DNA from: Enterocloster aldenensis
GTDB lineage: Bacteria > Bacillota > Clostridia > Lachnospirales > Lachnospiraceae
Reading direction: 5' to 3'
NCBI RefSeq assembly: GCF_003434055.1
Contig: NZ_QVEX01000005.1
Location: 124,001-188,000 of the forward strand
DNA length: 64,000 nt
In this document: positions 1 through 64,000 of the stretch, in pieces
How the letters are laid out: each line of letters opens with the position of its first letter
How positions within the stretch are numbered: the first letter of the stretch is position 1
Notes under the pieces: model-generated
Databases searched by the model: none
What the model saw: the letters and a program-made list of their open reading frames with translations, nothing else
What the model was told of the DNA's origin: nothing
Position numbers and translations under genes: made by a program

Positions 1-1296
1 GATACGTTCCATACGCCCAAGGATATCCTGCCACTGTCCATAATCCATCTCACCCACCGGTTTCCTCCGGTCCGGCCGGATATCCAGAAGGTGCCAGATG
101 GACGGGCTCAGTTTGACCTTTCCTGCTTTGTCCTGGTACTCAAAGCTTCCCACATTATCCCCAGCGGACTCCATGGCAAAGGAATATCTGGAATAACTCT
201 GCTCCAGCTTTGCAGCCATGTCATTCAGGGCCTGGTGAATCCTGTCAATCTCCACAATCCCGCTTTCCTTAAAATGGACCTCCTCCGGCTTCTGGTCCGT
301 TATATCCTCCTGAAGCTTCTGGATGGGCTTAAGTACGATCCAGATGGCGATATAGGAAAAAATCATGGCAATCAGAATAGAAAACAGATACACCCCCGCC
401 ACCATGATGACCGTGGAATAAGAAAGGGCCGCCAGTTCCGAATGGTGGCATACGGCCGCCACGTACACAGCCCCGCCGTCCATGTAGCCATAGGTCTGGA
501 GCACGCTGCGCACCCCGTCATAGGCCGTGCCCTTATAATTCAGGGAAATGTGGCCGCTCTTTTCATCATATGTATATCCGGTGCCCTCCAGCTCCGGGTC
601 AACGCTGTATCTTATATTGTCCTCTGAAAGCAGCAGGACAGCCATTCCCCCATAAGGGGGATTGTCCAGCTTGAGATATGTGTCCAGCATATCCCTGCTG
701 ATTTCCAGTCCCATGATCAGACGGTCCCCCTTCTTTTCCTGGGTCAGGACATAATACATGCGTTCATCGTTAAAGAACCAGGTCCCGCCGCTGCCCCTCA
801 TATCCCAGAACTGTCCTGCATCGGCCCAGTCCTCATCCGACAGCTTAGGCCTCCAGTTCCTGGCCAGGGCAATGGAGTAGCTGCTCTCCGGCTTTCCGAT
901 CACACAGCTGATATCGCCGTAGGTGGAGGAATAGATATCCGGTTCGCCATCGTGGAATACCAGCGCCTCCCGGTTGTCTAAATCAATATAGAATATCCCA
1001 TCTGCTGATGAAGAATGGTTCAGGTTATCAATCAGCCGGTTCTGGATTTCCTCCTTATCTGACATCCGCCCCAGTTCCTTTTCCATGGTATTGGACAGCA
1101 GGAGTACGTTGTTCATGTAACCGGACAAAAGAGAATTCTTTTCAGATACCTGGGACTCCATTACCTTATATGGACGGTTGACCGTCCCGGAAAATGTGCC
1201 GGTTACCAACAGGCCAATACCAAATATGACGCTCTGCAGCAGTATGGCAAGCAGTATTGCATTCCTCACCCTGTTGCTCAACAAATATTTCTTCAT
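1..1296 (-). CDS. Membrane sensor protein, partial (extracellular sensor, HAMP-like, PAS-like)
   Basis: The frame stays open to the window edge, so the C-terminal output domain is missing. The start is ATG at 1296 with GGAG 8 nt upstream; an in-frame ATG at 1311 is also possible. Residues about 12-34 form a first membrane segment. An extracellular region of roughly 250 residues follows, then a second membrane segment (TVIMVAGVYLFSILIAMIF) and a HAMP-like stretch. The last visible part (MESAGDNVGSFEYQDKAGK) looks like the start of a PAS domain. This order fits a sensor diguanylate cyclase or sensor kinase; which one cannot be decided here. It lies directly downstream of a sugar-binding lipoprotein gene on the same strand, suggesting that the binding protein presents its ligand to this sensor. 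Confidence 0.75.
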   Translation of the reverse strand, partial: MKKYLLSNRVRNAILLAILLQSVIFGIGLLVTGTFSGTVNRPYKVMESQVSEKNSLLSGYMNNVLLLSNTMEKELGRMSDKEEIQNRLIDNLNHSSSADGIFYIDLDNREALVFHDGEPDIYSSTYGDISCVIGKPESSYSIALARNWRPKLSDEDWADAGQFWDMRGSGGTWFFNDERMYYVLTQEKKGDRLIMGLEISRDMLDTYLKLDNPPYGGMAVLLLSEDNIRYSVDPELEGTGYTYDEKSGHISLNYKGTAYDGVRSVLQTYGYMDGGAVYVAAVCHHSELAALSYSTVIMVAGVYLFSILIAMIFSYIAIWIVLKPIQKLQEDITDQKPEEVHFKESGIVEIDRIHQALNDMAAKLEQSYSRYSFAMESAGDNVGSFEYQDKAGKVKLSPSIWHLLDIRPDRRKPVGEMDYGQWQDILGRMERI

Positions 1297-1334
1297 AGGA
1301 CGAATCTCCATTCCAGCAGGAAGCCGGGCATATG

Positions 1335-2786
1335 TTACTGTCCAAATATTTCATTTACCTGCTCATAAAACGCCTCAGCCTTGCTGTCATATGCCATGGC
1401 TTGTGCGGCTTCCTCCATGGTCATCCCCTGATCCAGATATCCGACGAATTCTGCACGGCCTTCCTTAAGGAATGTGCTGAAACAATCATTCAGGTCAGTC
1501 CTGACATCATAGGAATCCTCAAAATCAAAACCATATACCATCTGATAGGTACTGCTCTGCTCCAATCCGACCTCAATCCCCTTTAAGACCTTTGGGCTTT
1601 CAATGAGTTTCTCCTGGTCCTGGGTCATGGGCTCATGGTCCACCGGCATATAGGACATGGAGGAGGCCAGTTCAAATCCCTTGTCAACCGTCAGCCAGCG
1701 GATAAAGTCCATGCTGGCCTGGTTCTCTTCCTGGCTGCGGTTGAACACCACCACGCCGGCGCCCTGCTGGATGGCGGTTTCCCTGCTCCCGGACAGCACC
1801 GGATACTTATAAACCCCGATTTCCACAGGAACCATGTTCCCGTCCCGGTCGGCAACCTCATCGGGAAAATACAGCACGCTGGAGGAGGAACCCACATATC
1901 CCGCCAGTACGGACTGTTTGATATCATCACTTCTGTACTTGCCGCTGGCCCCATAATATCCCTTAGTAAAAGGAATATAATAATTCAGGAATAACCGCCT
2001 GATGTATTCTTCATTTAAATCCACCACAAGAGACCCATCCTGGTCATAATGGTAGATATCGGAACCCATGGCATGGTTCATGGCTATAAAATAATTAGCC
2101 AGGTTATCCAGGCCGATAAAAGGGCTTCCGTCCCCGTCAACATCCGGGGTGGCGCTGTCGGTCCATTCAAAATACCCCTGGGCCATCTGCTCCAGGCTGT
2201 CCCAGTCAGACATGCCGTCAGCCGAATACCGGGGATTGGCATCCAGGAACTGGTCCAGGCGGGTCTGGTTCATCAAAAGCAGTTCCGTGGACTTGACTAA
2301 GGGCAGTATGTAAAGTTTGCCGCCAATGTAACCTTCGTCCAGGTAGGCCTGGTTGTACCACGCAAGATCCTCCTCAGACAGGTAATCACCCGCATCCACC
2401 AGCCTCTCCCCGTGTTTATTTACAACACCCACAATCATATCCCGGTAGGCCAGCGACATATTGGCCATCTCCACATCATTGGTAGAACCGTTAAGGGCCA
2501 GGTCTATCTTATTCGTAAGGTCCCCAATGGACCCCTGGCTGGAAGCCTCCACCACAACATGCTTCCCCGCGCCCTCAGTCTCGTTATATTCCTTAATCAG
2601 CCTGTCCAGGTACTGCTTCTGCGCATCATTATAGTAATGCCAGAATACCAGCTTTAATTCCTCCTGGCCTGTTTCTGCTGCTTTCGGAGCGCTGTCCGCG
2701 GGCACACCGCTTTTACATGCCCCCAGCATAAGGGAAATGGACACCATACATGCTGCTGCTGCGAATCTTGCTTTCCTCTGTCCCAT
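1335..2786 (-). CDS. Extracellular solute-binding lipoprotein (sugar-binding, family 1)
   Basis: This is a 483-residue protein with a signal peptide and lipobox LGAC; Cys24 would be lipidated, anchoring it outside the membrane. The body resembles family 1 sugar-binding proteins of ABC importers (phrases such as LKLVFWHYYNDAQKQYLDRL near the N terminus). The start at 2786 was chosen because GGAG lies 8 nt upstream; a longer frame from 2813 runs through the ribosome binding site. No ABC permease or ATPase gene is adjacent. The next gene downstream encodes a membrane sensor, separated by only about 40 nt. It may therefore serve signalling rather than uptake, but a remote transporter partner cannot be excluded. 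Confidence 0.82.
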   Translation of the reverse strand: MGQRKARFAAAACMVSISLMLGACKSGVPADSAPKAAETGQEELKLVFWHYYNDAQKQYLDRLIKEYNETEGAGKHVVVEASSQGSIGDLTNKIDLALNGSTNDVEMANMSLAYRDMIVGVVNKHGERLVDAGDYLSEEDLAWYNQAYLDEGYIGGKLYILPLVKSTELLLMNQTRLDQFLDANPRYSADGMSDWDSLEQMAQGYFEWTDSATPDVDGDGSPFIGLDNLANYFIAMNHAMGSDIYHYDQDGSLVVDLNEEYIRRLFLNYYIPFTKGYYGASGKYRSDDIKQSVLAGYVGSSSSVLYFPDEVADRDGNMVPVEIGVYKYPVLSGSRETAIQQGAGVVVFNRSQEENQASMDFIRWLTVDKGFELASSMSYMPVDHEPMTQDQEKLIESPKVLKGIEVGLEQSSTYQMVYGFDFEDSYDVRTDLNDCFSTFLKEGRAEFVGYLDQGMTMEEAAQAMAYDSKAEAFYEQVNEIFGQ

Positions 2787-2825
2787 TTGGCCTACTCCTT
2801 TTCTTTTCCGCAAAATATTATTCTT

Positions 2826-2854
2826 ATTGTACTACGACAGGGGGCTTTGTTCAA
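2826..2854 (-). promoter_or_regulatory. Predicted sigma-A promoter for the solute-binding protein gene
   Basis: On the minus strand, -35 TTGAAC and -10 TACAAT are separated by 17 nt, about 40 nt before the start codon at 2786. Confidence 0.5.
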
Positions 2855-2889
2855 GGAATTATCCACCCTTTTCCTGTATACAATTTAAA

Positions 2890-2922
2890 AAAAGCCTCCC
2901 CTTTATCAGGAATAAGGCTTTT
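2890..2922 (-). terminator. Rho-independent terminator after apt
   Basis: On the minus strand AGCCT pairs with AGGCT around a partly paired loop, followed by seven T residues. It lies about 50 nt past the apt stop codon. Confidence 0.6.
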
Positions 2923-2971
2923 CTGTTACCGGCTGTCCGTTCCGTGATCTGTTGGACCGTCTGCCTGTCTT

Positions 2972-3496
2972 TTATTTACCCTCATAGATAATCGAAGATT
3001 CCACATCATATCCCTTCAGGTGCTCCCTGCCCTTAAGCCCTGCCAGTTCCATGACAAAACAGATTTTCACCACTTTTCCGCCCAGCTCCTCAATCAGCTT
3101 GATGATTGCCTCTGTTGTCCCGCCTGTGGCAATCAGGTCATCCACAATCACCACCTTCTGGCCGGGCCTGATGGAATCCCTGTGCATCTCAATGGTGGCC
3201 TGGCCGTATTCCAGGTCATAATCCATGGAAATGGTCTCACATGGAAGCTTGCCCTTTTTGCGCACAGGCACAAACCCCTTATGCTGCGCATAGGCAACCG
3301 GTACACCAAAAATAAAGCCGCGGGATTCAGGTCCCACCACCAGGTCATAATCCAGGTCCTTTACCATATCAATCAGGCTGTCCACTGCCAGGCACAGTCC
3401 GTCTGCGTCCTGCAGGATGCTGGTCACATCCCGGAAAATGATTCCCGGCTCCGGGAAATCCGGTATGCTTCTTACATACTCTTCCAACTTCTTCAT
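2972..3496 (-). CDS. apt: Adenine phosphoribosyltransferase
   Basis: The enzyme salvages adenine: adenine + PRPP gives AMP + pyrophosphate, in the cytoplasm. The 174-residue length is typical of the family. It starts MKKLEEYVRSIPDFPEPGI, the usual Apt N terminus. The PRPP-binding loop VVIVDDLIATGGT is present, as is the upstream VVGPESRGFIFG segment characteristic of Apt. The start at 3496 has GAGAGG upstream; the longer frame to 3670 would run through the promoter. It is a single-gene transcript with its own promoter and terminator. Confidence 0.96.
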   Translation of the reverse strand: MKKLEEYVRSIPDFPEPGIIFRDVTSILQDADGLCLAVDSLIDMVKDLDYDLVVGPESRGFIFGVPVAYAQHKGFVPVRKKGKLPCETISMDYDLEYGQATIEMHRDSIRPGQKVVIVDDLIATGGTTEAIIKLIEELGGKVVKICFVMELAGLKGREHLKGYDVESSIIYEGK

Positions 3497-3536
3497 TTTT
3501 GTTACCTCTCTTCCGAATTCAATTTCTTCCATAACC

Positions 3537-3565
3537 ATTATACTTGGTTCCTGTAAGGCTGTAAA
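3537..3565 (-). promoter_or_regulatory. Predicted sigma-A promoter of apt
   Basis: On the minus strand, -35 TTTACA and -10 TATAAT are 17 nt apart, about 40 nt before the apt start codon. Confidence 0.65.
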
Positions 3566-3695
3566 GCCCATACTTGGCTGCTCATGGAACAGTGCAGTAC
3601 ACCGCGCATATCGGGATGCCATGGGCTGTACGGCGCACCTTTGTATCAGGCCCGCCATATTGCCGCCCAATTAAAACGCAGATACGATTGTCTAT

Positions 3696-3724
3696 TGAAG
3701 GGCGCGCCGGTTTTCAGTATAATG
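3696..3724 (+). promoter_or_regulatory. Predicted sigma-A promoter for hydrolase-DeoR unit
   Basis: TTGAAG and TATAAT are separated by 17 nt, with the -10 box 66 nt before the hydrolase start at 3790. It is divergent from the apt promoter. Confidence 0.55.
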
Positions 3725-3789
3725 GAACTGGAAGCTGCTTTTTTCTGCGTTTTTATGCGGGATTTTCCAGAAAGGTACGGTTGATCAAT

Positions 3790-4656
3790 ATGGATATGAA
3801 ACATTATAAAATCACAGTCACATCAGAGGAATGCGGATACCGGCGGTCCACAGAGGACGCCGCGGACCTGACCGCCTATCTTCTCTCCTCCATGCCCCAG
3901 GCCCCGGGACGGCTCCGCCCTGCAGTCATCGTCTGCCCTGGCGGAGGGTATGGCTTTGTATCCCCCAGGGAAGACCAGCCCGTGGCTATGGAGTTCCTGG
4001 CCGCCGGATACCAGGTATTCGTCCTCCACTACCATGTGGCTCCTGAGATATTTCCCCTTGCCCTCATGGAGCTGGCCCGTTCCGTGGCGCTCATAAGGGA
4101 CCACAGTGAAGAATGGTGCATTGACAGGTCCCGGATCATGGTCTGCGGTTTTTCGGCCGGAGGCCATCTGGCAGGATGTTTGGGCACCATGTGGAACCGT
4201 GAGTTCCTCTATGGTCCCCTGGGCCTTACCGCCGAAGAGATACGGCCCGGAGGCATGATACTCTGCTACCCGGTCATTACATCCGGCGGATACGGGCATC
4301 AGCGCTCCTTCTCCCAGCTTTTAGGGGCCGGGGCAGTCCAGAATCCGGACATGCGCAGGCTGGTGTCCCTGGAACACCAGGCAGGCCCCCATGTGCCGCG
4401 GACATTCCTGTGGCATACCTGGACCGACCAGACCGTGCCGGTGGAAAATTCCCTGCTCTTTGCATCCGCCCTTAAAAAAGCCGGGGTAAGCCTTGAGATG
4501 CACATTTATCCGGAAGGATGCCATGGGCTGTCCCTTGCCACCGAGGAGGTATCCGACCATACAGGTGACTGCCTGGTGCCCCACTGCCAGGGCTGGACCA
4601 CCCTGGTCAGGGAATGGGCTGCACAAGGTCCGTATACAGGGGAAAGGACAGAATGA
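3790..4656 (+). CDS. Alpha/beta hydrolase (acetyl-esterase-like)
   Basis: This is a 288-residue cytoplasmic hydrolase with no signal peptide. An oxyanion-type CPGGGYGF segment near the N terminus is followed by the nucleophile elbow GFSAGG. The late segments HTWTDQTVPVENS (Asp) and EGCHGLSLAT (His) complete a Ser-Asp-His triad. The arrangement matches the small acetylxylan/acetyl-sugar esterase-like branch of the alpha/beta hydrolases; the substrate is not known. The start MDMKHYK was chosen over an upstream frame because the latter would include the promoter. The stop lies 1 nt before the start of the DeoR regulator, so the two are one operon. A role in removing acyl groups from sugars is inference. 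Confidence 0.8.
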   Translation: MDMKHYKITVTSEECGYRRSTEDAADLTAYLLSSMPQAPGRLRPAVIVCPGGGYGFVSPREDQPVAMEFLAAGYQVFVLHYHVAPEIFPLALMELARSVALIRDHSEEWCIDRSRIMVCGFSAGGHLAGCLGTMWNREFLYGPLGLTAEEIRPGGMILCYPVITSGGYGHQRSFSQLLGAGAVQNPDMRRLVSLEHQAGPHVPRTFLWHTWTDQTVPVENSLLFASALKKAGVSLEMHIYPEGCHGLSLATEEVSDHTGDCLVPHCQGWTTLVREWAAQGPYTGERTE

Positions 4657-4657
4657 T

Positions 4658-5407
4658 ATGTTAAAAGAAGAACGTCAGGCATTGATACTCAACAAACTCC
4701 ACACCTCGGGGAAGGTGGTGGTCAGCCGGCTGGCAGTGGAACTTAATGTATCGGAGGATACCATCCGGCGCGATTTGCTGGATCTGGACCAGAAGGGCCA
4801 GGTAAAGCGGGTATTCGGCGGCGCCATACCCATGGAACGGCCGGTCATCAATTTTTTTGACCGCGAAACCACGGATGTGGAATTAAAACAGCGGCTGTCG
4901 TCCAAGGCGCTGGATTTCCTGGAAAAGGACCAGCTGGTAGCCATTGACGGCAGCAGCACCAACCTTCAGTTTGCCAAAAGCATCCCGAACAACCTGAAGC
5001 TTACCGTGCTGACCAACAGCTACTCGATCGCCCACGCCTGTTCCATGAAGGAACAGGTGGATGTAATCGTGCTGGGCGGCGCCCTGTTAAAGGAATCCAT
5101 GACCAATGTGGGCGAGATTGCCGCCAGCCAGGCAGCCCTTTACCATCCGGACCTATGCTTCATGGGCGTATACGCCATCCATCCCGAGTATGGGATGACC
5201 ATCCCCTACCCGGATGAGGTAAGCATTAAACGCCAGCTGATCCAGACCTCCAGAAGGGTCATTGCCCTTGTCAACCCTCTTAAGCTGAATACCGTATCCA
5301 GGTATCACGTGTGCGGGATTGAGGCATTTACCACCCTGATAACGGACAGCGATGTGTCCGGGGAGATGGCGGTGGATTATCGGAATAAGGGGTTGGATTT
5401 CATATAA
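4658..5407 (+). CDS. DeoR/GlpR-family transcriptional regulator
   Basis: A 249-residue regulator. The N-terminal helix-turn-helix (LAVELNVSEDTIRRDLLDLD) is the DeoR signature, followed by the conserved GGA segment (VKRVFGGAIPM) and a C-terminal sugar-phosphate sensor domain (AIDGSSTNLQFAK). Such proteins repress sugar genes and release DNA on binding a phosphorylated sugar. The start at 4658 follows the hydrolase stop directly. The next gene encodes a transaldolase-type enzyme with its own promoter, preceded by a pair of inverted repeats at 5438-5513 that are candidate operators. Confidence 0.92.
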   Translation: MLKEERQALILNKLHTSGKVVVSRLAVELNVSEDTIRRDLLDLDQKGQVKRVFGGAIPMERPVINFFDRETTDVELKQRLSSKALDFLEKDQLVAIDGSSTNLQFAKSIPNNLKLTVLTNSYSIAHACSMKEQVDVIVLGGALLKESMTNVGEIAASQAALYHPDLCFMGVYAIHPEYGMTIPYPDEVSIKRQLIQTSRRVIALVNPLKLNTVSRYHVCGIEAFTTLITDSDVSGEMAVDYRNKGLDFI

Positions 5408-5437
5408 GGTCTGGGAAATGCCGTTTTGCTGGAATTT

Positions 5438-5513
5438 GCGTTATTTATGCGACATTTTCTTTTCCTTTTACGTGTTCCTTAAGTGCAATTACACAAAAAT
5501 CGCATACTAACGC
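5438..5513. promoter_or_regulatory. Inverted pair of 14-15 bp repeats, candidate DeoR operator
   Basis: GCGTTATTTATGCGA at 5438-5452 and TCGCATACTAACGC at 5500-5513 are near-identical when one is reverse-complemented (GCGTTA and TATGCGA conserved). They lie 21-96 nt upstream of the -35 box of the transaldolase gene and just after the DeoR regulator gene. Confidence 0.45.
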
Positions 5514-5533
5514 ATTTTCTTGCATTATTTTGC

Positions 5534-5561
5534 TTGACATCATATATATATGCGCTATAAT
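5534..5561 (+). promoter_or_regulatory. Sigma-A promoter of the transaldolase-type gene
   Basis: Perfect TTGACA and TATAAT hexamers are separated by 16 nt, 65 nt before the start codon. Confidence 0.75.
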
Positions 5562-5626
5562 ACACTTAGAAAACAATTGGAGAAGGGCAGGGACACTGTC
5601 CGGGATATTTTAGGAGGGTAATTACT

Positions 5627-6280
5627 ATGAAATTTTTTGTTGACACAGCCAATGTAGAGGACATCAGAAAAGCAAACGACATGGGCGTCATCTGCGGCGT
5701 AACCACCAACCCATCCCTGATTGCCAAAGAAGGCAGGGATTTTGCAGAAGTGATTAAGGAAATCACCTCCATCGTGGACGGACCAATCAGCGGCGAGGTT
5801 AAGGCAACCACCGTTGATGCCGAAGGCATGATTAAGGAAGGCCGCGAGATTGCCGCCATCCATCCCAACATGGTTGTTAAGATCCCTATGACCGTTGAAG
5901 GCTTAAAGGCATGCAAGGTGCTGACAGCGGAAGGCATCAAGACCAATGTAACCCTGGTATTTACCGCTGCCCAGGCCCTCCTGGCCGCACGCGCAGGCGC
6001 TACCTACGTATCACCGTTCCTGGGCCGTCTGGATGACATATCCATGCCTGGAATCGACTTAATCTACGACATTACCGAGATTTTCCAGATGCACAACATC
6101 GAGACTGAAATCATCGCTGCCAGCGTGCGCAACCCGATTCATGTAATCGACTGTGCTAAGGCAGGCGCCGACATTGCCACTGTTCCTTATAAGGTAATTG
6201 AGCAGATGACAAAACATCCTTTAACAGACCAGGGTATTGAGAAGTTCCAGGCTGATTACAGGGCTGTATTCGGGGAATAA
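5627..6280 (+). CDS. Transaldolase / fructose-6-phosphate aldolase family protein
   Basis: At 217 residues this is the short TalC/FSA subfamily. Lys85 (VVKIPMT) is the Schiff-base lysine. The N terminus [18 protein letters not shown] and the segment [13 protein letters not shown] are family hallmarks. Position 131, which is Tyr in E. coli FsaA, is Phe here ([11 protein letters not shown]). In this family Phe goes with transaldolase activity (sedoheptulose-7-P + glyceraldehyde-3-P to erythrose-4-P + fructose-6-P), so that reaction is favoured over simple F6P aldolase activity. It has a strong AGGAGG site, its own promoter and a strong terminator. The upstream DeoR gene is its likely regulator. 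Confidence 0.9.
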
Positions 6281-6298
6281 GGAAAGACTGACAGGCCA

Positions 6299-6345
6299 AA
6301 GGAATGTGACGCAGGAGATATGCCTGCGCCCCATTCCTTCTTTTA
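6299..6345. terminator. Bidirectional terminator between transaldolase and PTS genes
   Basis: GGAATG..CGCAGG pairs with CCTGCG..CATTCC around a short loop, followed by TTCTTTTATT on the plus strand. The two flanking genes are convergent. Confidence 0.75.
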
Positions 6346-6359
6346 TTATAGTACATATC

Positions 6360-7964
6360 TTATGCCGCAATCCCAAGCACCCCTATATAGTATCCTATGA
6401 TCCCCACCAGCATGAGTATCAGCACAACCAGGACCGGAGACACCTTTTTCTTAAGCAGCATCCAGGTGCCGATGATCAGGCCAAAGGGAAGCATATTGGG
6501 CAGCAGGCCGTTCAGTACATCCTGGAAGATGACCGTTGTCTGTCCCACGGTAATCTGAAGAGGGACATATACCAATACCTTCTGGGCGCCCATTGCGCCG
6601 ATTACCATCAGGCCAAGGATACCGAATGCGTCTGTAAGCCGTGTGATGGAGCCGGATCCTTCACCCAGGATATTCATGACAGACACGCTTCCCTGCTTAT
6701 ATCCCATCTGATACAGGTTGTAGCCTAGCACCAGCATGATTCCTGTAAAAATCACAAAGAACAGGATCGGGCCTGAAAAATTCCCCTTCAGGGCCAGGGC
6801 GCATCCAAGGGATACCGCGATTGGATAGATGATGCCGCCTGCAAGGCTGTCCCCGACTCCGGCCAGCGGTCCCATAAGGCCGGTCCTCAGTCCGTTGATC
6901 ATCTCATCCGATATGTCCGCGCCATTGGCCCGTTCTTCCTCAAGGGAAGCACAGATGCCGGGAATCACATTGCCGATAAAGGACGGTTCCGTGTTAAAGA
7001 ATACCAGGTAACGCTTTAATGCAGCCTTGATGTCCTCAGGGTCTGTGTAAAGCCGTTTAATCACAGGAAGCATGGCCAGCACATTGCCGGATGCCTGCAT
7101 CCTTTCATAGTTGTATCCAACTTCAGCGCCAAGGCCGATAAGCCAGTGCTTCACCAGATCTGATTTGCGCAGCCTGATTTTCAATTCCTGTTTTGGCGCT
7201 TCCTCCACAGCCTCCACAAAATCCTCTTCCGCTTTTTCCGTTGCTGCATAGTAGACAATGACAGCCACACACGCCCCAAGGATGGCCACTGCCATGATTC
7301 CAAGGTCCAGGAAGGTGGTAAGGAAAAACCCGATTACGAAATAGGGAATCATTTTCTTCTTGCCCAGATAGTTTAACAGCATGGCAACGCCAAGGGCGGG
7401 AAGCAGGTTGCCGGTCACGCTCAGCGCATTGACAAAGCCCTGGGGAATACGGCCCAGCAGGCGGTTGAAGAAATCCCCGCCCAAAAACATAAGGATGAAA
7501 GCAGGGGTGCCATTGACCACAAGGGACGTAAGCTGGGGAAACAGCCATGCATTAAAGAATATCTTGTTCAGTTCACCCTTTTCAGCATTGGCGTCCAGAC
7601 GGTGTACCCAGAACACATTCAGTGTCATCTGAAGGTTCCACAGCAGCACGCCCAGAAGACCGATGGGGATTGCCAGCGTAATGGCCAGCTCCGGCGTTGC
7701 CTTGGCCAGTATGGTGATGGCTGTCCCGTATACACCTGCGATACCGATGTTGGACGGCATGGTGCCGCCTGCGGAAATCCAGCCTATGTAGGCCAGGTTA
7801 ATGGTTGCTCCTGCCATAAGGCCCAGGAGCGGGTCCCCCAGTATCAGTCCCACCACGGTCCCGTTGATAAGCGGATAACAGAAGGGCCATGTAATGGGGC
7901 TCCAGACCCTGCCGCTGGCCAGGTTGGCTGCAATAGCAATTAGTAAAGCTTGGATAATGATCAT
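6360..7964 (-). CDS. PTS mannose-family transporter, fused IIC-IID
   Basis: This 534-residue membrane protein joins two subunits that are normally separate. Residues 1-about 240 form a sorbose/mannose IIC (start MIIIQALLIAIAANLASG; many membrane helices). An acidic linker (EKAEEDFVEAVEEAPKQ) leads into IID from about residue 265 (IRLRKSDLVKHWLIGLG; later LRTGLMGPLAGVGDSLAGG, a IID hallmark; C-terminal helices). Together they move the sugar across the membrane while IIB phosphorylates it. GGAGG lies 8 nt before the ATG. It is the last gene of the operon, 24 nt after the M24 gene. No stop codon or frameshift is visible in the linker, so the fusion appears real. The sugar is unknown. Confidence 0.9.
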   Translation of the reverse strand: MIIIQALLIAIAANLASGRVWSPITWPFCYPLINGTVVGLILGDPLLGLMAGATINLAYIGWISAGGTMPSNIGIAGVYGTAITILAKATPELAITLAIPIGLLGVLLWNLQMTLNVFWVHRLDANAEKGELNKIFFNAWLFPQLTSLVVNGTPAFILMFLGGDFFNRLLGRIPQGFVNALSVTGNLLPALGVAMLLNYLGKKKMIPYFVIGFFLTTFLDLGIMAVAILGACVAVIVYYAATEKAEEDFVEAVEEAPKQELKIRLRKSDLVKHWLIGLGAEVGYNYERMQASGNVLAMLPVIKRLYTDPEDIKAALKRYLVFFNTEPSFIGNVIPGICASLEEERANGADISDEMINGLRTGLMGPLAGVGDSLAGGIIYPIAVSLGCALALKGNFSGPILFFVIFTGIMLVLGYNLYQMGYKQGSVSVMNILGEGSGSITRLTDAFGILGLMVIGAMGAQKVLVYVPLQITVGQTTVIFQDVLNGLLPNMLPFGLIIGTWMLLKKKVSPVLVVLILMLVGIIGYYIGVLGIAA

Positions 7965-7988
7965 ACTCGTAACCTCCTTCTTTTGTTG

Positions 7989-9221
7989 TCAGCAAAAATC
8001 TCCCAATGTATACAGTGCCTTGCCCGGCCCGGACAGCCACTCTGCCCCCTGTTCCGTTACCAGGGCCTCATCCTCCATACGGAAGGATATCCATATCGTT
8101 CCCGCCCCCTTTTCTAAATCATATGGATAAACCCCGTTTTCCAGGGCAAAGACCATTCCCGGCCGCACGGTTTCGCAGCAGTCATCACTGATATTGGGAT
8201 ACTCCGTCACGTTCAGACCAGTGGAATGCCCGCTGGAATGCACCACCTGGCTTCCATACCTGGACTTTCTCAGATACCCCTCTATTTCCTTATTAATATC
8301 AGATACCAAAATTCCCGGCTTTAAAATGCGGAAACCGGCATGCACACATTCCCTGGCTGTTTCCGCCATCTCCACATACTGCCCCGGGGCCGTATGTCCC
8401 AGATACATTACCCGGGTCAGGTCAGAGGCGTAACCGTCAATATGGCCGCTGATATCCACAAGCACGACATCCCCGTTATCAACAATCCGGTCCGTGGCAT
8501 AGCTGTTAAAGGTATGGTACTTATCCCTGCCTGAATTCACGGTGAGATACGAAATCTTATCCACCCCGCCAGCCGTCATGCGGCTGGCTATGCCTCTTGC
8601 AATCTCCTTTTCCGTTGTGATGCCGGGACGGATCTTGCTGAAGGTATCCCGGATTGCCTGTTCCGTCACATATCCGGCTGTCCGTATCCTGTCAATCTCC
8701 CAACTTGTCTTAACCATACGGGCCTTCTGGATCGCCCCGGTCCCATCCACAAAGCGCAGGCCGTCCAATGCATCCACCAGTTCCTTTAAAATATTAAGGG
8801 ACCAAAAATAATGCTGCCCGTCCCCTGCTTCCAGCCCAACTGTCTTAACCGGGTAATCCAAACCGGATATGAACTGTCTCATGGCATCAATGGGTCCTTC
8901 GGAATTAAGGGGCCCCAGGTCCCTGGATTTTGTCCCTGCCGCATAAATGACAGGACACCACGCCACATTCCTCACTGTTGACTGTTCCAGTATACGTAAG
9001 GAAATAGCCGGTTCCCCTTTTCTTGGGACAAATACCAGCACAGGCCGGAACAGGCTGGAGGTATACCATGAACGGTAAGCCGTGGAATAAAATATATTTT
9101 CAGGCGATGACAGCAGAAGCATATCAAGCCCCTCTGCCTCCATCTCCTCCTGAAGCTTTTTTATATGGGCTTCATATTCCTCTCTGGGAAAGGATTTTAA
9201 ATAATCCGGAAATTCATTCAT
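7989..9221 (-). CDS. M24-family peptidase-like hydrolase (Xaa-Pro dipeptidase/creatinase fold)
   Basis: A 410-residue protein. An N-terminal creatinase-type domain (about residues 20-165) precedes the pita-bread catalytic domain. All five metal ligands of M24 enzymes can be placed: Asp in VLVDISGH, Asp in YASDLTRV, His in SSGHSTGLN, Glu in FALENGVY and Glu in FRMEDEALVTEQG. It should therefore be an active metallohydrolase, probably cytoplasmic. The start at 9221 has AAGGAG upstream; the longer frame overlaps IIB. Its place inside a PTS operon, between IIB and IIC-IID, is odd and suggests that the imported compound contains an amide or amino-acid part. That link is inference. Confidence 0.85.
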   Translation of the reverse strand: MNEFPDYLKSFPREEYEAHIKKLQEEMEAEGLDMLLLSSPENIFYSTAYRSWYTSSLFRPVLVFVPRKGEPAISLRILEQSTVRNVAWCPVIYAAGTKSRDLGPLNSEGPIDAMRQFISGLDYPVKTVGLEAGDGQHYFWSLNILKELVDALDGLRFVDGTGAIQKARMVKTSWEIDRIRTAGYVTEQAIRDTFSKIRPGITTEKEIARGIASRMTAGGVDKISYLTVNSGRDKYHTFNSYATDRIVDNGDVVLVDISGHIDGYASDLTRVMYLGHTAPGQYVEMAETARECVHAGFRILKPGILVSDINKEIEGYLRKSRYGSQVVHSSGHSTGLNVTEYPNISDDCCETVRPGMVFALENGVYPYDLEKGAGTIWISFRMEDEALVTEQGAEWLSGPGKALYTLGDFC

Positions 9222-9288
9222 AATCTGCTCCTTCCATTTTTCAGTATCAGGGATCCCACGTCCGGACCCCCATTTCAGGCATCCTGCT

Positions 9289-9768
9289 TCAGGATAAGAG
9301 TTTCCTGATGTTAACCTCCTTCTCACTTGGCACCAGCTGGTAATAAATCTCCACCCCGCTGTCAATAATCCGCCTGAAGCACTCCGTCTCATCCTCATTG
9401 GCGGAAACATTTTTATTAAATGTCTTCCTGCCGGGCTTTGCCCCCATCCCTCCAAGGATGATCTTGTCAAATCCCACGCCTGACTGAAGCAGGCGTTCCA
9501 GCACCTGCGGCACCTTTACAAGTACCATGATGTGTTCCTTGGCCAGGGGCGCCTCTTTTAAAAATATCTCCGCGTGCTCCTGGTCCATAATCATGACCTC
9601 CACCCCCACAGGGGCAGCTGCCTTGTAAATCCGCTCCATCAGCTTGTTCCTGGACAGCTCGTCATCAATGATAAGGATCTTATTGATGGGATACTGTTTA
9701 ATCCATGCCGTCACCACCTGGCCGTGGATTAAGCGGTCGTCAATCCTGGTTACTAAAATATTCTTCAT
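9289..9768 (-). CDS. PTS mannose/sorbose-family IIB component
   Basis: A 159-residue cytoplasmic phosphocarrier. His15 in the segment RIDDRLIHGQVV is the phosphorylation site of the mannose-family IIB. The segments IDDELSRN and ILGGMGAKPG are also typical. It takes phosphate from IIA and passes it to the incoming sugar. AAGGAG lies upstream of the ATG. It is in the same operon as IIA (66 nt upstream) and the M24 and IIC-IID genes downstream. Confidence 0.93.
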   Translation of the reverse strand: MKNILVTRIDDRLIHGQVVTAWIKQYPINKILIIDDELSRNKLMERIYKAAAPVGVEVMIMDQEHAEIFLKEAPLAKEHIMVLVKVPQVLERLLQSGVGFDKIILGGMGAKPGRKTFNKNVSANEDETECFRRIIDSGVEIYYQLVPSEKEVNIRKLLS

Positions 9769-9801
9769 ATAAACTTTCTCCTTTCACAAGCAGTACAGGG
9801 T

Positions 9802-9826
9802 GTGTCTGAAAATTGCTTTCCGTCAG
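9802..9826. repeat. 25-bp dispersed repeat, copy 1
   Basis: GTGTCTGAAAATTGCTTTCC followed by GTCAG matches 56996-57020 at 24 of 25 positions. Both copies lie just after the stop codon of a minus-strand gene. Confidence 0.7.
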
Positions 9827-9833
9827 CCGTGCA

Positions 9834-10244
9834 TCAAAGCGCGATCTGCTGCAGGAACGCGTCACAGTCATAAATACTGCCCTTTGCCACATCCTCCAGC
9901 CCCTTTACGGCTCCGGCCATGTCCTGGGACATCCTCCGGTTAAGCACCTCCAGCAGAAGGGGGAAATTCACGCCCGTGAAGTGGCTGAACGCGCACTCTC
10001 CCTGTAACTGCATCATGGTATTAAAGGGTGTCCCGTTCATCAGGTCGGTCAGCACAAGGACCTCCTGTCCCCGCGTTTGCGACTGCTGCACAGACTCTTT
10101 AATACGGTTCCTTAACCCGTCCACATCACAGCCAAGTTCCAGGCCGTAAGCCTCCATCTCCTTCTGTTCACCAAATACCAGCGCAGATGCCCTTATGAAT
10201 TCTTCTGCCAGCTTTCCATGCATGAAAAGTATGATTTTAAACAT
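9834..10244 (-). CDS. PTS mannose-family IIA component
   Basis: A 136-residue phosphocarrier. His9 in ILFMHGKLAEE is the expected phosphorylation site, and LTDLMNGTPFN is a family motif. It accepts phosphate from HPr and hands it to IIB. The start overlaps the last 8 nt of the PRD regulator gene, whose 3' end carries the GGGAGGAG ribosome binding site, so the two are translationally coupled. Confidence 0.92.
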   Translation of the reverse strand: MFKIILFMHGKLAEEFIRASALVFGEQKEMEAYGLELGCDVDGLRNRIKESVQQSQTRGQEVLVLTDLMNGTPFNTMMQLQGECAFSHFTGVNFPLLLEVLNRRMSQDMAGAVKGLEDVAKGSIYDCDAFLQQIAL

Positions 10245-12126
10245 TTGCCTCTCCTCCCGTTAAATAATTGATAAAACCTGGTATGACATCATCTGGACAG
10301 TTGTCCAGCAGATACACTAATTTTGAAGAAAACAGCATGAAATCCAGATTGCACATATCGATGTGTACCTCCCTTATGCAGGTACCCGGGCTGTCCAGGA
10401 CAAAGACGCAGTGATTCTTTTTCAGCTCATTCACTGAATATATATACTGGATTCCTTTTAAAGCGGAAATCCTGATCAGCTCATTGCCCGCAATATCAAA
10501 AGGGCTGTCCGAAACCCGGATGAGGCACCCGATATCATGCAGGTCATTGATGATCCTTATGAGCTCCAGGTGGTACACGGATGTACTCTCACTGGTCTTC
10601 CAGAATAATTCCTGGATGTTCTTAAAGTCCCTGTTTTCCAGTATGGGTGAGACAAACACATAGGGTATGGACCCCTCATCCCCATCCAGCATGGCCGTGG
10701 AGATACAGAAATCATATGACTCCCGTTTTGCCGTACGGTACCCGCTGCTGGCGCAGGTATCAAAATTCCACTGCGGGAACCTCTGCTGCAGCCGGAGTCT
10801 GGTCAGGTTTGCAATGCTTTTAGTCATATCCGTCACAAACAGCACCCTGGCATGCTCGGACTGCCTCACGGTTTCCCCCAGGATATATAACATTAAAAAA
10901 CTAATCTCATCCACACTCAGCTCAGGAAGGCCGAACTTCCTGGCCAGTATGCAGCAGATGATCCTGCACACATTAAGGGTGCTCTGATAATCCTTGATTA
11001 AAAGCTCCATAAGGGGGTTGCTGGCAGGCGTGCGGCCCAGCAGACGCTTCAGCATAAGGTTGATATGGGAAATCACGTTTTCGCAGAAGCTTGGGTTTTC
11101 CCTTAAGTTTATATTGGTTATGGTGGTAAATGCATCAATGAAATCTTCACAGAACAGCCTGAATACCTCATCCCCGTTCCCGCCTTCACCGGCCGTCTCA
11201 AACAGGTGCGTCAGAAGGAATATATTCTTAAGCCAGACACGTTCCGCCAAAGGCAGTTCCATGTGATAATGCCCGCATATCCTGTTACAGACCTCTTCCA
11301 CCTCATTTTCCAGGGGCCCGGCCAGTCCGTCCCCGGGGCCCATGCCCCCCGGGTCCTGCTCCATGACACAGCTGTTTTTCAGGCGGTATACCATCACCAG
11401 TAGATTTAAGGATACTTGCACAAACTCACTGTCATCAAACCTGTAATCATGTTCCTCCTCCATCCGTCCAAGGAGCCGGTTCACAAAGCAGATGTCGTCC
11501 TCCCTGAATATATCCAGGATCGTGCTCAGCGTATCCGGGTGGGGAAGGCTCCTGTCTTCTGTCATTTCCCCATTCCTTACCAGGGCCGCGTTGGGATTCA
11601 ATATCCGGGAAAGGATGTGCACGATTGCCTGGCGTATGTCCCGCTCCTCACCGGAGATAATGGTTCCGTCCATTGTCTTCTTCATATGCAGCGAAAAATG
11701 TCCGAACATGTTTTCCAGGTGCATGAAATCACTGTGGATTGTACTCTTGCTGACATAATACTTATAGGCCAGGGATGCCAGTGACGTATATTCATCTGAA
11801 TACAGAAGCAGGTTCAGGGCAATATCCATCCTTCTGGAATCCTTTTCCCAGGTCTGTGCGCCCGTATTCTGTCCTGCAAAGGCCAGGTAAGAAATATGGT
11901 TATTCAGCCTCCCCTTCTGTTCCCCTCCTATCCTGAGCCGGATGCCCACACCGCTTTTCTTATCTATGACCGCCTCAAATCCGGCCAGGAACTTCTGCAC
12001 CTGTTCCAGATCCCGGCGCAGTGTCTTGGACGAGGTATCCAGTTCACCGGCGTAAAAATCAATGGGCAGGAACTCCTGGTCATGGCATAAAAGCATATTC
12101 ATAAATGATATCTGCCTTTTGTTCAT
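10237..12126 (-). CDS. PRD-domain transcriptional regulator of the PTS operon
   Basis: A 629-residue regulator of the BglG/MtlR-like PRD class. The N-terminal helix-turn-helix region (LDTSSKTLRRDLEQVQKF) is followed by a second HTH-like part (YYVSKSTIHSDFMHLENMF), then two PRD-like modules at about 200-310 and 330-430. A IIB-like fold (HARVLFVTDMTKSIANLT) comes next, and a C-terminal part. The IIB-like loop lacks the usual phospho-cysteine, and the usual His positions of PRD1 are not obvious, while PRD2 keeps a His in VISHINLMLKRL. Regulation by PTS phosphorylation is therefore probably reduced. It is the first gene of the PTS operon. GGAGG precedes the ATG. It is not of the LevR/sigma-54 type often linked to mannose-family PTS. 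Confidence 0.85.
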   Translation of the reverse strand: MNKRQISFMNMLLCHDQEFLPIDFYAGELDTSSKTLRRDLEQVQKFLAGFEAVIDKKSGVGIRLRIGGEQKGRLNNHISYLAFAGQNTGAQTWEKDSRRMDIALNLLLYSDEYTSLASLAYKYYVSKSTIHSDFMHLENMFGHFSLHMKKTMDGTIISGEERDIRQAIVHILSRILNPNAALVRNGEMTEDRSLPHPDTLSTILDIFREDDICFVNRLLGRMEEEHDYRFDDSEFVQVSLNLLVMVYRLKNSCVMEQDPGGMGPGDGLAGPLENEVEEVCNRICGHYHMELPLAERVWLKNIFLLTHLFETAGEGGNGDEVFRLFCEDFIDAFTTITNINLRENPSFCENVISHINLMLKRLLGRTPASNPLMELLIKDYQSTLNVCRIICCILARKFGLPELSVDEISFLMLYILGETVRQSEHARVLFVTDMTKSIANLTRLRLQQRFPQWNFDTCASSGYRTAKRESYDFCISTAMLDGDEGSIPYVFVSPILENRDFKNIQELFWKTSESTSVYHLELIRIINDLHDIGCLIRVSDSPFDIAGNELIRISALKGIQYIYSVNELKKNHCVFVLDSPGTCIREVHIDMCNLDFMLFSSKLVYLLDNCPDDVIPGFINYLTGGEANV

Positions 12127-12187
12127 TCATCCTCCTCCTTGATCGTGTTTGAAAATCCATTCCTGCCATCCATATGTACTAATTAGA

Positions 12188-12193
12188 ATTATA
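12188..12193 (-). promoter_or_regulatory. Possible -10 box of the PTS operon
   Basis: TATAAT on the minus strand, about 60 nt before the PRD regulator start. The matching -35 (TTAATT at 17 nt) is poor, consistent with an activated promoter. Confidence 0.35.
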
Positions 12194-12237
12194 GCAACGC
12201 GCCCGCGAAAAATTAAGGCGGGGGCCTTTTGTAAATA

Positions 12238-12257
12238 TGTCCACATTATTATGGACA
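12238..12257. promoter_or_regulatory. Perfect palindrome between divergent promoters, candidate operator
   Basis: TGTCCA and TGGACA flank an 8-nt spacer. It lies in the 263-nt region between the PTS operon and the divergent isomerase/ABC operon, upstream of both predicted promoters. Confidence 0.45.
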
Positions 12258-12328
12258 CGGCAATACACCTTATATTCCTCCGTTGTATTTGAAAACAAAT
12301 GAAAAAATAAGAAAAAACTTTAAAATAA

Positions 12329-12357
12329 TTGACAAATTTTCAAAATAGATATATATT
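12329..12357 (+). promoter_or_regulatory. Sigma-A promoter of the isomerase/ABC operon
   Basis: TTGACA and TATATT are separated by 17 nt, 33 nt before the TTG start at 12390. Confidence 0.65.
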
Positions 12358-12389
12358 TAAACTAACATTATGAAAGAAGGTGACAGAAA

Positions 12390-13328
12390 TTGAAATTTGC
12401 TGGAAGAATGAATTCCTTTATGTTTAAAGGGAACTATGATTTGTTCCAGACCATTGACGCCTACCGCAACCTGCCCGGCATCACCCACCTGGAATTCAAC
12501 TATCCTGAGCATCTTAAGGGGTACGACCTAAAAGAGCTGAGACAGCATATGGGCAGCCTGGGAGTCAACGGCGTTGCCCTCAGGTTCCGTGGAAATGAAT
12601 TCATGGAGGGGGAATTTGCAGGAACAGACAGCGCTGTAAGCCGGCAGTCGGTCCGGCTGTGTAAGGAAGCCGCAGATGCATGCCAGGCGCTGGGAGGCCA
12701 GGTCATAACCATATGGCTGGGATTTGACGGATTCGACTATCCGTTCCAGGTTGACTATGAAAAAAACTGGAATATAATAGTCAGATCCTTTCAGGAAATC
12801 GCAGATTATGCCGGCGAAAAGGGCATAAAGGTAAGCATTGAATATAAACCATGCGAGCCCAGGGCATTTTCCATGATAGACGGCATCGGACTTACCCTCC
12901 AGATGATTGATGAAGTGGACCGCCCCAATATCGGGGTAACCCTGGACTTCTGCCACATGCTCATGAAGCGTGAGAATCCTGCTTACTCACTGGCGCTGGC
13001 CGCGCGCAAGAACAAGCTGTACGGTCTCCACATGAACGACGGTTACGGGGAACTGGACAACGGACTGATCTTTGCTTCCGTCAGCCTGCCGCAGGCCCTG
13101 GAGTTTGTGTATTACCTGAAAAAGTATAAGTATGACGGGGTTGTATTCTTTGATTCATTTCCTATCCGCGAAGCAGCGGACCAGGAGGTCAGCGCCAACA
13201 TCCAGGCGTTCATGGCCTTGTCCGATGCCATTGACAGGTATGGTATGGACCGGATTGAGGATGTCATGAAAGAACAGGACGGTATAAAAGCCCAGCGGCT
13301 GATACTGGACATGTTCTCGAACATATAA
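12390..13328 (+). CDS. Sugar phosphate isomerase/epimerase-type TIM-barrel protein
   Basis: A 312-residue protein of the xylose-isomerase-like TIM-barrel (AP endonuclease 2) superfamily. Candidate metal ligands are Glu in VSIEYKPCEPR, Asp in GVTLDFCHMLM and His in LYGLHMNDGYGE. The position usually filled by the last Glu appears to be Asp (VVFFDSFPIRE), so the reaction may differ from ketose 3-epimerases. The start is TTG at 12390 with AAGGTG upstream; ATG at 12408 is the alternative. It is the first gene of a sugar ABC importer operon, so it probably isomerises the imported sugar or its phosphate. Confidence 0.82.
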   Translation: MKFAGRMNSFMFKGNYDLFQTIDAYRNLPGITHLEFNYPEHLKGYDLKELRQHMGSLGVNGVALRFRGNEFMEGEFAGTDSAVSRQSVRLCKEAADACQALGGQVITIWLGFDGFDYPFQVDYEKNWNIIVRSFQEIADYAGEKGIKVSIEYKPCEPRAFSMIDGIGLTLQMIDEVDRPNIGVTLDFCHMLMKRENPAYSLALAARKNKLYGLHMNDGYGELDNGLIFASVSLPQALEFVYYLKKYKYDGVVFFDSFPIREAADQEVSANIQAFMALSDAIDRYGMDRIEDVMKEQDGIKAQRLILDMFSNI

Positions 13329-13356
13329 ACCAACTAATAAAAAGGAGGAGTTACAC

Positions 13357-14538
13357 ATGAAAAAAAAGGTATTGGGGATTTTAGTCACATCGGCAATTGT
13401 AGGCACCATGTTAATGGGATGCGGTTCCGGCAGCAAAGGAACCACCACGGCAGCTCCCGCTGCCGCGGTTGAAGACAGCGCAAAAGCCCAGGATCCCAAA
13501 CCCGGGGAAAGCGCCCAGGAAACCCCTGCAGCTGAAACCGAGGCAGTCACCAGCGAAGGCTTTAACCCGGACAAGGAAGCCGGGGTCAGCATTGAGGACG
13601 TACGTGAACAGTTCGGCAGCGAGGTTCCCTATGGCAGCCAGGAAATTGTTGCAGGCGCGGTTGCAAAACAGTTCCAGAACGAATACTGGCGTACATTAAA
13701 GGAAGGTTATGAAGAAGGCGCAAGGCTGGCTTCCGAAGCCGGGATTAACATTAAGATGGATGTCCAGGCAGCGCTGGATGAAAACGACGAACAGGGCCAG
13801 CTGGCAATCCTCAACAACATGATTAATAAGAAATACTCCGTCTTACTTTTGTCCCCCATTTCTGACGGCAACCTGGTTCCCGGCGTGGAGAGCGCGGTTG
13901 AGAAGAATATTCCCGTACTGAACGTAAACGACGGCCTGATTGCCAATGCGCCTAACTTTGTAGGACCAAAGGCAGACCAGAACGGCGAACTGGCCGCAGA
14001 GTGGATTTCAAAGCAGCTGGACGGCAAGGGGCAGGTGGCGATTGTAATCGGGATGCCAAAGGCATTTGCGGCAAGGCAGAGGACCGAAGGCTTTGAAAAC
14101 TGGATGGCTGCCAACTCACCAGATATTGAGATTGTTGCCAAACAGAATGCGGACTGGGATAGGAACAAAGCAAAAGAGCTGACAGAAACATGGATTAAGA
14201 ATTATCCTGACTTAAAAGCCATCTTCTGTAACAACGACGGCATGGCGCTGGGCGTTGTGGAGGCTGTAAAGGAATCAGGAAAGGACATCCTGATTGTAGG
14301 CGTGGATGGAATCGGGGAGGCATATGACTCCATCCGCAAGGGCGAATTAAGCGCCACCATTGATTCCTTCCCATTCTATAAGGCACAGATAGCCCTGGAA
14401 TGTGCGCTGCGTGAACTGGCGGGCCAGGAACTTCCAAGAGTCATCTGGACACCGCAGGCATTGATTGATTCCACCAACGTGGACATGGATGCAAAGGAAA
14501 TCATCAACTGGGTTCCAACCGAATATAAGGCACAGTAA
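13357..14538 (+). CDS. Ribose-type sugar-binding lipoprotein of ABC importer
   Basis: A 393-residue lipoprotein with lipobox LMGC (Cys22), a low-complexity linker rich in Ala/Thr/Glu to about residue 70, and a periplasmic-binding-protein type 1 (RbsB/LacI-like) sugar-binding domain. Typical segments include YSVLLLSPISDGN, FCNNDGMALGVVEAV and VGVDGIGEAYD. It is longer than RbsB because of the linker. AAGGAGGAG precedes the ATG. It is followed by a stem-loop and the ATPase gene. The sugar cannot be read from the sequence; the AlsK-like kinase in the same cluster suggests allose, allulose or a similar hexose. Confidence 0.92.
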   Translation: MKKKVLGILVTSAIVGTMLMGCGSGSKGTTTAAPAAAVEDSAKAQDPKPGESAQETPAAETEAVTSEGFNPDKEAGVSIEDVREQFGSEVPYGSQEIVAGAVAKQFQNEYWRTLKEGYEEGARLASEAGINIKMDVQAALDENDEQGQLAILNNMINKKYSVLLLSPISDGNLVPGVESAVEKNIPVLNVNDGLIANAPNFVGPKADQNGELAAEWISKQLDGKGQVAIVIGMPKAFAARQRTEGFENWMAANSPDIEIVAKQNADWDRNKAKELTETWIKNYPDLKAIFCNNDGMALGVVEAVKESGKDILIVGVDGIGEAYDSIRKGELSATIDSFPFYKAQIALECALRELAGQELPRVIWTPQALIDSTNVDMDAKEIINWVPTEYKAQ

Positions 14539-14554
14539 TATAAGGGATTCAAAC

Positions 14555-14600
14555 ATGGGGCCGATGCAAAATGCTTACTATGGTTTTGCAAAGGCCCCAT
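14555..14600 (+). other. Intercistronic stem-loop after the binding-protein gene
   Basis: ATGGGGCC pairs with GGCCCCAT and TGCAAAA with TTTTGCA. There is no T-run, so it more likely protects the upstream mRNA than ends transcription. It covers an upstream ATG, supporting the later start of the ATPase. Confidence 0.6.
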
Positions 14601-14619
14601 GGCCGAAGGAGGAATGCAA

Positions 14620-16131
14620 ATGGAAAATTCCATAGAATTCAAACAGATAGGCAAACAATTTTCCGGTGTCCGGGTGTTAAAAGATATCAGCTTCTGTGTT
14701 GCAAAAGGTGAGGTACATGCGCTTTTAGGGGAAAACGGAGCCGGCAAATCCACGCTGCTGAATATCCTTCACGGCGTCTATCAGGAATATGAAGGTGAAA
14801 TATGGCTGGGAGGGAACCAGATATCCTTTAAGAACCCCAACGAGGCCATCCGGAAAGGCCATATCGTAAAAGTCCACCAGGAAGTGAACGTGGTGCGCGA
14901 CCTGACAGTGGGGCAGAATATCACCCTGGGTTATGAACCCCGCCGTGGCATCATGGTTGACTACCGCACCCTTAACCAGTCCGTGAATCAGATCCTTGAC
15001 CGGCTGAAATGCAGCTTCCGGGCCGAGGACATGGCCAGCCGCCTGACTGCGGGGGAAATGCAGATGCTGGCAATCGCCAAGGCGCTCTTCCACAACGCCC
15101 AGGTCATCTCCCTGGACGAGCCAACGGCTTCCCTGACAACAGGCGAGACCGCATCCCTGTTTAAAATCATCCGGGAGCTTAAGGAATCCGGGATAACGAT
15201 CATCTATGTAAGCCACAGGCTGGAAGAAATATTCCAGATATGTGACCGGGCCACCATTCTTAGGGACGGCGCCTATATCACCACGCTGGAGGTTGGGAAA
15301 ATCACCCGGGAGACCCTTATCAGGCACATGGTGGGCCGCGATGTAAATGCAGTGGCATCCAGGATGAGGGAAAGCTGTGTACAGGATGAGGTGGTGCTGA
15401 GGGTAGAGGGCCTGGGCCGTAAAGGAGTATTTGAAGATATCAGCTTTGAACTGAAAAAGGGTGAGATATTAGGTTTTGCCGGTCTGGTGGGCGCGGGCAG
15501 GACCGAGGTCATGAGGGCTATCTTTGGAGCGGATGCCAAACATACCGGCACGATCTGCCTAAAGGGCAAAGAGGTGAACATACGCAACACCCAGGACGCC
15601 CTGCGCTTAGGAATCGGGCTTCTGCCCGAGGAGCGCAAAACCCAGGGCTTCGTGAACATGATGACCAACATCGACAACACTGCCCTGTCGTCCATTGAAA
15701 AATATCTTACCAACCGGTTTGTGGATGACAGAAAAAAACGGAAGAATTATCTAAAGTACGAAAATGAGCTGAACATCAACCCCAAGAAGCCGGATTACCT
15801 GACCCAGAACATGTCCGGCGGGAACCAGCAGAAAATCATACTGGCACGATGGATGTCCACCAACGTGGATATCCTTATATTCGACGAGCCCACCAAAGGC
15901 GTGGATGTGGCTGCAAAGGCGGAAATATACAGGCTGATGGAAGACATTGTCCACAGCGGAAAATCCATCATCGTTGTCTCATCCGAACTTCCTGAGGTCA
16001 TGGGAATCAGCGACCGCATGGTCATTATGTGTGAAGGCAAAAAGACAGGTGAACTGCAGAAAGAAGAATTTGCAGAACAGGTAATCTTAAATTATGCGAT
16101 GGGAGGAAAAGACAATGGGGAAAGGAAATAA
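14620..16131 (+). CDS. Sugar ABC importer ATPase, tandem domains (RbsA/AlsA-like)
   Basis: A 503-residue protein with two ABC cassettes. The first has Walker A GENGAGKST, a weak signature (LTAGEMQMLAIAKAL) and Walker B ISLDEPTAS. The second has an altered Walker A (GLVGAGRTE), a good signature (MSGGNQQKIILARW) and FDEPTKGVD. A degenerate second Walker A is normal for this sugar class. It powers uptake with the permease downstream. The start at 14620 has GGAGG 7 nt upstream. The 3' end overlaps the permease start by 17 nt. Confidence 0.94.
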   Translation: MENSIEFKQIGKQFSGVRVLKDISFCVAKGEVHALLGENGAGKSTLLNILHGVYQEYEGEIWLGGNQISFKNPNEAIRKGHIVKVHQEVNVVRDLTVGQNITLGYEPRRGIMVDYRTLNQSVNQILDRLKCSFRAEDMASRLTAGEMQMLAIAKALFHNAQVISLDEPTASLTTGETASLFKIIRELKESGITIIYVSHRLEEIFQICDRATILRDGAYITTLEVGKITRETLIRHMVGRDVNAVASRMRESCVQDEVVLRVEGLGRKGVFEDISFELKKGEILGFAGLVGAGRTEVMRAIFGADAKHTGTICLKGKEVNIRNTQDALRLGIGLLPEERKTQGFVNMMTNIDNTALSSIEKYLTNRFVDDRKKRKNYLKYENELNINPKKPDYLTQNMSGGNQQKIILARWMSTNVDILIFDEPTKGVDVAAKAEIYRLMEDIVHSGKSIIVVSSELPEVMGISDRMVIMCEGKKTGELQKEEFAEQVILNYAMGGKDNGERK

Positions 16132-17116
16132 TAACCGGCAAAAGACACGGCCGCACATGGATTTTGGCGGCGCTGTCCGCGAAATAGGGGTTTTCGTTGC
16201 ATTGATCATCATGGTTATCATATTTGCATTGATTGATTCCTCCTATGTGACGGTTGGGAACTTTGTGGACATAGTCAAGCAGGCAACCATCAACGGCATC
16301 CTGGCCATCGGCATTACATTTGCAATCATTTCCGGCGGCATCGACCTGTCCCTGGGCAGCACCTTTGCAATTGTCATTGTTGCGGTTGGACAGCTTACGG
16401 TTATGGGAATCCCTCCGCTGGCCGCCATTGCCGCAGGCGCCGTTCTCGGTACTTTTATGGGCTCCATCAACGGCCTGCTGGTAACCAAGATGAGACTGCA
16501 GCCATTTATAGCAACACTGGGCACCATGAGCGTATTCCGCGGCATTGCCTATGTGGTCACAGGCGGGTGGCCGGTCCTTAACATACCGGATGCCTACAGG
16601 AAGTCCCTTGGCGCAAAGGTAATCGGCGATGTCCCCATCTCCATATTCGTACTGTTTGCAATTGCCGTAATCGCCCACATCCTCTTAAAGAAAACAAGGT
16701 TTGGAAACTATTTATTTGCAGTGGGCGGCAATGAAGAAGCCGCAAAACTATCCGGCGTCAATGTGGACCGGACAAAAATCCTGGCCTATTCCATGTGCGG
16801 GTTCTGTGTTGCATTTGCAGGAATGATCATGCTGGCAAACCTTGGGACCGGGGAGCCGGCAACCGGGCAGGGTTATGAACTGGACGCCATTGCCGCTTCC
16901 GCCATTGGCGGTACCAGGATGGCCGGAGGCAAAGGCAGTATCCTTGGGACCTTTCTGGGGGCGCTGCTGCTTGCCGCGCTGAAAATCGGACTGATCATCA
17001 CTGGCGTAAGTACGTTCTGGCAGTATATCGTAACAGGTATCATCATAGTCATTGCCGCTTATTTTGAGGAAATCCAAAGCAAGCTGTCCTCAAAATTTTC
17101 CAAGGCACAAGCATGA
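16115..17116 (+). CDS. Sugar ABC importer permease (RbsC/AlsC-like)
   Basis: A 333-residue permease with about ten hydrophobic segments. Family segments include FAIISGGIDLSLGSTFAI near residue 75 and AIAASAIGGTRMAGGKGSIL in the C-terminal half. GGGAGG lies upstream of the ATG at 16115, inside the ATPase gene. Two copies would form the channel with the tandem ATPase. It ends where the PfkB kinase frame begins. Confidence 0.95.
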   Translation: MGKGNNNRQKTRPHMDFGGAVREIGVFVALIIMVIIFALIDSSYVTVGNFVDIVKQATINGILAIGITFAIISGGIDLSLGSTFAIVIVAVGQLTVMGIPPLAAIAAGAVLGTFMGSINGLLVTKMRLQPFIATLGTMSVFRGIAYVVTGGWPVLNIPDAYRKSLGAKVIGDVPISIFVLFAIAVIAHILLKKTRFGNYLFAVGGNEEAAKLSGVNVDRTKILAYSMCGFCVAFAGMIMLANLGTGEPATGQGYELDAIAASAIGGTRMAGGKGSILGTFLGALLLAALKIGLIITGVSTFWQYIVTGIIIVIAAYFEEIQSKLSSKFSKAQA

Positions 17117-17133
17117 TAATGGAGACAGGACAA

Positions 17134-18057
17134 ATGGATGGGAAGGTTGTTGTTATAGGAAGCCTGAATTATGACATAATCCTGAAAACAGACAGGATGC
17201 CGCTTAAGGGTGAGACCCACAACGCTGAAAGCTCACAATGCTGCTGCGGTGGAAAAGGCGGAAACCAGGCAGTACAATGTGCCAAATTAGGCATCCCCAC
17301 TTATATGGCCGGACATGTGGGAAATGACTGCTACGGGGATATATTGATAAAGGGTCTTAAGGCATACGGCGTGGATACCGCCTATGTCAGACGCACATCT
17401 GCTGCCAGCGGCATGGGAATCGTACATACCCTGCGGGACGGAAGCGTCTTTGCCACCATAACCAAGGGCGCGAACCATACACTTAAGCACAAGGACGTGG
17501 ATGAAATAGCCCATCTTCTGGATGAACATACGGTTCTGATCCTGCAGATGGAAATCCCGGTACAGGTCCTTGAATATGCAATCCAGACAGCTGCCGGCGC
17601 AGGGTGCACCATATTGTTCAACATGGCTCCTGCCATGGAGTTTGACGAGACATACATGAAAATGTGCCACTATCTTATCATGAATGAGGTGGAAGCACAG
17701 TTTTATACGGGAAAAGACTTAACCTCTGTCCCTGCGGCCAGGTCCGGACTGACTGAATTTGCAGGAAAAATGGGGAATACATGTATTTTCACCCTGGGGA
17801 AACAGGGAGCCATGGCATGCCGGGACCGTGGATTCCATTATAAGGAATCCTATTGTGTCAAAGCAGTGGAAACCACAGGAGCCGGCGACTCCTTTGTGGG
17901 CGGGCTTGCATACGGGGTGCTGAATCATATGGACTTAAGCAGTATGCTGGACTTCGCCACCTGCTGCAGCGCACTGACGGTCCAGGGCACAGGCGCCCAG
18001 GACTCCATGCCTGATATTCAGGCGGTCCTGGATTTTTACAGGAACTACTCAAAATGA
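17134..18057 (+). CDS. PfkB-family carbohydrate kinase (ribokinase-like)
   Basis: A 307-residue cytoplasmic kinase. The N-terminal GSLNYDIILKTDRMP and CCCGGKGGNQAVQCAKLG and the C-terminal GAGDSFVGGLAYGVL (catalytic Asp and anion hole) are PfkB signatures. It transfers phosphate from ATP to a sugar or sugar phosphate. The start at 17134 was chosen for GGAG 9 nt upstream; in-frame ATGs at 17113 and 17119 overlap the permease stop and remain possible. It is one of two unrelated sugar kinases in this cluster. Confidence 0.9.
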   Translation: MDGKVVVIGSLNYDIILKTDRMPLKGETHNAESSQCCCGGKGGNQAVQCAKLGIPTYMAGHVGNDCYGDILIKGLKAYGVDTAYVRRTSAASGMGIVHTLRDGSVFATITKGANHTLKHKDVDEIAHLLDEHTVLILQMEIPVQVLEYAIQTAAGAGCTILFNMAPAMEFDETYMKMCHYLIMNEVEAQFYTGKDLTSVPAARSGLTEFAGKMGNTCIFTLGKQGAMACRDRGFHYKESYCVKAVETTGAGDSFVGGLAYGVLNHMDLSSMLDFATCCSALTVQGTGAQDSMPDIQAVLDFYRNYSK

Positions 18058-18070
18058 AACAATCGTAAAA

Positions 18071-18098
18071 TTGACAATCTTGGCATTTCATGTATACT
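18071..18098 (+). promoter_or_regulatory. Sigma-A promoter for DeoR-ROK unit
   Basis: TTGACA and TATACT are separated by 16 nt, with TG directly before the -10, 43 nt before the DeoR start. The last two genes can therefore be made without the ABC operon. Confidence 0.65.
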
Positions 18099-18140
18099 TT
18101 ATAGTGAAGATTTACGTGAATGATACAGGGGAGGGGTCTG

Positions 18141-18884
18141 ATGATTCCATACGAAAGACGACAGATATTGCTAAATGAATTAGAAAAACAGGATATGGTA
18201 ACCCTTAGTGATTTTGCCAGGGCATTACATGGCGTATCTGAGTCTACAATAAGAAGGGATTTGAAAATTCTGGAGGGCGAAGGTCAGATTGTCCTTCTGA
18301 GGGGCGGCGCGGCCAAAATCAAAACCGGCTCCTACGACACCCCGATTCATTCCAGAGGCTTATATAAAATCAAAGAAAAAGAAGCAATTGCAAGGACAGC
18401 GGCCAAACTTGTACATGACGGCGAAGTCATATACATTGATTCCGGGACCACCTGCCTGAAAATGATCTCTTACCTTAAGAATAAAAGAATCACCGTTGTT
18501 ACGACCAATGCCATGGTTGTCCCCAGCATCTTGGAAACAGATATTCATGTAATCATGATTGGCGGGGATGTATTAAAATCCACAGCATCCATTGTGGGCA
18601 GCATAACGGATAACAGTTTAAAGGACATGTTTTTTGACAAGGCGTTTATCGGCGCAACCGGATATGACCTGCAGTCCGGCATCAACACCCCTGACAGCAG
18701 GGAAGCCAATAAAAAAAGGATCATCAAGGAAAACTCCTCCGAAGTATATGTACTGGCCGACAGCTCCAAATCAGGTAAACGCACCATGTGCAAGGCCATG
18801 GAACTGTCTGAGTGCACAATCATAACCGAACAGGAGACCGAACTGTTAAAAGAACATGCCAATTACATCCTTGCCAAGGATTAG
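18141..18884 (+). CDS. DeoR-family transcriptional regulator
   Basis: A 247-residue protein. The N-terminal helix-turn-helix (ARALHGVSESTIRRDLKILE) is followed by LLRGGAAKI, the usual DeoR junction, and a sugar-phosphate sensing domain beginning YIDSGTTCLKMI. GGGGAGGGG precedes the ATG at 18141. Sandwiched between the PfkB kinase and the ROK kinase, it is the likely local repressor of this sugar operon. The ROK gene starts 9 nt after its stop. Confidence 0.92.
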   Translation: MIPYERRQILLNELEKQDMVTLSDFARALHGVSESTIRRDLKILEGEGQIVLLRGGAAKIKTGSYDTPIHSRGLYKIKEKEAIARTAAKLVHDGEVIYIDSGTTCLKMISYLKNKRITVVTTNAMVVPSILETDIHVIMIGGDVLKSTASIVGSITDNSLKDMFFDKAFIGATGYDLQSGINTPDSREANKKRIIKENSSEVYVLADSSKSGKRTMCKAMELSECTIITEQETELLKEHANYILAKD

Positions 18885-18892
18885 GAGCGGTT

Positions 18893-19801
18893 ATGGTAAA
18901 CAAAAAGATACTCGGTATGGACATCGGCGGCACCAACCTGCGCATGGGCCTGGTGGATGAAACCCTGTCCGTGTCCGGCCTGGAGGTAATCCCTGCCAGA
19001 CAGGTATACCGGTCAGATAATACGCCTGAAGCCCTAAGCGCAGTGATAGAGGGCTACATAAACCGGCATCCGGACAGCGGACGCCCCCTTATGATAGCGG
19101 CCGGTTTCCCGTCCGTTGTTGATAAAAGCAGAAGGCGCCTGTATTCATCTACCAATTTCCCCGGCCTTGACGGCGTGGACATGGTCGGCTTCCTGGAGAA
19201 AAACCTGGGCATACCAACCATCATTGACCACGATGCCTACTACCTCCTGGCATATGACATCCACCAGTTCCGGCTTCCTCTAAGCGGGGCCGTAACCGGT
19301 TTTTATTTCGGCACAGGAATGGGCAATGCAATCTATATAAACGGAATGCCTTTTACAGGCAAAAATGGGGCTGCCGCGGAAGTGGGCCACATAAAGACAG
19401 GTTTAAGCAGCCGCCCCTGCAGCTGCGGCAATCAGGGGTGCATCGAGATGTATTGCTGCGGCAAGGCCCTTGAACAGCTGCAAAAAACATGCTTTGCAGA
19501 TACGGATATCTCCGATCTGTTTACCAGGTGGGGGGATACCCGGGAATTGGACGAATTTGTCCATTATATGTCCGTGCCGGTGGTTGCGGAAGTGAATATC
19601 CTGGACCCGGAAGCGGTTGTCATTGGAGGCGGGATTGTCCAGATGAAGGATTTCCCCAAGAAAAAACTGGTACAATATATACTGGAAAATGCGCGCAGAC
19701 CCTACCCGGCAGATAATCTGCAGATTTTCTTTTCAGCGCCTTCGCCGGAAAACGGGATTATCGGGGCCGGGATTGTGGGATTTGGCAGATTACAATCTTA
19801 A
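18893..19801 (+). CDS. ROK-family sugar kinase, AlsK-like (D-allose kinase-like)
   Basis: A 302-residue kinase. The phosphate-binding DIGGTN is at residues 10-15, GTGMGNAIYING in the middle, and the ROK zinc site is formed by His in AEVGHIK and Cys residues in CSCGNQGC (about 173-183). From memory of E. coli AlsK, the segments around GFPSVV, GTGMG, CSCGNQGCIE and LDPEAVVIGGGIV correspond closely, so D-allose kinase or a near relative is favoured over glucokinase. The start at 18893 has GGAG upstream. With the ribose-type importer and the TIM-barrel isomerase this would give uptake, phosphorylation and isomerisation of a rare hexose. The exact sugar is inference. Confidence 0.82.
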   Translation: MVNKKILGMDIGGTNLRMGLVDETLSVSGLEVIPARQVYRSDNTPEALSAVIEGYINRHPDSGRPLMIAAGFPSVVDKSRRRLYSSTNFPGLDGVDMVGFLEKNLGIPTIIDHDAYYLLAYDIHQFRLPLSGAVTGFYFGTGMGNAIYINGMPFTGKNGAAAEVGHIKTGLSSRPCSCGNQGCIEMYCCGKALEQLQKTCFADTDISDLFTRWGDTRELDEFVHYMSVPVVAEVNILDPEAVVIGGGIVQMKDFPKKKLVQYILENARRPYPADNLQIFFSAPSPENGIIGAGIVGFGRLQS

Positions 19802-19825
19802 TGAAACATAGGGATTCCGGATTAA

Positions 19826-19882
19826 AAAAACACCCCTGGCCCTTCCCACACATCATGTGTAAGAAGGGCCAGGGGTGTTTTT
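19826..19882. terminator. Strong bidirectional terminator
   Basis: A perfect 20-bp stem (AACACCCCTGGCCCTTC core and its complement), with A-run and T-run on either side, separates the convergent ROK kinase and phoU. Confidence 0.9.
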
Positions 19883-19887
19883 ATCCA

Positions 19888-20550
19888 TTACATGATCCTG
19901 ACATTCTTAAGCGTCCCTGTCTTGGAAAACTGCGTCCACTCACATACATTCACCGCATGGTCGCCAATCCTCTCCAGGTATTTTGCAACCATTAAAAGGT
20001 CAATTCCCTGGTCTGCCTGGCCCGGTGCTGATTTAAGCAGCTCGATGACATCTGTCTTTACCTGATTGAACAGCATATCCACCTCATCGTCCCGGTCAAT
20101 GATTTCCAGCGCGGACTCCAGGTCCTGGGCGATAAATGCCTCTATTGCATCATGGACCATTTTCTGGGCCGAGGCCGCCATCACCGGCAGGTGTTTTACA
20201 ATATGGTATGCGTGTTCACTTTTTATACGCAGGATAAGCTCGGCGATATCCGATGCGTGGTCACCGATGCGTTCCAGGTCCGTCACCACTTTGAGGGCGG
20301 TGGATACCTGACGCAGGTCGCTGGCAACCGGCTGCTGCCTGAGAATCAGGGACAGGCATCTGGACTCAATGGCCCGCTCCATGTCATTAACCGTTCGGTC
20401 GCCCTTGATTACATCCTCCGCCATCATATAATCATGGTCCTCAAATGCCGTAAATGTCTGTTCAATGGCGCTTTCCACCATGTGGGCCATTTCCTTTAAA
20501 TCCTGCTTAAGCTCTCCCAGCTCATGTTCATAAGTTACCCTTACACTCAT
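19888..20550 (-). CDS. phoU: Phosphate transport accessory/regulatory protein PhoU
   Basis: A 220-residue protein made of two PhoU helical repeats, each with the metal-binding pattern (VTDLERIGDHASDIAE and VAKYLERIGDHAVNVCEW). PhoU links the Pst transporter to phosphate signalling and limits uptake in the cytoplasm. The start MSVRVTYEHEL at 20550 has AAAGGA upstream; the longer frame lacks this. It is the last gene of the pst operon. Confidence 0.96.
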   Translation of the reverse strand: MSVRVTYEHELGELKQDLKEMAHMVESAIEQTFTAFEDHDYMMAEDVIKGDRTVNDMERAIESRCLSLILRQQPVASDLRQVSTALKVVTDLERIGDHASDIAELILRIKSEHAYHIVKHLPVMAASAQKMVHDAIEAFIAQDLESALEIIDRDDEVDMLFNQVKTDVIELLKSAPGQADQGIDLLMVAKYLERIGDHAVNVCEWTQFSKTGTLKNVRIM

Positions 20551-20624
20551 CTGTGATTCCTTTCTTTCTATGCACACCCACAATCCTGCATTGCATGAAT
20601 CCCTGCAATGGCAGTCCTGCGCAA

Positions 20625-21389
20625 TCATCCAAAACGTCCCGTGATATAGTCCTCTGTCCTCTTATCCTTTGGCATGGTAAACAGTTCATCTGTTGCAGCG
20701 TATTCCACCACTTCCCCCACCAGGAAGAAAGCAGTGTAATCCGCAATCCTGGCGGCCTGCTGCATGTTGTGGGTGACAATGGCAACCGTGTACCTGCTTT
20801 TAAGGTCATCCATCAGGTCCTCTATCTTCAGGGTGGATATGGGATCCAGGGCCGAGGTCGGTTCATCCATCAAAAGTACCTCCGGTTCCACTGCCAGCGC
20901 CCTTGCAATGCACAGACGCTGCTGCTGCCCCCCGGACAGGCCCAGGGCCGACTTCTTCAGACGGTCCGACACCTCATCCCACAGCGCCGCGCCTTTCAGG
21001 CTCTGTTCCACAATGGCATCCAGCTGCGCCTTGTTTTTTATGCCGTGGATCCGCGGGCCGTATGCCACATTGTCGTATATGCTCATGGGAAATGGATTGG
21101 GCTGCTGGAATACCATGCCGATTTTCTTCCTGAGCAATGTGGTGTCCACCTGGGAATCGTAGATATCCTCGTCATCCAGGCGCACGCTTCCCTCTATCTT
21201 CACCCCCGGCACCAAATCGTTCATGCGGTTCAGGGTCTTTAAGTAGGTTGATTTGCCGCACCCGGAGGGACCTATAAAGGCGGTTATCTTATTTTCATAC
21301 AAATCCAGGCTGACATCCTTTAGGGCATGGTTCTCACCATAATACAGGTTCAGGTTCTGGGTGGATATCTTGGTCTTTGTTTCCATCAT
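20625..21389 (-). CDS. pstB: Phosphate ABC transporter ATPase PstB
   Basis: A 254-residue ATPase. Walker [10 protein letters not shown], the Q-loop segment [19 protein letters not shown] typical of PstB, signature [15 protein letters not shown] and Walker [12 protein letters not shown] are all present. It energises phosphate import through PstC-PstA. AAAGGAG precedes two consecutive ATG codons, either of which could start translation. Confidence 0.97.
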
Positions 21390-21434
21390 CTATCTCCTTT
21401 GCTCCTCTGCGCGGCCGCCCGCCGCATCCTTTTG

Positions 21435-22376
21435 TCAGATACGGTTTTCCGCGTTAAACTTATGGGACAGGTATTTGGCCAGACCGTTGATTCCCAGCAC
21501 GATTACAAGCAGGACCACGGCCACGCCGAAGGCTTCATTATATTTTGCTTTCTGCATGAACAGGTACAGCTGGATGGTCAGGGTCCCTCCTGATTCCAGT
21601 ATCTTCCCAAGCAGGCTCTTTGGCAGGTAATAACCGCTTCCCGCGGTAAACAAAAGGGCTGCGGATTCCCCCACGATGCGGCCGATTGCCAGGATGACCC
21701 CGGTGAGGATCCCAGGCATGGCGCTTGGCAGGAGTATGGTGCGTATCATGTACCATTTGGTGGCGCCAATCCCAAGGGCGCCGTGGCGGTAGCTGTCCGG
21801 CACGGTCTTAAGCGCCTCCTGGGTGGTCCTGGTAATCAGCGGAAGGATCATCAGGGTAAGGGTAAGGGCGCCGGTCAGGATGGAATATCCCAGGCCTAAG
21901 GTATTTCCAAAAAACACCATTCCAAAAAGGCCGAAGATAATGGATGGGATACCTGACAATGTCTCTGTTGTGAATTCAATCAGGCGCACCGCTTTCCCGG
22001 GCCTGGCGTACTCGTTTAAGTATACGGCCGAACCGATTCCAAGGGGTGTTGCAATCAGCAGGGTTATGGTCACGATATAAAGGGTATTGATGATATTGCC
22101 CAGGATACCGAAGGTTCCTTTGGTGGCGCTGGACGCAGTGCTCAGGAATGACCAGGTCACATGGGGTATCCCGCGCACAAATACATATCCCATGATTCCC
22201 GCCAGCAGCAGGATGGAAAAGGCTGCGCACCCGTAGATGACTCCGGTGAGGATCACATCCGAGCTTCTCACGCGCCTGCCGTATATGCTTTCGTGGGACG
22301 CGGATCTGCGGCCGGTCCGGACCGCCATATCAGACCCTGCTTTTCCAGCCATGTTCCCAGTTATGTCACCTGTCAT
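21435..22376 (-). CDS. pstA: Phosphate ABC transporter permease PstA
   Basis: A 313-residue membrane protein. After about 50 cytoplasmic residues come six predicted helices. The segments FLSTASSATKGTFGILG, TETLSGIPSIIFGLFGMVF and ALKTVPDSYRHGALGIGATK match PstA and carry the permease EAA-type loop. It overlaps the end of pstC by 11 nt, and GGAG lies 9 nt before its ATG. Confidence 0.96.
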   Translation of the reverse strand: MTGDITGNMAGKAGSDMAVRTGRRSASHESIYGRRVRSSDVILTGVIYGCAAFSILLLAGIMGYVFVRGIPHVTWSFLSTASSATKGTFGILGNIINTLYIVTITLLIATPLGIGSAVYLNEYARPGKAVRLIEFTTETLSGIPSIIFGLFGMVFFGNTLGLGYSILTGALTLTLMILPLITRTTQEALKTVPDSYRHGALGIGATKWYMIRTILLPSAMPGILTGVILAIGRIVGESAALLFTAGSGYYLPKSLLGKILESGGTLTIQLYLFMQKAKYNEAFGVAVVLLVIVLGINGLAKYLSHKFNAENRI

Positions 22377-23304
22377 TTTTCCTGTCTCCTTTCTTTAAAA
22401 TCCTGGTAAGGCTTATATTAATGAACATGATAAAACCGAACAGGACCAGGCCGATGGTAAACAGCACCTGCCTGTGAAGTCCGGCCGCGTACCCCATCTC
22501 CGACACAATGGCGGTTGTAAGGAAACGCACGGAGTTAAATGGCAGAGGAAGGTTTACCGAACTTCCCGACACCAGGCTGATGGCCATGGCCTCGCCGATG
22601 GCCCTTCCGGTTCCCAGCACCACTGCCGTGATGATACCGGATTTTGCCGCGGGCACAATGACCTGGAATATGGTCTGTATCCTTGTTGCCCCAAGGGCCA
22701 GGGACGCGCTCTTAAGATGGCCCGGCACGGCCCGCAGGGAGGATTCGCTTATATTGATTACGGTAGGAAGAATCATCAGAGCCAGCACCAGCACCGCGGA
22801 TATCAGGTTGGCGCCCCCGGTAAACTGGTGGCTTTCGGAACCTTTGAAGATAATCAGTTCCAGTTTATACATAAGGGGGTTCAGTATCAGTATGCCCAGC
22901 AGTCCGTAGATGACAGACGGGATGCCTGCCAGCAGTTCCACTGCGGGCCGTACAATATCCGCCACCCTCTTTGGCGCCACCTCCGCCAGGAAAATGGCTG
23001 TCATGACCCCGATGGGAACGCCGATTAAAATAGCCAGGAAGGTTCCTGCAATGGAGGTCAGTATGACATATAGGATGCCGAAGCTGGGGGAAGCCGCTGC
23101 CGGCTGCCATATTGTCCCGAACAGGATTTCCAGTATACCCACCTTAAACAGCGCAGGCGTACCGCTGATAACCATATATAATGTTATGGAAGCAACAGCC
23201 AGCACAGCGAAAAAGCCGCAGGCGGTGAATATCGCCTGCGCTGCTTTTTCGACGGCAGACTTGCTGCTATGATGGGAACGTATGGAAAATGTGTCCGCTC
23301 TCAT
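22366..23304 (-). CDS. pstC: Phosphate ABC transporter permease PstC
   Basis: A 312-residue membrane protein with six predicted helices. VELLAGIPSVIYGLLGIL and LRAVPGHLKSASLALGATR are typical. The start at 23304 (MRADTFSIRS) was chosen because AAAGGAG lies 10 nt upstream; a longer frame from 23358 has no ribosome binding site. It pairs with PstA to form the channel. Confidence 0.94.
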   Translation of the reverse strand: MRADTFSIRSHHSSKSAVEKAAQAIFTACGFFAVLAVASITLYMVISGTPALFKVGILEILFGTIWQPAAASPSFGILYVILTSIAGTFLAILIGVPIGVMTAIFLAEVAPKRVADIVRPAVELLAGIPSVIYGLLGILILNPLMYKLELIIFKGSESHQFTGGANLISAVLVLALMILPTVINISESSLRAVPGHLKSASLALGATRIQTIFQVIVPAAKSGIITAVVLGTGRAIGEAMAISLVSGSSVNLPLPFNSVRFLTTAIVSEMGYAAGLHRQVLFTIGLVLFGFIMFINISLTRILKKGDRKNDR

Positions 23305-23360
23305 GCAGGTAAGTCTCCTTTCAATTCCAGATGATCCATCATCCTTATTTGTCATCATTC

Positions 23361-24311
23361 TTATTTATCAACTGCTATCAGTCCCACAGCCTTTAAGATT
23401 TCTGTTCCTTCGTCTGAGTAAATATAGTCAAACAGGGCCTTTACAAGGTCGTTCTGCTCACTGATTTCACCCTTGGTCGCCATCACGAACGGACGGCTTA
23501 AGAAATAGCTGCCTGCCTTGATGTTTTCTTCTGTAGGCTCAGCGCCTTCCAGCTTAAGGGCTTTTACGGAATCATCCAGCACGTCCAGGGATACGTATCC
23601 AATGGCGCCTGGTGTGGAAGCAACCTTTGCCATGACAGCGCCTGTGCTGTCCAGTTCATTGCTGTATTTGCAGATGTCCTCCAGCTTTAACAGCTCTTCA
23701 AATGCGCTTCTTGTACCGGAGCCGGACTCACGTCCCACCACCACGATTGGCGCGTCATTGCCGCCCACATCCTTCCAGTTTGTCACTTTTCCTTCATATA
23801 TATCAGATAACTGCTGTTTGGTCAGGTCCCCTACCGTATTAGCCGGGTCAACCACAACCGCGATTCCGTCGATTGCAACGATGTTCTCAGCAGCTCCCTT
23901 GGCTTTTTCCTCGTCCTTTAAGTTTCTGGAGGAATTACCGATATCCGCCGTGCCGCCCAAAACCGCCTCAACACCTGCGCCGGAACCTACAAACTCCGCC
24001 GTGACCGTTACATCCGGATACTTTTCCATAAAGGATTCGCTCAGTGCATTGGCGAATTTCTCCATGGAGGTGGAACCTACCATGCTGATGGATCCGCTTA
24101 AGTCTGCTGCTGCCCCGGAGCCGTCTTCTGCGGATGTGCCTGCCGCTTCACTGGTACCGGCCGGCGCCCCGGTTGTTGCTGCCGCCCCTTCAGCAGTGGT
24201 GGAAGCCGCCGTGGCTGGCTCTCCCGCAGAACTTTTGCATCCTGCCAGCATCCCCATCACAAGCATTGCGCAACCCATAAGTGCCATTATCTTTTTGCTG
24301 TTCATCTTCAT
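23361..24311 (-). CDS. pstS: Phosphate-binding lipoprotein PstS
   Basis: A 316-residue lipoprotein with lipobox LAGC (Cys25) and an Ala/Thr-rich linker to about residue 70. The phosphate-binding domain shows SISMVGSTSMEKF, TADIGNSSRNLKDEEK and VVGRESGSGTRSAFEELL. It captures phosphate outside the membrane for PstCAB. GGAGG precedes the ATG. A Pho box upstream indicates induction under phosphate limitation. Confidence 0.96.
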   Translation of the reverse strand: MKMNSKKIMALMGCAMLVMGMLAGCKSSAGEPATAASTTAEGAAATTGAPAGTSEAAGTSAEDGSGAAADLSGSISMVGSTSMEKFANALSESFMEKYPDVTVTAEFVGSGAGVEAVLGGTADIGNSSRNLKDEEKAKGAAENIVAIDGIAVVVDPANTVGDLTKQQLSDIYEGKVTNWKDVGGNDAPIVVVGRESGSGTRSAFEELLKLEDICKYSNELDSTGAVMAKVASTPGAIGYVSLDVLDDSVKALKLEGAEPTEENIKAGSYFLSRPFVMATKGEISEQNDLVKALFDYIYSDEGTEILKAVGLIAVDK

Positions 24312-24396
24312 AATACTCTGCCTCCGATTTTTCTGCGAATTTCAAATACGCTGTCATCTTCGTATTTTCTTTTTTGTATTTCCGTTTACATTTTGG

Positions 24397-24402
24397 AGTA
24401 TA
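24397..24402 (-). promoter_or_regulatory. Probable -10 box of pstS
   Basis: TATACT on the minus strand, 86 nt before the pstS start. No good -35 is seen, as expected for a PhoP-activated promoter. Confidence 0.45.
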
Positions 24403-24445
24403 CAAAAGTTTTACATTTGCTGAAAGCAAGGTATGGTATAGATTC

Positions 24446-24462
24446 TGTAAAATCTATGTAAA
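24446..24462 (-). promoter_or_regulatory. Pho box (PhoP-type direct repeat) of the pst operon
   Basis: On the minus strand TTTACA-TAGAT-TTTACA forms two hexamers 11 bp apart, matching the Firmicutes PhoP half-site spacing (TTAACA-like, 5-bp spacer). A weaker TATACC follows at the same phase. It lies about 45-60 nt upstream of the -10 box. Confidence 0.6.
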
Positions 24463-24530
24463 TCCGCAGCGCCCATGGGCATTTGGCTAAAATGCACAAT
24501 TTTTTATATTTTCCTTATACATATTAGACA

Positions 24531-24559
24531 TTTACATCCCCATAAGATTATGATAAATT
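24531..24559 (+). promoter_or_regulatory. Possible promoter of the deaminase/permease operon
   Basis: TTTACA and TAAATT are separated by 17 nt, 63 nt before the deaminase start. The 311-nt divergent region 24312-24622 otherwise holds only the pstS control elements. Confidence 0.4.
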
Positions 24560-24622
24560 TATATCAGTAAATAGATATGAGGTAATACCTTTTATCTCTA
24601 AAAGAGAAATATGGAGGATACT

Positions 24623-25108
24623 ATGGACAAATCAATCGATATCAGGAACTTAAAGCGCTGCGCCGAGATTTCCAGGCAGTCACGCGCAGGAGGCAACACT
24701 CCCTTCGGCGCACTTCTTGCCGACAAGGAAGGCAATATCCTGCTGGAACAGCCGAATGTGGAGATAACTGAGAATAAATGCACGGGACACGCAGAAACAC
24801 AGGTTGCAGAAAAGGCATCCCGGCAATATTCCAAGGATTTCTTAAAAGACTGCACCCTTTACACCACGGCAGAGCCTTGCGCCATGTGCGCCGGAGCCAT
24901 TTATTGGGCCGGCATCGGCCGGGTAGTGTACGGCATGTCTGAGAAGGACCTGCTGGCGCACACAGGAGCCGACCCCCAGAATCCAACCTTTGACCTGCCC
25001 TGCCGTGAGGTATTTGCAAGGGGTCAGAAGAAGATTGAAGTGGTGGGGCCGTTCCCGGAACTGGTGGAGGAGATTGCCGGCGTACATGAAGGATATTGGA
25101 ACAATTAA
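24623..25108 (+). CDS. Nucleobase/nucleoside deaminase (CDA fold; guanine or cytosine deaminase-like)
   Basis: A 161-residue zinc hydrolase. The ligand motifs are HAE (TGHAETQVAEKAS) and PCAMC (TTAEPCAMCAGAIYWAG). Length and motifs fit the guanine deaminase / yeast-type cytosine deaminase / TadA group. The adjacent NCS1 permease, 47 nt downstream, argues for a free nucleobase as substrate rather than tRNA. Guanine versus cytosine cannot be settled from the motifs. GGAGG precedes the ATG at 24623. Confidence 0.85.
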   Translation: MDKSIDIRNLKRCAEISRQSRAGGNTPFGALLADKEGNILLEQPNVEITENKCTGHAETQVAEKASRQYSKDFLKDCTLYTTAEPCAMCAGAIYWAGIGRVVYGMSEKDLLAHTGADPQNPTFDLPCREVFARGQKKIEVVGPFPELVEEIAGVHEGYWNN

Positions 25109-25155
25109 GGGTAGGACCGCAGATTAAATAATGGATTGGGAATGGAGGACATGAT

Positions 25156-26454
25156 ATGGAACAGCAGAACCAGAATCAGAATCAGGCCGCGGACACGGAA
25201 TTTTCCCGCTGCGCCGTACCTTTAAATCAGAGAAAGACTTATTTCAGCCTTACCATTGTATGGACCGGATTTGTATTCGTAATAACCAGTATGATGGCAG
25301 GCGGCGGGCTGGCGGCCGGCATGGATTTCAAACATATCATACTGGCCACACTGGGCGGCAACATTTTCCTCAGCATCATTGCGGTGTTAATCAGTATCAT
25401 TGCCTGTAAGACAGGACTTACCTTTGCACTGCTGACCAGGTACAGCTTTGGCTCCACCGGTTCCAAGGCAGCTTCCATCTTTGTGCCGGTTGTCAACCTG
25501 GGCTGGTACACCATCCAGGCTGCCACCTATGGTCACTTTGTGGCCCAGGTGTTCCACATGGGACAGGTGGGAGAAGGTATCTGCATGGCTGTCAGCGCCA
25601 TTGTCATGGGAATCTTTGCCATGTGCGGAATCGGCGCCATTACCATCCTTGGTTACATTGCAATCCCGGCCATTGTATTCCTGTCCATTGCAACTGCCAT
25701 CCGCTCCCTGGGCGTCATCGGCGGCATGGAGGCCCTGTTTGCCTACGTTCCATCCTCTGACATGCCTCTGTTTACAGGCATCACGGCTGTCATCGGTACA
25801 TGGGTCCTGTCAACCGCCACCTGTATTGCAGATATCATGCGTTATGCCAAGGACACAAAGGCAGCTGTCTCCGCCACCCTTACCGGGCTTCTGGGCGGCA
25901 ACATCCTGATGATTGTCTGCGGCGCAATCGCAGCCATCGCCATGCAGAACAGCGACCTGACGGTCATCCTTCTGGGATTCGGCCTGGTCATCCCAAGCCT
26001 TATCCTGATGACAACCAATATATTCACCACCAATGCGGCAAACCTGTACTCCACCTCCCTGAACCTTTCCAATGCATTCAAGATGGAGCGCAAGAAAATG
26101 CTGGCAATCCTGCTGGTACTGTCCGCACTGGCAACCCTGACCAAGCCATATGAAATCGGCTTCCTGTTCACTTTCCTTAACATACTGGGAACCGTTGTCC
26201 CTCCCTTATCAGGAATCATACTTTCCGATTACTTCCTGGTACATAAAGGCCACTATGCTGCCTACGATAAAGCCAGCTTCTGCAAATGGAATCCGGTTCC
26301 ATGGATTACCTGGGCCATCTCCATTGCACTGGTGTACATGATTCCCTTTGGACTTCCATCCTTAAACGGAATCATACTTGGGGCAGTCCTCTATACCGCG
26401 CTCATGGCCATAAGCAAACAGCGCGTAACCACCAACCTGGCAGAAGAAGCATAG
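25156..26454 (+). CDS. NCS1-family purine/cytosine permease (CodB-like)
   Basis: A 432-residue membrane protein with about twelve hydrophobic helices. The N-terminal Gln/Asn-rich cytosolic tail is followed by the NCS1 segment TIVWTGFVFVITSMMAGGGL; SRYSF-type TRYSFGSTGSKAAS and LGGNIFLSIIA are further matches to CodB-like proteins. It likely imports the base processed by the deaminase upstream. A ribosome binding site (GGAGG) precedes the ATG. Confidence 0.9.
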   Translation: MEQQNQNQNQAADTEFSRCAVPLNQRKTYFSLTIVWTGFVFVITSMMAGGGLAAGMDFKHIILATLGGNIFLSIIAVLISIIACKTGLTFALLTRYSFGSTGSKAASIFVPVVNLGWYTIQAATYGHFVAQVFHMGQVGEGICMAVSAIVMGIFAMCGIGAITILGYIAIPAIVFLSIATAIRSLGVIGGMEALFAYVPSSDMPLFTGITAVIGTWVLSTATCIADIMRYAKDTKAAVSATLTGLLGGNILMIVCGAIAAIAMQNSDLTVILLGFGLVIPSLILMTTNIFTTNAANLYSTSLNLSNAFKMERKKMLAILLVLSALATLTKPYEIGFLFTFLNILGTVVPPLSGIILSDYFLVHKGHYAAYDKASFCKWNPVPWITWAISIALVYMIPFGLPSLNGIILGAVLYTALMAISKQRVTTNLAEEA

Positions 26455-26469
26455 AAAGGGGTATATCAG

Positions 26470-26634
26470 ATGGACAGATATAAATTAAGCGCGCTGATCG
26501 GCACCGTGATTATGGGAATTGGTTCCTTTATGGGGTGCCTGGCTGAGAATCCGGTCTATATCAACACAGGAAATGCGCTTTTGGTTGTAAGTATCCTGAT
26601 TATGATATATGGATATTCCAGGTGGCAGCCATAG
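26470..26634 (+). CDS. Small membrane protein, 54 residues, unknown function
   Basis: A short frame 15 nt after the permease stop with AAAGGGG 8 nt before its ATG. It encodes two hydrophobic segments (LIGTVIMGIGSFMGCL and ALLVVSILIMIYGYS) joined by a short polar loop, ending in a Trp/Gln/Pro tail. The spacing, ribosome binding site and clean two-helix pattern argue for a real gene, perhaps a small partner of the permease. No family is recognised. Confidence 0.6.
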   Translation: MDRYKLSALIGTVIMGIGSFMGCLAENPVYINTGNALLVVSILIMIYGYSRWQP

Positions 26635-26707
26635 GTATGGACTGAATAGGGACAGAGAGGCGGCGCCATGGGAAATCCGGCTGCCTTAACAGAAGATTAC
26701 TGATGAG

Positions 26708-26805
26708 AAGGGGCTGCCGCAAAATGGATTCTCGTGCAAGATGGTACTGGTTTGTAAATCATAAACCATATCTTGCTGAGATTATACATTTTGCGGCAAC
26801 CCCTT
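26708..26805. mobile_element. MITE-like fold-back element
   Basis: Terminal inverted repeats of 19 bp (AAGGGGCTGCCGCAAAATG and its complement with one mismatch) bound a 98-bp element. An inner inverted repeat (GCAAGAT/ATCTTGC, GGTTT/AAACC) lets it fold fully. GGGGCTG-CGCAAAAT ends resemble termini of some clostridial insertion sequences, from memory. A T-run directly after it (26804-26813) could make it act as a terminator for the upstream operon, which is the alternative reading. Confidence 0.55.
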
Positions 26806-26887
26806 TGTTTTTTATCCTGTGGTTCTGTCAGGACCGGAACAGCGCTGGGGCGTGGTGGAACTCAATTTCCGAACCCATCCCAACCAA

Positions 26888-27324
26888 TCATTCATCCGGA
26901 AATAACTCCTTCATCCTGTTTTCTACCTTTTCATCCAGTCCCCTCAAAACATCCTGTTTATCCGCCTCTGCCCTCTTAAGGTATCCCTCCGCCGTTTCTT
27001 CTGAGACGCCCTTGACGCCGGTAAGCCTGCCTTCGGAGTCCCTTATGGCTGATAAGCCGACTGTTCCGGCTTCGTCATACCAGAGTGATTCAAAAGAACC
27101 GTCAGGGAGTTCATCTGCAAAAAGCTTTACACGCTGGTTCTTATAATATAATATCTGATTATCTGCCGAAACAGTAATACCATAAGAGGGATATGAACCA
27201 AATTTGGTTTGGCCTGCCATAACCTGCGCCGCCTCTTCCGAATGGTCCTGGGGGCTGCGGTCCTGGGTGCAAGCGCCGACATGGTAACAGAGCATGCCGC
27301 CAGCGTAATCAGGAAACCCTGCAT
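26888..27324 (-). pseudogene. Collapsed blaR1-type M56 sensor gene
   Basis: The ATG at 27324 has GGAGGGG in the end of blaI, as expected for blaR1. The first residues (MQGFLITLAACSVTMSALA) look like the N-terminal membrane helix of an M56 sensor. Within about 25 codons that frame loses sense, and the next frame carries a soluble C-terminal domain (FGSYPSYGITVSADNQILYY to RMKELFPDE) like the tail of clostridial M56 proteins. The HExxH peptidase core and most helices, roughly 300 or more residues, are absent. I read this as a large internal deletion with frameshift. An alternative is an intact 135-residue secreted-like protein in the second frame. Confidence 0.55.
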
Positions 27325-27325
27325 A

Positions 27326-27703
27326 TTATCCCCTCCGTTCCTTGGCCCATTTTAACAGCTCATCAATGTCCTTGTCAGTAAGGGCCTCACCATCATACAA
27401 GGTGTTAATCAGGTTAAAAAGAGAACTGTTGTGATACTGCTTCATAAAGTTTCCGGTTTCAAACTTCAGGTAATCTTCCTTACTTACAGGCGGGAAATAG
27501 GTGCGCTCTTTTCCATGTTTTTCAGAACGCAGGAAACCACGCTCAACAAGCCGGAGCATGAGGGTAACAACGGTCTGTATCTTCCACTCTTTTTCTTTTC
27601 CCAGCTGATCCTTAACAAATGTGGTGGTCACGGGCGGCTCATTGTCCCATACCACTTTCATGATGTCAAACTCTGCGTCCGGCAGTTTTTTTATTTTTTC
27701 CAT
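27326..27703 (-). CDS. BlaI/MecI-family transcriptional repressor
   Basis: A 125-residue repressor. It has the winged-helix segment LPDAEFDIMKVVWDNEPPVT, the recognition region WKIQTVVTLMLRLVERGFL and the wing KHGKERTYFPPVS, followed by a dimerisation tail. Members bind TACA/TGTA- or GACA/TGTC-type palindromes and are inactivated by cleavage through a BlaR1 partner. Here the partner gene directly downstream is collapsed. Two candidate operators lie in its own promoter. No beta-lactamase gene is nearby. Confidence 0.92.
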   Translation of the reverse strand: MEKIKKLPDAEFDIMKVVWDNEPPVTTTFVKDQLGKEKEWKIQTVVTLMLRLVERGFLRSEKHGKERTYFPPVSKEDYLKFETGNFMKQYHNSSLFNLINTLYDGEALTDKDIDELLKWAKERRG

Positions 27704-27718
27704 AAAATCGGGTCCTTT

Positions 27719-27755
27719 AAGACAATTGTCTTTCTTGTATGCTACATCTGTCTTA
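27719..27755. promoter_or_regulatory. Two BlaI-type operators
   Basis: The perfect palindrome AAGACAATTGTCTT at 27719-27732 lies just downstream of the predicted -10. A second half-conserved copy (AAGACAGATGTAGC on the minus strand, 27741-27754) lies between -10 and -35, about two helical turns away. Confidence 0.6.
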
Positions 27756-27767
27756 AATAAATGTCAA
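27739..27767 (-). promoter_or_regulatory. blaI promoter
   Basis: On the minus strand TTGACA and TAGCAT are 17 nt apart, and the operators overlap it, so repression is autogenous. Confidence 0.6.
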
Positions 27768-27847
27768 GCGTATTGGTGGAATAGTTTCCGCAGTCACTTA
27801 TTTCCTGTCAGAAACCCAGGCAATTTAGTAACAATTAATTCAAATCA

Positions 27848-29314
27848 TTAATATATTCCTGTTAACATTCCTATAAAATAGATTGAAAATGTTAAAATCA
27901 AACAAGAAACCATGGTCATAATCACACCGGCCCTGGCCATATCCCCTATACTGAAATAACCTGATGAATACGATATGACGCTGGTCGGAGTTGAGGTCAC
28001 CAGAATAAAAGCAAGGGATAAAGTAAGACAGGCAGGAATCACAATTCCCAAAACCGGAAGTTTATAAGTAGAAGCCAGAACAATCATGATTGGGATAATG
28101 ATGGATGCCGTAACCGTATTGCTGGATAATCCAACCTTTAGGATACTGATAATAAAGATTATCATGAATATCCTCGCAAGTACAGGCATATGGACAATTC
28201 CCTTTAACAAAAGAAGGGCCAGCCACTCAGCAGCTCCCGTATTATATACAGCCAGTCCCAGGGAGATTCCGCAGGCAATCAAAAGGATTCCATCCCAGGA
28301 AATCTCCTTTTGTATTTCCTTCCACGAAATAGAAATTATACCCGGAAGATGAAACAGACAAAGGCAAAGAACCGCTGGAGCCGAGGTGCCTATTTTAATC
28401 CCCAGGATTCCACCCAGCCACCCGGAAGCAAGCCAAAGAAATGCTGTTATTAAAAAAATGATGATTGTATGCCGTTCATCCCTGCTAATTGGCGGCAGTT
28501 TCCTAAAATCATTCTCCATATCCTCCTTAGACTTATTTAAATACTTTTTTTCAGGCCTGAAAAATAAAAGCAATACAATCCAAGAAGGAATTATGAGAAG
28601 GACAACGGATGGAATCCCATAAATCATCCACTGTGTAAAAGAAATATCTATGCCAGCTATGTCACTGATGAATCCTATGGCCAGGGGATTAGGGCCGGCT
28701 CCTGCCGGCGTGCCGATACCGCCAATAAGAGGTCCCCATGCACACGCAATCATAAGAGCCTTGCCAAAATTACTCTTCATCGGTTCCATTTTTTCTTCCT
28801 GAAGAATGGTAACTGCCAATGGCATTAAAATAGCTGCCGCCGCCATGGCTGTCATCCACATGGAGAGTAATGGTCCCACAATCAGAAATCCCAGCAGGAT
28901 TCTGGAAGTACTGTTTCCTGTTTTTGACAAAATGTAAACCGAAATCCTTTTTCCTATCCCTGTCCTTGTCACCACGGAAGATAGTGTCAATACTCCAATA
29001 AAAAACACAATTGTATCGTTTCCAAACCCCTGCCTTATTAGATTGGCAAATGTATCAACCCTGGCAAAGCACATAAAGAGAATCCCAATAAATCCTGTTA
29101 CATGGAAAGGAACCGGTTCTCTTACCCATAAAACCAGGCAAAATGCAAGAATCCCCAATGACCTTCTCCCGGCCATATCCAGAGCCGCCCCGTCTATTTT
29201 TAAAACACTATCGCTCAAAGGTATATATAATATAAAAAGATATACTGCAATTGCCGCCAGAAATGATATATATCTGCTTCTGAGAGTTCTTACCTCAATT
29301 CTTTTACACTTCAC
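27848..29314 (-). CDS. DASS/SLC13-family anion permease
   Basis: A 488-residue membrane protein with about twelve helices. Segments such as LGILAFCLVLWVREPVPFHV, FFIGVLTLSSVVTRTGIGKR and GTPAGAGPNPLAIGFISDIA fit divalent anion:sodium symporters that carry di- and tricarboxylates. The start is GTG at 29314 with GAGGAGGG upstream. It is the last gene of the TRAP/enzyme operon, separated from it by a hairpin at 29354-29397. A second carboxylate carrier in the same locus suggests product efflux or use of more than one acid; that is inference. Confidence 0.88.
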   Translation of the reverse strand: MKCKRIEVRTLRSRYISFLAAIAVYLFILYIPLSDSVLKIDGAALDMAGRRSLGILAFCLVLWVREPVPFHVTGFIGILFMCFARVDTFANLIRQGFGNDTIVFFIGVLTLSSVVTRTGIGKRISVYILSKTGNSTSRILLGFLIVGPLLSMWMTAMAAAAILMPLAVTILQEEKMEPMKSNFGKALMIACAWGPLIGGIGTPAGAGPNPLAIGFISDIAGIDISFTQWMIYGIPSVVLLIIPSWIVLLLFFRPEKKYLNKSKEDMENDFRKLPPISRDERHTIIIFLITAFLWLASGWLGGILGIKIGTSAPAVLCLCLFHLPGIISISWKEIQKEISWDGILLIACGISLGLAVYNTGAAEWLALLLLKGIVHMPVLARIFMIIFIISILKVGLSSNTVTASIIIPIMIVLASTYKLPVLGIVIPACLTLSLAFILVTSTPTSVISYSSGYFSIGDMARAGVIMTMVSCLILTFSIYFIGMLTGIY

Positions 29315-29353
29315 CCATCTTCCCTCCTCACCTGGTATCGTATCCTATAAAAT

Positions 29354-29397
29354 TTGCTTAGCAGATTTACATGTTGAAATCCATATCTGCTAAGCAA
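29354..29397 (-). terminator. Hairpin between the PEP-hydrolase-like and DASS genes
   Basis: A perfect 13-bp stem (TTGCTTAGCAGAT and complement, 18-nt loop), followed on the minus strand by ATTTTAT. It starts 7 nt after a stop codon and may be a partial terminator. Confidence 0.6.
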
Positions 29398-29403
29398 CTC
29401 AGT

Positions 29404-30240
29404 TTACTTTAATTTAATTGACAGATAATCCTTACATACCTGTTTAATAGCTATCTCTGTGGGTATGCGTTCTATAGATGATGCGCCTACAAAGCCCACG
29501 GCAGCTGAATGGTCCATCACATACGCAGCATCTTCCGGGCTTGTAATGGAACCTCCATGGCACATAGTGATGATACGCGGATTGATATCCTTTGCTGCAC
29601 GCAGAATCCGGTCAGATTTTTCTGCAGCCACATCCAAAGGACTCTGTTCTGTGGTACCAACATCGCCGCCTTTTGTAAGACCCATATGTGATACAATAAT
29701 ATCAATTCCTGCATCCGCAATCATCTTTGCTTCTTCAACATTGTAGCAATATGACATTGTAATCATTCCCATATCGCGGGCCATCTGCAATGTAGATAAT
29801 TCTTTTTTAAATCCCAGTCCCACCTGCTCCAGCTCCGCCCTGAGCTGACCGCCAATCTTCCCAACTGTGGGAAATCCCTGGACACCAGAAAAGCCCAACT
29901 CCCGCAGTTTATGCAAAAAACGTCTCATATCCCTGGTGGGGTCAACCCCAAATATCCCTGCTATGACCGGGGTGTTCTTCACCTGAGGAAGGATATCCTT
30001 CTCCCCCATTTCCAAAACAACCCCATTGGCGTCTGTTACAGGAAGGTTTCCTGCTATTGCGGCAATTCCATTCATCCTTAACCGGCCTGAATTGTATATG
30101 CCTATCAAATCCACACCGCTGCTGTCACAGATTCTGGCTATCAGCCCGGTTCCAACCCCGCAGAACAACAGGGACTGCTTTTTAGAAATTTTTTCATAGT
30201 ACCTGCCAAGCACTTCATCCCTTGTATAAATCTCAGCCAT
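29404..30240 (-). CDS. Phosphoenolpyruvate hydrolase-family TIM-barrel protein
   Basis: A 278-residue TIM barrel of the PEP mutase-like/TIM-barrel signal family (PF09370-type). Recognisable segments are LLFCGVGTGLIARICDSSGV, VIAGIFGVDPTRDM, GVQGFPTVGKIGG and DIIVSHMGLTKGGDVG. The exact reaction is not established for the family. It follows the UPF0261 gene by 11 nt. In the plant protein Tm-1 these two domains are one polypeptide in the same order, so the pair probably works as a complex. AGGGGGAG-like purines precede the ATG. Confidence 0.88.
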   Translation of the reverse strand: MAEIYTRDEVLGRYYEKISKKQSLLFCGVGTGLIARICDSSGVDLIGIYNSGRLRMNGIAAIAGNLPVTDANGVVLEMGEKDILPQVKNTPVIAGIFGVDPTRDMRRFLHKLRELGFSGVQGFPTVGKIGGQLRAELEQVGLGFKKELSTLQMARDMGMITMSYCYNVEEAKMIADAGIDIIVSHMGLTKGGDVGTTEQSPLDVAAEKSDRILRAAKDINPRIITMCHGGSITSPEDAAYVMDHSAAVGFVGASSIERIPTEIAIKQVCKDYLSIKLK

Positions 30241-30251
30241 TCCTTCTCCCC

Positions 30252-31607
30252 CTAAAATATCCTTTTAATCTTATTTCCAGCTTCATATTTACCCTTATGC
30301 CATTTTCCCTTAAGCATGTCCCTTAGGTCACAGTACATAAGTTCATTAAAATCCGGATCATTAATATGCAGATCCACCTGATACACCTGTATGTTCTGAT
30401 TGTCCTTTTTCAAATTGCCAAGAAATCCCTCAGTAAACCGTTCTGCCCGGAATGACCATCTGGAGTTTTTTTCTGATGGAATCCAGGACGGCCCAGCACC
30501 TGGTCCGGCCCAGCCTTTCTTGATATCCGGTTTTTCTATATCATAAGCACTCCAGCCTCTCATGGGTATGAAAAAGGATACCGGGGCCGTTGCACAATTC
30601 AATTTCTTTGCAAAGTTCATACCAAGTCCATAGGCTTCATCCGGTGTGACTGTACATATCGTACAGTATGTATTATGAAAATGTGCCCTTCTCCCCTGTA
30701 TGCCGTCATCTATTTCACTATTTAGCCTGTCCCCCATTTCCCCCCGGTTCCGGAAACTGGAGAAATCAACGCTTCCCGGAGACATAATCTGGGGTATCCC
30801 ATTTGACGCAGCCGAACTCATCCTTCCTGGGCCAGCGTTATTAATACCTCCAAGAAGATGAGCGCTGCATTCACCCAGCGTTGTATCCGCCACAGCGGAA
30901 AAATATCCTTCGCTTATCATTGCTTCCATGGTTTTTCCGCCCTCACCATTTGCATGAAAAATCATACCGTCCACTTCCCCATCCTCGTCCAGACGTTTCA
31001 TGATATATTGGGCACAGGGAGTCGTAACCCCCTGCATGGATACGGCCACCAATGGTTTGGATTGTTCATCCGTATATGAAAAATAAGCTTTTGAACCTCC
31101 AGCAACAATACCCGCAGCAGTGTTTAGAATCTGACGGGATACACGGTTCAGGCCGGATTCCGTTACCGGATACATCATGGCAACATCCTTTTCCCCTATG
31201 TACTCAGCAGAATTATGCAGCATGGTTGATAAAAGTATTTTGGGAAAGCCTAATGGCAGTATTTGCATCACCTTTGACGAGATGGAACTTCCCATCCCGC
31301 CGCAATATGATATAAATCCATGTATCCTTCCATCCTTATACAAATTGCCAACCAGCTTTGCAGCTGCATTCGTAACAACAAGGGCCGCCTCCCCCCTGCT
31401 TAAAGAAAAAATGTCTTCCGGCTTCTTTCCCACCTCCTCAAGAAGCCGCGACAGGCTTATATCTACCCATGGCTCGTCAATCTGCTTTCCCAAGCTGAAT
31501 TCAATAACCAATGTATCGCAGCCATACAGACGGATTCTTTCAGCCATATATTGAATCTCTTTTCCTTTTGTATCTAAAATACCCGAAACTGCCACAACTG
31601 GTTTCAT
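30252..31607 (-). CDS. Tm-1-like ATP-binding domain protein (UPF0261)
   Basis: A 451-residue protein of the Tm-1 N-terminal/UPF0261 family. It begins MKPVVAVSGILDTKGKEIQY, the usual family start. The glycine-rich GFISYCGGMGSSISSKVMQ, MMYPVTESGLNRVSRQIL and FHANGEGGKTMEAMISEG are family-like. Members bind ATP in an N-terminal Rossmann-like domain; the enzymatic role is unknown. It starts 1 nt after the MmgE/PrpD gene ends, with its ribosome binding site inside that gene. It is the only clear nucleotide-binding protein in this cluster. Confidence 0.9.
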   Translation of the reverse strand: MKPVVAVSGILDTKGKEIQYMAERIRLYGCDTLVIEFSLGKQIDEPWVDISLSRLLEEVGKKPEDIFSLSRGEAALVVTNAAAKLVGNLYKDGRIHGFISYCGGMGSSISSKVMQILPLGFPKILLSTMLHNSAEYIGEKDVAMMYPVTESGLNRVSRQILNTAAGIVAGGSKAYFSYTDEQSKPLVAVSMQGVTTPCAQYIMKRLDEDGEVDGMIFHANGEGGKTMEAMISEGYFSAVADTTLGECSAHLLGGINNAGPGRMSSAASNGIPQIMSPGSVDFSSFRNRGEMGDRLNSEIDDGIQGRRAHFHNTYCTICTVTPDEAYGLGMNFAKKLNCATAPVSFFIPMRGWSAYDIEKPDIKKGWAGPGAGPSWIPSEKNSRWSFRAERFTEGFLGNLKKDNQNIQVYQVDLHINDPDFNELMYCDLRDMLKGKWHKGKYEAGNKIKRIF

Positions 31608-31608
31608 C

Positions 31609-32982
31609 CTATCTCCTTTCGGCTACAGCCAAATACCCCCAAAACATGTCCTTAACAGAATTAAAGTCAGCACAGTCCCCGAGTCTGCTAAGGCAATCAT
31701 AAATCTCCTGTATTTCTTTCTTATTAAACAGGCGGGACAGACATTCTGAAAACTTTGCATATTGTTCTGATTGTGAAAGTGTTTTCTCCCGCTCACCCTT
31801 TGCATATTCCCCCATATATTCCTGATAAGTACCATCCTTAAAATATACCTTCAGACAACTTGCAAAATTTGAGCCAGGATGGAAATCACTTTTCTCATAT
31901 ATATAAATCCTGTTTATAAAATTCCTGGCTGTTACATCTATCCCTGCCCCATCCAGGAAATACTCAGTTTTCATATCGCCATATATCAATGAAAGCGCGA
32001 CGCAGTAAGCCGTACTGAATTTGGCCTGTTCTGTATTTTCCGGAATCCTGTAAGCATCCAACCTCCATGCCGCGGAATCCACATAACATTCCACATAGTC
32101 CACATCATCAAGGGAAAAACCCGGAATACCGTGTATCCATATGGCACCATCAACCGCATTATGATTACTTCTACATGTAGGATATGGTTTTTGAATGATA
32201 CCTGGTGTAAGGAGGAAACTTTCCTTACAGTCAAAAGCTCCTAAAACCATATCCTCATTAAATTCCCTCGTAAAACAGCTGGCAAATCCATTCATGGATT
32301 CAAAAACGTCATGAGAAGACATAATCCCTTCTTTGGCCAGACCTGCACATCTTATGCCTTTCATACACAGGTGTCCGGTTGTAATGTTTTTTGCGCCTGT
32401 CCCATAATTCCCTTTTGTCCCGCCAGCTTCGCAGCTTGCAATCCCAAGTGCCGAACATGTACGCTCCACATCCAGGTTTAACAGCCTTGCGGCGGCGGCT
32501 GTGGCTCCAAATATTCCAAATACAGTGGTTGGATTCCAGGCATGGCCCATATTTTCCCTGCCTAGGCCGTATCCCAGTCTCATAGACACCTCCATGCCTG
32601 TAATATATGCATCAAGCATCTCAGCACCTGATTTGTGCATGGCTTCCCCTATCGATAAAATAACCGGGAATACCGGTATGCTGGGATGTCCTCCCCCCGC
32701 TGCAGCCATATCATCAAAATCACAGTCATGAGCTGATATGGCGTTTGCAAACGCAGCATTTTCCATATCTGCCTTAAACGGCTCCCGGCAATAAACAGTA
32801 GACTGGCTTTTACCTGATAGCTTTCTTACATAATTTATTGATGAGAGAGGAGTACGCTCCGTACATCCCAGAAGCATACAGCCAAATGAATCCAGGAAAC
32901 ACCGTATTGCAACATTTATTATATCCTCGCCATAATGCCTGTCACGGCAGACAAATTCGGCTGCCTTTTCTGATATGTACAT
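31609..32982 (-). CDS. MmgE/PrpD-family protein
   Basis: A 457-residue member of the family that includes 2-methylcitrate dehydratase, cis-aconitate decarboxylase and iminodisuccinate epimerase. Helical-domain segments NVAIRCFLDSFGCMLLGCTE, FANAISAHDCDFDD and LGIASCEAGGTKGNYGTGAK are characteristic. It acts in the cytoplasm on a polycarboxylic acid, by dehydration, decarboxylation or epimerisation. It lies between the cupin and UPF0261 genes in a tight operon. This enzyme is the best hint that the pathway substrate carries at least two carboxylates. Confidence 0.92.
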   Translation of the reverse strand: MYISEKAAEFVCRDRHYGEDIINVAIRCFLDSFGCMLLGCTERTPLSSINYVRKLSGKSQSTVYCREPFKADMENAAFANAISAHDCDFDDMAAAGGGHPSIPVFPVILSIGEAMHKSGAEMLDAYITGMEVSMRLGYGLGRENMGHAWNPTTVFGIFGATAAAARLLNLDVERTCSALGIASCEAGGTKGNYGTGAKNITTGHLCMKGIRCAGLAKEGIMSSHDVFESMNGFASCFTREFNEDMVLGAFDCKESFLLTPGIIQKPYPTCRSNHNAVDGAIWIHGIPGFSLDDVDYVECYVDSAAWRLDAYRIPENTEQAKFSTAYCVALSLIYGDMKTEYFLDGAGIDVTARNFINRIYIYEKSDFHPGSNFASCLKVYFKDGTYQEYMGEYAKGEREKTLSQSEQYAKFSECLSRLFNKKEIQEIYDCLSRLGDCADFNSVKDMFWGYLAVAERR

Positions 32983-32999
32983 AAATCTCCCCCTGCCTT

Positions 33000-33374
33000 C
33001 TACAATGGTTCAATATCCCGATGCGTGTAAACAACAAATACTTTAAGTATCCCATTGGAATAATTACCTGTGGAATGTAGCTGCCCCCGGTCCATCCATA
33101 ACACATCCCCTGGATTAACTTCAAAGGCCTTTTCCGCCCCATCTTCCAGGATATATCTGTGTATCCCCGTCCCCTCCAGAATCAAAATGATTTCTTCTGA
33201 ATCCTGATGGATGTGCGGTTCATGCCCCTGTCCAGGATATATTTTTAAAATACCACTTGTAAGATACGGACTATCCGTTACAGCAGGAAAAGTCAGCCAA
33301 TGTATTTCCCCTCCCCATGGCGTATGCCTCATCGGAACATTCTTCTCTGATACCACATTTGCCCATTCTCCCAT
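33000..33374 (-). CDS. Cupin-domain protein
   Basis: A 124-residue single-cupin protein. Metal ligands are the two His and Glu in GHEPHIHQDSEEIILILEG and His in DRGQLHSTGN. Small cupins of this kind are isomerases, sensors or metal-dependent lyases. It lies between the TRAP large permease (20 nt upstream) and the MmgE/PrpD gene (17 nt downstream), so it belongs to the same pathway. Confidence 0.88.
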   Translation of the reverse strand: MGEWANVVSEKNVPMRHTPWGGEIHWLTFPAVTDSPYLTSGILKIYPGQGHEPHIHQDSEEIILILEGTGIHRYILEDGAEKAFEVNPGDVLWMDRGQLHSTGNYSNGILKVFVVYTHRDIEPL

Positions 33375-33394
33375 AATCCACCTTCTCCCAATAT

Positions 33395-34696
33395 TTATTT
33401 ATATCCCAACATTGATGGCAGCCACACAGACAGCCCAGGTATGAATATAATCATCAGCAGGACAGCCATGCTTGTAATCACAAAGGGGATGATAGGCTTT
33501 ATGACTCTTGACATGGGACAGTCTGCTATCTGACATCCCACGAACAAATTCAATGCCATAGGTGGGGTAATAAGACCAATTGCCAGACAGAAGATAACAA
33601 TCATACCAAAATGGGTTTCCCCAAATCCAAGCATAGTTGCAATTGGAAGCATGATTGGAACCATAAGTATAATGGATACAGACATGTCCATCAGCATTCC
33701 CATGATAAGAAGCAACACTACAATCAGCATAAGGACTATCCACTTATTATCCGAAACGCCCAAAATGGCCCTCGAAATCTGCCCTGGTATCTGTAACAAT
33801 GTAAGAAGCTTTCCAAAGTAACTTGCAAAAGCAACTATTACCAGTATTTTTCCTGCCGTCATGGCAGATCCAACCGCTATCTTTGGAAGATCAGAGAACT
33901 TTATCTCATGGTAAATAAATATGCTTACAAAAGCCCCATAGATAATGGCAACTGCAGCTGCCTCCGTAGGAGTAAATACACCTGAATAGGTTCCGCCCAG
34001 GATGATAAACGGCATAATAAGACCAGGTATCACGCTGATTACAGTCTGAACCGGAGTTTTTGTGTTCTCCTGGGCAGGTTCTATTCCTTCCATTTCAATT
34101 TCTTCGGCTGTATTTAACCATTTTTTTACCTGCATCTTATTTAATATGACAAATGCTACCGTTGCCAGCAATCCCGGTACAACACCTGATATAAACATTT
34201 TACCTATCGATGCATTCGCCGTGACACAGTACAATACAATCGGTACACTGGGCGGTATTAAAATGCCCAGATATCCCGCAGCAGATGACAAAGCTGTGGC
34301 GTATTCCCGTTTATATCCATTCCTAATCATCTCAGGCACCATCAGGCCTCCGATTGCCGCAACTGCCGCTGCGGCCGATCCGGATATCGCCCCAAAGAAT
34401 GCACAGGCAACAATACAGATGGTGCCAAACGCACTGACAGAATCTTTAAAAAACAGCTTTGCAAAGTCCACCAGACGTTTGGAGACACCGCCTTTAAGCA
34501 TGATATCCCCGGCAAAGATAAAAAAGGGGATTGCTAAAAGTGAAAATGAATCAATACCTCCATACGTTGTTGAAGCAATCAGATTGGGATTGACCCCTGT
34601 AAAGAAGCTTTGATAGAACAATCCTCCCACGACAAATGAAAATGCTACAGGAAGCCCCAGCAACACCAGAGCCAGGAATATACCAAACAGTACCAT
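33395..34696 (-). CDS. TRAP transporter large permease (DctM-like)
   Basis: A 433-residue membrane protein with about twelve helices. It begins with VLFGIFLALVLLGLPVAFS; GAISGSAAAAVAAIGGLMVP, SAAGYLGILIPPSVPIVLYC and LAIGLITPPMALNLFVGCQI are DctM hallmarks. It moves a carboxylate or sugar acid inward with sodium. The ATG shares one base with the DctQ stop (TAATG). Confidence 0.95.
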   Translation of the reverse strand: MVLFGIFLALVLLGLPVAFSFVVGGLFYQSFFTGVNPNLIASTTYGGIDSFSLLAIPFFIFAGDIMLKGGVSKRLVDFAKLFFKDSVSAFGTICIVACAFFGAISGSAAAAVAAIGGLMVPEMIRNGYKREYATALSSAAGYLGILIPPSVPIVLYCVTANASIGKMFISGVVPGLLATVAFVILNKMQVKKWLNTAEEIEMEGIEPAQENTKTPVQTVISVIPGLIMPFIILGGTYSGVFTPTEAAAVAIIYGAFVSIFIYHEIKFSDLPKIAVGSAMTAGKILVIVAFASYFGKLLTLLQIPGQISRAILGVSDNKWIVLMLIVVLLLIMGMLMDMSVSIILMVPIMLPIATMLGFGETHFGMIVIFCLAIGLITPPMALNLFVGCQIADCPMSRVIKPIIPFVITSMAVLLMIIFIPGLSVWLPSMLGYK

Positions 34697-35196
34697 TACT
34701 CATCTCCCCCTTTCCTGCAGCGTTGAACCTTAACCGCTATATTTTTAGAACAGAATAATACAGAACTGATGGCACAGACAATGGTCGAACAGTACATCAT
34801 CCACATGGGTATCTGCAATACAGGGGATACCATCCCACTTTTAATAGATGCTTTTATCTGAAAAAAGTTATAGTATGCAAAACATGCCATTCCTGCCAAT
34901 ATAAAAACATTTAAGATGATATTGGCGTCAAATTTTTTAAACTTATGATTTAAATGATTTGGAACAAAATCAATATTAATATGAGACTCATCGTTAACAG
35001 CCAGCGCCCCCACAATAAACGTCATCCAAACCATCAGATAGCGTGTCACTTCTTCCAGCCAGGTAATAGAATAAAAGAGGAAATACCTTGTAAGAACACC
35101 CGTAAAAGCCAGAACCGACATGAACAATAGCATCCAGCCTATACAGAACTTCATGAATCTTTCCAATATCCTGCATATCATTAGTAATAGCTGCAT
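34696..35196 (-). CDS. TRAP transporter small permease (DctQ-like)
   Basis: A 166-residue protein with four hydrophobic segments. RYFLFYSITWLEEVTRYLMV and LAVNDESHINIDFV are DctQ hallmarks (EE-R-L pattern and HI-D). It links the binding protein to DctM. It sits 30 nt after the DctP gene. Confidence 0.93.
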   Translation of the reverse strand: MQLLLMICRILERFMKFCIGWMLLFMSVLAFTGVLTRYFLFYSITWLEEVTRYLMVWMTFIVGALAVNDESHINIDFVPNHLNHKFKKFDANIILNVFILAGMACFAYYNFFQIKASIKSGMVSPVLQIPMWMMYCSTIVCAISSVLFCSKNIAVKVQRCRKGGDE

Positions 35197-35226
35197 GTAA
35201 TCCCCCTTCCTTCTTACAATACATTG

Positions 35227-36351
35227 CTATTTACGTTCAGCAATTTCATCTTGAATCCGTTTTAGCAGGTCCGTATCAATCCTGTCATTGAATTTATCCC
35301 AAAGGGATTCCCCAATATCAACAAATTGCTGCCTCTCTTCATCTGTCAGGCGATGCAGTTCCATGCTTTCCGATGCTTCCATTTCATCCAGGATACTGGC
35401 TTCCAAATCCCAGCAGCCTTTATCCGCCTGGCGGCACATGGTATATATCTCATCTGCAAGATAATCCCTATCCGCTGCATCAAGACCATCCCACCAGGAC
35501 TGATTTGCAAAAACAGCATTTAATTTTAGCAGATGATTATCATCCGTATAATATTTAGTGACCTCATCATATCCCCCGGTCATTGTAATAATTGCGCCAA
35601 AATCATGACCATCCACCACTCCGGTCTGCAGGGCCGTATATACCTCATTGGATGCCATTGTAGTAGGCGATGCGCCGCAGGCTTCCACCAGGGCCAGGTC
35701 ACACTGGTTCTCCGGCACCCTCATTGTCAGCCCTTTCATATCATCCGGACATGTAATCGGCCTGGTGCTGTTTGCGAATGAATTGTAGCCATTGTCCTGC
35801 CACCCCAGGCATACCGTACCTTTTGCAGAGAGATCCGCTACCAGATCCTTTGCTATACCATTGGATTCATCCAACAGCACATCAATGGCAATCTGGGCAG
35901 ACGGCCATAAAAAGGGCAGGTCACTGACAAGCAGTCCCTCATCAAATGAACCCAATGTAGATGTTGGCACAATACACATCTGGATTGTACCATCGATTGT
36001 CTGTTGAAATAATTCTAGTATATTACCCATCTGGGCATTGTCATAAACAGTTATAGTAATATTACCATCTGTCTCTGTTTTTACTTTATCTGCAAATGCC
36101 CTATATGCAATATTCTGTGGATGGCTGGATGGGGCCACGTTACAGAATGCTATATCTATCTTGGCGCCACTTCCTTTTGTTCCGTCTGTATCAGCCGCAG
36201 ATGTATCCTTGGCTTTTTCCTGATTATCCGAATCTGCCTGAACCTGTTTCTCTGTCTGTGGTGGCTGGCCCGTTGTCTTGCTATCGGAAGAACATGCTGT
36301 CATTGTCGCTACCATTACTGCGCTTACCAAAACTAATAACATTTTTTTCAT
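35227..36351 (-). CDS. TRAP transporter substrate-binding lipoprotein (DctP-like)
   Basis: A 374-residue lipoprotein with lipobox MTAC (Cys20) and a charged linker to about residue 65. The DctP-type domain follows, including NIAYRAFADKVKTETDGNIT and LTMRVPENQC. The Arg in LTMRVPEN sits where DctP proteins contact a substrate carboxylate, so an organic acid is expected. The start at 36351 (MKKMLLV) was chosen over 36366 because GGTGAGG lies upstream. First gene of the eight-gene minus-strand operon. Confidence 0.93.
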   Translation of the reverse strand: MKKMLLVLVSAVMVATMTACSSDSKTTGQPPQTEKQVQADSDNQEKAKDTSAADTDGTKGSGAKIDIAFCNVAPSSHPQNIAYRAFADKVKTETDGNITITVYDNAQMGNILELFQQTIDGTIQMCIVPTSTLGSFDEGLLVSDLPFLWPSAQIAIDVLLDESNGIAKDLVADLSAKGTVCLGWQDNGYNSFANSTRPITCPDDMKGLTMRVPENQCDLALVEACGASPTTMASNEVYTALQTGVVDGHDFGAIITMTGGYDEVTKYYTDDNHLLKLNAVFANQSWWDGLDAADRDYLADEIYTMCRQADKGCWDLEASILDEMEASESMELHRLTDEERQQFVDIGESLWDKFNDRIDTDLLKRIQDEIAERK

Positions 36352-36720
36352 ATCCTCACCTATCATCCTTTCAAATCGTAATTACTGGATTTGTGTGCCA
36401 CGTTGCAATATTCATAGAGGTTCCCTGGTCTTAAAAGTTCTTTGGTGTTATAGCCTCCCCCCTCTCTTGATATTTTTGTACATCTGCACAAGCGTCTACC
36501 AAAATCATAGTTTAATAGTTGTGGTTTTTCCATAAAGAAATTTATTTCAATAGTCGTTTTATTGATAATATGTATAGAAATTATTTTCAATAATTCTTTT
36601 TAGGCGCGGATTTTTTATACTTTTTAGTAAGCCCTGATATACTGCTTATATAAAATATCAACATGGATAACATAACATCAGACAATTCCAATTTGTCTCT
36701 TTATTTACGGAGGAATTACT
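36352..36720. promoter_or_regulatory. Divergent control region between TRAP operon and SorC regulator
   Basis: This 369-nt A+T-rich region holds no gene. It carries the palindrome AATTATT-TTC-AATAATT at 36579-36595 and another TTTCAATA at 36546-36553, a motif that recurs in the hairpin at 37715. No fully convincing -35/-10 pair was found for either direction; TATACT near 36636 is a possible -10 for the regulator. Confidence 0.45.
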
Positions 36721-37698
36721 ATGATAGGAGAAACATATATGCCATCCACCTGGCTGGCATTGAAAACCGCCCAGCTATATTATCTGGAGAACATGTCACA
36801 GAAAGAAATCGCATCTATACTTAACATCTCAAACGTAACGGTTTCACGCATGCTTCAGCGTGCAAAGGACCTGGGAATCATCCAGTTTTCCATTGCAGAT
36901 GCATACCAATCCGCTTTAACTCTTGGGAATAAAATCAAGAACCAATATTCCCTTAATGATGTCATTGTGGTATCTCTGGATTTTAGGAATATAATCAATA
37001 AAAACATGTCCATAAAGCAGCTGACTGCCCTGGAAGGAGCCCGTTACCTGCAGCGGATTATCAAAGATAATGATATACTCGGATTGGCATGGGGCCGGAC
37101 CATGTATTATTTAATCCATTACTTAAACCCCTGCCAAAAAGCAGGTACTTCTTTTGTTACGTTACATGGAAACCTTGGAAATTATTTAGAAGAACTTGAA
37201 GCCCAGAACCTGGTACACCGCGCCTCCATGGCATTTGGCGGAGGTCAGACAGCCGGACTATACCATGACGGACTGCAGGCCTCAGAAGAGATTTTAAATA
37301 TCATTAATAAAAAACCGGATATCGTAAAAATATCCCAGCTGCTGGACCGCACTACGATAACCGTAAGCGGATTAGGTTCCTTTTATCCAGAGGCAACATC
37401 CCCATTAGCCAATTCATCTTATCTTTCAGCCTACGAACTTCAGGAACTAAAGGATGAAAATGTTTACGGTGATCTTCTTCTGCGTTTTTTTAACGAAAAG
37501 GGTGAGGAATGCAATACAAGTTTAAAAAATAGGACTTTATCCATATCCTTTGAGGATTATAAAAAAATCCCCTGCAAAATCATTGTTGCAAGCGGTGAAT
37601 ACAAAGCCTATACCCTAAATGCCGCCTTAAAGGGCGGACTTGCCAATGTTCTGGTAATCAGTGAGGACCTCGCATTACGACTGACCGAATTAATCTAA
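36721..37698 (+). CDS. SorC-family transcriptional regulator
   Basis: A 325-residue regulator. The N-terminal HTH (MSQKEIASILNISNVTVSRM) is followed by the SorC sugar-phosphate-binding domain, with LGLAWGRTMYYLIHYLNP and LATVLVISEDLA-like C terminus (NVLVISEDLALRLTEL). Members sense phosphorylated sugars or sugar acids. GGAGG lies 7 nt before the ATG. Placed between the TRAP operon and the RuBisCO-like gene, it likely controls both. Confidence 0.92.
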   Translation: MIGETYMPSTWLALKTAQLYYLENMSQKEIASILNISNVTVSRMLQRAKDLGIIQFSIADAYQSALTLGNKIKNQYSLNDVIVVSLDFRNIINKNMSIKQLTALEGARYLQRIIKDNDILGLAWGRTMYYLIHYLNPCQKAGTSFVTLHGNLGNYLEELEAQNLVHRASMAFGGGQTAGLYHDGLQASEEILNIINKKPDIVKISQLLDRTTITVSGLGSFYPEATSPLANSSYLSAYELQELKDENVYGDLLLRFFNEKGEECNTSLKNRTLSISFEDYKKIPCKIIVASGEYKAYTLNAALKGGLANVLVISEDLALRLTELI

Positions 37699-37714
37699 AT
37701 ATGTTATAGGTATT

Positions 37715-37755
37715 TTTTTCAATATGGTTTTTTAGCAAAATACCATATTGAAAAA
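37715..37755. promoter_or_regulatory. 14-bp inverted repeat upstream of the RuBisCO-like gene
   Basis: TTTTTCAATATGGT at 37715-37728 and its exact complement at 37742-37755, with a 13-nt spacer. It starts 17 nt after the SorC stop and ends 11 nt before the next -35, so it may be an operator, a terminator (CTTTCTTTATT follows) or both. Confidence 0.6.
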
Positions 37756-37765
37756 CCTTTCTTTA

Positions 37766-37794
37766 TTGTACTCTAACCGCATCAAGTATATGAT
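37766..37794 (+). promoter_or_regulatory. Predicted promoter of the RuBisCO-like gene
   Basis: TTGTAC and TATGAT are separated by 17 nt, 57 nt before the start codon. Confidence 0.5.
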
Positions 37795-37850
37795 GATGTC
37801 AAAATCACCCACTCATTTATCTTCATAAACATTGAAAGGAGATTAAAAGT

Positions 37851-39167
37851 ATGTATATTGATCCGATTTTAGTACAGGCACCAGAAGGGTTAGAAAAAGA
37901 GAGGTTCATCATTGCAACCTATTATTGTGCCGCAAAGCGCAGTACCAACATGCTAAAGTTCGCAGCCGCCTTAGCTGTGGAACAGACCTGCGGTACATGG
38001 ATTAAAGTTCCCGGAGAAACCCCGGAAGTCAGAGAACTTACCATGGGACGTGTAGTCGGCGTATATGAGGCACCATCCTATCAAGGAACCATGCCCAATG
38101 ACGTAAATGAACGCCATTTCATCATCCGCATTGCTTATCCCTGGAAAAATTTCGGGCCTCAATTTTCTATGATGCTAAGTACTGTTATTGGAAATATTTC
38201 CAGTTCAGGTAAAGTTAAACTGCTGGATCTTGAATTTCCACAGGAGTTCCTGAAGTTCTTCCCGGGCCCTAAATTCGGGATTCAGGGAATCCGTGGTATT
38301 CTTGGGGTACATGACAGACCTCTCCTTAATAACATGATTAAACCATGTACAGGCCTCAGCCCGGAAAAGACAGCTGAACTTGCCTATCAGGCAGCTGTGG
38401 GTGGTGTAGATATCATTAAGGATGACGAATTAGTTGCCAATCCTCCCCATTGTCCACTGATAGAACGTGTGAAAGCTGTCATGCCGGCAATCCAGAATGC
38501 TGATAGGATAAAGGGCGAAAAGACCTTATTTGCATTTAACATCACGGACCGCGCCGACCGCATTAAGGAAAATGCACTCAAAGCACTTGAAGCAGGTGCT
38601 AACTGCCTTATGCTGAATTATGCCACAGTTGGATTAGATGCTGCCAGAATGATTACGGAAGACCCGGAAATCGATGTCCCAATTCTTGGGCACTCAGATT
38701 ATGTGGGAGCCAGTACTGCATGTGAATGGTGCGGAACATCTACCAAACTGATGAACGCTAAGCTTCCAAGGCTGGCCGGATTGGATATGATCATTGCCCT
38801 GAGCCCATATGGCAAATTCCCAATGCTTATGGATACCTTCATAGACTGCGGATATGCCATGACAATTCCTATGGGAAATATTAAACCGATTTTTGCAATG
38901 CCTGGCGGCGGAACCACCCAGGGCCATATAGAAGATATTATGAATAAATTCGGAAATGATGTAATCATTGCGGCCGGTGGTGCCATCCACGGACACCCAA
39001 TGGGCCCGGCAGCAGGTGCCCGGGCATTCCGGCAGGGTATTGATGCTGTCCTGGCAGGACAGGGCCTTGAAGAAGCCGGAAAGCAATATGAAGAACTTGG
39101 GGCCGCATTAAATGCCTGGGGAATATATAAAGAAGACCAGGGTGGGAATTATGACTTGAAAGGTTGA
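37851..39167 (+). CDS. RuBisCO-like protein (form IV)
   Basis: A 438-residue homologue of the RuBisCO large subunit. N-domain residues are kept: Glu and Thr-Trp in VEQTCGTWIKV and Asn in STVIGNIS. In the barrel, MIKPCTGLS keeps the first active-site Lys (about 164) but not the second. GGVDIIKDDE (190-193) keeps the carbamylated Lys and both metal-binding acids. His in ILGHSDYVG, loop-6 Lys in SPYGKF (about 322) and AGGAIHGHPMG are also present. SGG is replaced by PGGG. True carboxylase activity is unlikely; a metal-dependent enolisation, decarboxylation or acyl transfer on a RuBP-like compound is expected. AAAGGAG precedes the ATG. Divergent from TRAP operon, next to SorC. Confidence 0.93.
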   Translation: MYIDPILVQAPEGLEKERFIIATYYCAAKRSTNMLKFAAALAVEQTCGTWIKVPGETPEVRELTMGRVVGVYEAPSYQGTMPNDVNERHFIIRIAYPWKNFGPQFSMMLSTVIGNISSSGKVKLLDLEFPQEFLKFFPGPKFGIQGIRGILGVHDRPLLNNMIKPCTGLSPEKTAELAYQAAVGGVDIIKDDELVANPPHCPLIERVKAVMPAIQNADRIKGEKTLFAFNITDRADRIKENALKALEAGANCLMLNYATVGLDAARMITEDPEIDVPILGHSDYVGASTACEWCGTSTKLMNAKLPRLAGLDMIIALSPYGKFPMLMDTFIDCGYAMTIPMGNIKPIFAMPGGGTTQGHIEDIMNKFGNDVIIAAGGAIHGHPMGPAAGARAFRQGIDAVLAGQGLEEAGKQYEELGAALNAWGIYKEDQGGNYDLKG

Positions 39168-39255
39168 TTTAAACATAAGCACTGTATCCCATACCCCGGA
39201 TAACAGGCGCAGGTAATCAGGAATAACAAGTCCTAACTTAAAAGAAAAATAGAAG

Positions 39256-39282
39256 GGTCATCAGATGCAGAATCTGATGACC
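39256..39282 (-). terminator. Terminator after the GntR gene
   Basis: An 11-bp perfect stem (GGTCATCAGAT, 5-nt loop), followed on the minus strand by CTTCTATTTTTC. It may also block readthrough from the RuBisCO-like gene. Confidence 0.7.
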
Positions 39283-39291
39283 TCCTCTCCG

Positions 39292-40089
39292 CTACACATC
39301 CTCATAATGCAAAATCCTCTTACGGATCTGGCTATATTTAAGTATCTCCGTATCCACATACTCCCATGTATACACAGCCGCGGTCCCTTCCTCGTCAAAG
39401 TTTACCCCTTTAAGAAGCAGGAATGCCTTGGGTGCAATCCCGGCAGCCTTTAAGAGCCGGTCCAGCAGCGCGTCATCCCGGCTGTATACTGCGTTCAGCT
39501 CCACCTTATCCCATTCCAGCTTCCTGCCGCTGGCCTTATACATAAAATAGAAGACGGAATTAACATAATGGTCCAGTTCCGCCATATCCACATCCTTCAG
39601 GTATGAAAGAGGGATAAAGTCCCTGGTAACCGCGCATATCTGTTTGTCCGCATAGAATATCTTGTCGCACACCAGGGCGTCACTGCCCTCTTCTATCTCC
39701 AGATGCCCGGCCACATCCCGGTCCGCCTTCATGATCCGATGGTCAATCATCTCCACCCTTGGCTCATAGCCGCTGTTCCTTATCATATCCGCAAAATGCA
39801 TCACCGGGTTAAAGCTGGCCTTCATCTCAAAAAAGCTGCTGTTGACAAACGTGCCCTTCCCGTGCTTGCGGAATATCATGCCCTTGGCAGACAGATCATC
39901 CAGCACACTGCGCAGGGTAATACGGCTGACGCCTAACATCCGGGCCAGTTCTTCCTCCCTTGGCAGCTTCCTGTTAACAGCCAGGTCCATGTGTTTTATA
40001 AAACGCACAAGTTCTTCTTCCACCTGCAATTTTAAATCGGTTTTCCTGACCCTTCTGGGCACGGATTCCACCATATCATCTTCCGTCAT
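39292..40089 (-). CDS. GntR-family regulator (UTRA effector domain)
   Basis: A 265-residue protein. The winged helix (REEELARMLGVSRITLRSVL, then DLSAKGMIFRKHGKGTFV) covers about residues 15-85, with a UTRA-type ligand domain after it (HLEIEEGSDALVCDKIFYAD). The start at 40089 has AGGAGGGG upstream. It lies 183 nt downstream of the ABC operon on the same strand, beyond that operon's terminator, and is probably transcribed alone. Its target is unknown; the ABC operon or a gene elsewhere are both possible. Confidence 0.88.
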   Translation of the reverse strand: MTEDDMVESVPRRVRKTDLKLQVEEELVRFIKHMDLAVNRKLPREEELARMLGVSRITLRSVLDDLSAKGMIFRKHGKGTFVNSSFFEMKASFNPVMHFADMIRNSGYEPRVEMIDHRIMKADRDVAGHLEIEEGSDALVCDKIFYADKQICAVTRDFIPLSYLKDVDMAELDHYVNSVFYFMYKASGRKLEWDKVELNAVYSRDDALLDRLLKAAGIAPKAFLLLKGVNFDEEGTAAVYTWEYVDTEILKYSQIRKRILHYEDV

Positions 40090-40160
40090 CTGTCCCCTCC
40101 TGCAATTATAATGTCTTTCCTCATTATACCCCCTAACAAACCATTTGGCTACCAAAATAA

Positions 40161-40193
40161 GCCGCACCCTGTCCATACAAAACAGGGTGCGGC
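40161..40193 (-). terminator. Terminator of the ABC importer operon
   Basis: A perfect 12-bp stem (GCCGCACCCTGT, 9-nt loop), followed on the minus strand by TTATTTT. Confidence 0.75.
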
Positions 40194-40272
40194 CCATGAC
40201 GGCATTTTACAGCCCCTAGTACCGCCCGGCGTAAACAGGCAGGACGGAACCAGTACAGCCTTTATTATTAAA

Positions 40273-41382
40273 TCATACCAGCTGCCTCTTAATCCTCTCT
40301 TCCTCCGCTTTCTTATCTTCCAGCGGATACCACATGGGGTCGGCGATATCAATACAGCAGGCCTCGCCCGGGGAAAATACCACCCGGTGAGGCGTCTCCA
40401 CCTTCACCAGCTGTTCCCCCACCGGCACCAGGTACTCGGTCCTGTCCGTCAGGAATATCCTTTTTTCCACATGGGTCCTAAAGCCCTGGTCTGATGTGAG
40501 CCGGATGGCGTTGGGCCTTGTGGCAACCACCATTTCGCTGGCCGCGTCAGCCGGAACAGCCAGGTGAAGCGGCTGGCTAAAATCTCCCTTGGGATACACC
40601 CTGCCGTCCTTTATGACCACGTCCATAAAGGTGGATTCGCCCAGGAAACTGTGGACAAACCTGGAGTTTGGTTTTCTGTAAAGATTCTCAGGCGTGTCAA
40701 TCTGCATGATCCGTCCCATGTCGCATACCATCATCCGGTCGGAGATGGCCATGGCCTCGGACTGGTCATGGGTTACAAAGATAATGGTAAAGTTAAACTT
40801 CCTCTGGAGTTCCTTAATCTCAAAACGCATGGACTCCCTAAGCTTGGGATCCAGATTGGAAAGGGGCTCATCCAAAAGCATGACCTTGGGGTTGGTGACA
40901 ATGGCCCTGGCCAGGGCGATACGCTGCTGCTGTCCCCCGGAAAGGTCGGAAGGATAAACCTCCTCAAGCCCATCCAGGCTGCAGTGGTGCAGGGCCTCCT
41001 TCACCCGTTTTGCAATATCCGTCTTATTGACCTTCTGGATTTTAAGGGGAAATGCCACGTTGTCAAATATATTCATATGAGGCCACACCGCAAAGGCCTG
41101 GAACACCATTCCCAGCCCCCTCTCCTCGGGCGGCACATACAGATTCCTGGATTTGACCGACACCGGTCTGCCGCAGAGATGGATTTCCCCTTCTGACAGA
41201 TCCTCAAATCCAGCTATCATACGCAGCGTAGTGGTCTTGCCGCAGCCGGAAGGCCCCAGGAAGGAGAAGCACTCCCCTTCCTTAATGGCCAGGTTAAAAT
41301 CATCGACCGCAGTAACCGTGCCCATGGTCCTGGTTGTGAAGCGTTTTGTAACATGCTGTAATATTACCTGTTCCTGTGCCAT
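40273..41382 (-). CDS. ABC importer ATPase (PotA/FbpC/UgpC-like), second of two
   Basis: A 369-residue ATPase: Walker A GPSGCGKTT, signature [15 protein letters not shown], Walker B MLLDEPLSNLDPKLRE, switch His in FVTHDQSEAM, and a C-terminal TOBE-type regulatory domain from about residue 240. The start at 41382 lies 4 nt after the permease stop. Its fold and TOBE tail resemble iron, 2-aminoethylphosphonate or polyamine importers. It shares the operon with a second, related ATPase at 43117-44208 but only one permease. Confidence 0.9.
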   Translation of the reverse strand: MAQEQVILQHVTKRFTTRTMGTVTAVDDFNLAIKEGECFSFLGPSGCGKTTTLRMIAGFEDLSEGEIHLCGRPVSVKSRNLYVPPEERGLGMVFQAFAVWPHMNIFDNVAFPLKIQKVNKTDIAKRVKEALHHCSLDGLEEVYPSDLSGGQQQRIALARAIVTNPKVMLLDEPLSNLDPKLRESMRFEIKELQRKFNFTIIFVTHDQSEAMAISDRMMVCDMGRIMQIDTPENLYRKPNSRFVHSFLGESTFMDVVIKDGRVYPKGDFSQPLHLAVPADAASEMVVATRPNAIRLTSDQGFRTHVEKRIFLTDRTEYLVPVGEQLVKVETPHRVVFSPGEACCIDIADPMWYPLEDKKAEEERIKRQLV

Positions 41383-41386
41383 GACG

Positions 41387-43120
41387 TTACGCCCCCTTCC
41401 TGTCCTTGGTGATTTGTGTAACAATTGTATTACATATGATAATGATTAAGATTGCCAGTGACGCCAGGGCCGATGCCTGGGGTATCATGCCCGCGTCACG
41501 CAGGGAGTAAATCTGTACGCCCAGCGTCCTTGTATACGGCCCATACAGGAGGATGGATGTGGTCAGCTCCCTCATGGCCGGAAGGAATATGAGGAAGAAG
41601 CCCGATACCATGGCTGGCCGGATTAAGGGCAGCGTGATGTCCTTCAGGGATTCCGTATGGGATGCGCCGCAGGCCCTGGACGCCTCCTCCAGGGACGAGT
41701 TCACCTGCTGCAGGGAGGCGGACGCGCTCTTCATGGAAAAGGACAGATACCTTGCCATGTATGCCACCAGGATAATCCAGATGGTATTGTAAAGCTTGAT
41801 TCCGAAAATGGACCCGGACCAGGAAAGGATGACGCCGATTGCCAGCACCGTACCTGGTATTGAGTACGGAAGCACGGAAAGGATCTCCAGGACGCCTTTT
41901 CCCTTTGGCTTAATGCGGTTGATTACGTATGCAACCATAACGCCCAGGAACATACACACGATTCCGGCCGTTACGGACAGGAACAGCGAGTTCTTGATGG
42001 AATCCAGGGTTGCCGGGGAGGTCAGTACCTTCTGATAATTCTTCAGGGAGAAGTTCTCCGGTGTAAGCGGCAGTCCGTATGCATTTACAAGGGCTACCAG
42101 GAATATCATCACCAGCGGGACCACCACGATCACCACCAATGTCAGGCAGGCAAATGCCAGCAGGGGGTATTTTGCGCCTCTCAGCTTAATCAGCGTGGGC
42201 CGCATGGATTTACCCTTGATGATATCGTAGCTTCCGGAACTTAACACCCGCTTCTGGATTACCAGGGCCACTGACACCACCGCCACCAGAAGGATGGAAA
42301 GGGCAGCGCCCTGGCGGATTCCCTCAAAGCTTCCCGAGGATTTATATATCAGGGCATAAATCATGGTTGGAAGCGTATAAATATTTTTTGAAAAGCCAAG
42401 AATGGAGGGCACCCCGAAATGCGCCAGCGAGGAAATCAGTATCAGCAGCGCGCCGGCGGATATGGCAGGTTTTACAAGGGGGATTGTGATCTTCGCAATG
42501 ACCTGGCCCTGCTTTGCGCCCGCAATCCTGGCCGATTCCTCCAGCGTGGGGTCCATACGCTCCAGCGCGCTGACCACCTGCATGAATACAAATGGGAAGT
42601 AATAGGAACACTCCACAAAGATAATGCCGCCAATGCTGTTAATGTTAATGGGCGCATTGGCCAGATGGAAGGTTGCCATCAGCCATTTATTCACATAACC
42701 GGCCCTGCCGGAAAAAAGCAGATCCCATGCCATGGCCCCGAAAAATGGGGGGAACATATATGGAATCGTGAACATGGCCCTCATGAATCCTTTGGCCGGG
42801 ATATCGCTCCGCCCCAGGAGCCATGCATAGAACAGGCCCATAATGGTGCCGAACAAAGTAACTGCCAGGGCAATCACAATGGTATTCCACATTGCCTTCA
42901 GGTTATCTACATTTCCTATGACTGAGACGAACAGGCTGATATCAAACTTATTCTCATAGAAAAATGCATTGTACACAATCATGAAAATCGGAATTGCCAC
43001 AATGATGAGCAGCAGCACAAAGCTCAGGCCTGTCATGGCCTGGTCCAGGCCGAACTTCCTGCCCTCCATGGCAGCCAGTTCCGAGCCGCTGGTCATGGCA
43101 CGTTTTCTCCTGAATATCAT
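41387..43120 (-). CDS. ABC importer permease, fused double permease domain (FbpB/ThiP-like)
   Basis: A 577-residue protein with about twelve helices arranged as two permease halves. Each half carries an EAA loop: LEESARIAGAKQGQVIAKIT near residue 195 and LEEASRACGASHTESLKDIT near 480. Fused permeases of this size serve iron(III), thiamine or phosphonate importers. The ATG overlaps the stop of the upstream ATPase by 4 nt. Confidence 0.92.
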   Translation of the reverse strand: MIFRRKRAMTSGSELAAMEGRKFGLDQAMTGLSFVLLLIIVAIPIFMIVYNAFFYENKFDISLFVSVIGNVDNLKAMWNTIVIALAVTLFGTIMGLFYAWLLGRSDIPAKGFMRAMFTIPYMFPPFFGAMAWDLLFSGRAGYVNKWLMATFHLANAPININSIGGIIFVECSYYFPFVFMQVVSALERMDPTLEESARIAGAKQGQVIAKITIPLVKPAISAGALLILISSLAHFGVPSILGFSKNIYTLPTMIYALIYKSSGSFEGIRQGAALSILLVAVVSVALVIQKRVLSSGSYDIIKGKSMRPTLIKLRGAKYPLLAFACLTLVVIVVVPLVMIFLVALVNAYGLPLTPENFSLKNYQKVLTSPATLDSIKNSLFLSVTAGIVCMFLGVMVAYVINRIKPKGKGVLEILSVLPYSIPGTVLAIGVILSWSGSIFGIKLYNTIWIILVAYMARYLSFSMKSASASLQQVNSSLEEASRACGASHTESLKDITLPLIRPAMVSGFFLIFLPAMRELTTSILLYGPYTRTLGVQIYSLRDAGMIPQASALASLAILIIIICNTIVTQITKDRKGA

Positions 43121-44208
43121 ACGGCTTCCTCCTTTCCTGCAGTGGGATAAAATTCAGGACCTACGAACTTAAGCCCCACCGTATCCCCCTCCTGCTCCAC
43201 TGCTCCTGTCTGCATGGCGTCAAAGGCATTTTTCTGGACACGGACTTCCCTGCCGTCAAACTCTACAAAATAATCGTATTCACTTCCCAGGAATACGGAA
43301 CGCTTTACCTTGGCTTTTACAGGCGATGCTGGATCAAAGGTAATGTTGTTGGGCCGTACGCCCATATCCACCGTCCCCGCCTTGTCAAATTGTGCCGGGA
43401 CCGTCCCGTCAAACACCAGATTCCTATTCCCTGCAAAGCACCAGTCACCGCCCAGTCTGCTCAGCGTAAAGAAATTGGACACGCCGATGAACTCAAACAC
43501 AAAACGGTTGGAGGGCCTCAGGATGATGTCCTCATCCGCCCCCAGCTGGCACAGTTTTCCATTCTGGTCCATGATTGCCATCTTGTCGCACAGCTGCAGG
43601 GACGCTTCCTGGTCATGGGTGATATAAAATATGGTGGTCCCTATGTTCTTTTGGATCTGCCGTATCTCAATCAGCATTTCCTCCCGAAGTTTGGCGTCCA
43701 GATTTGTTATGGGCTCATCCATGACAATGACCGCATCCGAGCTCACTAATGCCCTGGCAATGGCTACCCGCTGCTGCTGCCCGCCGGAAAGCTGGCTGGG
43801 CAGGTAACTGGCATATTCTGTCATGCGCACCTGCTTTAAGGCATTTTCAGCCTTCTGCCTAATCTCAGCTTTGGACATCCTTTGCTTTTTCATGGGGTAG
43901 CAGACATTTTCCAGGACCGTCATATGGGGCCATACCGCATAATCCTGGAACACCACGCCCACGCCACGGCGCTCCGGGGGAATGTTAATACGTTTTGCCT
44001 GGGAGAACACACACCGGTCCCCAATCCATATCTCTCCTGAACTTGGCTTGTTGAATCCCAGCAGGCAGCGGATCAATGTGGTCTTCCCACATCCCGACGG
44101 TCCTACCAGGCACATGATCTGGCTGTCATCCACTTCCAGGGAAAAGTTCCTTAAGATCTGATTGTTCCCATAGGCAAAGGATACGTTGTCAAATTTGATA
44201 CTGGCCAT
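43117..44208 (-). CDS. ABC importer ATPase (FbpC-like), first of two
   Basis: A 363-residue ATPase: Walker A GPSGCGKTT, signature [15 protein letters not shown], Walker B IVMDEPITNLDAKLRE, and a TOBE-like C terminus from about residue 240. AGGAGGG lies before the ATG. It is clearly related to, but different from, the ATPase at 40273-41382. The two may form a heterodimer on the fused permease, which itself has two non-identical halves. Confidence 0.92.
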   Translation of the reverse strand: MASIKFDNVSFAYGNNQILRNFSLEVDDSQIMCLVGPSGCGKTTLIRCLLGFNKPSSGEIWIGDRCVFSQAKRINIPPERRGVGVVFQDYAVWPHMTVLENVCYPMKKQRMSKAEIRQKAENALKQVRMTEYASYLPSQLSGGQQQRVAIARALVSSDAVIVMDEPITNLDAKLREEMLIEIRQIQKNIGTTIFYITHDQEASLQLCDKMAIMDQNGKLCQLGADEDIILRPSNRFVFEFIGVSNFFTLSRLGGDWCFAGNRNLVFDGTVPAQFDKAGTVDMGVRPNNITFDPASPVKAKVKRSVFLGSEYDYFVEFDGREVRVQKNAFDAMQTGAVEQEGDTVGLKFVGPEFYPTAGKEEAV

Positions 44209-44259
44209 TCCAGTCCCTCCTGTCCCTTATATTCCAATCTATTCCAATACACTTTAACA

Positions 44260-44281
44260 GGGCCGGAACATCTTCCGGCCC
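44260..44281 (-). other. Intercistronic stem-loop after the binding-protein gene
   Basis: A 9-bp perfect stem GGGCCGGAA with tetraloop and no T-run, between the binding-protein and ATPase genes. It could stabilise the binding-protein mRNA. Confidence 0.55.
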
Positions 44282-44339
44282 CGCATCCATACCCTTATAA
44301 TCCTTACCTGGACCCCTGCCGGAATCCATGGTCCAATCC

Positions 44340-45449
44340 TTACTTGAAAATATTGTCAAATGTCTCGATGATCTGGTCTGAGTTATCGGACAGGGACTGA
44401 AGGTCAACGGTCATGGCTGCCTTGGCAATCTCCTCCACGCTTGCGCCCTTCTGGTCAACATCATCCCTTACAGAGAGCAGGTTGTTCTCAACCAGGATTT
44501 CCTGGCCTTCCTTGGAAAGGATGAAATCATACAGCAGCTTTCCGTTTGTCTCATTGGCGCATCCTTCAACCAGGCCGATGGGGGAGAAGATGGATACCAG
44601 GTCTTTATCTATATATGTAAAGCCCAAAGGCGAACCCTCATCCATCAGGTTCTGCGTCACATAATCCAGCATGATGCCTACCTTATAAGCCCCGGCCGCT
44701 ACCTGGTTATGGGTTGCGGTTGTGCCGGACTCCAGCTCGCATCCGTTGTCTTTTAATTTCTGGAAATACTCCTCGCCGTAGTCAGGGCTGGAAAGCAGCG
44801 CTCCTACAAAGTACTTGGTTGTTCCGGCAGAAGACGGGTCTGTCATGACAATCTGGTTGTTCCACTTTGCATCCAGCAGGTCATTCCATGACTTGGGGGC
44901 CTCCTCCTCCGTGACCAGGGATGTGTTGTATCCAATGGACATGTTCATCATACGGGCGCCGGTGTAATATCCTTCTGAATCAATAAACTTATCAGCAATG
45001 GCGGATGCCTCCGGGGAGGAGTATTTTTCAAGTATGCCTTCATTCTTAAACCCTATGTAGTCAGAGGGGTCGCCTACCCATATGACGTCTGCCGCCACCT
45101 GCCCGGACTGGTGCTCGGTTGCGATTTTGGTGATGACCTTGCCGGTGCCTGCAAAATAATAATCCATCTTGATATTAGGATACTTCTTTTCAAATCCTTC
45201 CTTAATGGCCATCAGCTGGTCTTCCTGCATGGAGGAATACAGCATGACGTTACCGGATGCCTCAGAAGCAGCCTGGGTATCCCCGCCGGCCGCCTGGGTG
45301 TCCTCTGCCTTGTCTTCTGCTTTGGAATCCGCTGCCGGGGCCTCGGTCTTTGCAGCTGCCGCCGTTGTCTCCGGTGCTTTGGAACCGCCGCAGGCTGTCA
45401 GTGACACTGCCATTGCTGATGCCAGGATAACTGCTAATTTTTTCTTCAT
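44340..45449 (-). CDS. Extracellular solute-binding lipoprotein (FbpA/PhnS-like)
   Basis: A 369-residue lipoprotein with lipobox LTAC (Cys20) and an Ala/Thr/Glu-rich linker. The family 1/13-type binding domain shows VMLYSSMQEDQLMAIKEGFE and VAADVIWVGDPSDYIGFKNE, as in iron(III)/phosphonate/putrescine-type binding proteins. The start at 45449 has GGGAGG upstream. It is the first gene of the importer operon and divergent from the AraC sensor-regulator. The ligand is unknown. Confidence 0.92.
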   Translation of the reverse strand: MKKKLAVILASAMAVSLTACGGSKAPETTAAAAKTEAPAADSKAEDKAEDTQAAGGDTQAASEASGNVMLYSSMQEDQLMAIKEGFEKKYPNIKMDYYFAGTGKVITKIATEHQSGQVAADVIWVGDPSDYIGFKNEGILEKYSSPEASAIADKFIDSEGYYTGARMMNMSIGYNTSLVTEEEAPKSWNDLLDAKWNNQIVMTDPSSAGTTKYFVGALLSSPDYGEEYFQKLKDNGCELESGTTATHNQVAAGAYKVGIMLDYVTQNLMDEGSPLGFTYIDKDLVSIFSPIGLVEGCANETNGKLLYDFILSKEGQEILVENNLLSVRDDVDQKGASVEEIAKAAMTVDLQSLSDNSDQIIETFDNIFK

Positions 45450-45647
45450 AGATAATACCTCCCTCAATACGTTTAATTTTTGCATCTGGGACAATTTGTG
45501 CATTCCCTTGTGCAATTTGTTTGTTTTGCAGTTGATTTGATTGTAAATTTTATGCTAAACTATGTAAAGTATGAAAAATGCGGAAGTCAACCGATGTACA
45601 ATTTTTAAACCTTACAAATATCAAACTATACTGAGAGTGGTAAAAAT

Positions 45648-47780
45648 ATGAACAAATTGGTGTTTAAATCAAAAAAAGTCAGACAGGCAATCCGCATCCT
45701 GGCCTTTGGCACAGGATTCATCGTGATGCTTTCCGCTGTCTTTTTTACCTTGTTCCGCATATTTGAGCGCATCACCTATGACTCCATTTCAGACCTGAAC
45801 CGGGATTTTGCCATCCAGATTGATACACTGACCGAGACCATTAATTCCTCCATTGTCAACTATGGGATGCAGCTTTTCTATTCCAATGCAGTTAAGACCA
45901 TGATGGGCGCTGCCTCATTTTCCAATACGGACCGTGTATACATGACCAGGGATTTGAATACATCCCTGAGTTCCACGGAATTTGCCGGGTCCATCATCAT
46001 CCATAACGGATATACAAACCGGGTCTACTCCACGGACCCGTCCTTTCCGGACCAGTCCATTGATACCTACAGGAACGCGCAGATCCGGGAACTGCTGACA
46101 AACCGCACCAATGAGAACCGTTTTAAACCCATTTACTGCCATGAGGAGGAACCTGAAAGCCGGGAGTTTTATACCTTCATGTTTTATGAAATCAATCCCG
46201 ATGGCTCCCCCAAACCCAGCACCCTGATCATTACCGTAAAAAGCGAATGGTACAAACGGGCCCTGCTGGCTTCCAATCCGGCCTCAGACCTGATTGTCAT
46301 CAATAAAAGGGGGGATGTGCTGGTATCGGCAAGTGATTCGCTCCTTGAAAAATATTTGGACTATTATCCGTTTATCACAGTGGAAAAAAACAGCGGGTAT
46401 TTTATCAATAAGCAGAAAAAGGAAATCTGCATGTATTATGAATCCCTGACCACCGGACACACCTATATGAAGATCTCCTCCCTGTCCAAGGCCCTGCCCC
46501 GTCTTTTATACTTCCGGCAGATTGTTGTGTATTTTATGGTTACATTAATCTCTGTCTTTGGCTGTGCCCTGCTTGTCCTCCTGATTTACGCCCTGATGCC
46601 CATGCTGAAGATGAAGGATGCCATCACCACCATCAACAAGTTCCTGGAAGGGGATGAGGCGGATATCCCGGACACCCCTCCCCTTCCGCTGAAAGAGCAG
46701 ATTGATGCCGTGGTGTCCAAGTCCGAGCGCACCAGCCTGGAACAGATTTTTTATGACATGCTGGCCGGTAAGCTCTCACTTTCCTCTGCACGGCTGTTTA
46801 AGGATATGGAAGGCCCATTTGGCCTTATGCTGATACATGCCCTTCACAGAAAAGACATCTATGGACTGGTGGAAAAGCAGCATCCTGAGCTGGTAGTCAC
46901 CAAATCCTCCCATATTTATGCGTGTATCGGCATCTACCGGTCCAAGGAGGATTACCACGGCCTGGCCCTATGCCTGTCGGGAACACTGGACTGCCGCCTG
47001 TTTCAAAGCGTCCTGTTCACGGACTTTGACAGCCTGCCGCTACATTTCTCCAACCTCCATGAACTGCGCAGGTTAAGCCTGGTGCTGGGACCGGAGGAGC
47101 GGCTAATCCCGGAGGAGGCGCTTTTCTCAAAGGCTTTGGCCAACACCGTGACCACCCGGGATTTTACGGACCTGATTGTGCGTCTTAAGTCCGGCAGCCT
47201 GGATTTAAGCAGGGCAAAATGGCAGGAAATCCGCAGCACCATTGTCAACTACAGGTATGATGACTTCCAGTATGTCCTTAACCGGGCCGAGGATACCATC
47301 TGCAGTATATTAAACGAATTTTCATCGGACCTGTTAAAGGACAGCCAGAAACTGCTGCCGGAGTCCCTGGAGCAGATAAAGGACCTGGACGTGATAGACC
47401 AGGCATTTGACCGTGCATTTGTGGCCATCTGTGGGAATTATAGTGAAAAAAAGGCGGAAAAATACTCCGAACTGGCAAAACAGATTAAAGGCATTGTCCA
47501 GGAGAACTACCATGACAGCAGCCTTAACTCCCAGCGCATTGCAGATATGATCCAGATGAACAACGCATATCTGGGACGGATGTTTAAAAATTCCTATGGC
47601 CGTTCCATCAATGACTATATCAATACCTGCCGGCTGGAGGAAAGCATGCGCCTGCTGCGACAGACCGACATGTCGGTGGAGGAGATTGCCCAGAACGTGG
47701 GGTTCTCGAATATTAAGTACTTCTATGTGCTGTTTAAGAAGCTTACGGGAATCACGCCGGCAACTTACCGGGCCGGATGA
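45648..47780 (+). CDS. Membrane-bound AraC-family sensor-regulator
   Basis: A 710-residue protein combining sensing and DNA binding. TM1 lies at about residues 12-38 (ILAFGTGFIVMLSAVFFTLF), an extracellular part spans about 39-295, and TM2 about 298-325 (YFMVTLISVFGCALLVLLI). A cytoplasmic linker precedes a C-terminal AraC helix-turn-helix pair (RIADMIQMNNAYLGRMFKNS and VEEIAQNVGFSNIKYFYVLF). Such proteins sense an external ligand and control neighbouring importers. The divergent ABC operon starting at 45449 is the obvious target. It shares 198 nt of control region with that operon. Confidence 0.93.
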   Translation: MNKLVFKSKKVRQAIRILAFGTGFIVMLSAVFFTLFRIFERITYDSISDLNRDFAIQIDTLTETINSSIVNYGMQLFYSNAVKTMMGAASFSNTDRVYMTRDLNTSLSSTEFAGSIIIHNGYTNRVYSTDPSFPDQSIDTYRNAQIRELLTNRTNENRFKPIYCHEEEPESREFYTFMFYEINPDGSPKPSTLIITVKSEWYKRALLASNPASDLIVINKRGDVLVSASDSLLEKYLDYYPFITVEKNSGYFINKQKKEICMYYESLTTGHTYMKISSLSKALPRLLYFRQIVVYFMVTLISVFGCALLVLLIYALMPMLKMKDAITTINKFLEGDEADIPDTPPLPLKEQIDAVVSKSERTSLEQIFYDMLAGKLSLSSARLFKDMEGPFGLMLIHALHRKDIYGLVEKQHPELVVTKSSHIYACIGIYRSKEDYHGLALCLSGTLDCRLFQSVLFTDFDSLPLHFSNLHELRRLSLVLGPEERLIPEEALFSKALANTVTTRDFTDLIVRLKSGSLDLSRAKWQEIRSTIVNYRYDDFQYVLNRAEDTICSILNEFSSDLLKDSQKLLPESLEQIKDLDVIDQAFDRAFVAICGNYSEKKAEKYSELAKQIKGIVQENYHDSSLNSQRIADMIQMNNAYLGRMFKNSYGRSINDYINTCRLEESMRLLRQTDMSVEEIAQNVGFSNIKYFYVLFKKLTGITPATYRAG

Positions 47781-47787
47781 TGAGAAC

Positions 47788-47820
47788 GGGTGATGGGCCG
47801 GGTGATGGGCCGGGTGATGA
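47788..47820. repeat. 12-bp tandem repeat, 2.75 copies
   Basis: GGGTGATGGGCC is repeated twice and followed by GGGTGATGA, starting 8 nt after the AraC stop codon. Confidence 0.75.
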
Positions 47821-47830
47821 CACAAAAAAA

Positions 47831-47882
47831 GACGGTCTTGCCGGGATGATGGAATCACACATCCATTGTCCCGGCAGCCGTC
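47831..47882. terminator. Bidirectional terminator between AraC gene and kinase
   Basis: GACGG..TGCCGGGA pairs with TCCCGGCA..CCGTC. A run of seven A lies on the left (T-run on the minus strand) and CTTAATT on the right. Confidence 0.7.
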
Positions 47883-47903
47883 CTTAATTGTCATATCCTG
47901 TCC

Positions 47904-47993
47904 ATCCGCAGGATCTGTCTCATCCGCATATCCTGCTTTATCCGCGCATCCCGCTGCATCCGCACATCCTGCTTTATCCACACAATCCGCTTC
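47904..47993. repeat. 18-bp tandem repeat, five copies
   Basis: Consensus ATCCGCA-ATCCTGCTTT repeats at 47904, 47922, 47940, 47958 and 47976, ending next to the kinase stop codon. In an alternative frame it would encode a repeat of the type KAGCAD. Confidence 0.8.
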
Positions 47994-47994
47994 A

Positions 47995-49092
47995 TCAGCA
48001 GAAGGAATCCACAATCTGCCCCATCTCCGTCCACTTCTTCTCCATGTCCTCCACCAGGCCGAACTGGGTGCGGCAGCGGTCCAGGTTGTGCTGTTCCCTG
48101 GCAATCTTAAAGTAGGTGTCGCCCTCAAGGTAATCCGTCAGGAAACGCATCCCGCATTCCAGGGTCATAAGCCGCGCGCCCTGGGGAAGCATCCTGACCT
48201 CCTTCTCAGTCAGGCTTCCCGCGCATCCTTCAAGGAATCCCTTTGTATATATCTCAAACAGTGGCAGGGACAGGGATACCTTGCTTAAATCCGTCTCGTC
48301 CTCTTCTGCCGTATTGGCGCCGAACCGGATGGAGTCGCCAAAATCAAAAATGGAAAGACCGGGCATCACCGTATCCAGGTCAATGATGCAGATTGCCTCG
48401 CCTGACTTATCGTCAATCATGATATTGTTAAGCTTTGTATCGTTGTGGGTTACCCTTATGGGCAGTTCCCCTTTTTCCAACATATCCATGGCCAGCCCCA
48501 TGTCGGCTCCCCGGTCCATCACAAACCGGATTTCTTCCTGCACCCCAGCCGCCCTGTGGCAGATATCCTGCTCCACCACCTTCTTAAACCGCTCAAACCG
48601 TTTTGGCGTGTCGTGGAAACCAGGGATGGTCTCGGACAGTTCCCTGGCCGGATACTTTGACAGCAGTCGCTGGAAGTGGCCAAAAGCCTTTCCGCTCTGA
48701 TAAAAATCTTCGGGCTTCTCCACCAGGTTATAGCAGGTCGCGCCTTCGATGAACAGGTACATCCTCCAGTAATTCCCCTTGCTGTCTACATAGAATGTAC
48801 CGCCGTCCCTGGTCTTTATCAGGTTCAGTGTCTCCCGGTCAGGGTCCCCGCCATGTCTGATAACCTCCTGCCTTAAGAATGTGGTAACCCCTTCAATGTT
48901 CTTCATCAGGGACACGGGGTCCTTAAAAATGTCGTCGTTCATCCTCTGAAGGATATAGGGACGGCCGCACACCAGTTTAAATGTATCATTAATATGCCCG
49001 CTGCCATAACGCTCACAGCTTACTACTTTCCCGTCCGTGGCAAATGCCCCTGCTGCTTCCTCCAATATACATGTCTCCAGTTCTGCACTCAT
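47995..49092 (-). CDS. N-acetylhexosamine 1-kinase-like phosphotransferase (NahK/LnpB-like)
   Basis: A 365-residue kinase of the aminoglycoside/choline kinase fold. The catalytic loop is RVTHNDTKLNNIMID, and the metal Asp follows in CIIDLDTVMPG. Early segments RYGSGHINDTFKLV and PYILQRMN are typical of bacterial N-acetylhexosamine kinases. In GH112 pathways this enzyme converts the GlcNAc or GalNAc released by the phosphorylase to the 1-phosphate. The start ATG at 49092 has GGAGG 8 nt upstream; GTG at 49095 is the alternative. It is last in the operon; a tandem repeat touches its stop codon. Confidence 0.88.
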   Translation of the reverse strand: MSAELETCILEEAAGAFATDGKVVSCERYGSGHINDTFKLVCGRPYILQRMNDDIFKDPVSLMKNIEGVTTFLRQEVIRHGGDPDRETLNLIKTRDGGTFYVDSKGNYWRMYLFIEGATCYNLVEKPEDFYQSGKAFGHFQRLLSKYPARELSETIPGFHDTPKRFERFKKVVEQDICHRAAGVQEEIRFVMDRGADMGLAMDMLEKGELPIRVTHNDTKLNNIMIDDKSGEAICIIDLDTVMPGLSIFDFGDSIRFGANTAEEDETDLSKVSLSLPLFEIYTKGFLEGCAGSLTEKEVRMLPQGARLMTLECGMRFLTDYLEGDTYFKIAREQHNLDRCRTQFGLVEDMEKKWTEMGQIVDSFC

Positions 49093-49095
49093 CAC

Positions 49096-50022
49096 CTAAT
49101 CCTCCCACAGTTTTTGCGGATACAGTCCACTGTCCTTCAGTCCTTTTATGGCCTTTACCACCATTTCCTTATCTTCCTTGTAAGTAACGCCGTACCAGCG
49201 GTCCACACTTTTTAGCACAGTAACCTCTGCCAGGCCTGATTTAAGCAGCTCATCCACCACAAATGGTAGGAAATATTCACATTTAAGCGGGTTCACCGGC
49301 AGGTTCTGTTCCAGGAACGCCCCAAACCTTCCATCCAGTTCTCCCAGGACGCTTTTTGTAAACCCCCACATGTTCATGGATACAATGGTGGATTCCGGCA
49401 GCCCGGCCCACGATGCCCCGTCATCCTCCGTGTATTCCGCCATGCCGCCATGCTTCTCAATCCTTGTGCGCTCATGGATATCCACCAGGTGGCCATCCTC
49501 ATCCACCGAGCACACGCCCCTTGCCACATGTCCATTGTCGGTCAGGGTGTTGTAAAGCTGGTAGCCGACCATGGTATACTGGTATCTGTCATCATCCTCC
49601 ACCAATGCCAGCTGGTCATAAATCATGTGAAATGCCTCTTTCCCATAATAATCATCTGCATTGATGACTGCAAACGGCCCGTCAATCAAATCCTTACAGC
49701 ACAGCACTGCATGGGCGGTGCCCCAGGGCTTCACGCGGCCCTCCGGGACCTCAAACCCTTCCGGTATCTTATCCACCTCCTGATACACATATGCCACATC
49801 CATATATCTGCTGATACGGTTGCCTATGTGGATCTTGAATTCCGTCTCAATGGCCTTCTTGATGATAAAGATAACCTTCTCAAATCCAGCCTGTTTTGCA
49901 TCAAAAATGGAGAAATCAATGATGATGTTGCCATACTCATCCACCGGGTCAATCTGTTTTAACCCGCCGTAACGGCTTCCCATACCAGCCGCCATGATTA
50001 CCAGTACCGGTTTTTTTCCCAT
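49096..50022 (-). CDS. Sugar-1-phosphate nucleotidyltransferase
   Basis: A 308-residue NTP-transferase. The N-terminal nucleotide-binding MAAGMGSRYGGLKQIDPV is the family signature, and AVINADDYYG holds the metal Asp. In this operon it probably makes UDP-GlcNAc or UDP-GalNAc from the kinase product, or UDP-Gal/Glc from the phosphorylase product. It ends 3 nt before the kinase ATG. GGGAAGAAG-type site precedes the ATG. Confidence 0.85.
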   Translation of the reverse strand: MGKKPVLVIMAAGMGSRYGGLKQIDPVDEYGNIIIDFSIFDAKQAGFEKVIFIIKKAIETEFKIHIGNRISRYMDVAYVYQEVDKIPEGFEVPEGRVKPWGTAHAVLCCKDLIDGPFAVINADDYYGKEAFHMIYDQLALVEDDDRYQYTMVGYQLYNTLTDNGHVARGVCSVDEDGHLVDIHERTRIEKHGGMAEYTEDDGASWAGLPESTIVSMNMWGFTKSVLGELDGRFGAFLEQNLPVNPLKCEYFLPFVVDELLKSGLAEVTVLKSVDRWYGVTYKEDKEMVVKAIKGLKDSGLYPQKLWED

Positions 50023-50057
50023 GTCTTCTTCCCTCTTTCACTTGATTGATTCTGTCA

Positions 50058-50948
50058 TCATCCCTTAACGCCGCCGCCCGTAACACCTGCAATGATTTTT
50101 TCCGACAGGAAAATATACAGGATGAAGGTGGGCAGGAATACGATGACAACGGCCGAGAACATACCGGCCCAGTCCCCTGTGTATTTCATGGAGTTAATCA
50201 TGGAGTACAATCCCACCGCAACAGGACGCACCTTATCCGAGTTGCCGAATATCAGGGAAATGAAATATTCATTCCAGATATTGATAAAATTGAAAATGGT
50301 CACGGTCACAATACCCGGCTGGGCCATAGGAAGCATGATCAGCCAGAAGGTCTTTACCGGCGGGCAGCCGTCTATGGCAGCAGCCTCCTCAAACGCCCTG
50401 GAAAGATTGGCAAAAAAGGTGGTGAGGAATATGGTGGTATAGGGCACATTGATGCCGATGTACAGGAAAATCAGGGTGCCCCTGTTGGCAGCCACATTAT
50501 TAAGGATATTAAGTCCTGCCACCATTGCAAACAGGGGCAGCACGATCATTACCACGGGAACACCCATGGATGCCACCAATCCCGTCTGTATCAGCTTATT
50601 GCACACAAAGTCAAAACGTGACAATGCGTACGCGGCAGGCGCGCAGATGACAATCAGCATGGTACAGGACACAATGGAGTAAAACAGTGAATTAAAGAAT
50701 ATGGTGGACACATCGGAGTTAACCCATGCCTTCACATAATTCTCAAAGTGGAACCCGCTCTCCAGCAGTTTGTTGGAGAAGATTTCCTTGGTGGTGGAGA
50801 AACTGGCGCAGAGCACCCAGCCTAAAAGCACCAGGGTGAAGAAGATCCACAGGGTCAGAAGCAGGTAACCAGGTCCCAGCTTCAGCTCCTTTTTCCAACG
50901 GATGGGTTCGCTGTATCTCTTTTCTTTCTTTCCGAACATTCCTGACAT
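50058..50948 (-). CDS. Sugar ABC importer permease (MalG-type)
   Basis: A 296-residue protein with six predicted helices after a charged N terminus. The EAA loop is FEEAAAIDGCPPVKTFWLIM, and TTKEIFSNKLL in the first outer loop is typical of MalG-like oligosaccharide permeases. It starts 17 nt after the other permease. No ATPase gene is in the operon, so a shared MsmK-type ATPase elsewhere is expected. Confidence 0.93.
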   Translation of the reverse strand: MSGMFGKKEKRYSEPIRWKKELKLGPGYLLLTLWIFFTLVLLGWVLCASFSTTKEIFSNKLLESGFHFENYVKAWVNSDVSTIFFNSLFYSIVSCTMLIVICAPAAYALSRFDFVCNKLIQTGLVASMGVPVVMIVLPLFAMVAGLNILNNVAANRGTLIFLYIGINVPYTTIFLTTFFANLSRAFEEAAAIDGCPPVKTFWLIMLPMAQPGIVTVTIFNFINIWNEYFISLIFGNSDKVRPVAVGLYSMINSMKYTGDWAGMFSAVVIVFLPTFILYIFLSEKIIAGVTGGGVKG

Positions 50949-50965
50949 ATACCTTTCCCCCTCCC

Positions 50966-51871
50966 TTAGAATTCCAAATCATCATCTTTCAGAAGATGAT
51001 TACACAGCCAGAACACAGCAACCACACACACGCTCAGCATTACGCCAACCGCCGCGCCGATGCCCGAGTTCCTCTCTGTCACACTGTTTCCTGCACCGAA
51101 AATCTGCATATAGAGATAAACCATGGGCGTAATGGTCTGCGTATCGGCCGTAACCGTTGAAAACAACTGCGACCACACAAAGAACCCAACGCTTGTGACG
51201 CTCCACATGGTAATGTTCGTCCTGAACACGCCCTTGAGCAAGGGAAGTGTGATGTAACGGAACTGGTTGAACTTATTGGCCCCGTCCAGGGTTGCCGCTT
51301 CAAAATATTCATCGCTGATCCTCTCAATACCGCTGGAGAATATCAGCATATGGTAACCAACCATGCCAAAACAGTACGCAAGCAGCAGCGCCATGAACTT
51401 GTGGTCGTTGTCCAGCCATTGTATCTTAGCAATGGAGTCCAGCCCGATGGCTGAGAAAAATGATTTTAAAAGTCCGAACTTCGGGCTGTACACATACTGC
51501 AGCCACATGGTTGCCAGGGCCACCGCGCTGACAATATTGGGCAGGTAGATCATGGCCCTGAAAAAGCTCTTGAACCGGATGCCGCTGGTAATGATGACTG
51601 CAAACAGAAGTGCCAGCGACATGACGATAATGCCTCCGATAAACCATATGCGGACCAGGTTCCACATGGATATGCGGAACAGCGTGGTGTTGGCCAATTT
51701 AACGTAGTTATCAATTCCGGTGAAGGTCCATTTTGACATGGAATCCGTGATTCCTTCTATCTTGAAAAAACTCATCAGAATGGTTCTGATGATGGGATAA
51801 AGGAACACCAGGATAAACATCACCACCGCCGGTGTCATAAACGCGAGTATCATTCCTTTGTTTCTTTTCAC
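50966..51871 (-). CDS. Sugar ABC importer permease (MalF/UgpA-type)
   Basis: A 301-residue protein with six helices. It begins MKRNKGMILAFMTPAVVMFI, and the EAA loop is YFEAATLDGANKFNQFRYIT. Together with the MalG-type partner it forms the channel for the oligosaccharide captured by the binding protein upstream. It is separated from that gene by a hairpin at 51907-51939. Confidence 0.94.
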   Translation of the reverse strand: MKRNKGMILAFMTPAVVMFILVFLYPIIRTILMSFFKIEGITDSMSKWTFTGIDNYVKLANTTLFRISMWNLVRIWFIGGIIVMSLALLFAVIITSGIRFKSFFRAMIYLPNIVSAVALATMWLQYVYSPKFGLLKSFFSAIGLDSIAKIQWLDNDHKFMALLLAYCFGMVGYHMLIFSSGIERISDEYFEAATLDGANKFNQFRYITLPLLKGVFRTNITMWSVTSVGFFVWSQLFSTVTADTQTITPMVYLYMQIFGAGNSVTERNSGIGAAVGVMLSVCVVAVFWLCNHLLKDDDLEF

Positions 51872-51906
51872 ACCAGTGCCTCCTTACTTTACTTGATGAA
51901 ACGTGC

Positions 51907-51939
51907 AAAAGAGGCGGCAGCGTTAGACGATGCCACCTC
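51907..51939 (-). terminator. Partial terminator/stem-loop after the binding-protein gene
   Basis: GAGGTGGCA pairs with TGCCGCCTC on the minus strand and is followed by TTTTG. It likely lowers permease expression relative to the binding protein. Confidence 0.6.
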
Positions 51940-51981
51940 AATGATGTTATTTCCGGATTATTCTGTTTATGGTAATGGGTG

Positions 51982-53319
51982 TTACTTGCCGGCAGCCTGC
52001 AGATTCGCCACGAACTCATCCGCTGTAATGGAACCGCCGCAAAGCTTCATCATGTTTTCTTTGATGATTGGGGTCATATCCACGTTGTCCTCTGCGCCTG
52101 CTGCCCATGGATAACGTGTGGTCAGGCTTTCCATGACCGGCTTCACACATGCAATCTGTACAGGCCACTCGGTATTGGTTGAATCGGAAGGAATACCAAC
52201 TGACTCAACAGAAAGCTTCTTGTCAAATTCGCCCTTGGTTAAGTATGTGATTAACTGGAACGCAGCCTCTGCATTCTTGGAATCCTTGTTGATTGCCAGT
52301 ACCTGTGCGCCAAAGTTGGCTGCCTCCGTACCGTCTGTTCCGCCCTCGACTGCCGGATAGCTGAAGCATCCCCACCGGAAGTCGTCCCCGGCCATGTCCT
52401 TAACCTCGTTGGGAAGCCAGGAACCGTTCAGGTACATGGCTGCCGTTCCCATGGCCAGTTCCTGGTTCTGTCCTGCCGGCCATACGTTGGAAGCAATACC
52501 TTCTGAAAAATATCCCTTATTGGCAAAATCCTCATATGCCTTAGCAAGTTCAAGGACAGACGGGTCATCCCACTTGTTGTTCTTAACAATATCCGAAGTC
52601 TTATCATATCCGTTGATCCTGGACATATGGTATCCGAACATGCAGAGGATATAAGCATCGTCACATGTGATTGGTGTATAGCCTGCATCCTTAATCTTCT
52701 GGCATGCGGCATCCAGTTCCGCCCATGTGGCGGGTACAGCGGTCACACCGGCCTCATCAAAGATAGACTGGTTGTAGAAAAATGCAAATACATTGGGCTG
52801 GTAAGGAATGGACTTCAAGGTCCCGTCGCCCACCTCACGGCAGGCCCCTATCAGGCTTGCGCTTGCCGTGGCTTCATAATCATTGGCCTTGGCCAGTTCT
52901 TCCAGGTCCATGATGTAGGCGCCCCATGTCTTGTTCACACGGTCAATATCCTCGTCAAACATATCAATATTGGTTCCTGCATCCAGGGCCGGCTGAAGGC
53001 CTTCACGGATACCGGTACGTCCCTTAAACTGCAGGTCAACCGTGATTCCCGTGTCTGCTGAGAACTGGTCAACGGCTTCCTTGATGACTTTGCCCTGGGG
53101 CTCGGTGGCCTCCCACATGGACCAGTAAACAAGGCTTCCGTCCCCGCCGGATGCCTGGGTGTCCGCTGCAGCGCCATCCGCTGCCTTGGTGTCAGCCGGC
53201 GCCGCAGTCTCCGCCGGTGCCGCGGCTGTCTCCGCTGGTTTAGAACCGCCTCCGCAGGCAGTCAGTGAGCCAACCATTGCCGCCGTCAGTGCCAGTGCCC
53301 ATAATTTCCTTCTTTTCAT
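51982..53319 (-). CDS. Sugar-binding lipoprotein of ABC importer (family 1), GNB/LNB locus
   Basis: A 445-residue lipoprotein with lipobox LTAC (Cys22) and an Ala/Thr/Asp linker to about residue 65. The binding domain includes LVYWSMWEATEPQGKVIKEA and MYLNGSWLPNEVKDMAGDDF. The start at 53319 has AAGGAGGAAG upstream. It heads the operon binding protein-permease-permease-nucleotidyltransferase-kinase. Its closeness to the GH112 phosphorylase points to lacto-N-biose, galacto-N-biose or a related mucin/milk sugar as ligand. Confidence 0.92.
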   Translation of the reverse strand: MKRRKLWALALTAAMVGSLTACGGGSKPAETAAAPAETAAPADTKAADGAAADTQASGGDGSLVYWSMWEATEPQGKVIKEAVDQFSADTGITVDLQFKGRTGIREGLQPALDAGTNIDMFDEDIDRVNKTWGAYIMDLEELAKANDYEATASASLIGACREVGDGTLKSIPYQPNVFAFFYNQSIFDEAGVTAVPATWAELDAACQKIKDAGYTPITCDDAYILCMFGYHMSRINGYDKTSDIVKNNKWDDPSVLELAKAYEDFANKGYFSEGIASNVWPAGQNQELAMGTAAMYLNGSWLPNEVKDMAGDDFRWGCFSYPAVEGGTDGTEAANFGAQVLAINKDSKNAEAAFQLITYLTKGEFDKKLSVESVGIPSDSTNTEWPVQIACVKPVMESLTTRYPWAAGAEDNVDMTPIIKENMMKLCGGSITADEFVANLQAAGK

Positions 53320-53355
53320 ATAATACTTCCTCCTTAAATATATTTGTGTTTTTGT

Positions 53356-53371
53356 CCCGTCAAATACATTT
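53356..53371 (-). promoter_or_regulatory. 16-bp motif shared with the gnpA promoter, copy 1
   Basis: AAATGTATTTGACGGG on the minus strand matches 55977-55992 at 15 of 16 positions. A possible -10 TATACT at 53383-53388 would place it in the leader, so its role is uncertain. Confidence 0.45.
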
Positions 53372-53586
53372 CTGATACCCTTAGTATAGTAAAACTGCAC
53401 ATAATATTCTTTGGACTATTGATTATTAAATTTGTACGATAAGACCATTTTTATATATATTATACAAATATATAATGCCCCTCGCCATTCCATATATCAT
53501 TTATCACGGACATCTGTAAATTACAGGCAGACTGCCACTGCAGCCCCTTGGGCCTGTGTGAACATCCATTCCTGCCCCGGATATGC

Positions 53587-53627
53587 AAAAGGGACGCGGC
53601 TCTTCATTAGCAGCCGCGTCCCTTTTT
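53587..53627 (-). terminator. Terminator of the GH112 phosphorylase gene
   Basis: A perfect 15-bp stem with core GGGACGCGGCT and T-run on the minus strand, 10 nt past the stop codon. Confidence 0.88.
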
Positions 53628-53637
53628 CCTTTGTCAT

Positions 53638-55890
53638 TTACATGGAAAACCAGCGTATCTCACAAGGCTTCAGTTCCATTCCTGTCCCATTTCCCTGGCC
53701 GTCATAGACCGTGGATACCTGGGTCTTGCTGGAGTTATTCACCACTGCATACTTCCCTGTTTCCGGATAGGCATGGACCTCACAGTAAATATTATCCGCA
53801 TACCATTTCTTCATATCCCCTTCCCTGGCAGCGGCATAATACATGCTGCGCAGCAGGATACGTGTATTCACATAGCTGTATGGAAGGCCTGCAATGTATA
53901 CGCCGCGGCCTTTTCCGTACCCATGGGCGCTGAGGTGCACTTCATGGTCTGAATATTCCACGATTTCAGTATCCCCGCCAAGGGCATAGACATTCTTCAT
54001 GCTTTCCCCAAAATCAATGGGCGGTAAGACGCCATGGCCATCCACCGGATTTACTTCCATATCCTCTGTTATGAAGTGACCTTGGGCCTGTTTTGTATCA
54101 TACTTATCCGTGGACAGCGTATACCCCAGTTCCTTGTCCACCCCCAGCACATCGGCCAGCTGGAAGAACCGTCCATTGTGGTGTACGGCGCAGGGTTCGC
54201 CTACGCCCACAAAACCGCCGCCGCTGTATACCCATCTGCGGATTGCAGTGACCAGCGTTTCGTCCAGCCACTCATCCCCGCCGGACCAGGCCGTACCCGC
54301 GTCCCCTGCATTGATGATGACGTCCAGGTCTTCCGGGATCCCGTGCTGCCGGATATCCTCAAAGCTTATGAATGACACATCCACGCCAGCGCCGCTGAGG
54401 GCCTCCAGTATGCCGAAATACGTGTAGGTCTGCTTGTACCACAATGCATGCGCCACCATATAAGGCTGCCAGGAGCGCAGCCGCCCCCAGCAGTTGAGCA
54501 CAGCCACCTTAAGGCCGCAGTATGGCCTGCTGCCCGCAATATTATCATACAGCTCCCGGAATTCATCGGTTACCTTCTCTATGTAATCCACAAATCCGGG
54601 GAACCTATACGCCAGGCTTAAATACCCTCCGTATCCGATGCGGTCAACCGGCCTTCGCATCAGTGCGCGGCGGGCGCAGAGCCAGTTCTCAACCGCCTCC
54701 GGCACAGGGTCATTTCCCTGGTAAAAGGTGTCTGGGAAAAAGTACGGCAGGAAACGGCCTTCCGTGTACTTCACTCCGGGAATATCGGATATCAGGCGCA
54801 GCGTGGCGCCTCCGCCAACGCTTCCCACCACTGCATCCAGGCCAATTGCAGGGAAATACCTGCCGTAGGGTTCGGTGCCAATCCAGTTGTCCCCCAGAAA
54901 CATCATTGCCTCCCGCCCGGCCTCATGTACCAGCCCCACCAGCTCCCCGGCCTTTTCCGACACAAACCGCTGGATAAAGTCCATATAGTCCCTGTACTGC
55001 CTGGTGGGTACGCGGAATGTGGAGTTATAATACCCGTTATCAACAATGTCCTCCGGCCTGAGGGCATAGCCGTACTCCTTCTCAAACTCCTCCAGCGCCT
55101 TCACGGACACGGTTGCGCCGTATCCGAACCAATCCACAAACTTTTCCTTTGCATCACTATCAAATACCAGGGTGAAATGATAGAAAAATGTGGTAAACCG
55201 CACCACATCCGTGTCCGGGTTATCCTTCAGCCACTGTACCAGATATTCCTTGGCAAATGCGCCGGACGCATCCTGTCTCACGTCAAAAGGTATCTCATGA
55301 GGCTTATCGCCCCAGTTATTGGTAATATGGTTATACATCTGGGTGGGATCCCAAATGGCGTATACGAGAAACGACACCGTATACTCGTGGAACGGTTCTG
55401 CATGTGGAATCACTACTGTCAGTTTTCCGCCTTCCCCGGGCCGTCCGCCGGACGTAGACAAGTTTCCCTCCATGGACAGTTTTCCCTCCATGGACAAATC
55501 CCATTCCTCAGGAGGCAGCGCCTGCCCCGTGGTCCTGTCCATGACTTCCCACCATTTCTTAGGGTCATGGTCCAGATCCGGCACCACCTGCTGGTCAAAA
55601 TAACCGTCCATGAAGTCAATCCCCAGCCGCGTCCCTGCAGCCGTGTGCCGTTTCGACATAAGGTAAAGCTGCTGGCATTCATCCATGTGCTCCCTTGCAA
55701 ATTCATTATGGCCCCTTGCCACAAAATACGTGGTATAAATCTTTGCATCCAGTGATTTGATATCCCGGTCCAGCTTTGTCCCATCGCTGTCACGGATGGC
55801 GTCCGCCCCCCACCGCTCCAGAAGTTCCTTCGTCTCATCCAGAAAATTGGATTCACTGGGCAGCGTCACCCTTCCCTTTGTCTTAGACAT
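53638..55890 (-). CDS. gnpA: 1,3-beta-galactosyl-N-acetylhexosamine phosphorylase (GH112)
   Basis: A 750-residue cytoplasmic phosphorylase, the usual length for GH112. It splits galacto-N-biose or lacto-N-biose with phosphate into galactose-1-phosphate and GalNAc or GlcNAc. Recognisable segments are MSKTKGRVTLPSESNFLDET, GADAIRDSDGTKLD, TTYFVARGHNEFAREHMDEC and DFMDGYFDQQVVPDLDHDP. A six-residue unit (LSMEGK, LSMEGN) is duplicated in a variable loop near residue 135. GGGAGGAGG precedes the ATG. It has its own promoter and terminator, with the importer and kinase operon downstream and an AraC regulator divergent. The choice between GNB and LNB preference cannot be read here. Confidence 0.94.
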   Translation of the reverse strand: MSKTKGRVTLPSESNFLDETKELLERWGADAIRDSDGTKLDRDIKSLDAKIYTTYFVARGHNEFAREHMDECQQLYLMSKRHTAAGTRLGIDFMDGYFDQQVVPDLDHDPKKWWEVMDRTTGQALPPEEWDLSMEGKLSMEGNLSTSGGRPGEGGKLTVVIPHAEPFHEYTVSFLVYAIWDPTQMYNHITNNWGDKPHEIPFDVRQDASGAFAKEYLVQWLKDNPDTDVVRFTTFFYHFTLVFDSDAKEKFVDWFGYGATVSVKALEEFEKEYGYALRPEDIVDNGYYNSTFRVPTRQYRDYMDFIQRFVSEKAGELVGLVHEAGREAMMFLGDNWIGTEPYGRYFPAIGLDAVVGSVGGGATLRLISDIPGVKYTEGRFLPYFFPDTFYQGNDPVPEAVENWLCARRALMRRPVDRIGYGGYLSLAYRFPGFVDYIEKVTDEFRELYDNIAGSRPYCGLKVAVLNCWGRLRSWQPYMVAHALWYKQTYTYFGILEALSGAGVDVSFISFEDIRQHGIPEDLDVIINAGDAGTAWSGGDEWLDETLVTAIRRWVYSGGGFVGVGEPCAVHHNGRFFQLADVLGVDKELGYTLSTDKYDTKQAQGHFITEDMEVNPVDGHGVLPPIDFGESMKNVYALGGDTEIVEYSDHEVHLSAHGYGKGRGVYIAGLPYSYVNTRILLRSMYYAAAREGDMKKWYADNIYCEVHAYPETGKYAVVNNSSKTQVSTVYDGQGNGTGMELKPCEIRWFSM

Positions 55891-55941
55891 ATGACCTCCT
55901 CCCGCATATTCCTGCGTATTCCTGCATTTTCCTGTATCCTC

Positions 55942-55970
55942 AGTATAAACAAATTGCCCTTTGCAGGCAA
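55942..55970 (-). promoter_or_regulatory. Promoter of the GH112 gene
   Basis: On the minus strand TTGCCT and TATACT are 17 nt apart, about 50 nt before the start. The weak -35 with the shared motif just upstream fits an activator-dependent promoter. Confidence 0.55.
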
Positions 55971-55976
55971 GACAGG

Positions 55977-55992
55977 CCCGTCAAATATATTT
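55977..55992 (-). promoter_or_regulatory. 16-bp shared motif, copy 2 (candidate AraC site)
   Basis: AAATATATTTGACGGG on the minus strand ends 6 nt before the -35 of gnpA and touches the -35 of the divergent AraC gene. Confidence 0.5.
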
Positions 55993-56020
55993 GTACATTC
56001 TATTGTTTTATTTGTATAAT
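55991..56020 (+). promoter_or_regulatory. Promoter of the AraC regulator gene
   Basis: TTGTAC and TATAAT are separated by 18 nt, 66 nt before the start at 56087. Confidence 0.5.
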
Positions 56021-56086
56021 CGTGTTTTATCCAGGAGAAATGTATGATATACTCAGATTAAATCATGATTGAAAAGAGGGTATGCC

Positions 56087-56992
56087 ATGGCATATGAAAG
56101 CGTGCATCTGGAAAACAGCATTGCCATTGAAAACATTATCTCGGTCCACTATTTCCAATATATGAGCGACTTTTCCTTTCCAGGGGAAAGCCATGATTTC
56201 TGGGAGCTGGTCTGCGTGGACCGGGGCGAGATCATTGCGGTTGCAGGGGACAGGCAGCTGGCGCTTAAAAAGGGGAACATCCTGTTCCACAAGCCCAACG
56301 AGTTCCACAACGTGCTGACCAATGGGCGTATCTCCCCCAGCCTGGTGGTCATTGGCTTTGACTGCCATTCGCCCTGCATGAAAGCATTTGAGGACCAGCT
56401 GATGAACGTCCAGGATACAGAAAAGGAACTGCTGGCAAAGATCATTGTGGAAGCCCGCAACACCTTTGACGGACGTCTGGACGACCCTTATCAGGAAAAA
56501 CTGGTTTTCCTGGAAAAGCAGGCCTCCTTTGGCGCACCCCAGCTAATCAGGCATTATCTGGAACAGCTGATGATCCACCTGTACCGGAGGTATTTTTCCT
56601 ATCCCCTGCCTGTGCGCACAAACCACCTGCTTCCGGCCAAGCCCGGCACGGGCAATGACACCTATAACCGGATTGTCCGTTACATGGAAGAACATATTGA
56701 CGAGCAGCTTACCATTGATAAAATCTGCAAGGATAACCTGGTGGGACGTTCCCAGCTCCAGAAGCTGTTCCGGGATGCCCAGGGCTGCGGGGTGATTGAG
56801 TTCTTCTCCGCCATGAAGATTGACACCGCCAAGCAGATGATACGGGACCAGCAGCTGAACTTTACCCAGATTTCGGACAAACTGGGCTACACCTCCATCC
56901 ACTATTTTTCCAGGCAGTTTAAAAAGCTGACCGCAATGACACCGTCGGAGTATGCTACTTCCATCCGTCTGTTGTCGGAAAAGCCGTCTTAG
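56087..56992 (+). CDS. AraC-family regulator of the GNB/LNB locus
   Basis: A 301-residue soluble regulator. A cupin-like ligand domain (about 1-100; HDFWELVCVDRGEIIAVAGD, then ILFHKPNEFHNV) precedes an AraC HTH pair (IDKICKDNLVGRSQLQKLF and QISDKLGYTSIHYFSRQFKK). The start at 56087 has GAGGG upstream; a TTG at 56069 is a weaker choice. Divergent from the GH112 gene, it is the probable activator of that gene and of the importer operon. Confidence 0.9.
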   Translation: MAYESVHLENSIAIENIISVHYFQYMSDFSFPGESHDFWELVCVDRGEIIAVAGDRQLALKKGNILFHKPNEFHNVLTNGRISPSLVVIGFDCHSPCMKAFEDQLMNVQDTEKELLAKIIVEARNTFDGRLDDPYQEKLVFLEKQASFGAPQLIRHYLEQLMIHLYRRYFSYPLPVRTNHLLPAKPGTGNDTYNRIVRYMEEHIDEQLTIDKICKDNLVGRSQLQKLFRDAQGCGVIEFFSAMKIDTAKQMIRDQQLNFTQISDKLGYTSIHYFSRQFKKLTAMTPSEYATSIRLLSEKPS

Positions 56993-56995
56993 GAC

Positions 56996-57054
56996 GTGTT
57001 TGAAAATTGCTTTCCGTCAGATAGGGCGTGTCCGGATACACGGACACGCCCTAT
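56996..57054. repeat. 25-bp dispersed repeat (copy 2) with a perfect hairpin
   Basis: GTGTTTGAAAATTGCTTTCC followed by GTCAG at 56996-57020 matches 9802-9826. Next comes a perfect 14-bp stem ATAGGGCGTGTCCG with a 6-nt loop (57021-57054). There is no T-run on either side. It lies between two convergent genes. Confidence 0.7.
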
Positions 57055-57058
57055 GGAA

Positions 57059-57478
57059 TCAGGTCTTCTTAATAAAATCCTTCCCGCACTTGGGACAATG
57101 GATGCTTACCTTGCCATGTCCCCGTGGAATACGTATCTTCTGGCTGCAGCCAGGACATTTGAAAATACGGTATCTGCGTCCCTCCGCAAAATAAAACTTC
57201 ACCTTTTTCCAGTATTCCGTCAGATAAAAACGCTTTCTCAGATATGCCTGGTTCTCCTGGTACCGCTGTCCCACATTCTTTGAAAACATACGGAAATACA
57301 TGGCAAAAAGGCCTGCCAGCTCCAGCATGTTCAGTATCATGGACGGCAGCGCAGCGCGCACGAACAGATTGACGACAATCACCACAAGCACGGCCGATAC
57401 CATGAACTGCCCCAGCTGGTCCATGCCGTATCTTCCTATCATGAAGCGCTGGAACTTCTCCCTTAAACGGTTTAACAT
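57059..57478 (-). CDS. Small membrane protein with C-terminal zinc ribbon, unknown function
   Basis: A 139-residue protein. One or two membrane segments (FMVSAVLVVIVVNLFVRAAL and MILNMLELAGLFAMYF) are followed by a basic region and a C-terminal zinc ribbon with CPGC and CPKC pairs. The start at 57478 was chosen because AGGA lies about 10 nt upstream; a GTG at 57505 would add nine residues. Similar conserved proteins occur in clostridia but I do not know a function. It stands alone. Confidence 0.7.
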   Translation of the reverse strand: MLNRLREKFQRFMIGRYGMDQLGQFMVSAVLVVIVVNLFVRAALPSMILNMLELAGLFAMYFRMFSKNVGQRYQENQAYLRKRFYLTEYWKKVKFYFAEGRRYRIFKCPGCSQKIRIPRGHGKVSIHCPKCGKDFIKKT

Positions 57479-57579
57479 CTGTATCATTTCCTTTCCCACA
57501 TCCACATGAGTGTAACTATACCTTAAATCACCGCTAAAATCAATGTGGGTGCGGAATTCTTAATGGTAATTTTAGAAAC

Positions 57580-58986
57580 CTACATCCGTTTGACCGCATC
57601 CATGGCCAGCAGGGAACGCTCACACTCATCTGCGGTCAGGGTAATCTGCCAGCACAGCGTGCTTCCCTTCATATGTTCAGCCGCGTAACTGAGCCCATTG
57701 GTGCGCTCATCCAGGAAATTCCGGTCAATCTGGTTGGGGTCGCCTAAAAGGATGATCTTGGTTCCTTTTCCTGCGCGGGTTATGATGCCTTTGACCTGGG
57801 CAGGTGTCATGTTCTGGGCCTCATCGATAATCAGATAGGTCCTGACAATGGAGCGTCCCCTTATGAAGTTAAGGGCTTCTGCCTGGATTAATCCCCGGTC
57901 AAAAACCTCGTCCACCTTGCCCTTTAACGCTGTCTCATCCTCATATCTTTTTTCCTCGCAGGAATCAATCAGCTGCTCCAGGTTGTCAATGACAGGCCGC
58001 ATAAGGGGCGATATCTTCTCCTGCTCATCCCCGGGCAGGAATCCGATATCCGTATCAAACTGGGCATTAGGGCGGCTGATGATGATTCTCCGGTATTCGC
58101 CTGTGGGATTGTTAAGAAGTTTTTCAAGGCCCACCGCCAGGGTATAAAACGTCTTAGCCGTGCCTGCCATCCCCTTTACTATGACCAGCGGCGCCTGTTC
58201 CGCGGGCTGCATCAGGGCTTCCTGGAGGAAATACTGGCCGGAATTCCTTGGCGCAACGCCATAAGGCCTGCTTTTCTTATAATCCAGGGCCACAATCCGC
58301 TCTCCCTGCACACGTCCCAGAACCGTTTTCCTGGAGGACTGGTCTGCCTTTACTATGATGAATTGGTTTTCCCATAGCCTGGGCACGCTGCAGCTGCCGT
58401 CCTGGTCCGCCATATAAACCGCGCTGACCGGGATTCCCTTTTTCTTGAAATCCTTAAAACTTTCCTCGGGCGCATATACCTCTGCCCGCCCTGTGTATTG
58501 TCCGTCCCTGCCCGGTACCTGCTCCGTCATGAAATCTTCTGCCCGTATTCCGATTATCTGCGCCTTAATCCGAAGCAGGATATCCTTGGTCACAAGTATC
58601 ACCTGCCGGGACTGATGCACGTCCGTATCCGGCCCGTTTTTCCCCAGCTGCTCCGCAAGCCCCTTGCACACCTTCAGTATCCGGTTATCCATCTTGTCAT
58701 CCGGCAGATCCGGCGGGAGCGCCACATCCACAAAATTCTTCTCCACCCGCAGGCTCCCGCCGCTTTCCAGCCCCACTCCGGCCAGCAGGTCCGCGTTTTG
58801 GCGCAGTTCCTCCAGGATTCTTATGGCCTTACGCGCATTGGCGCCTCTTTCCCCATCGGCTTTTTTCAGGTCATCCAGCTCCTCCAGTACTGCCACAGGC
58901 AGTACAATCTGGTTATCCTCAAAGCAGTTGACTGCATAGGGGGCCTGTATCAGCACATTGGTGTCTATTACATAGGTTTTAATCAT
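57580..58986 (-). CDS. PIN-PhoH ATPase (PhoH2-type)
   Basis: A 468-residue protein. Residues 1-about 140 form a PIN nuclease-like domain (TYVIDTNVLIQAPYAV with the first acidic residue, then VLEELDDLKK). From about 250 a PhoH-type ATPase follows: Walker A GMAGTAKT (about 270-280), Walker B YLIIDEAQNMTPAQVKG and LGDPNQIDRN. PhoH2 proteins are described as RNA helicase/nucleases. AAGGAG lies 9 nt before the ATG. It appears monocistronic. Confidence 0.93.
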   Translation of the reverse strand: MIKTYVIDTNVLIQAPYAVNCFEDNQIVLPVAVLEELDDLKKADGERGANARKAIRILEELRQNADLLAGVGLESGGSLRVEKNFVDVALPPDLPDDKMDNRILKVCKGLAEQLGKNGPDTDVHQSRQVILVTKDILLRIKAQIIGIRAEDFMTEQVPGRDGQYTGRAEVYAPEESFKDFKKKGIPVSAVYMADQDGSCSVPRLWENQFIIVKADQSSRKTVLGRVQGERIVALDYKKSRPYGVAPRNSGQYFLQEALMQPAEQAPLVIVKGMAGTAKTFYTLAVGLEKLLNNPTGEYRRIIISRPNAQFDTDIGFLPGDEQEKISPLMRPVIDNLEQLIDSCEEKRYEDETALKGKVDEVFDRGLIQAEALNFIRGRSIVRTYLIIDEAQNMTPAQVKGIITRAGKGTKIILLGDPNQIDRNFLDERTNGLSYAAEHMKGSTLCWQITLTADECERSLLAMDAVKRM

Positions 58987-59154
58987 TGACAGGGCTCCTT
59001 CCCGTTATTTATAAGGCATATGGCTCTGCATCCGCAGGATATGACGTCTTATGGACTAATTTTAACGGATATCAGGAACCCATGTCACCACTGCCCTGTA
59101 AAAGGACTGTAAAATATATGCGCATCCCCGGAGGCACTATTTAAAATTCCCCTC

Positions 59155-59183
59155 TTGACATCCATCCCTCCTTCCCCTATAAT
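59155..59183 (+). promoter_or_regulatory. Perfect sigma-A promoter of the ABC-F gene
   Basis: TTGACA and TATAAT are 17 nt apart. The predicted transcript starts near 59190, giving a leader of about 385 nt before the coding start. Confidence 0.75.
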
Positions 59184-59189
59184 CGGAAT

Positions 59190-59575
59190 TGCCGCAGCGC
59201 TGCGTGCATGCGGCGATTCCAACATCAGAAAGGTGGCTAACTGAAATATGATTATTAAATGATTGAACAGCAGCAAATGACAGCATGGATACAATCCTGT
59301 GCTTCCACGGAAAGACAGGCCGTGGGGATACAGGCATTTATTCTTATGCATTTTCATCATTTCGTTCAGTCATTGGGAATCATTGTTTCAGAGGGCCGTA
59401 TATTATATAGAACCGTAATACGGACATCCTATACACATTTAACCTGGTACATTTACGTTCTGCTGTGTCTTCACGCTGCGGTACCGGTATGTTGCGGCGC
59501 TGTCCCGGATATCAATCACGGTATTGCCCAGGATTTTGATTCCTTCTGAACGAAGTGCGTTTAGGAGGGATTTTT
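59190..59575 (+). promoter_or_regulatory. Long 5' leader of the ABC-F gene, candidate attenuator
   Basis: No convincing gene fills this stretch. It holds a short frame ATG ATT ATT AAA TGA after AAAGGTGG near 59240, which overlaps a longer weak frame. A stem-loop sits at 59296-59334 (CCTGT..CCACGG with CCGTGG..ACAGG), followed by CATTTATTCTT. A smaller CCGTA/TACGG hairpin lies farther on. This layout suits ribosome-dependent attenuation, as known for other ABC-F resistance genes. Confidence 0.45.
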
Positions 59576-61006
59576 TTGTTATTAAATGCACAGAACATTA
59601 AGAAGGAGTACGGCATCCAGACCGTACTGGATATTGAAAAGCTGGAAATCGGGGATGGGGAACGGATTGGCCTTATCGGCCGCAACGGCGCAGGCAAATC
59701 CACCCTGTTCGGGGTATTGACAGGCAGGATTGCCTGCGAGGAAGGCATCATCAGGCGGAACTGTGAGATTGCGGAGATCCTGCAGACAGGGGATTCGGAC
59801 GGGGAGCCGGACGGACGGTTCATCAGCCAGATGAAGCTTCGGGAGAGCGCGGTTAAAAGCGGGGGCGAACGGACGCGTCTTGCCATTGCATCTGCATTTT
59901 CCAAACATGCTCCCCTGCTCTTTGCAGATGAGCCCACTACAAACCTGGACATGGAAGGCGTGGAAATGCTGGAAAAGATGATGGCCGGTTACCGGGGCGC
60001 CATTCTGATCATATCCCATGACCGTACACTGTTGGACCGGGTATGCAATAAGATCTGGGAGCTGGAAGGCGGCAAAATACGGGTATTTGACGGCAATTAT
60101 TCAGACTGGAGCCTGCAGAAAAACAGGGAACGCAGTTTCCAGCAGTTTGAGTATGAACAATATCAGAAAGAAAAGCGGCACCTGGAAAAAGCCGCCGACG
60201 CCCTTCAGAGGAAGGGCCAGGCAATGGCCAAGCCGCCAAAGCGCATGAGCAGCAGCGAATGGATGCTTTACAAAGGCATTGCTTCCGTACAGCAGGGACA
60301 TGTCCAGAGCAATAAGGCCGCTGTCATAAGCAGGCTGGAACATCTGGAGAAAAAGGAAAAACCGGCCGAGCTTCCCCATGTGTCCATGAAACTGCCGGAT
60401 GCAGGGCGCATACGCGCCAGATATGCGGCCACGGTCAAAGAACTGACCGTGAACTACGGTGACAATTATGTCCTGAATCACGCTGCCCTCTATGTGGAAT
60501 CCGGGAAGCGGACCTTCCTCACCGGGACCAACGGGGCAGGCAAGTCCACCCTGATAAAAGCAATCCTCCAACATGAGCCGGGAACCTTCATCACCTCTGA
60601 AGCCAGGGTCAGCTATTTTTCCCAGGACCAGGACACCCTGGACCCCCAAAAGACCGTGCTGGAAAATGTAACCGCGGATGCGGTCTGCCCCCAGCATATC
60701 TGCAGGGCTGTGTTATCCAACCTTTACATGAGCCGGGATGACATGTTTAAAACCGTCAGCGTGCTTTCGGGAGGCGAACGGGTAAAAACAGCCCTGGCCA
60801 AGGTACTGGTGTCGGGCTGCAACTTCATGATTCTGGATGAACCCACCAACCATATGGACGTATATACCATGGAAGGGCTGGAGCGCCTGCTGGAAAGCTA
60901 TGACGGCACGCTTCTGGCTGTCAGCCATGACAGGACCCTTGTGGAGCACCTGGCGGATGCGGTGTTCCGGGTGGAATACGGGGCAGTGGTGCCTGTGGAA
61001 AGATAA
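59576..61006 (+). CDS. ABC-F family protein (ribosomal-protection-type, antibiotic resistance candidate)
   Basis: A 476-residue soluble protein with two ABC cassettes and no membrane part. First cassette: GRNGAGKST, SGGERTRLAIA, FADEPTTNLD. Second: GTNGAGKST, LSGGERVKTALAK, LDEPTNHMD. A charged inter-domain linker of about 80 residues (about 185-265) matches the P-site tRNA-interaction region of ABC-F proteins. The length fits the Vga/Lsa/Msr/CplR resistance branch more than housekeeping EttA. The start is TTG at 59576 with GGAGG 7 nt upstream; a GTG at 59555 is less likely. Drug specificity cannot be predicted. Confidence 0.88.
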   Translation: MLLNAQNIKKEYGIQTVLDIEKLEIGDGERIGLIGRNGAGKSTLFGVLTGRIACEEGIIRRNCEIAEILQTGDSDGEPDGRFISQMKLRESAVKSGGERTRLAIASAFSKHAPLLFADEPTTNLDMEGVEMLEKMMAGYRGAILIISHDRTLLDRVCNKIWELEGGKIRVFDGNYSDWSLQKNRERSFQQFEYEQYQKEKRHLEKAADALQRKGQAMAKPPKRMSSSEWMLYKGIASVQQGHVQSNKAAVISRLEHLEKKEKPAELPHVSMKLPDAGRIRARYAATVKELTVNYGDNYVLNHAALYVESGKRTFLTGTNGAGKSTLIKAILQHEPGTFITSEARVSYFSQDQDTLDPQKTVLENVTADAVCPQHICRAVLSNLYMSRDDMFKTVSVLSGGERVKTALAKVLVSGCNFMILDEPTNHMDVYTMEGLERLLESYDGTLLAVSHDRTLVEHLADAVFRVEYGAVVPVER

Positions 61007-61071
61007 GGGTGTTGGCCGATATAAACCTTGCGTAATTGGGGCTGTGGTTTAAAAAATCAGCAGTACATTCC

Positions 61072-61102
61072 ACTTGTATAAAAGATTATGACATGTTATG
61101 AT
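61072..61102 (+). promoter_or_regulatory. Promoter and possible operator of the GntR gene
   Basis: TTGTAT and TATGAT are separated by 17 nt. ACTTGTATA at 61072-61080 overlaps the -35 and resembles the ACTTGTAATATA arms at 61942-61984, suggesting autoregulation. Confidence 0.5.
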
Positions 61103-61134
61103 AATGTGAGATTTTTGAAAAGAAGGTCGCAATC

Positions 61135-61863
61135 ATGATTAACCATAATTCAAGTGTTCCAATGTACCTCCAGATATCAAGGCAGCTGTCAGAGGCCATT
61201 CAGCAGGGCGGATACAATCCCGGCGATAAGCTGCCTTCAGAGAGTACCCTGTGCCAGCAGTATGATGTAAGCCGTATCACGGTGCGGCAGGCCCTGAACC
61301 TGCTGATACAGCAGGACATGGCCTTTTCCGTCCACGGGAAAGGCACCTTTGTAAAGCCTCCTGCCATTAACCATGAACTGAACAAAATCATCAGCTTCAG
61401 CCGCGTACTGCAGCAGAAAGGACTGAAAGGCCACACGCGCATCCAGTCATTTTCCCCTGAGATCCAGGATGAAGCAGCCCAAAGCCGGTTGGGCAAAAAT
61501 GTATCCAATCTGAACCTGATTGGATATGCCACCCACACGCCGGTCGTATATTACCGCTCCTTCTTCCCTCCGGACATAGGGCAGCGCATGTGGCAGGCCG
61601 CGGGGGATGCGGAACGTTCCGGCAATGCTTTTTCAACCTATGACCTGTATGCAGGGATTGGGGTGGATATGTTCCGGGTTGAACAGACCATCGGCGCTGT
61701 GAATGCTGATTCCAGGCTGGCGGAAGTGCTGGAGCTGCCAAAGGATAAAGCGCTGATTGTGCTGGAGTCCGTCTACTATGCGGCGGATGGCTCTGCCCTG
61801 GAGTATAAACTGGGATATTACAGGTCCGATATATATTCCTTCCATCTACAGCGGCAGTTATAG
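61135..61863 (+). CDS. GntR-family regulator (UTRA domain) of the AtuA operon
   Basis: A 242-residue protein. The winged helix (LPSESTLCQQYDVSRITVRQ, then FSVHGKGTFVKPP) covers about residues 8-78. A UTRA-type effector domain follows (ESVYYAADGSALEYKLGYY near the C terminus). It lies upstream of the AtuA operon in the same direction, separated by a terminator, an inverted repeat and an independent promoter. AAGG lies 8 nt before the ATG. Confidence 0.9.
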   Translation: MINHNSSVPMYLQISRQLSEAIQQGGYNPGDKLPSESTLCQQYDVSRITVRQALNLLIQQDMAFSVHGKGTFVKPPAINHELNKIISFSRVLQQKGLKGHTRIQSFSPEIQDEAAQSRLGKNVSNLNLIGYATHTPVVYYRSFFPPDIGQRMWQAAGDAERSGNAFSTYDLYAGIGVDMFRVEQTIGAVNADSRLAEVLELPKDKALIVLESVYYAADGSALEYKLGYYRSDIYSFHLQRQL

Positions 61864-61908
61864 GACAGGACCCATATTTGAAAACCACATATCCTGCTTA
61901 AAACAATT

Positions 61909-61943
61909 AGCCGTATCCAAAACCGTGGATGCGGCTCTTTTTT
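61909..61943 (+). terminator. Terminator of the GntR gene
   Basis: AGCCGTATCCA pairs with TGGATGCGGCT (one G-T pair, 6-nt loop), followed by CTTTTTT. Confidence 0.8.
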
Positions 61944-61984
61944 ATATTACAAGTTGGATGCAAAGCAGCAGACTTGTAATATAA
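61942..61984. promoter_or_regulatory. 13-bp inverted repeat, candidate GntR operator
   Basis: TTATATTACAAGT at 61942-61954 and ACTTGTAATATAA at 61972-61984 are exact complements with a 17-nt spacer, 70-110 nt upstream of the AtuA promoter. Confidence 0.55.
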
Positions 61985-62054
61985 ATTGTGCATATATCAC
62001 AAATTTGAGCTTGAAAAATTGGCATATCGGAGTATTTAAATACAAATATCCTTC

Positions 62055-62106
62055 TTGACAGCATCATTTCCATGTGCTATTCTTGGTATATATTGTAATA
62101 ACAAGT
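62055..62106 (+). promoter_or_regulatory. AtuA operon promoter with overlapping operator
   Basis: TTGACA (62055-62060) and TATTCT (62078-62083) are 17 nt apart, with TGC before the -10 (extended). TTGTAATAACAAGT at 62093-62106 covers the expected start site and shares the ACTTGT/TTACAA arms of the upstream inverted repeat. Confidence 0.65.
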
Positions 62107-62140
62107 TATATCAACAACGCATTTCAAAAGGAGGATTACC

Positions 62141-63511
62141 ATGGGAAAGGACACTCTGAGGATTATTTCCCCAAATGGACATTTGGGCTTTGCCCCCACA
62201 AAGGAAGGAAGTTTTTACATTGGTGCAGAAACAAAACCGGATTATTACTGCTGTGATTCAGGCAGTGACGATATCGGCCCGGTGCCTCTGGGCATGGACA
62301 AATGCGCCAGCCATCCGGACTGGCAGTATCACGACCTGGAATTAATGCTGCTGGCATCCCGTGAACAGGGTGTGCCCATGATTATCGGATCCGCAGGCGA
62401 TACAGGAACCAACAGCCGTGTGGACATGTACGTTGAGATGATCCGCGACATGGCTAAGAAGCATGGTCTAAAGAAATTCAAACTGGCTTATTTTTATTCT
62501 GAAGTGGATAAGGAATACCTCCGCAGGAAAATGCTTGCCGGCGAGACAATCGAAGGCCTGAACAGCCGCACCAGCCTGACCATGGAAGAGCTGGACGCCA
62601 CCACCAGGATTGTGGCCGTATCCGGAGTGCATCCCTTTATCAAAGCCCTGGAGATGGGGGCGGATGTAATCATCGGCGGACGTACCAGTGATGCCTGCGT
62701 CTTTGCATCGGCCGCTATTTACGAAGGCTTCCCGGAAAACATTGCATATTACACAGGCAAGGTCCTGGAGTGCGCATCCTTCTGCTGCGAGCCTTACGGC
62801 GCCAAGGAATCCGTTATCGGGACCATTACAAAGGATGATGTGAAGGTTACCGCCATGGCCCCGTTCCAGCGCTGCACCATCGCATCCGTGGCAGGACATG
62901 CGATGTATGAGCGGACCAACCCGTACTATGAATACGTGGCAGGCGGCTGCCTGGACATGAGTGAATGCACATATGAACAGTTTGATGAAAAGACCTGCCG
63001 CATCACGAATCCCAAATTCATCCCCATTGAGGGAAGGATTAAGGTAAAACTGGAAGGCTCTGGCTACATAGGGAAGCGCTATATGGGACTTGCAGGCGTG
63101 CGCGATCCGTATACGATCAAGAACATTGACAAGGTAATTGACTGGGCCAAATCCCAGGTTGCCGAGCGCCATCCGGAAGATAAATATGAACTCAGCTACC
63201 GGATTTTCGGTAAGAACGGCGTCATGGGCGATATGGAGCCAATTAAGGAAACCAAGTCCCATGAACTGTTAATCGTAGTAGAAGGCGTTGCGGATGACGA
63301 TGCCCTGGCCCAGGAAGTCACCCTGATCGGCATGCGCCAGATTTTCTACGCAAGACTGCCTGAGGTTAAGGGAACCGCGGGAACCGCCGCATTCATCCTG
63401 GATGAAGTTACCAAGATTTCCGATGCCTATACCTGGACCATGGACCACACCGTGGAAGTGGATGACCCGTTGGAACTGTTCCCTGTTTCCATGATTGAAA
63501 TCGGTGAATAA
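62141..63511 (+). CDS. AtuA/DUF1446 family protein
   Basis: A 456-residue protein of the acyclic-terpene-utilisation AtuA (DUF1446) family. It shows MIIGSAGDTGTNSRVDMYVE, DVIIGGRTSDACVFASAAI and RYMGLAGVRDPYTIKNID. The biochemical role of the family is not settled; in pseudomonads AtuA lies in a terpene degradation cluster. GGAGG lies before the ATG. A DUF4387 gene follows 15 nt later, the usual companion. In an anaerobic gut organism a terpene role is doubtful. Confidence 0.9.
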   Translation: MGKDTLRIISPNGHLGFAPTKEGSFYIGAETKPDYYCCDSGSDDIGPVPLGMDKCASHPDWQYHDLELMLLASREQGVPMIIGSAGDTGTNSRVDMYVEMIRDMAKKHGLKKFKLAYFYSEVDKEYLRRKMLAGETIEGLNSRTSLTMEELDATTRIVAVSGVHPFIKALEMGADVIIGGRTSDACVFASAAIYEGFPENIAYYTGKVLECASFCCEPYGAKESVIGTITKDDVKVTAMAPFQRCTIASVAGHAMYERTNPYYEYVAGGCLDMSECTYEQFDEKTCRITNPKFIPIEGRIKVKLEGSGYIGKRYMGLAGVRDPYTIKNIDKVIDWAKSQVAERHPEDKYELSYRIFGKNGVMGDMEPIKETKSHELLIVVEGVADDDALAQEVTLIGMRQIFYARLPEVKGTAGTAAFILDEVTKISDAYTWTMDHTVEVDDPLELFPVSMIEIGE

Positions 63512-63526
63512 AAGGAGGACGAAATT

Positions 63527-63850
63527 ATGAAGACAATGAAGCTTGTTGATTTGGCAAAAACAATCCGCAGCAAGAATGCCGGTACGGACCGAATCACGTT
63601 TGATATTATTTTCCGTGACCCACAAAACTATGAACTGGTTAAAAAAAGCGGTGTGCTCAACCGTGCATTCGTGGCGGAACTGTTCGGTATCCCGGACAGC
63701 CGTATTGCTGATTTTGTGGAATTTGACCCGGGTTATGCAATCAAATTTACCATCAACCGCCTGCGTCCCTCCGGTTCCTTTGGGGAGGGTGATATATTTG
63801 GCTGCCAACAGTACCCGCCTCTGCTGGACGTAGAAATCCCCGTGGAGTAA
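63527..63850 (+). CDS. DUF4387 family protein
   Basis: A 107-residue protein matching DUF4387: MKLVDLAKTIRSKNAGTDRI near the start, LFGIPDSRIADFVEFDPGY and INRLRPSGSFGEGDIFGCQQ at the end. It is typically encoded next to, or fused to, AtuA-type proteins and so probably forms a complex with the upstream gene product. AAAGGAGG precedes the ATG. Confidence 0.88.
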   Translation: MKTMKLVDLAKTIRSKNAGTDRITFDIIFRDPQNYELVKKSGVLNRAFVAELFGIPDSRIADFVEFDPGYAIKFTINRLRPSGSFGEGDIFGCQQYPPLLDVEIPVE

Positions 63851-63870
63851 AGGCTGCATAAATTCTGAGT

Positions 63871-63927
63871 AATTGCCGGCTGTACCAGGTTCTGTATTGC
63901 ATAAATAACTGGTGACAACCGGCAATT
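63871..63927 (+). other. Intercistronic stem-loop
   Basis: AATTGCCGG pairs with CCGGCAATT, and inside it ACCAG with CTGGT. No T-run follows. It lies between the DUF4387 gene and the next gene of the same strand. Confidence 0.6.
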
Positions 63928-63952
63928 TCTAAAATATGAGAGGAGGAAAACA

Positions 63953-64000
63953 ATGCCAATCGAGCTCGTCTACCTGGCCGCGCTGTTAATCACCATCTGC
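63953..64000 (+). CDS. Membrane protein, N-terminal fragment (transporter candidate)
   Basis: ATG with AGGAGG about 8 nt upstream begins MPIELVYLAALLITIC, a hydrophobic N terminus cut by the window edge. By position it is probably the transporter of the AtuA operon; the family cannot be named from 16 residues. Confidence 0.6.
   Translation, partial: MPIELVYLAALLITIC

Follow-up and report, generated by a model that had tools for sequence, protein, structure and literature searches.

A RuBisCO-like protein (RLP, form IV) and the two halves of the plant protein Tm-1, a UPF0261 protein and a phosphate-binding TIM barrel of family PF09370, form a conserved genetic partnership, which recurs in many other anaerobes and points to an undescribed breakdown route for a sugar-like compound. 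Among 79 RLP loci, PF09370 was present in 33 and UPF0261 in 29, the usual gene order being RLP-PF09370-UPF0261-PF09370. The reciprocal search, starting from a long UPF0261 subfamily, revealed an RLP gene within a few genes in 22 of 23 genomes, and in the 23rd the UPF0261 gene lies at a contig end. These genomes comprised 15 of 63 Syntrophomonadia, 1 of 391 Clostridia and 7 of 397 in one Lachnospiraceae-type family (two of the latter seven loci belonged to the starting set of RLP loci). In the UPF0261 tree, the protein studied here and all 25 RLP-linked rows fell into one clade of 47 (support 100/99), and 18 generic rows without RLP into a separate one; the tree leaves out six of the 29 first-set UPF0261 loci, where a longer antisense ORF was chosen, the near-duplicate Syntrophomonadia loci L148-L160 except L150, and L164 because of its length (347 aa). 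Linkage in both directions and the tree thus support the functional tie between RLP and the Tm-1-like pair that had been proposed in a preliminary description of this DNA. We found no RLP-UPF0261 or RLP-Tm-1-like link in the literature searched, which consisted of open-licence papers.

The partnership is not uniform in its surroundings. Generic UPF0261/PF09370 pairs exist without RLP, with an FGGY gene alongside in L166, L168, L181 and L187. Of 20 Clostridia genomes with UPF0261, 14 were examined over wide stretches; RLP was absent within 1.5-kb flanks of UPF0261 in G463, G362, G012, G141, G179 and G183. The RLP/UPF0261 operon of Syntrophomonadia has no SorC gene, kinase or transporter adjoining it, and hence need not be catabolic there.

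In the analysed stretch of DNA (64,000 nucleotides, called the window here; all coordinates are positions within it), Pfam profile search confirmed the ten genes at 27848-39167 with the domains previously assigned to them. Eight of them lie on the minus strand. Adjacent genes for the TRAP solute-binding protein DctP (35227..36366), the small permease DctQ (34696..35196) and the large permease DctM (33395..34696) each matched their profiles above cut-off, the nearest solved chains to DctP being 4n91 and the isethionate-binding DctP 8t9t. They are followed by a small single-domain cupin (33000..33374; Cupin_2, E 9.2e-11), an MmgE/PrpD family protein (31609..32982), the UPF0261 protein of the long RLP-linked subfamily (30252..31607; both UPF0261 domains above the Pfam cut-off, with a Tm-1 fold match), corresponding to the N-terminal half of Tm-1, and the PF09370 barrel (29404..30240; family profile and 2p10 fold), corresponding to its C-terminal half. 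The final gene encodes a DASS family carboxylate/anion symporter (27848..29314; Na_sulph_symp, E 1.6e-58; above the TIGR00785 cut-off; third-position GC 0.403), and reading of the 89-bp gap that precedes it revealed a hairpin-like inverted repeat (29354..29397), a possible attenuator. On the plus strand, a SorC/DeoR-type regulator (36721..37698), with a sugar-phosphate binding domain (PF04198, E 1.2e-49) and an N-terminal HTH-type match, precedes the gene for the 438-aa RLP (37851..39167).

All ten genes behave as one unit in their composition. Their third-position GC content is 0.39-0.45, compared with 0.50-0.68 in 38 other window genes tested, and the gene set seems to be an acquired one; at the edges of the island the longest exact string in common was 11 bases, and no mobile-element boundary was found there. 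A DNA search of 250 genomes with the flank at 39292-47780 gave nothing beyond short conserved matches, of which the best had 68% identity over 399 bases. Moreover, the divergent promoters have operator-like sites in common. The dctP-SorC gap bears a half site, GAAATTTATTTCAATA (36537..36552, plus strand), and a 20-bp near-palindrome, TATAGAAATTATTTTCAATA (36573..36592), matching on both strands, while the SorC-RLP gap bears an inverted repeat with two TTTCAATA half sites (37715..37755; 19-nt arms, 95% complementary). With motif choice allowed for, some 8-mer was equally often common to both gaps in 164 of 2000 shuffles. Of 47 related loci, 21 also have a palindrome of the TATAGAAATTATTTTCAATA type 5' of the RLP gene. 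A matrix built from the four window sites alone gave a score of at least 10 bits ahead of the RLP gene in 20 of these 47 loci, compared with 12% of shuffles, and most of these sites lie on the plus strand, 81-121 bp before the gene; at this threshold the matrix misses 27 loci, including 17 of the 18 from L048 onward. The earlier proposal of one regulon around the SorC gene is borne out by these sites and by the single compositional island, and the operator-like signature offers a means to find further genes of the pathway.

The RLP carries both RuBisCO large-subunit domains (PF02788, E 1.2e-10; PF00016, E 1.1e-46). In an alignment based on the list and numbering of positions that we take to constitute the RuBisCO active site, 14 of 18 are kept, including the carbamylated lysine and the metal ligands; the substitutions relative to C. 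necator CbbL are K177C, R295S, H327I and S379G. R295 and H327 are ligands of the second phosphate in RuBisCO, and their loss fits a substrate with one phosphate. The RLPs of L023 and L039 have the same active-site letters, bar one G404A and one S282P, and adjoin polyol-type kinase/dehydrogenase or PTS genes. The equivalents of K334 and E60 are lost in L162, the one member checked of the subtype L162, L211-L214; RLP chemistry may therefore differ between subtypes. Loci of this subtype also carry amidohydrolase and metallo-beta-lactamase-fold hydrolases (possible lactonases) and TIM- and RpiB-type isomerases, as labelled by Pfam for L162, L211 and L214 and by BLAST for L212-L213. At some RLP loci, genes for class II aldolases are also present.

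What the Tm-1-like pair contributes is suggested by the genes that take its place. Within the 79 loci, the FGGY family occurs in 18 and Gat EIIC in nine, and none of the 33 pair-bearing loci has either. The exclusion between FGGY and the pair is significant (Fisher 1e-5), although such values overstate the effect, as the loci are related to one another; the PTS and Tm-1 labels used were assigned by hand and rechecked by family membership. In L018, however, the pair is accompanied by a gene of the EI/PEP-utilising type (family F6), so that the PTS exclusion is clean for EIIC only. The contexts are intermingled across the RLP tree (which leaves out 10 of 83 rows, where no ORF of 380-520 aa was found), and RLPs with the same active site are found beside one of three gene sets: an FGGY kinase with FAD dehydrogenases, a Gat-type PTS, or the Tm-1-like pair. 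As no two of these sets occur together, they look like interchangeable ways of feeding a single RLP reaction. Since a kinase or PTS replaces the pair in close RLP relatives, the pair is probably the source of the phosphorylated compound enolised by RLP; the generic pairs found beside an FGGY gene weaken the view of it as a kinase replacement. The previous statement that no kinase is present holds by Pfam, but the pair stands in the kinase/PTS position and could itself carry out the activation.

In contrast to this core, the TRAP, cupin, PrpD and DASS genes are a local addition, convincing in none of the 79 RLP loci: PrpD, cupin, DctP and DctQ were found in none of them, and DctM and DASS each had a match in a single locus, with 23% and 25% identity, respectively. 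Two candidate TRAP loci failed, since two genes of TRAP-like size in L048 proved to be DUF1097 and FmdA_AmdA by Pfam and the 623- and 367-aa genes of L211 are actually arylsulfotransferases; thus, there is no second locus with TRAP and RLP among loci with DNA. The preliminary description would have been contradicted if the RLP/SorC pair and the minus-strand operon were never conserved together in related genomes. UPF0261 and PF09370 do accompany RLP in many loci, and PrpD relatives lie on metagenomic contigs of the same sizes as contigs with RLP or UPF0261 relatives (57614, 10010, 8001 and 11245 bases). Joint conservation holds for the UPF0261/PF09370 half of the operon, and the comparison does not refute the proposal; of the earlier interpretation as a whole, the regulon and the tie between RLP and the pair stand, whereas TRAP, cupin, PrpD and DASS as parts of a conserved core do not.

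Our preferred reading, to which we would give slightly less than an even chance, is that the locus is one acquired catabolic regulon under SorC control. The carboxylate theme of TRAP, DASS and the PrpD-fold protein suggests that TRAP, perhaps with DASS, would import an organic acid, a sugar acid being the most probable kind; the PrpD/epimerase-like protein and the cupin would rearrange it. The former can be placed, by its sequence, only in the wider MmgE/PrpD superfamily: its best solved relative is iminodisuccinate epimerase (2hp3, E 2.2e-43), followed by cis-aconitate decarboxylase, and the 2-methylcitrate dehydratase models missed their cut-offs (TIGR02330, 38 of 458 bits; NF006943, 51 of 575). 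A relative at 84% occurs in Clostridiales bacterium TF09-2AC. UPF0261 and PF09370, as a split version of Tm-1, would form the activating module yielding a singly phosphorylated keto compound, the likely inducer of SorC. RLP, with its carbamylated lysine and metal, would enolise this compound and then most likely, with somewhat better than even probability, shift the carbonyl; decarboxylation, as by OiaX, has a chance well below that. The product would be taken up by sugar-phosphate metabolism. The earlier suggestion of cleavage by RLP remains within known RLP chemistry if decarboxylation is meant, and falls outside it for any other cleavage. The favoured isomerisation of a singly phosphorylated ketose has a counterpart in the R. 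rubrum RLP, a methylthioribulose-1-phosphate 1,3-isomerase according to the consulted part of PMC6302742; the likeness lies in the described reaction, and the window context is unrelated to SAM metabolism.

Known RLP contexts do not match, as had been stated before: all NCBIfam RLP models stayed below cut-off, namely MtnW (PRK09549, 355 of 409 bits; TIGR03332, 309 of 514) and OiaX (NF042437, 202 of 700). Salvage of a 5'-deoxy or 5-methylthio sugar phosphate, as in methionine or 5-deoxyribose salvage, with an RLP of the MtnW or R. rubrum type, appears highly improbable, even though the best solved relatives of the RLP are MtnW enolases (2,3-diketo-5-methylthiopentyl-1-phosphate enolases 2oek, E 1.5e-80, 3fk4 and 2zvi), the P1-phosphate residues are kept, and aldolase genes accompany some RLPs. 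The carbamylation lysine, metal ligands, K175 and H294 equivalents and G403/G404 are common to MtnW and the window RLP, but positions E60/T65/N123/K334 read E, T, N, K in the latter and G, S, K, S in Priestia MtnW. Besides the missed models, the cluster lacks methionine-salvage genes and any kinase, isomerase, dehydratase or dioxygenase belonging to such routes, and its TRAP/DASS/PrpD set would be senseless in them.

A rather unlikely, though more serious, alternative resembles the apionate pathway: a C5 sugar acid, whether branched or straight, would become a beta-keto acid through oxidation elsewhere, and would be phosphorylated by the pair and decarboxylated by RLP to a tetrulose phosphate. 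TIM/RpiB-type isomerase pairs handle erythrulose phosphates in known pathways, and such isomerases, with possible lactonases, occur in the L162-type RLP/UPF0261 loci; the subtype, however, lacks the K334 equivalent (in L162). OiaX, in the portion of PMC6302742 consulted, decarboxylates 3-oxo-isoapionate 4-phosphate, and is thus an RLP of a sugar-acid pathway; like the window RLP it keeps the K334-equivalent lysine, which is serine in MtnW, and the carboxylate carriers and PrpD would suit such a route. Yet the two are only 29% identical, the OiaX model is far under cut-off, the four-carbon acid sugar kinase gene adjoining OiaX in L198 has no counterpart in the window locus, and the close RLPs of L023 and L039 stand near genes with which no carboxylate is expected. 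It is also improbable that the two units are mere neighbours, RLP and SorC serving one pathway and TRAP-PrpD another, with UPF0261/PF09370 and PrpD acting on an RLP-unrelated aromatic or carboxylic acid. The local nature of TRAP, cupin, PrpD and DASS, the pairs without RLP, and a UPF0261 protein binding an aromatic ketone (9mpy) would agree with this; the RLP-linked clade of the window UPF0261, the single island, the common operator-like sites and the equal-size metagenomic contigs argue against it.

It is conceivable, if doubtful, that UPF0261 and PF09370 together form a new type of two-component enzyme that uses ATP to activate sugar-type substrates, of which the long subfamily would be the dedicated RLP partner in anaerobes. 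Family names describe Tm-1 as ATP-binding. On this reading, plant Tm-1, the fused form, would be a metabolic enzyme later co-opted against viruses. Two uncharacterised families would at once acquire a metabolic context, namely the RLP clade, which extends over Bacillota and several other phyla, and the UPF0261/PF09370 pair, and the questions of the normal role of Tm-1 and of most RLPs would merge into one biochemical problem with defined partners. Against a kinase role for UPF0261, the ligand in 9mpy, the sole bacterial structure with a bound ligand among the matches listed, is acetovanillone. Besides 9mpy and Tm-1, the fold search gave only weak Rossmann-type matches. Acetovanillone is phosphorylated by the phenol-type dikinases HpeHI/AcvAB, and HpeHI was considered as a possible UPF0261/PF09370 pair and ruled out; as described in the available parts of PMC12167813 and PMC9618137, these dikinases are built from an ATP-grasp and a swivel domain and have no relation to UPF0261/PF09370. 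The portion of PMC5028733 consulted describes UPF0261/TIM-barrel pairs in bacteria, archaea and fungi, fused in land plants as in Tm-1 of tomato, and does not mention a link to RLP; the window protein differs from those in belonging to the longer (~450 aa), RLP-linked subfamily.

The ten genes at 27848-39167 form what is probably a catabolic cluster of a form IV RuBisCO-like protein (RLP) with a previously undescribed partner, a pair resembling plant Tm-1: UPF0261, related to its N-terminal half, and PF09370, the phosphate-binding TIM barrel of its C-terminal half. All genes and domains announced for this stretch in the preliminary description were present. Seven minus-strand genes (dctP, dctQ, dctM, cupin, prpD-like, UPF0261 and PF09370) are spaced by -1 to 30 bp, and the DASS gene follows 89 bp after PF09370, across a gap holding a hairpin-like repeat; SorC and RLP lie on the plus strand, divergent from the TRAP operon. 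The supposed absence of kinase, dehydrogenase and aldolase also held, as no such gene (for the kinase, of classical type) was found among the ten genes or the eight neighbours scanned.

The cluster is set apart by its composition. Across it GC is 0.39-0.46, down from about 0.50, and GC3 is 0.39-0.45 in its ten genes versus 0.50-0.68 in 38 other tested genes of the window, a complete separation, which fits joint acquisition of all ten, both transcription units included. The GntR/UTRA regulator and ABC transporter genes directly 3' of RLP (39292-43120) have normal GC3 and therefore lie outside the island. Just outside it there is also a cytidine-deaminase-type gene adjoining a cytosine/purine permease gene (24611-26454).

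An alignment scan with one genome per species yielded 322 relatives of the RLP, and the best 80 of these, none more than 75% identical to the window protein, gave 79 loci. Searching these neighbourhoods for the whole gene set upheld one part of it: a PF09370 relative occurred in 33 of the 79 loci and a UPF0261 relative in 29, while PrpD, cupin, DctP and DctQ relatives were found in none, absences which are lower bounds because many contigs are short. DctM and DASS had one match each (23% and 25%), and SorC relatives were present in 44 loci, in 36 of them close to RLP. The two prevailing gene orders are SorC-RLP-PF09370-UPF0261-PF09370, seen in diverse Bacillota, and RLP-PF09370-PF04029 phosphatase-UPF0261-PF09370, seen in Syntrophomonadia-type genomes. 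The PF04029 gene (2-phosphosulpholactate phosphatase family) belongs to the RLP/UPF0261 operon of 15 loci (within L049-L078), in most of them between PF09370 and UPF0261. Three loci (L006, L043 and L023) have two RLP genes, and one database RLP (P0082, 533 aa) is listed with an extra PF07876 domain, a fusion or an assembly error. Co-evolution of UPF0261 with the TIM barrel and their fusion in plants are described in passages of PMC5028733, and RLPs of methionine salvage and apiose catabolism in passages of PMC6302742; we found no report in the open-access literature linking RLP to the Tm-1-like pair.

The linkage was also seen from the other side. With the window UPF0261 as query, 63 genomes of the class centred on a Syntrophomonas locus (L005) contained a relative in 17, of which 15 had the long form of about 450 aa (E <= 1e-109). 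RLP lay in the fetched stretch of 14 of these 15; in the fifteenth (G100), merely about 0.5 kb of contig precedes the UPF0261 gene. Four short-form copies in this class occur with PF09370 and without RLP. Among 391 Clostridia genomes, 20 had UPF0261 relatives, and the sole long form (G290) has RLP two genes away. Very divergent UPF0261 proteins (25-26%) in G325 and G448 also touch RLP together with RpiB- and TIM-type genes; no RLP was seen beside the remaining Clostridia relatives, six of them viewed with 1.5 kb flanks only. In the family of L018, the 397 genomes included seven with a match at E <= 1e-70; RLP was nearby in all seven, two of which (G018 and G023) were starting loci of the RLP survey. 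When 71 UPF0261 proteins were placed in a tree, one clade of 47 (support 100/99) took in the window protein together with every one of the 25 RLP-linked rows; the rest of this clade consists of the truncated G100 and of database proteins whose context is not known. A further clade was formed by 18 generic rows without RLP. At L163 (3112-6931) and L164 (6076-10366), a very divergent UPF0261 (25-26%) adjoins an RLP that is itself divergent (37-38%). The two loci also contain genes for RpiB, TIM and class II aldolase; PF09370 was not seen at either.

All four copies of TTTCAATANNNNWTTT in the window lie inside two gaps, dctP-SorC and SorC-RLP, where 0.06 were expected. This pattern was picked after inspection of the gaps, and with any shared 8-mer allowed, 164 of 2000 gap shuffles equalled the observed sharing; it is recurrence at other loci that makes the case for such a site convincing. 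A matrix built solely from the four window sites reached at least 10 bits upstream of RLP in 20 of 47 loci versus 12% of shuffles; at 14 bits the corresponding figures were 11 of 47 and 2%. Among the more distant loci (L048 on) only 1 of 18 matched. After refinement on the other loci, a plus-strand copy was found 60-140 bp before the RLP start in 21 of 47 loci, with 0.09 expected from its density elsewhere. Both-strand matches form the palindrome TATTGAAA-N4-TTTCAATA; the window copy occupies 36573-36592, in the gap that separates the TRAP operon from SorC, and SorC would probably be the protein binding these sites. The recurring sites and the separate GC3 support the proposed single regulon of ten genes; both the common regulon and the genetic linkage are shown.

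The palindrome occurs at loci with the Tm-1-like pair (L005, L007, L011, L014-L016 and L024; in the genome of L007 the pair sits on a separate contig, L161) and at loci with an FGGY kinase (L003, L012, L013, L020, L021, L023, L028, L030, L032 and L033), which suggests that both kinds of locus share a regulator and respond to a single type of inducer. L024 is from Lactonifactor longoviformis and L013 from Eubacterium barkeri. On the tree of RLPs, six proteins including that of the window make up a well supported group, whose other members come from three Tm-1-type loci (L010, L018 and L024), from the PTS-type L006 and from one other locus, L019; the clade of 34 around this group (100/99) mixes 12 FGGY-type and 11 Tm-1-type rows. 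Active-site letters are alike in the window, L001, L023 and L039 RLPs save one or two changes. Among the 79 loci from the best 80 of 322 relatives, an FGGY family member accompanies 18 RLPs and a Gat-type EIIC another 9; neither UPF0261 nor PF09370 occurs at any of the 27 (Fisher 1e-5 for FGGY and 0.003 for PTS, one extra PTS locus being counted by hand and both values inflated by relatedness). FAD dehydrogenases are frequent in the FGGY loci, and the PTS loci contain a class II aldolase and a zinc dehydrogenase. The simplest reading is one RLP reaction fed by alternative phosphorylating modules, the Tm-1-like pair among them. Against the pair replacing a kinase speak generic UPF0261/PF09370 pairs beside an FGGY gene (L166, L168, L181 and L187), and L018, where the pair occurs with an EI/PEP-utilising-type gene, is a caveat to the PTS exclusion. 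We know of no UPF0261 protein acting as a kinase. The second PF09370 protein at those four generic loci has 542-622 aa, far more than the domain.

For the TRAP/PrpD part, exactly equal longest-contig sizes were shared by PrpD, UPF0261 or RLP relatives among database proteins in four cases: 57614 bases (PrpD 66%, RLP 89%), 10010 (PrpD 56%, UPF0261 79%), 8001 (PrpD 47%, UPF0261 74%) and 11245 (PrpD 37%, UPF0261 56%, RLP 73%). From these sizes we infer that the proteins come from the same metagenomic contigs, so that PrpD, UPF0261 and RLP would stay together even where PrpD identity has fallen to 37%. One PrpD relative (P0255) is listed with a DctQ domain, a fusion or an assembly error. The best solved relative of the PrpD-like protein is iminodisuccinate epimerase. 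We infer every chemical step of the following pathway. TRAP would import an organic acid, probably a sugar acid, which the PrpD/epimerase-like protein and cupin would rearrange; UPF0261 and PF09370 would perform an activation step, and RLP an enolisation, somewhat more probably than not as an isomerase and, with clearly lower probability, as a decarboxylase, under induction via SorC.

At the 18 positions which we take to make up the RuBisCO active site (reference C. necator CbbL), the window RLP keeps 14 (E60, T65, W66, N123, K175, K201, D203, E204, H294, K334, G380, G381, G403 and G404), whereas by hand count in the same table Priestia MtnW keeps 10 and OiaX 11. In the window RLP the other four positions are substituted: K177 by C, R295 by S, H327 by I and S379 by G. 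As R295 and H327, ligands of the second phosphate, are lost, a singly phosphorylated substrate would fit. A second subtype has the gene set RLP-amidohydrolase-PF09370-UPF0261 with RpiB- and TIM-type isomerase genes (L162, 5876-13218; L211-L214), and a metallo-beta-lactamase-fold hydrolase in L162, L211 and L214; its RLP, as compared in L162, is without E60 and K334 equivalents. This content points to sugar lactones or acids ending as tetrulose or pentulose phosphates. In L211, two arylsulfotransferase genes (10990-14001) adjoin the RLP set.
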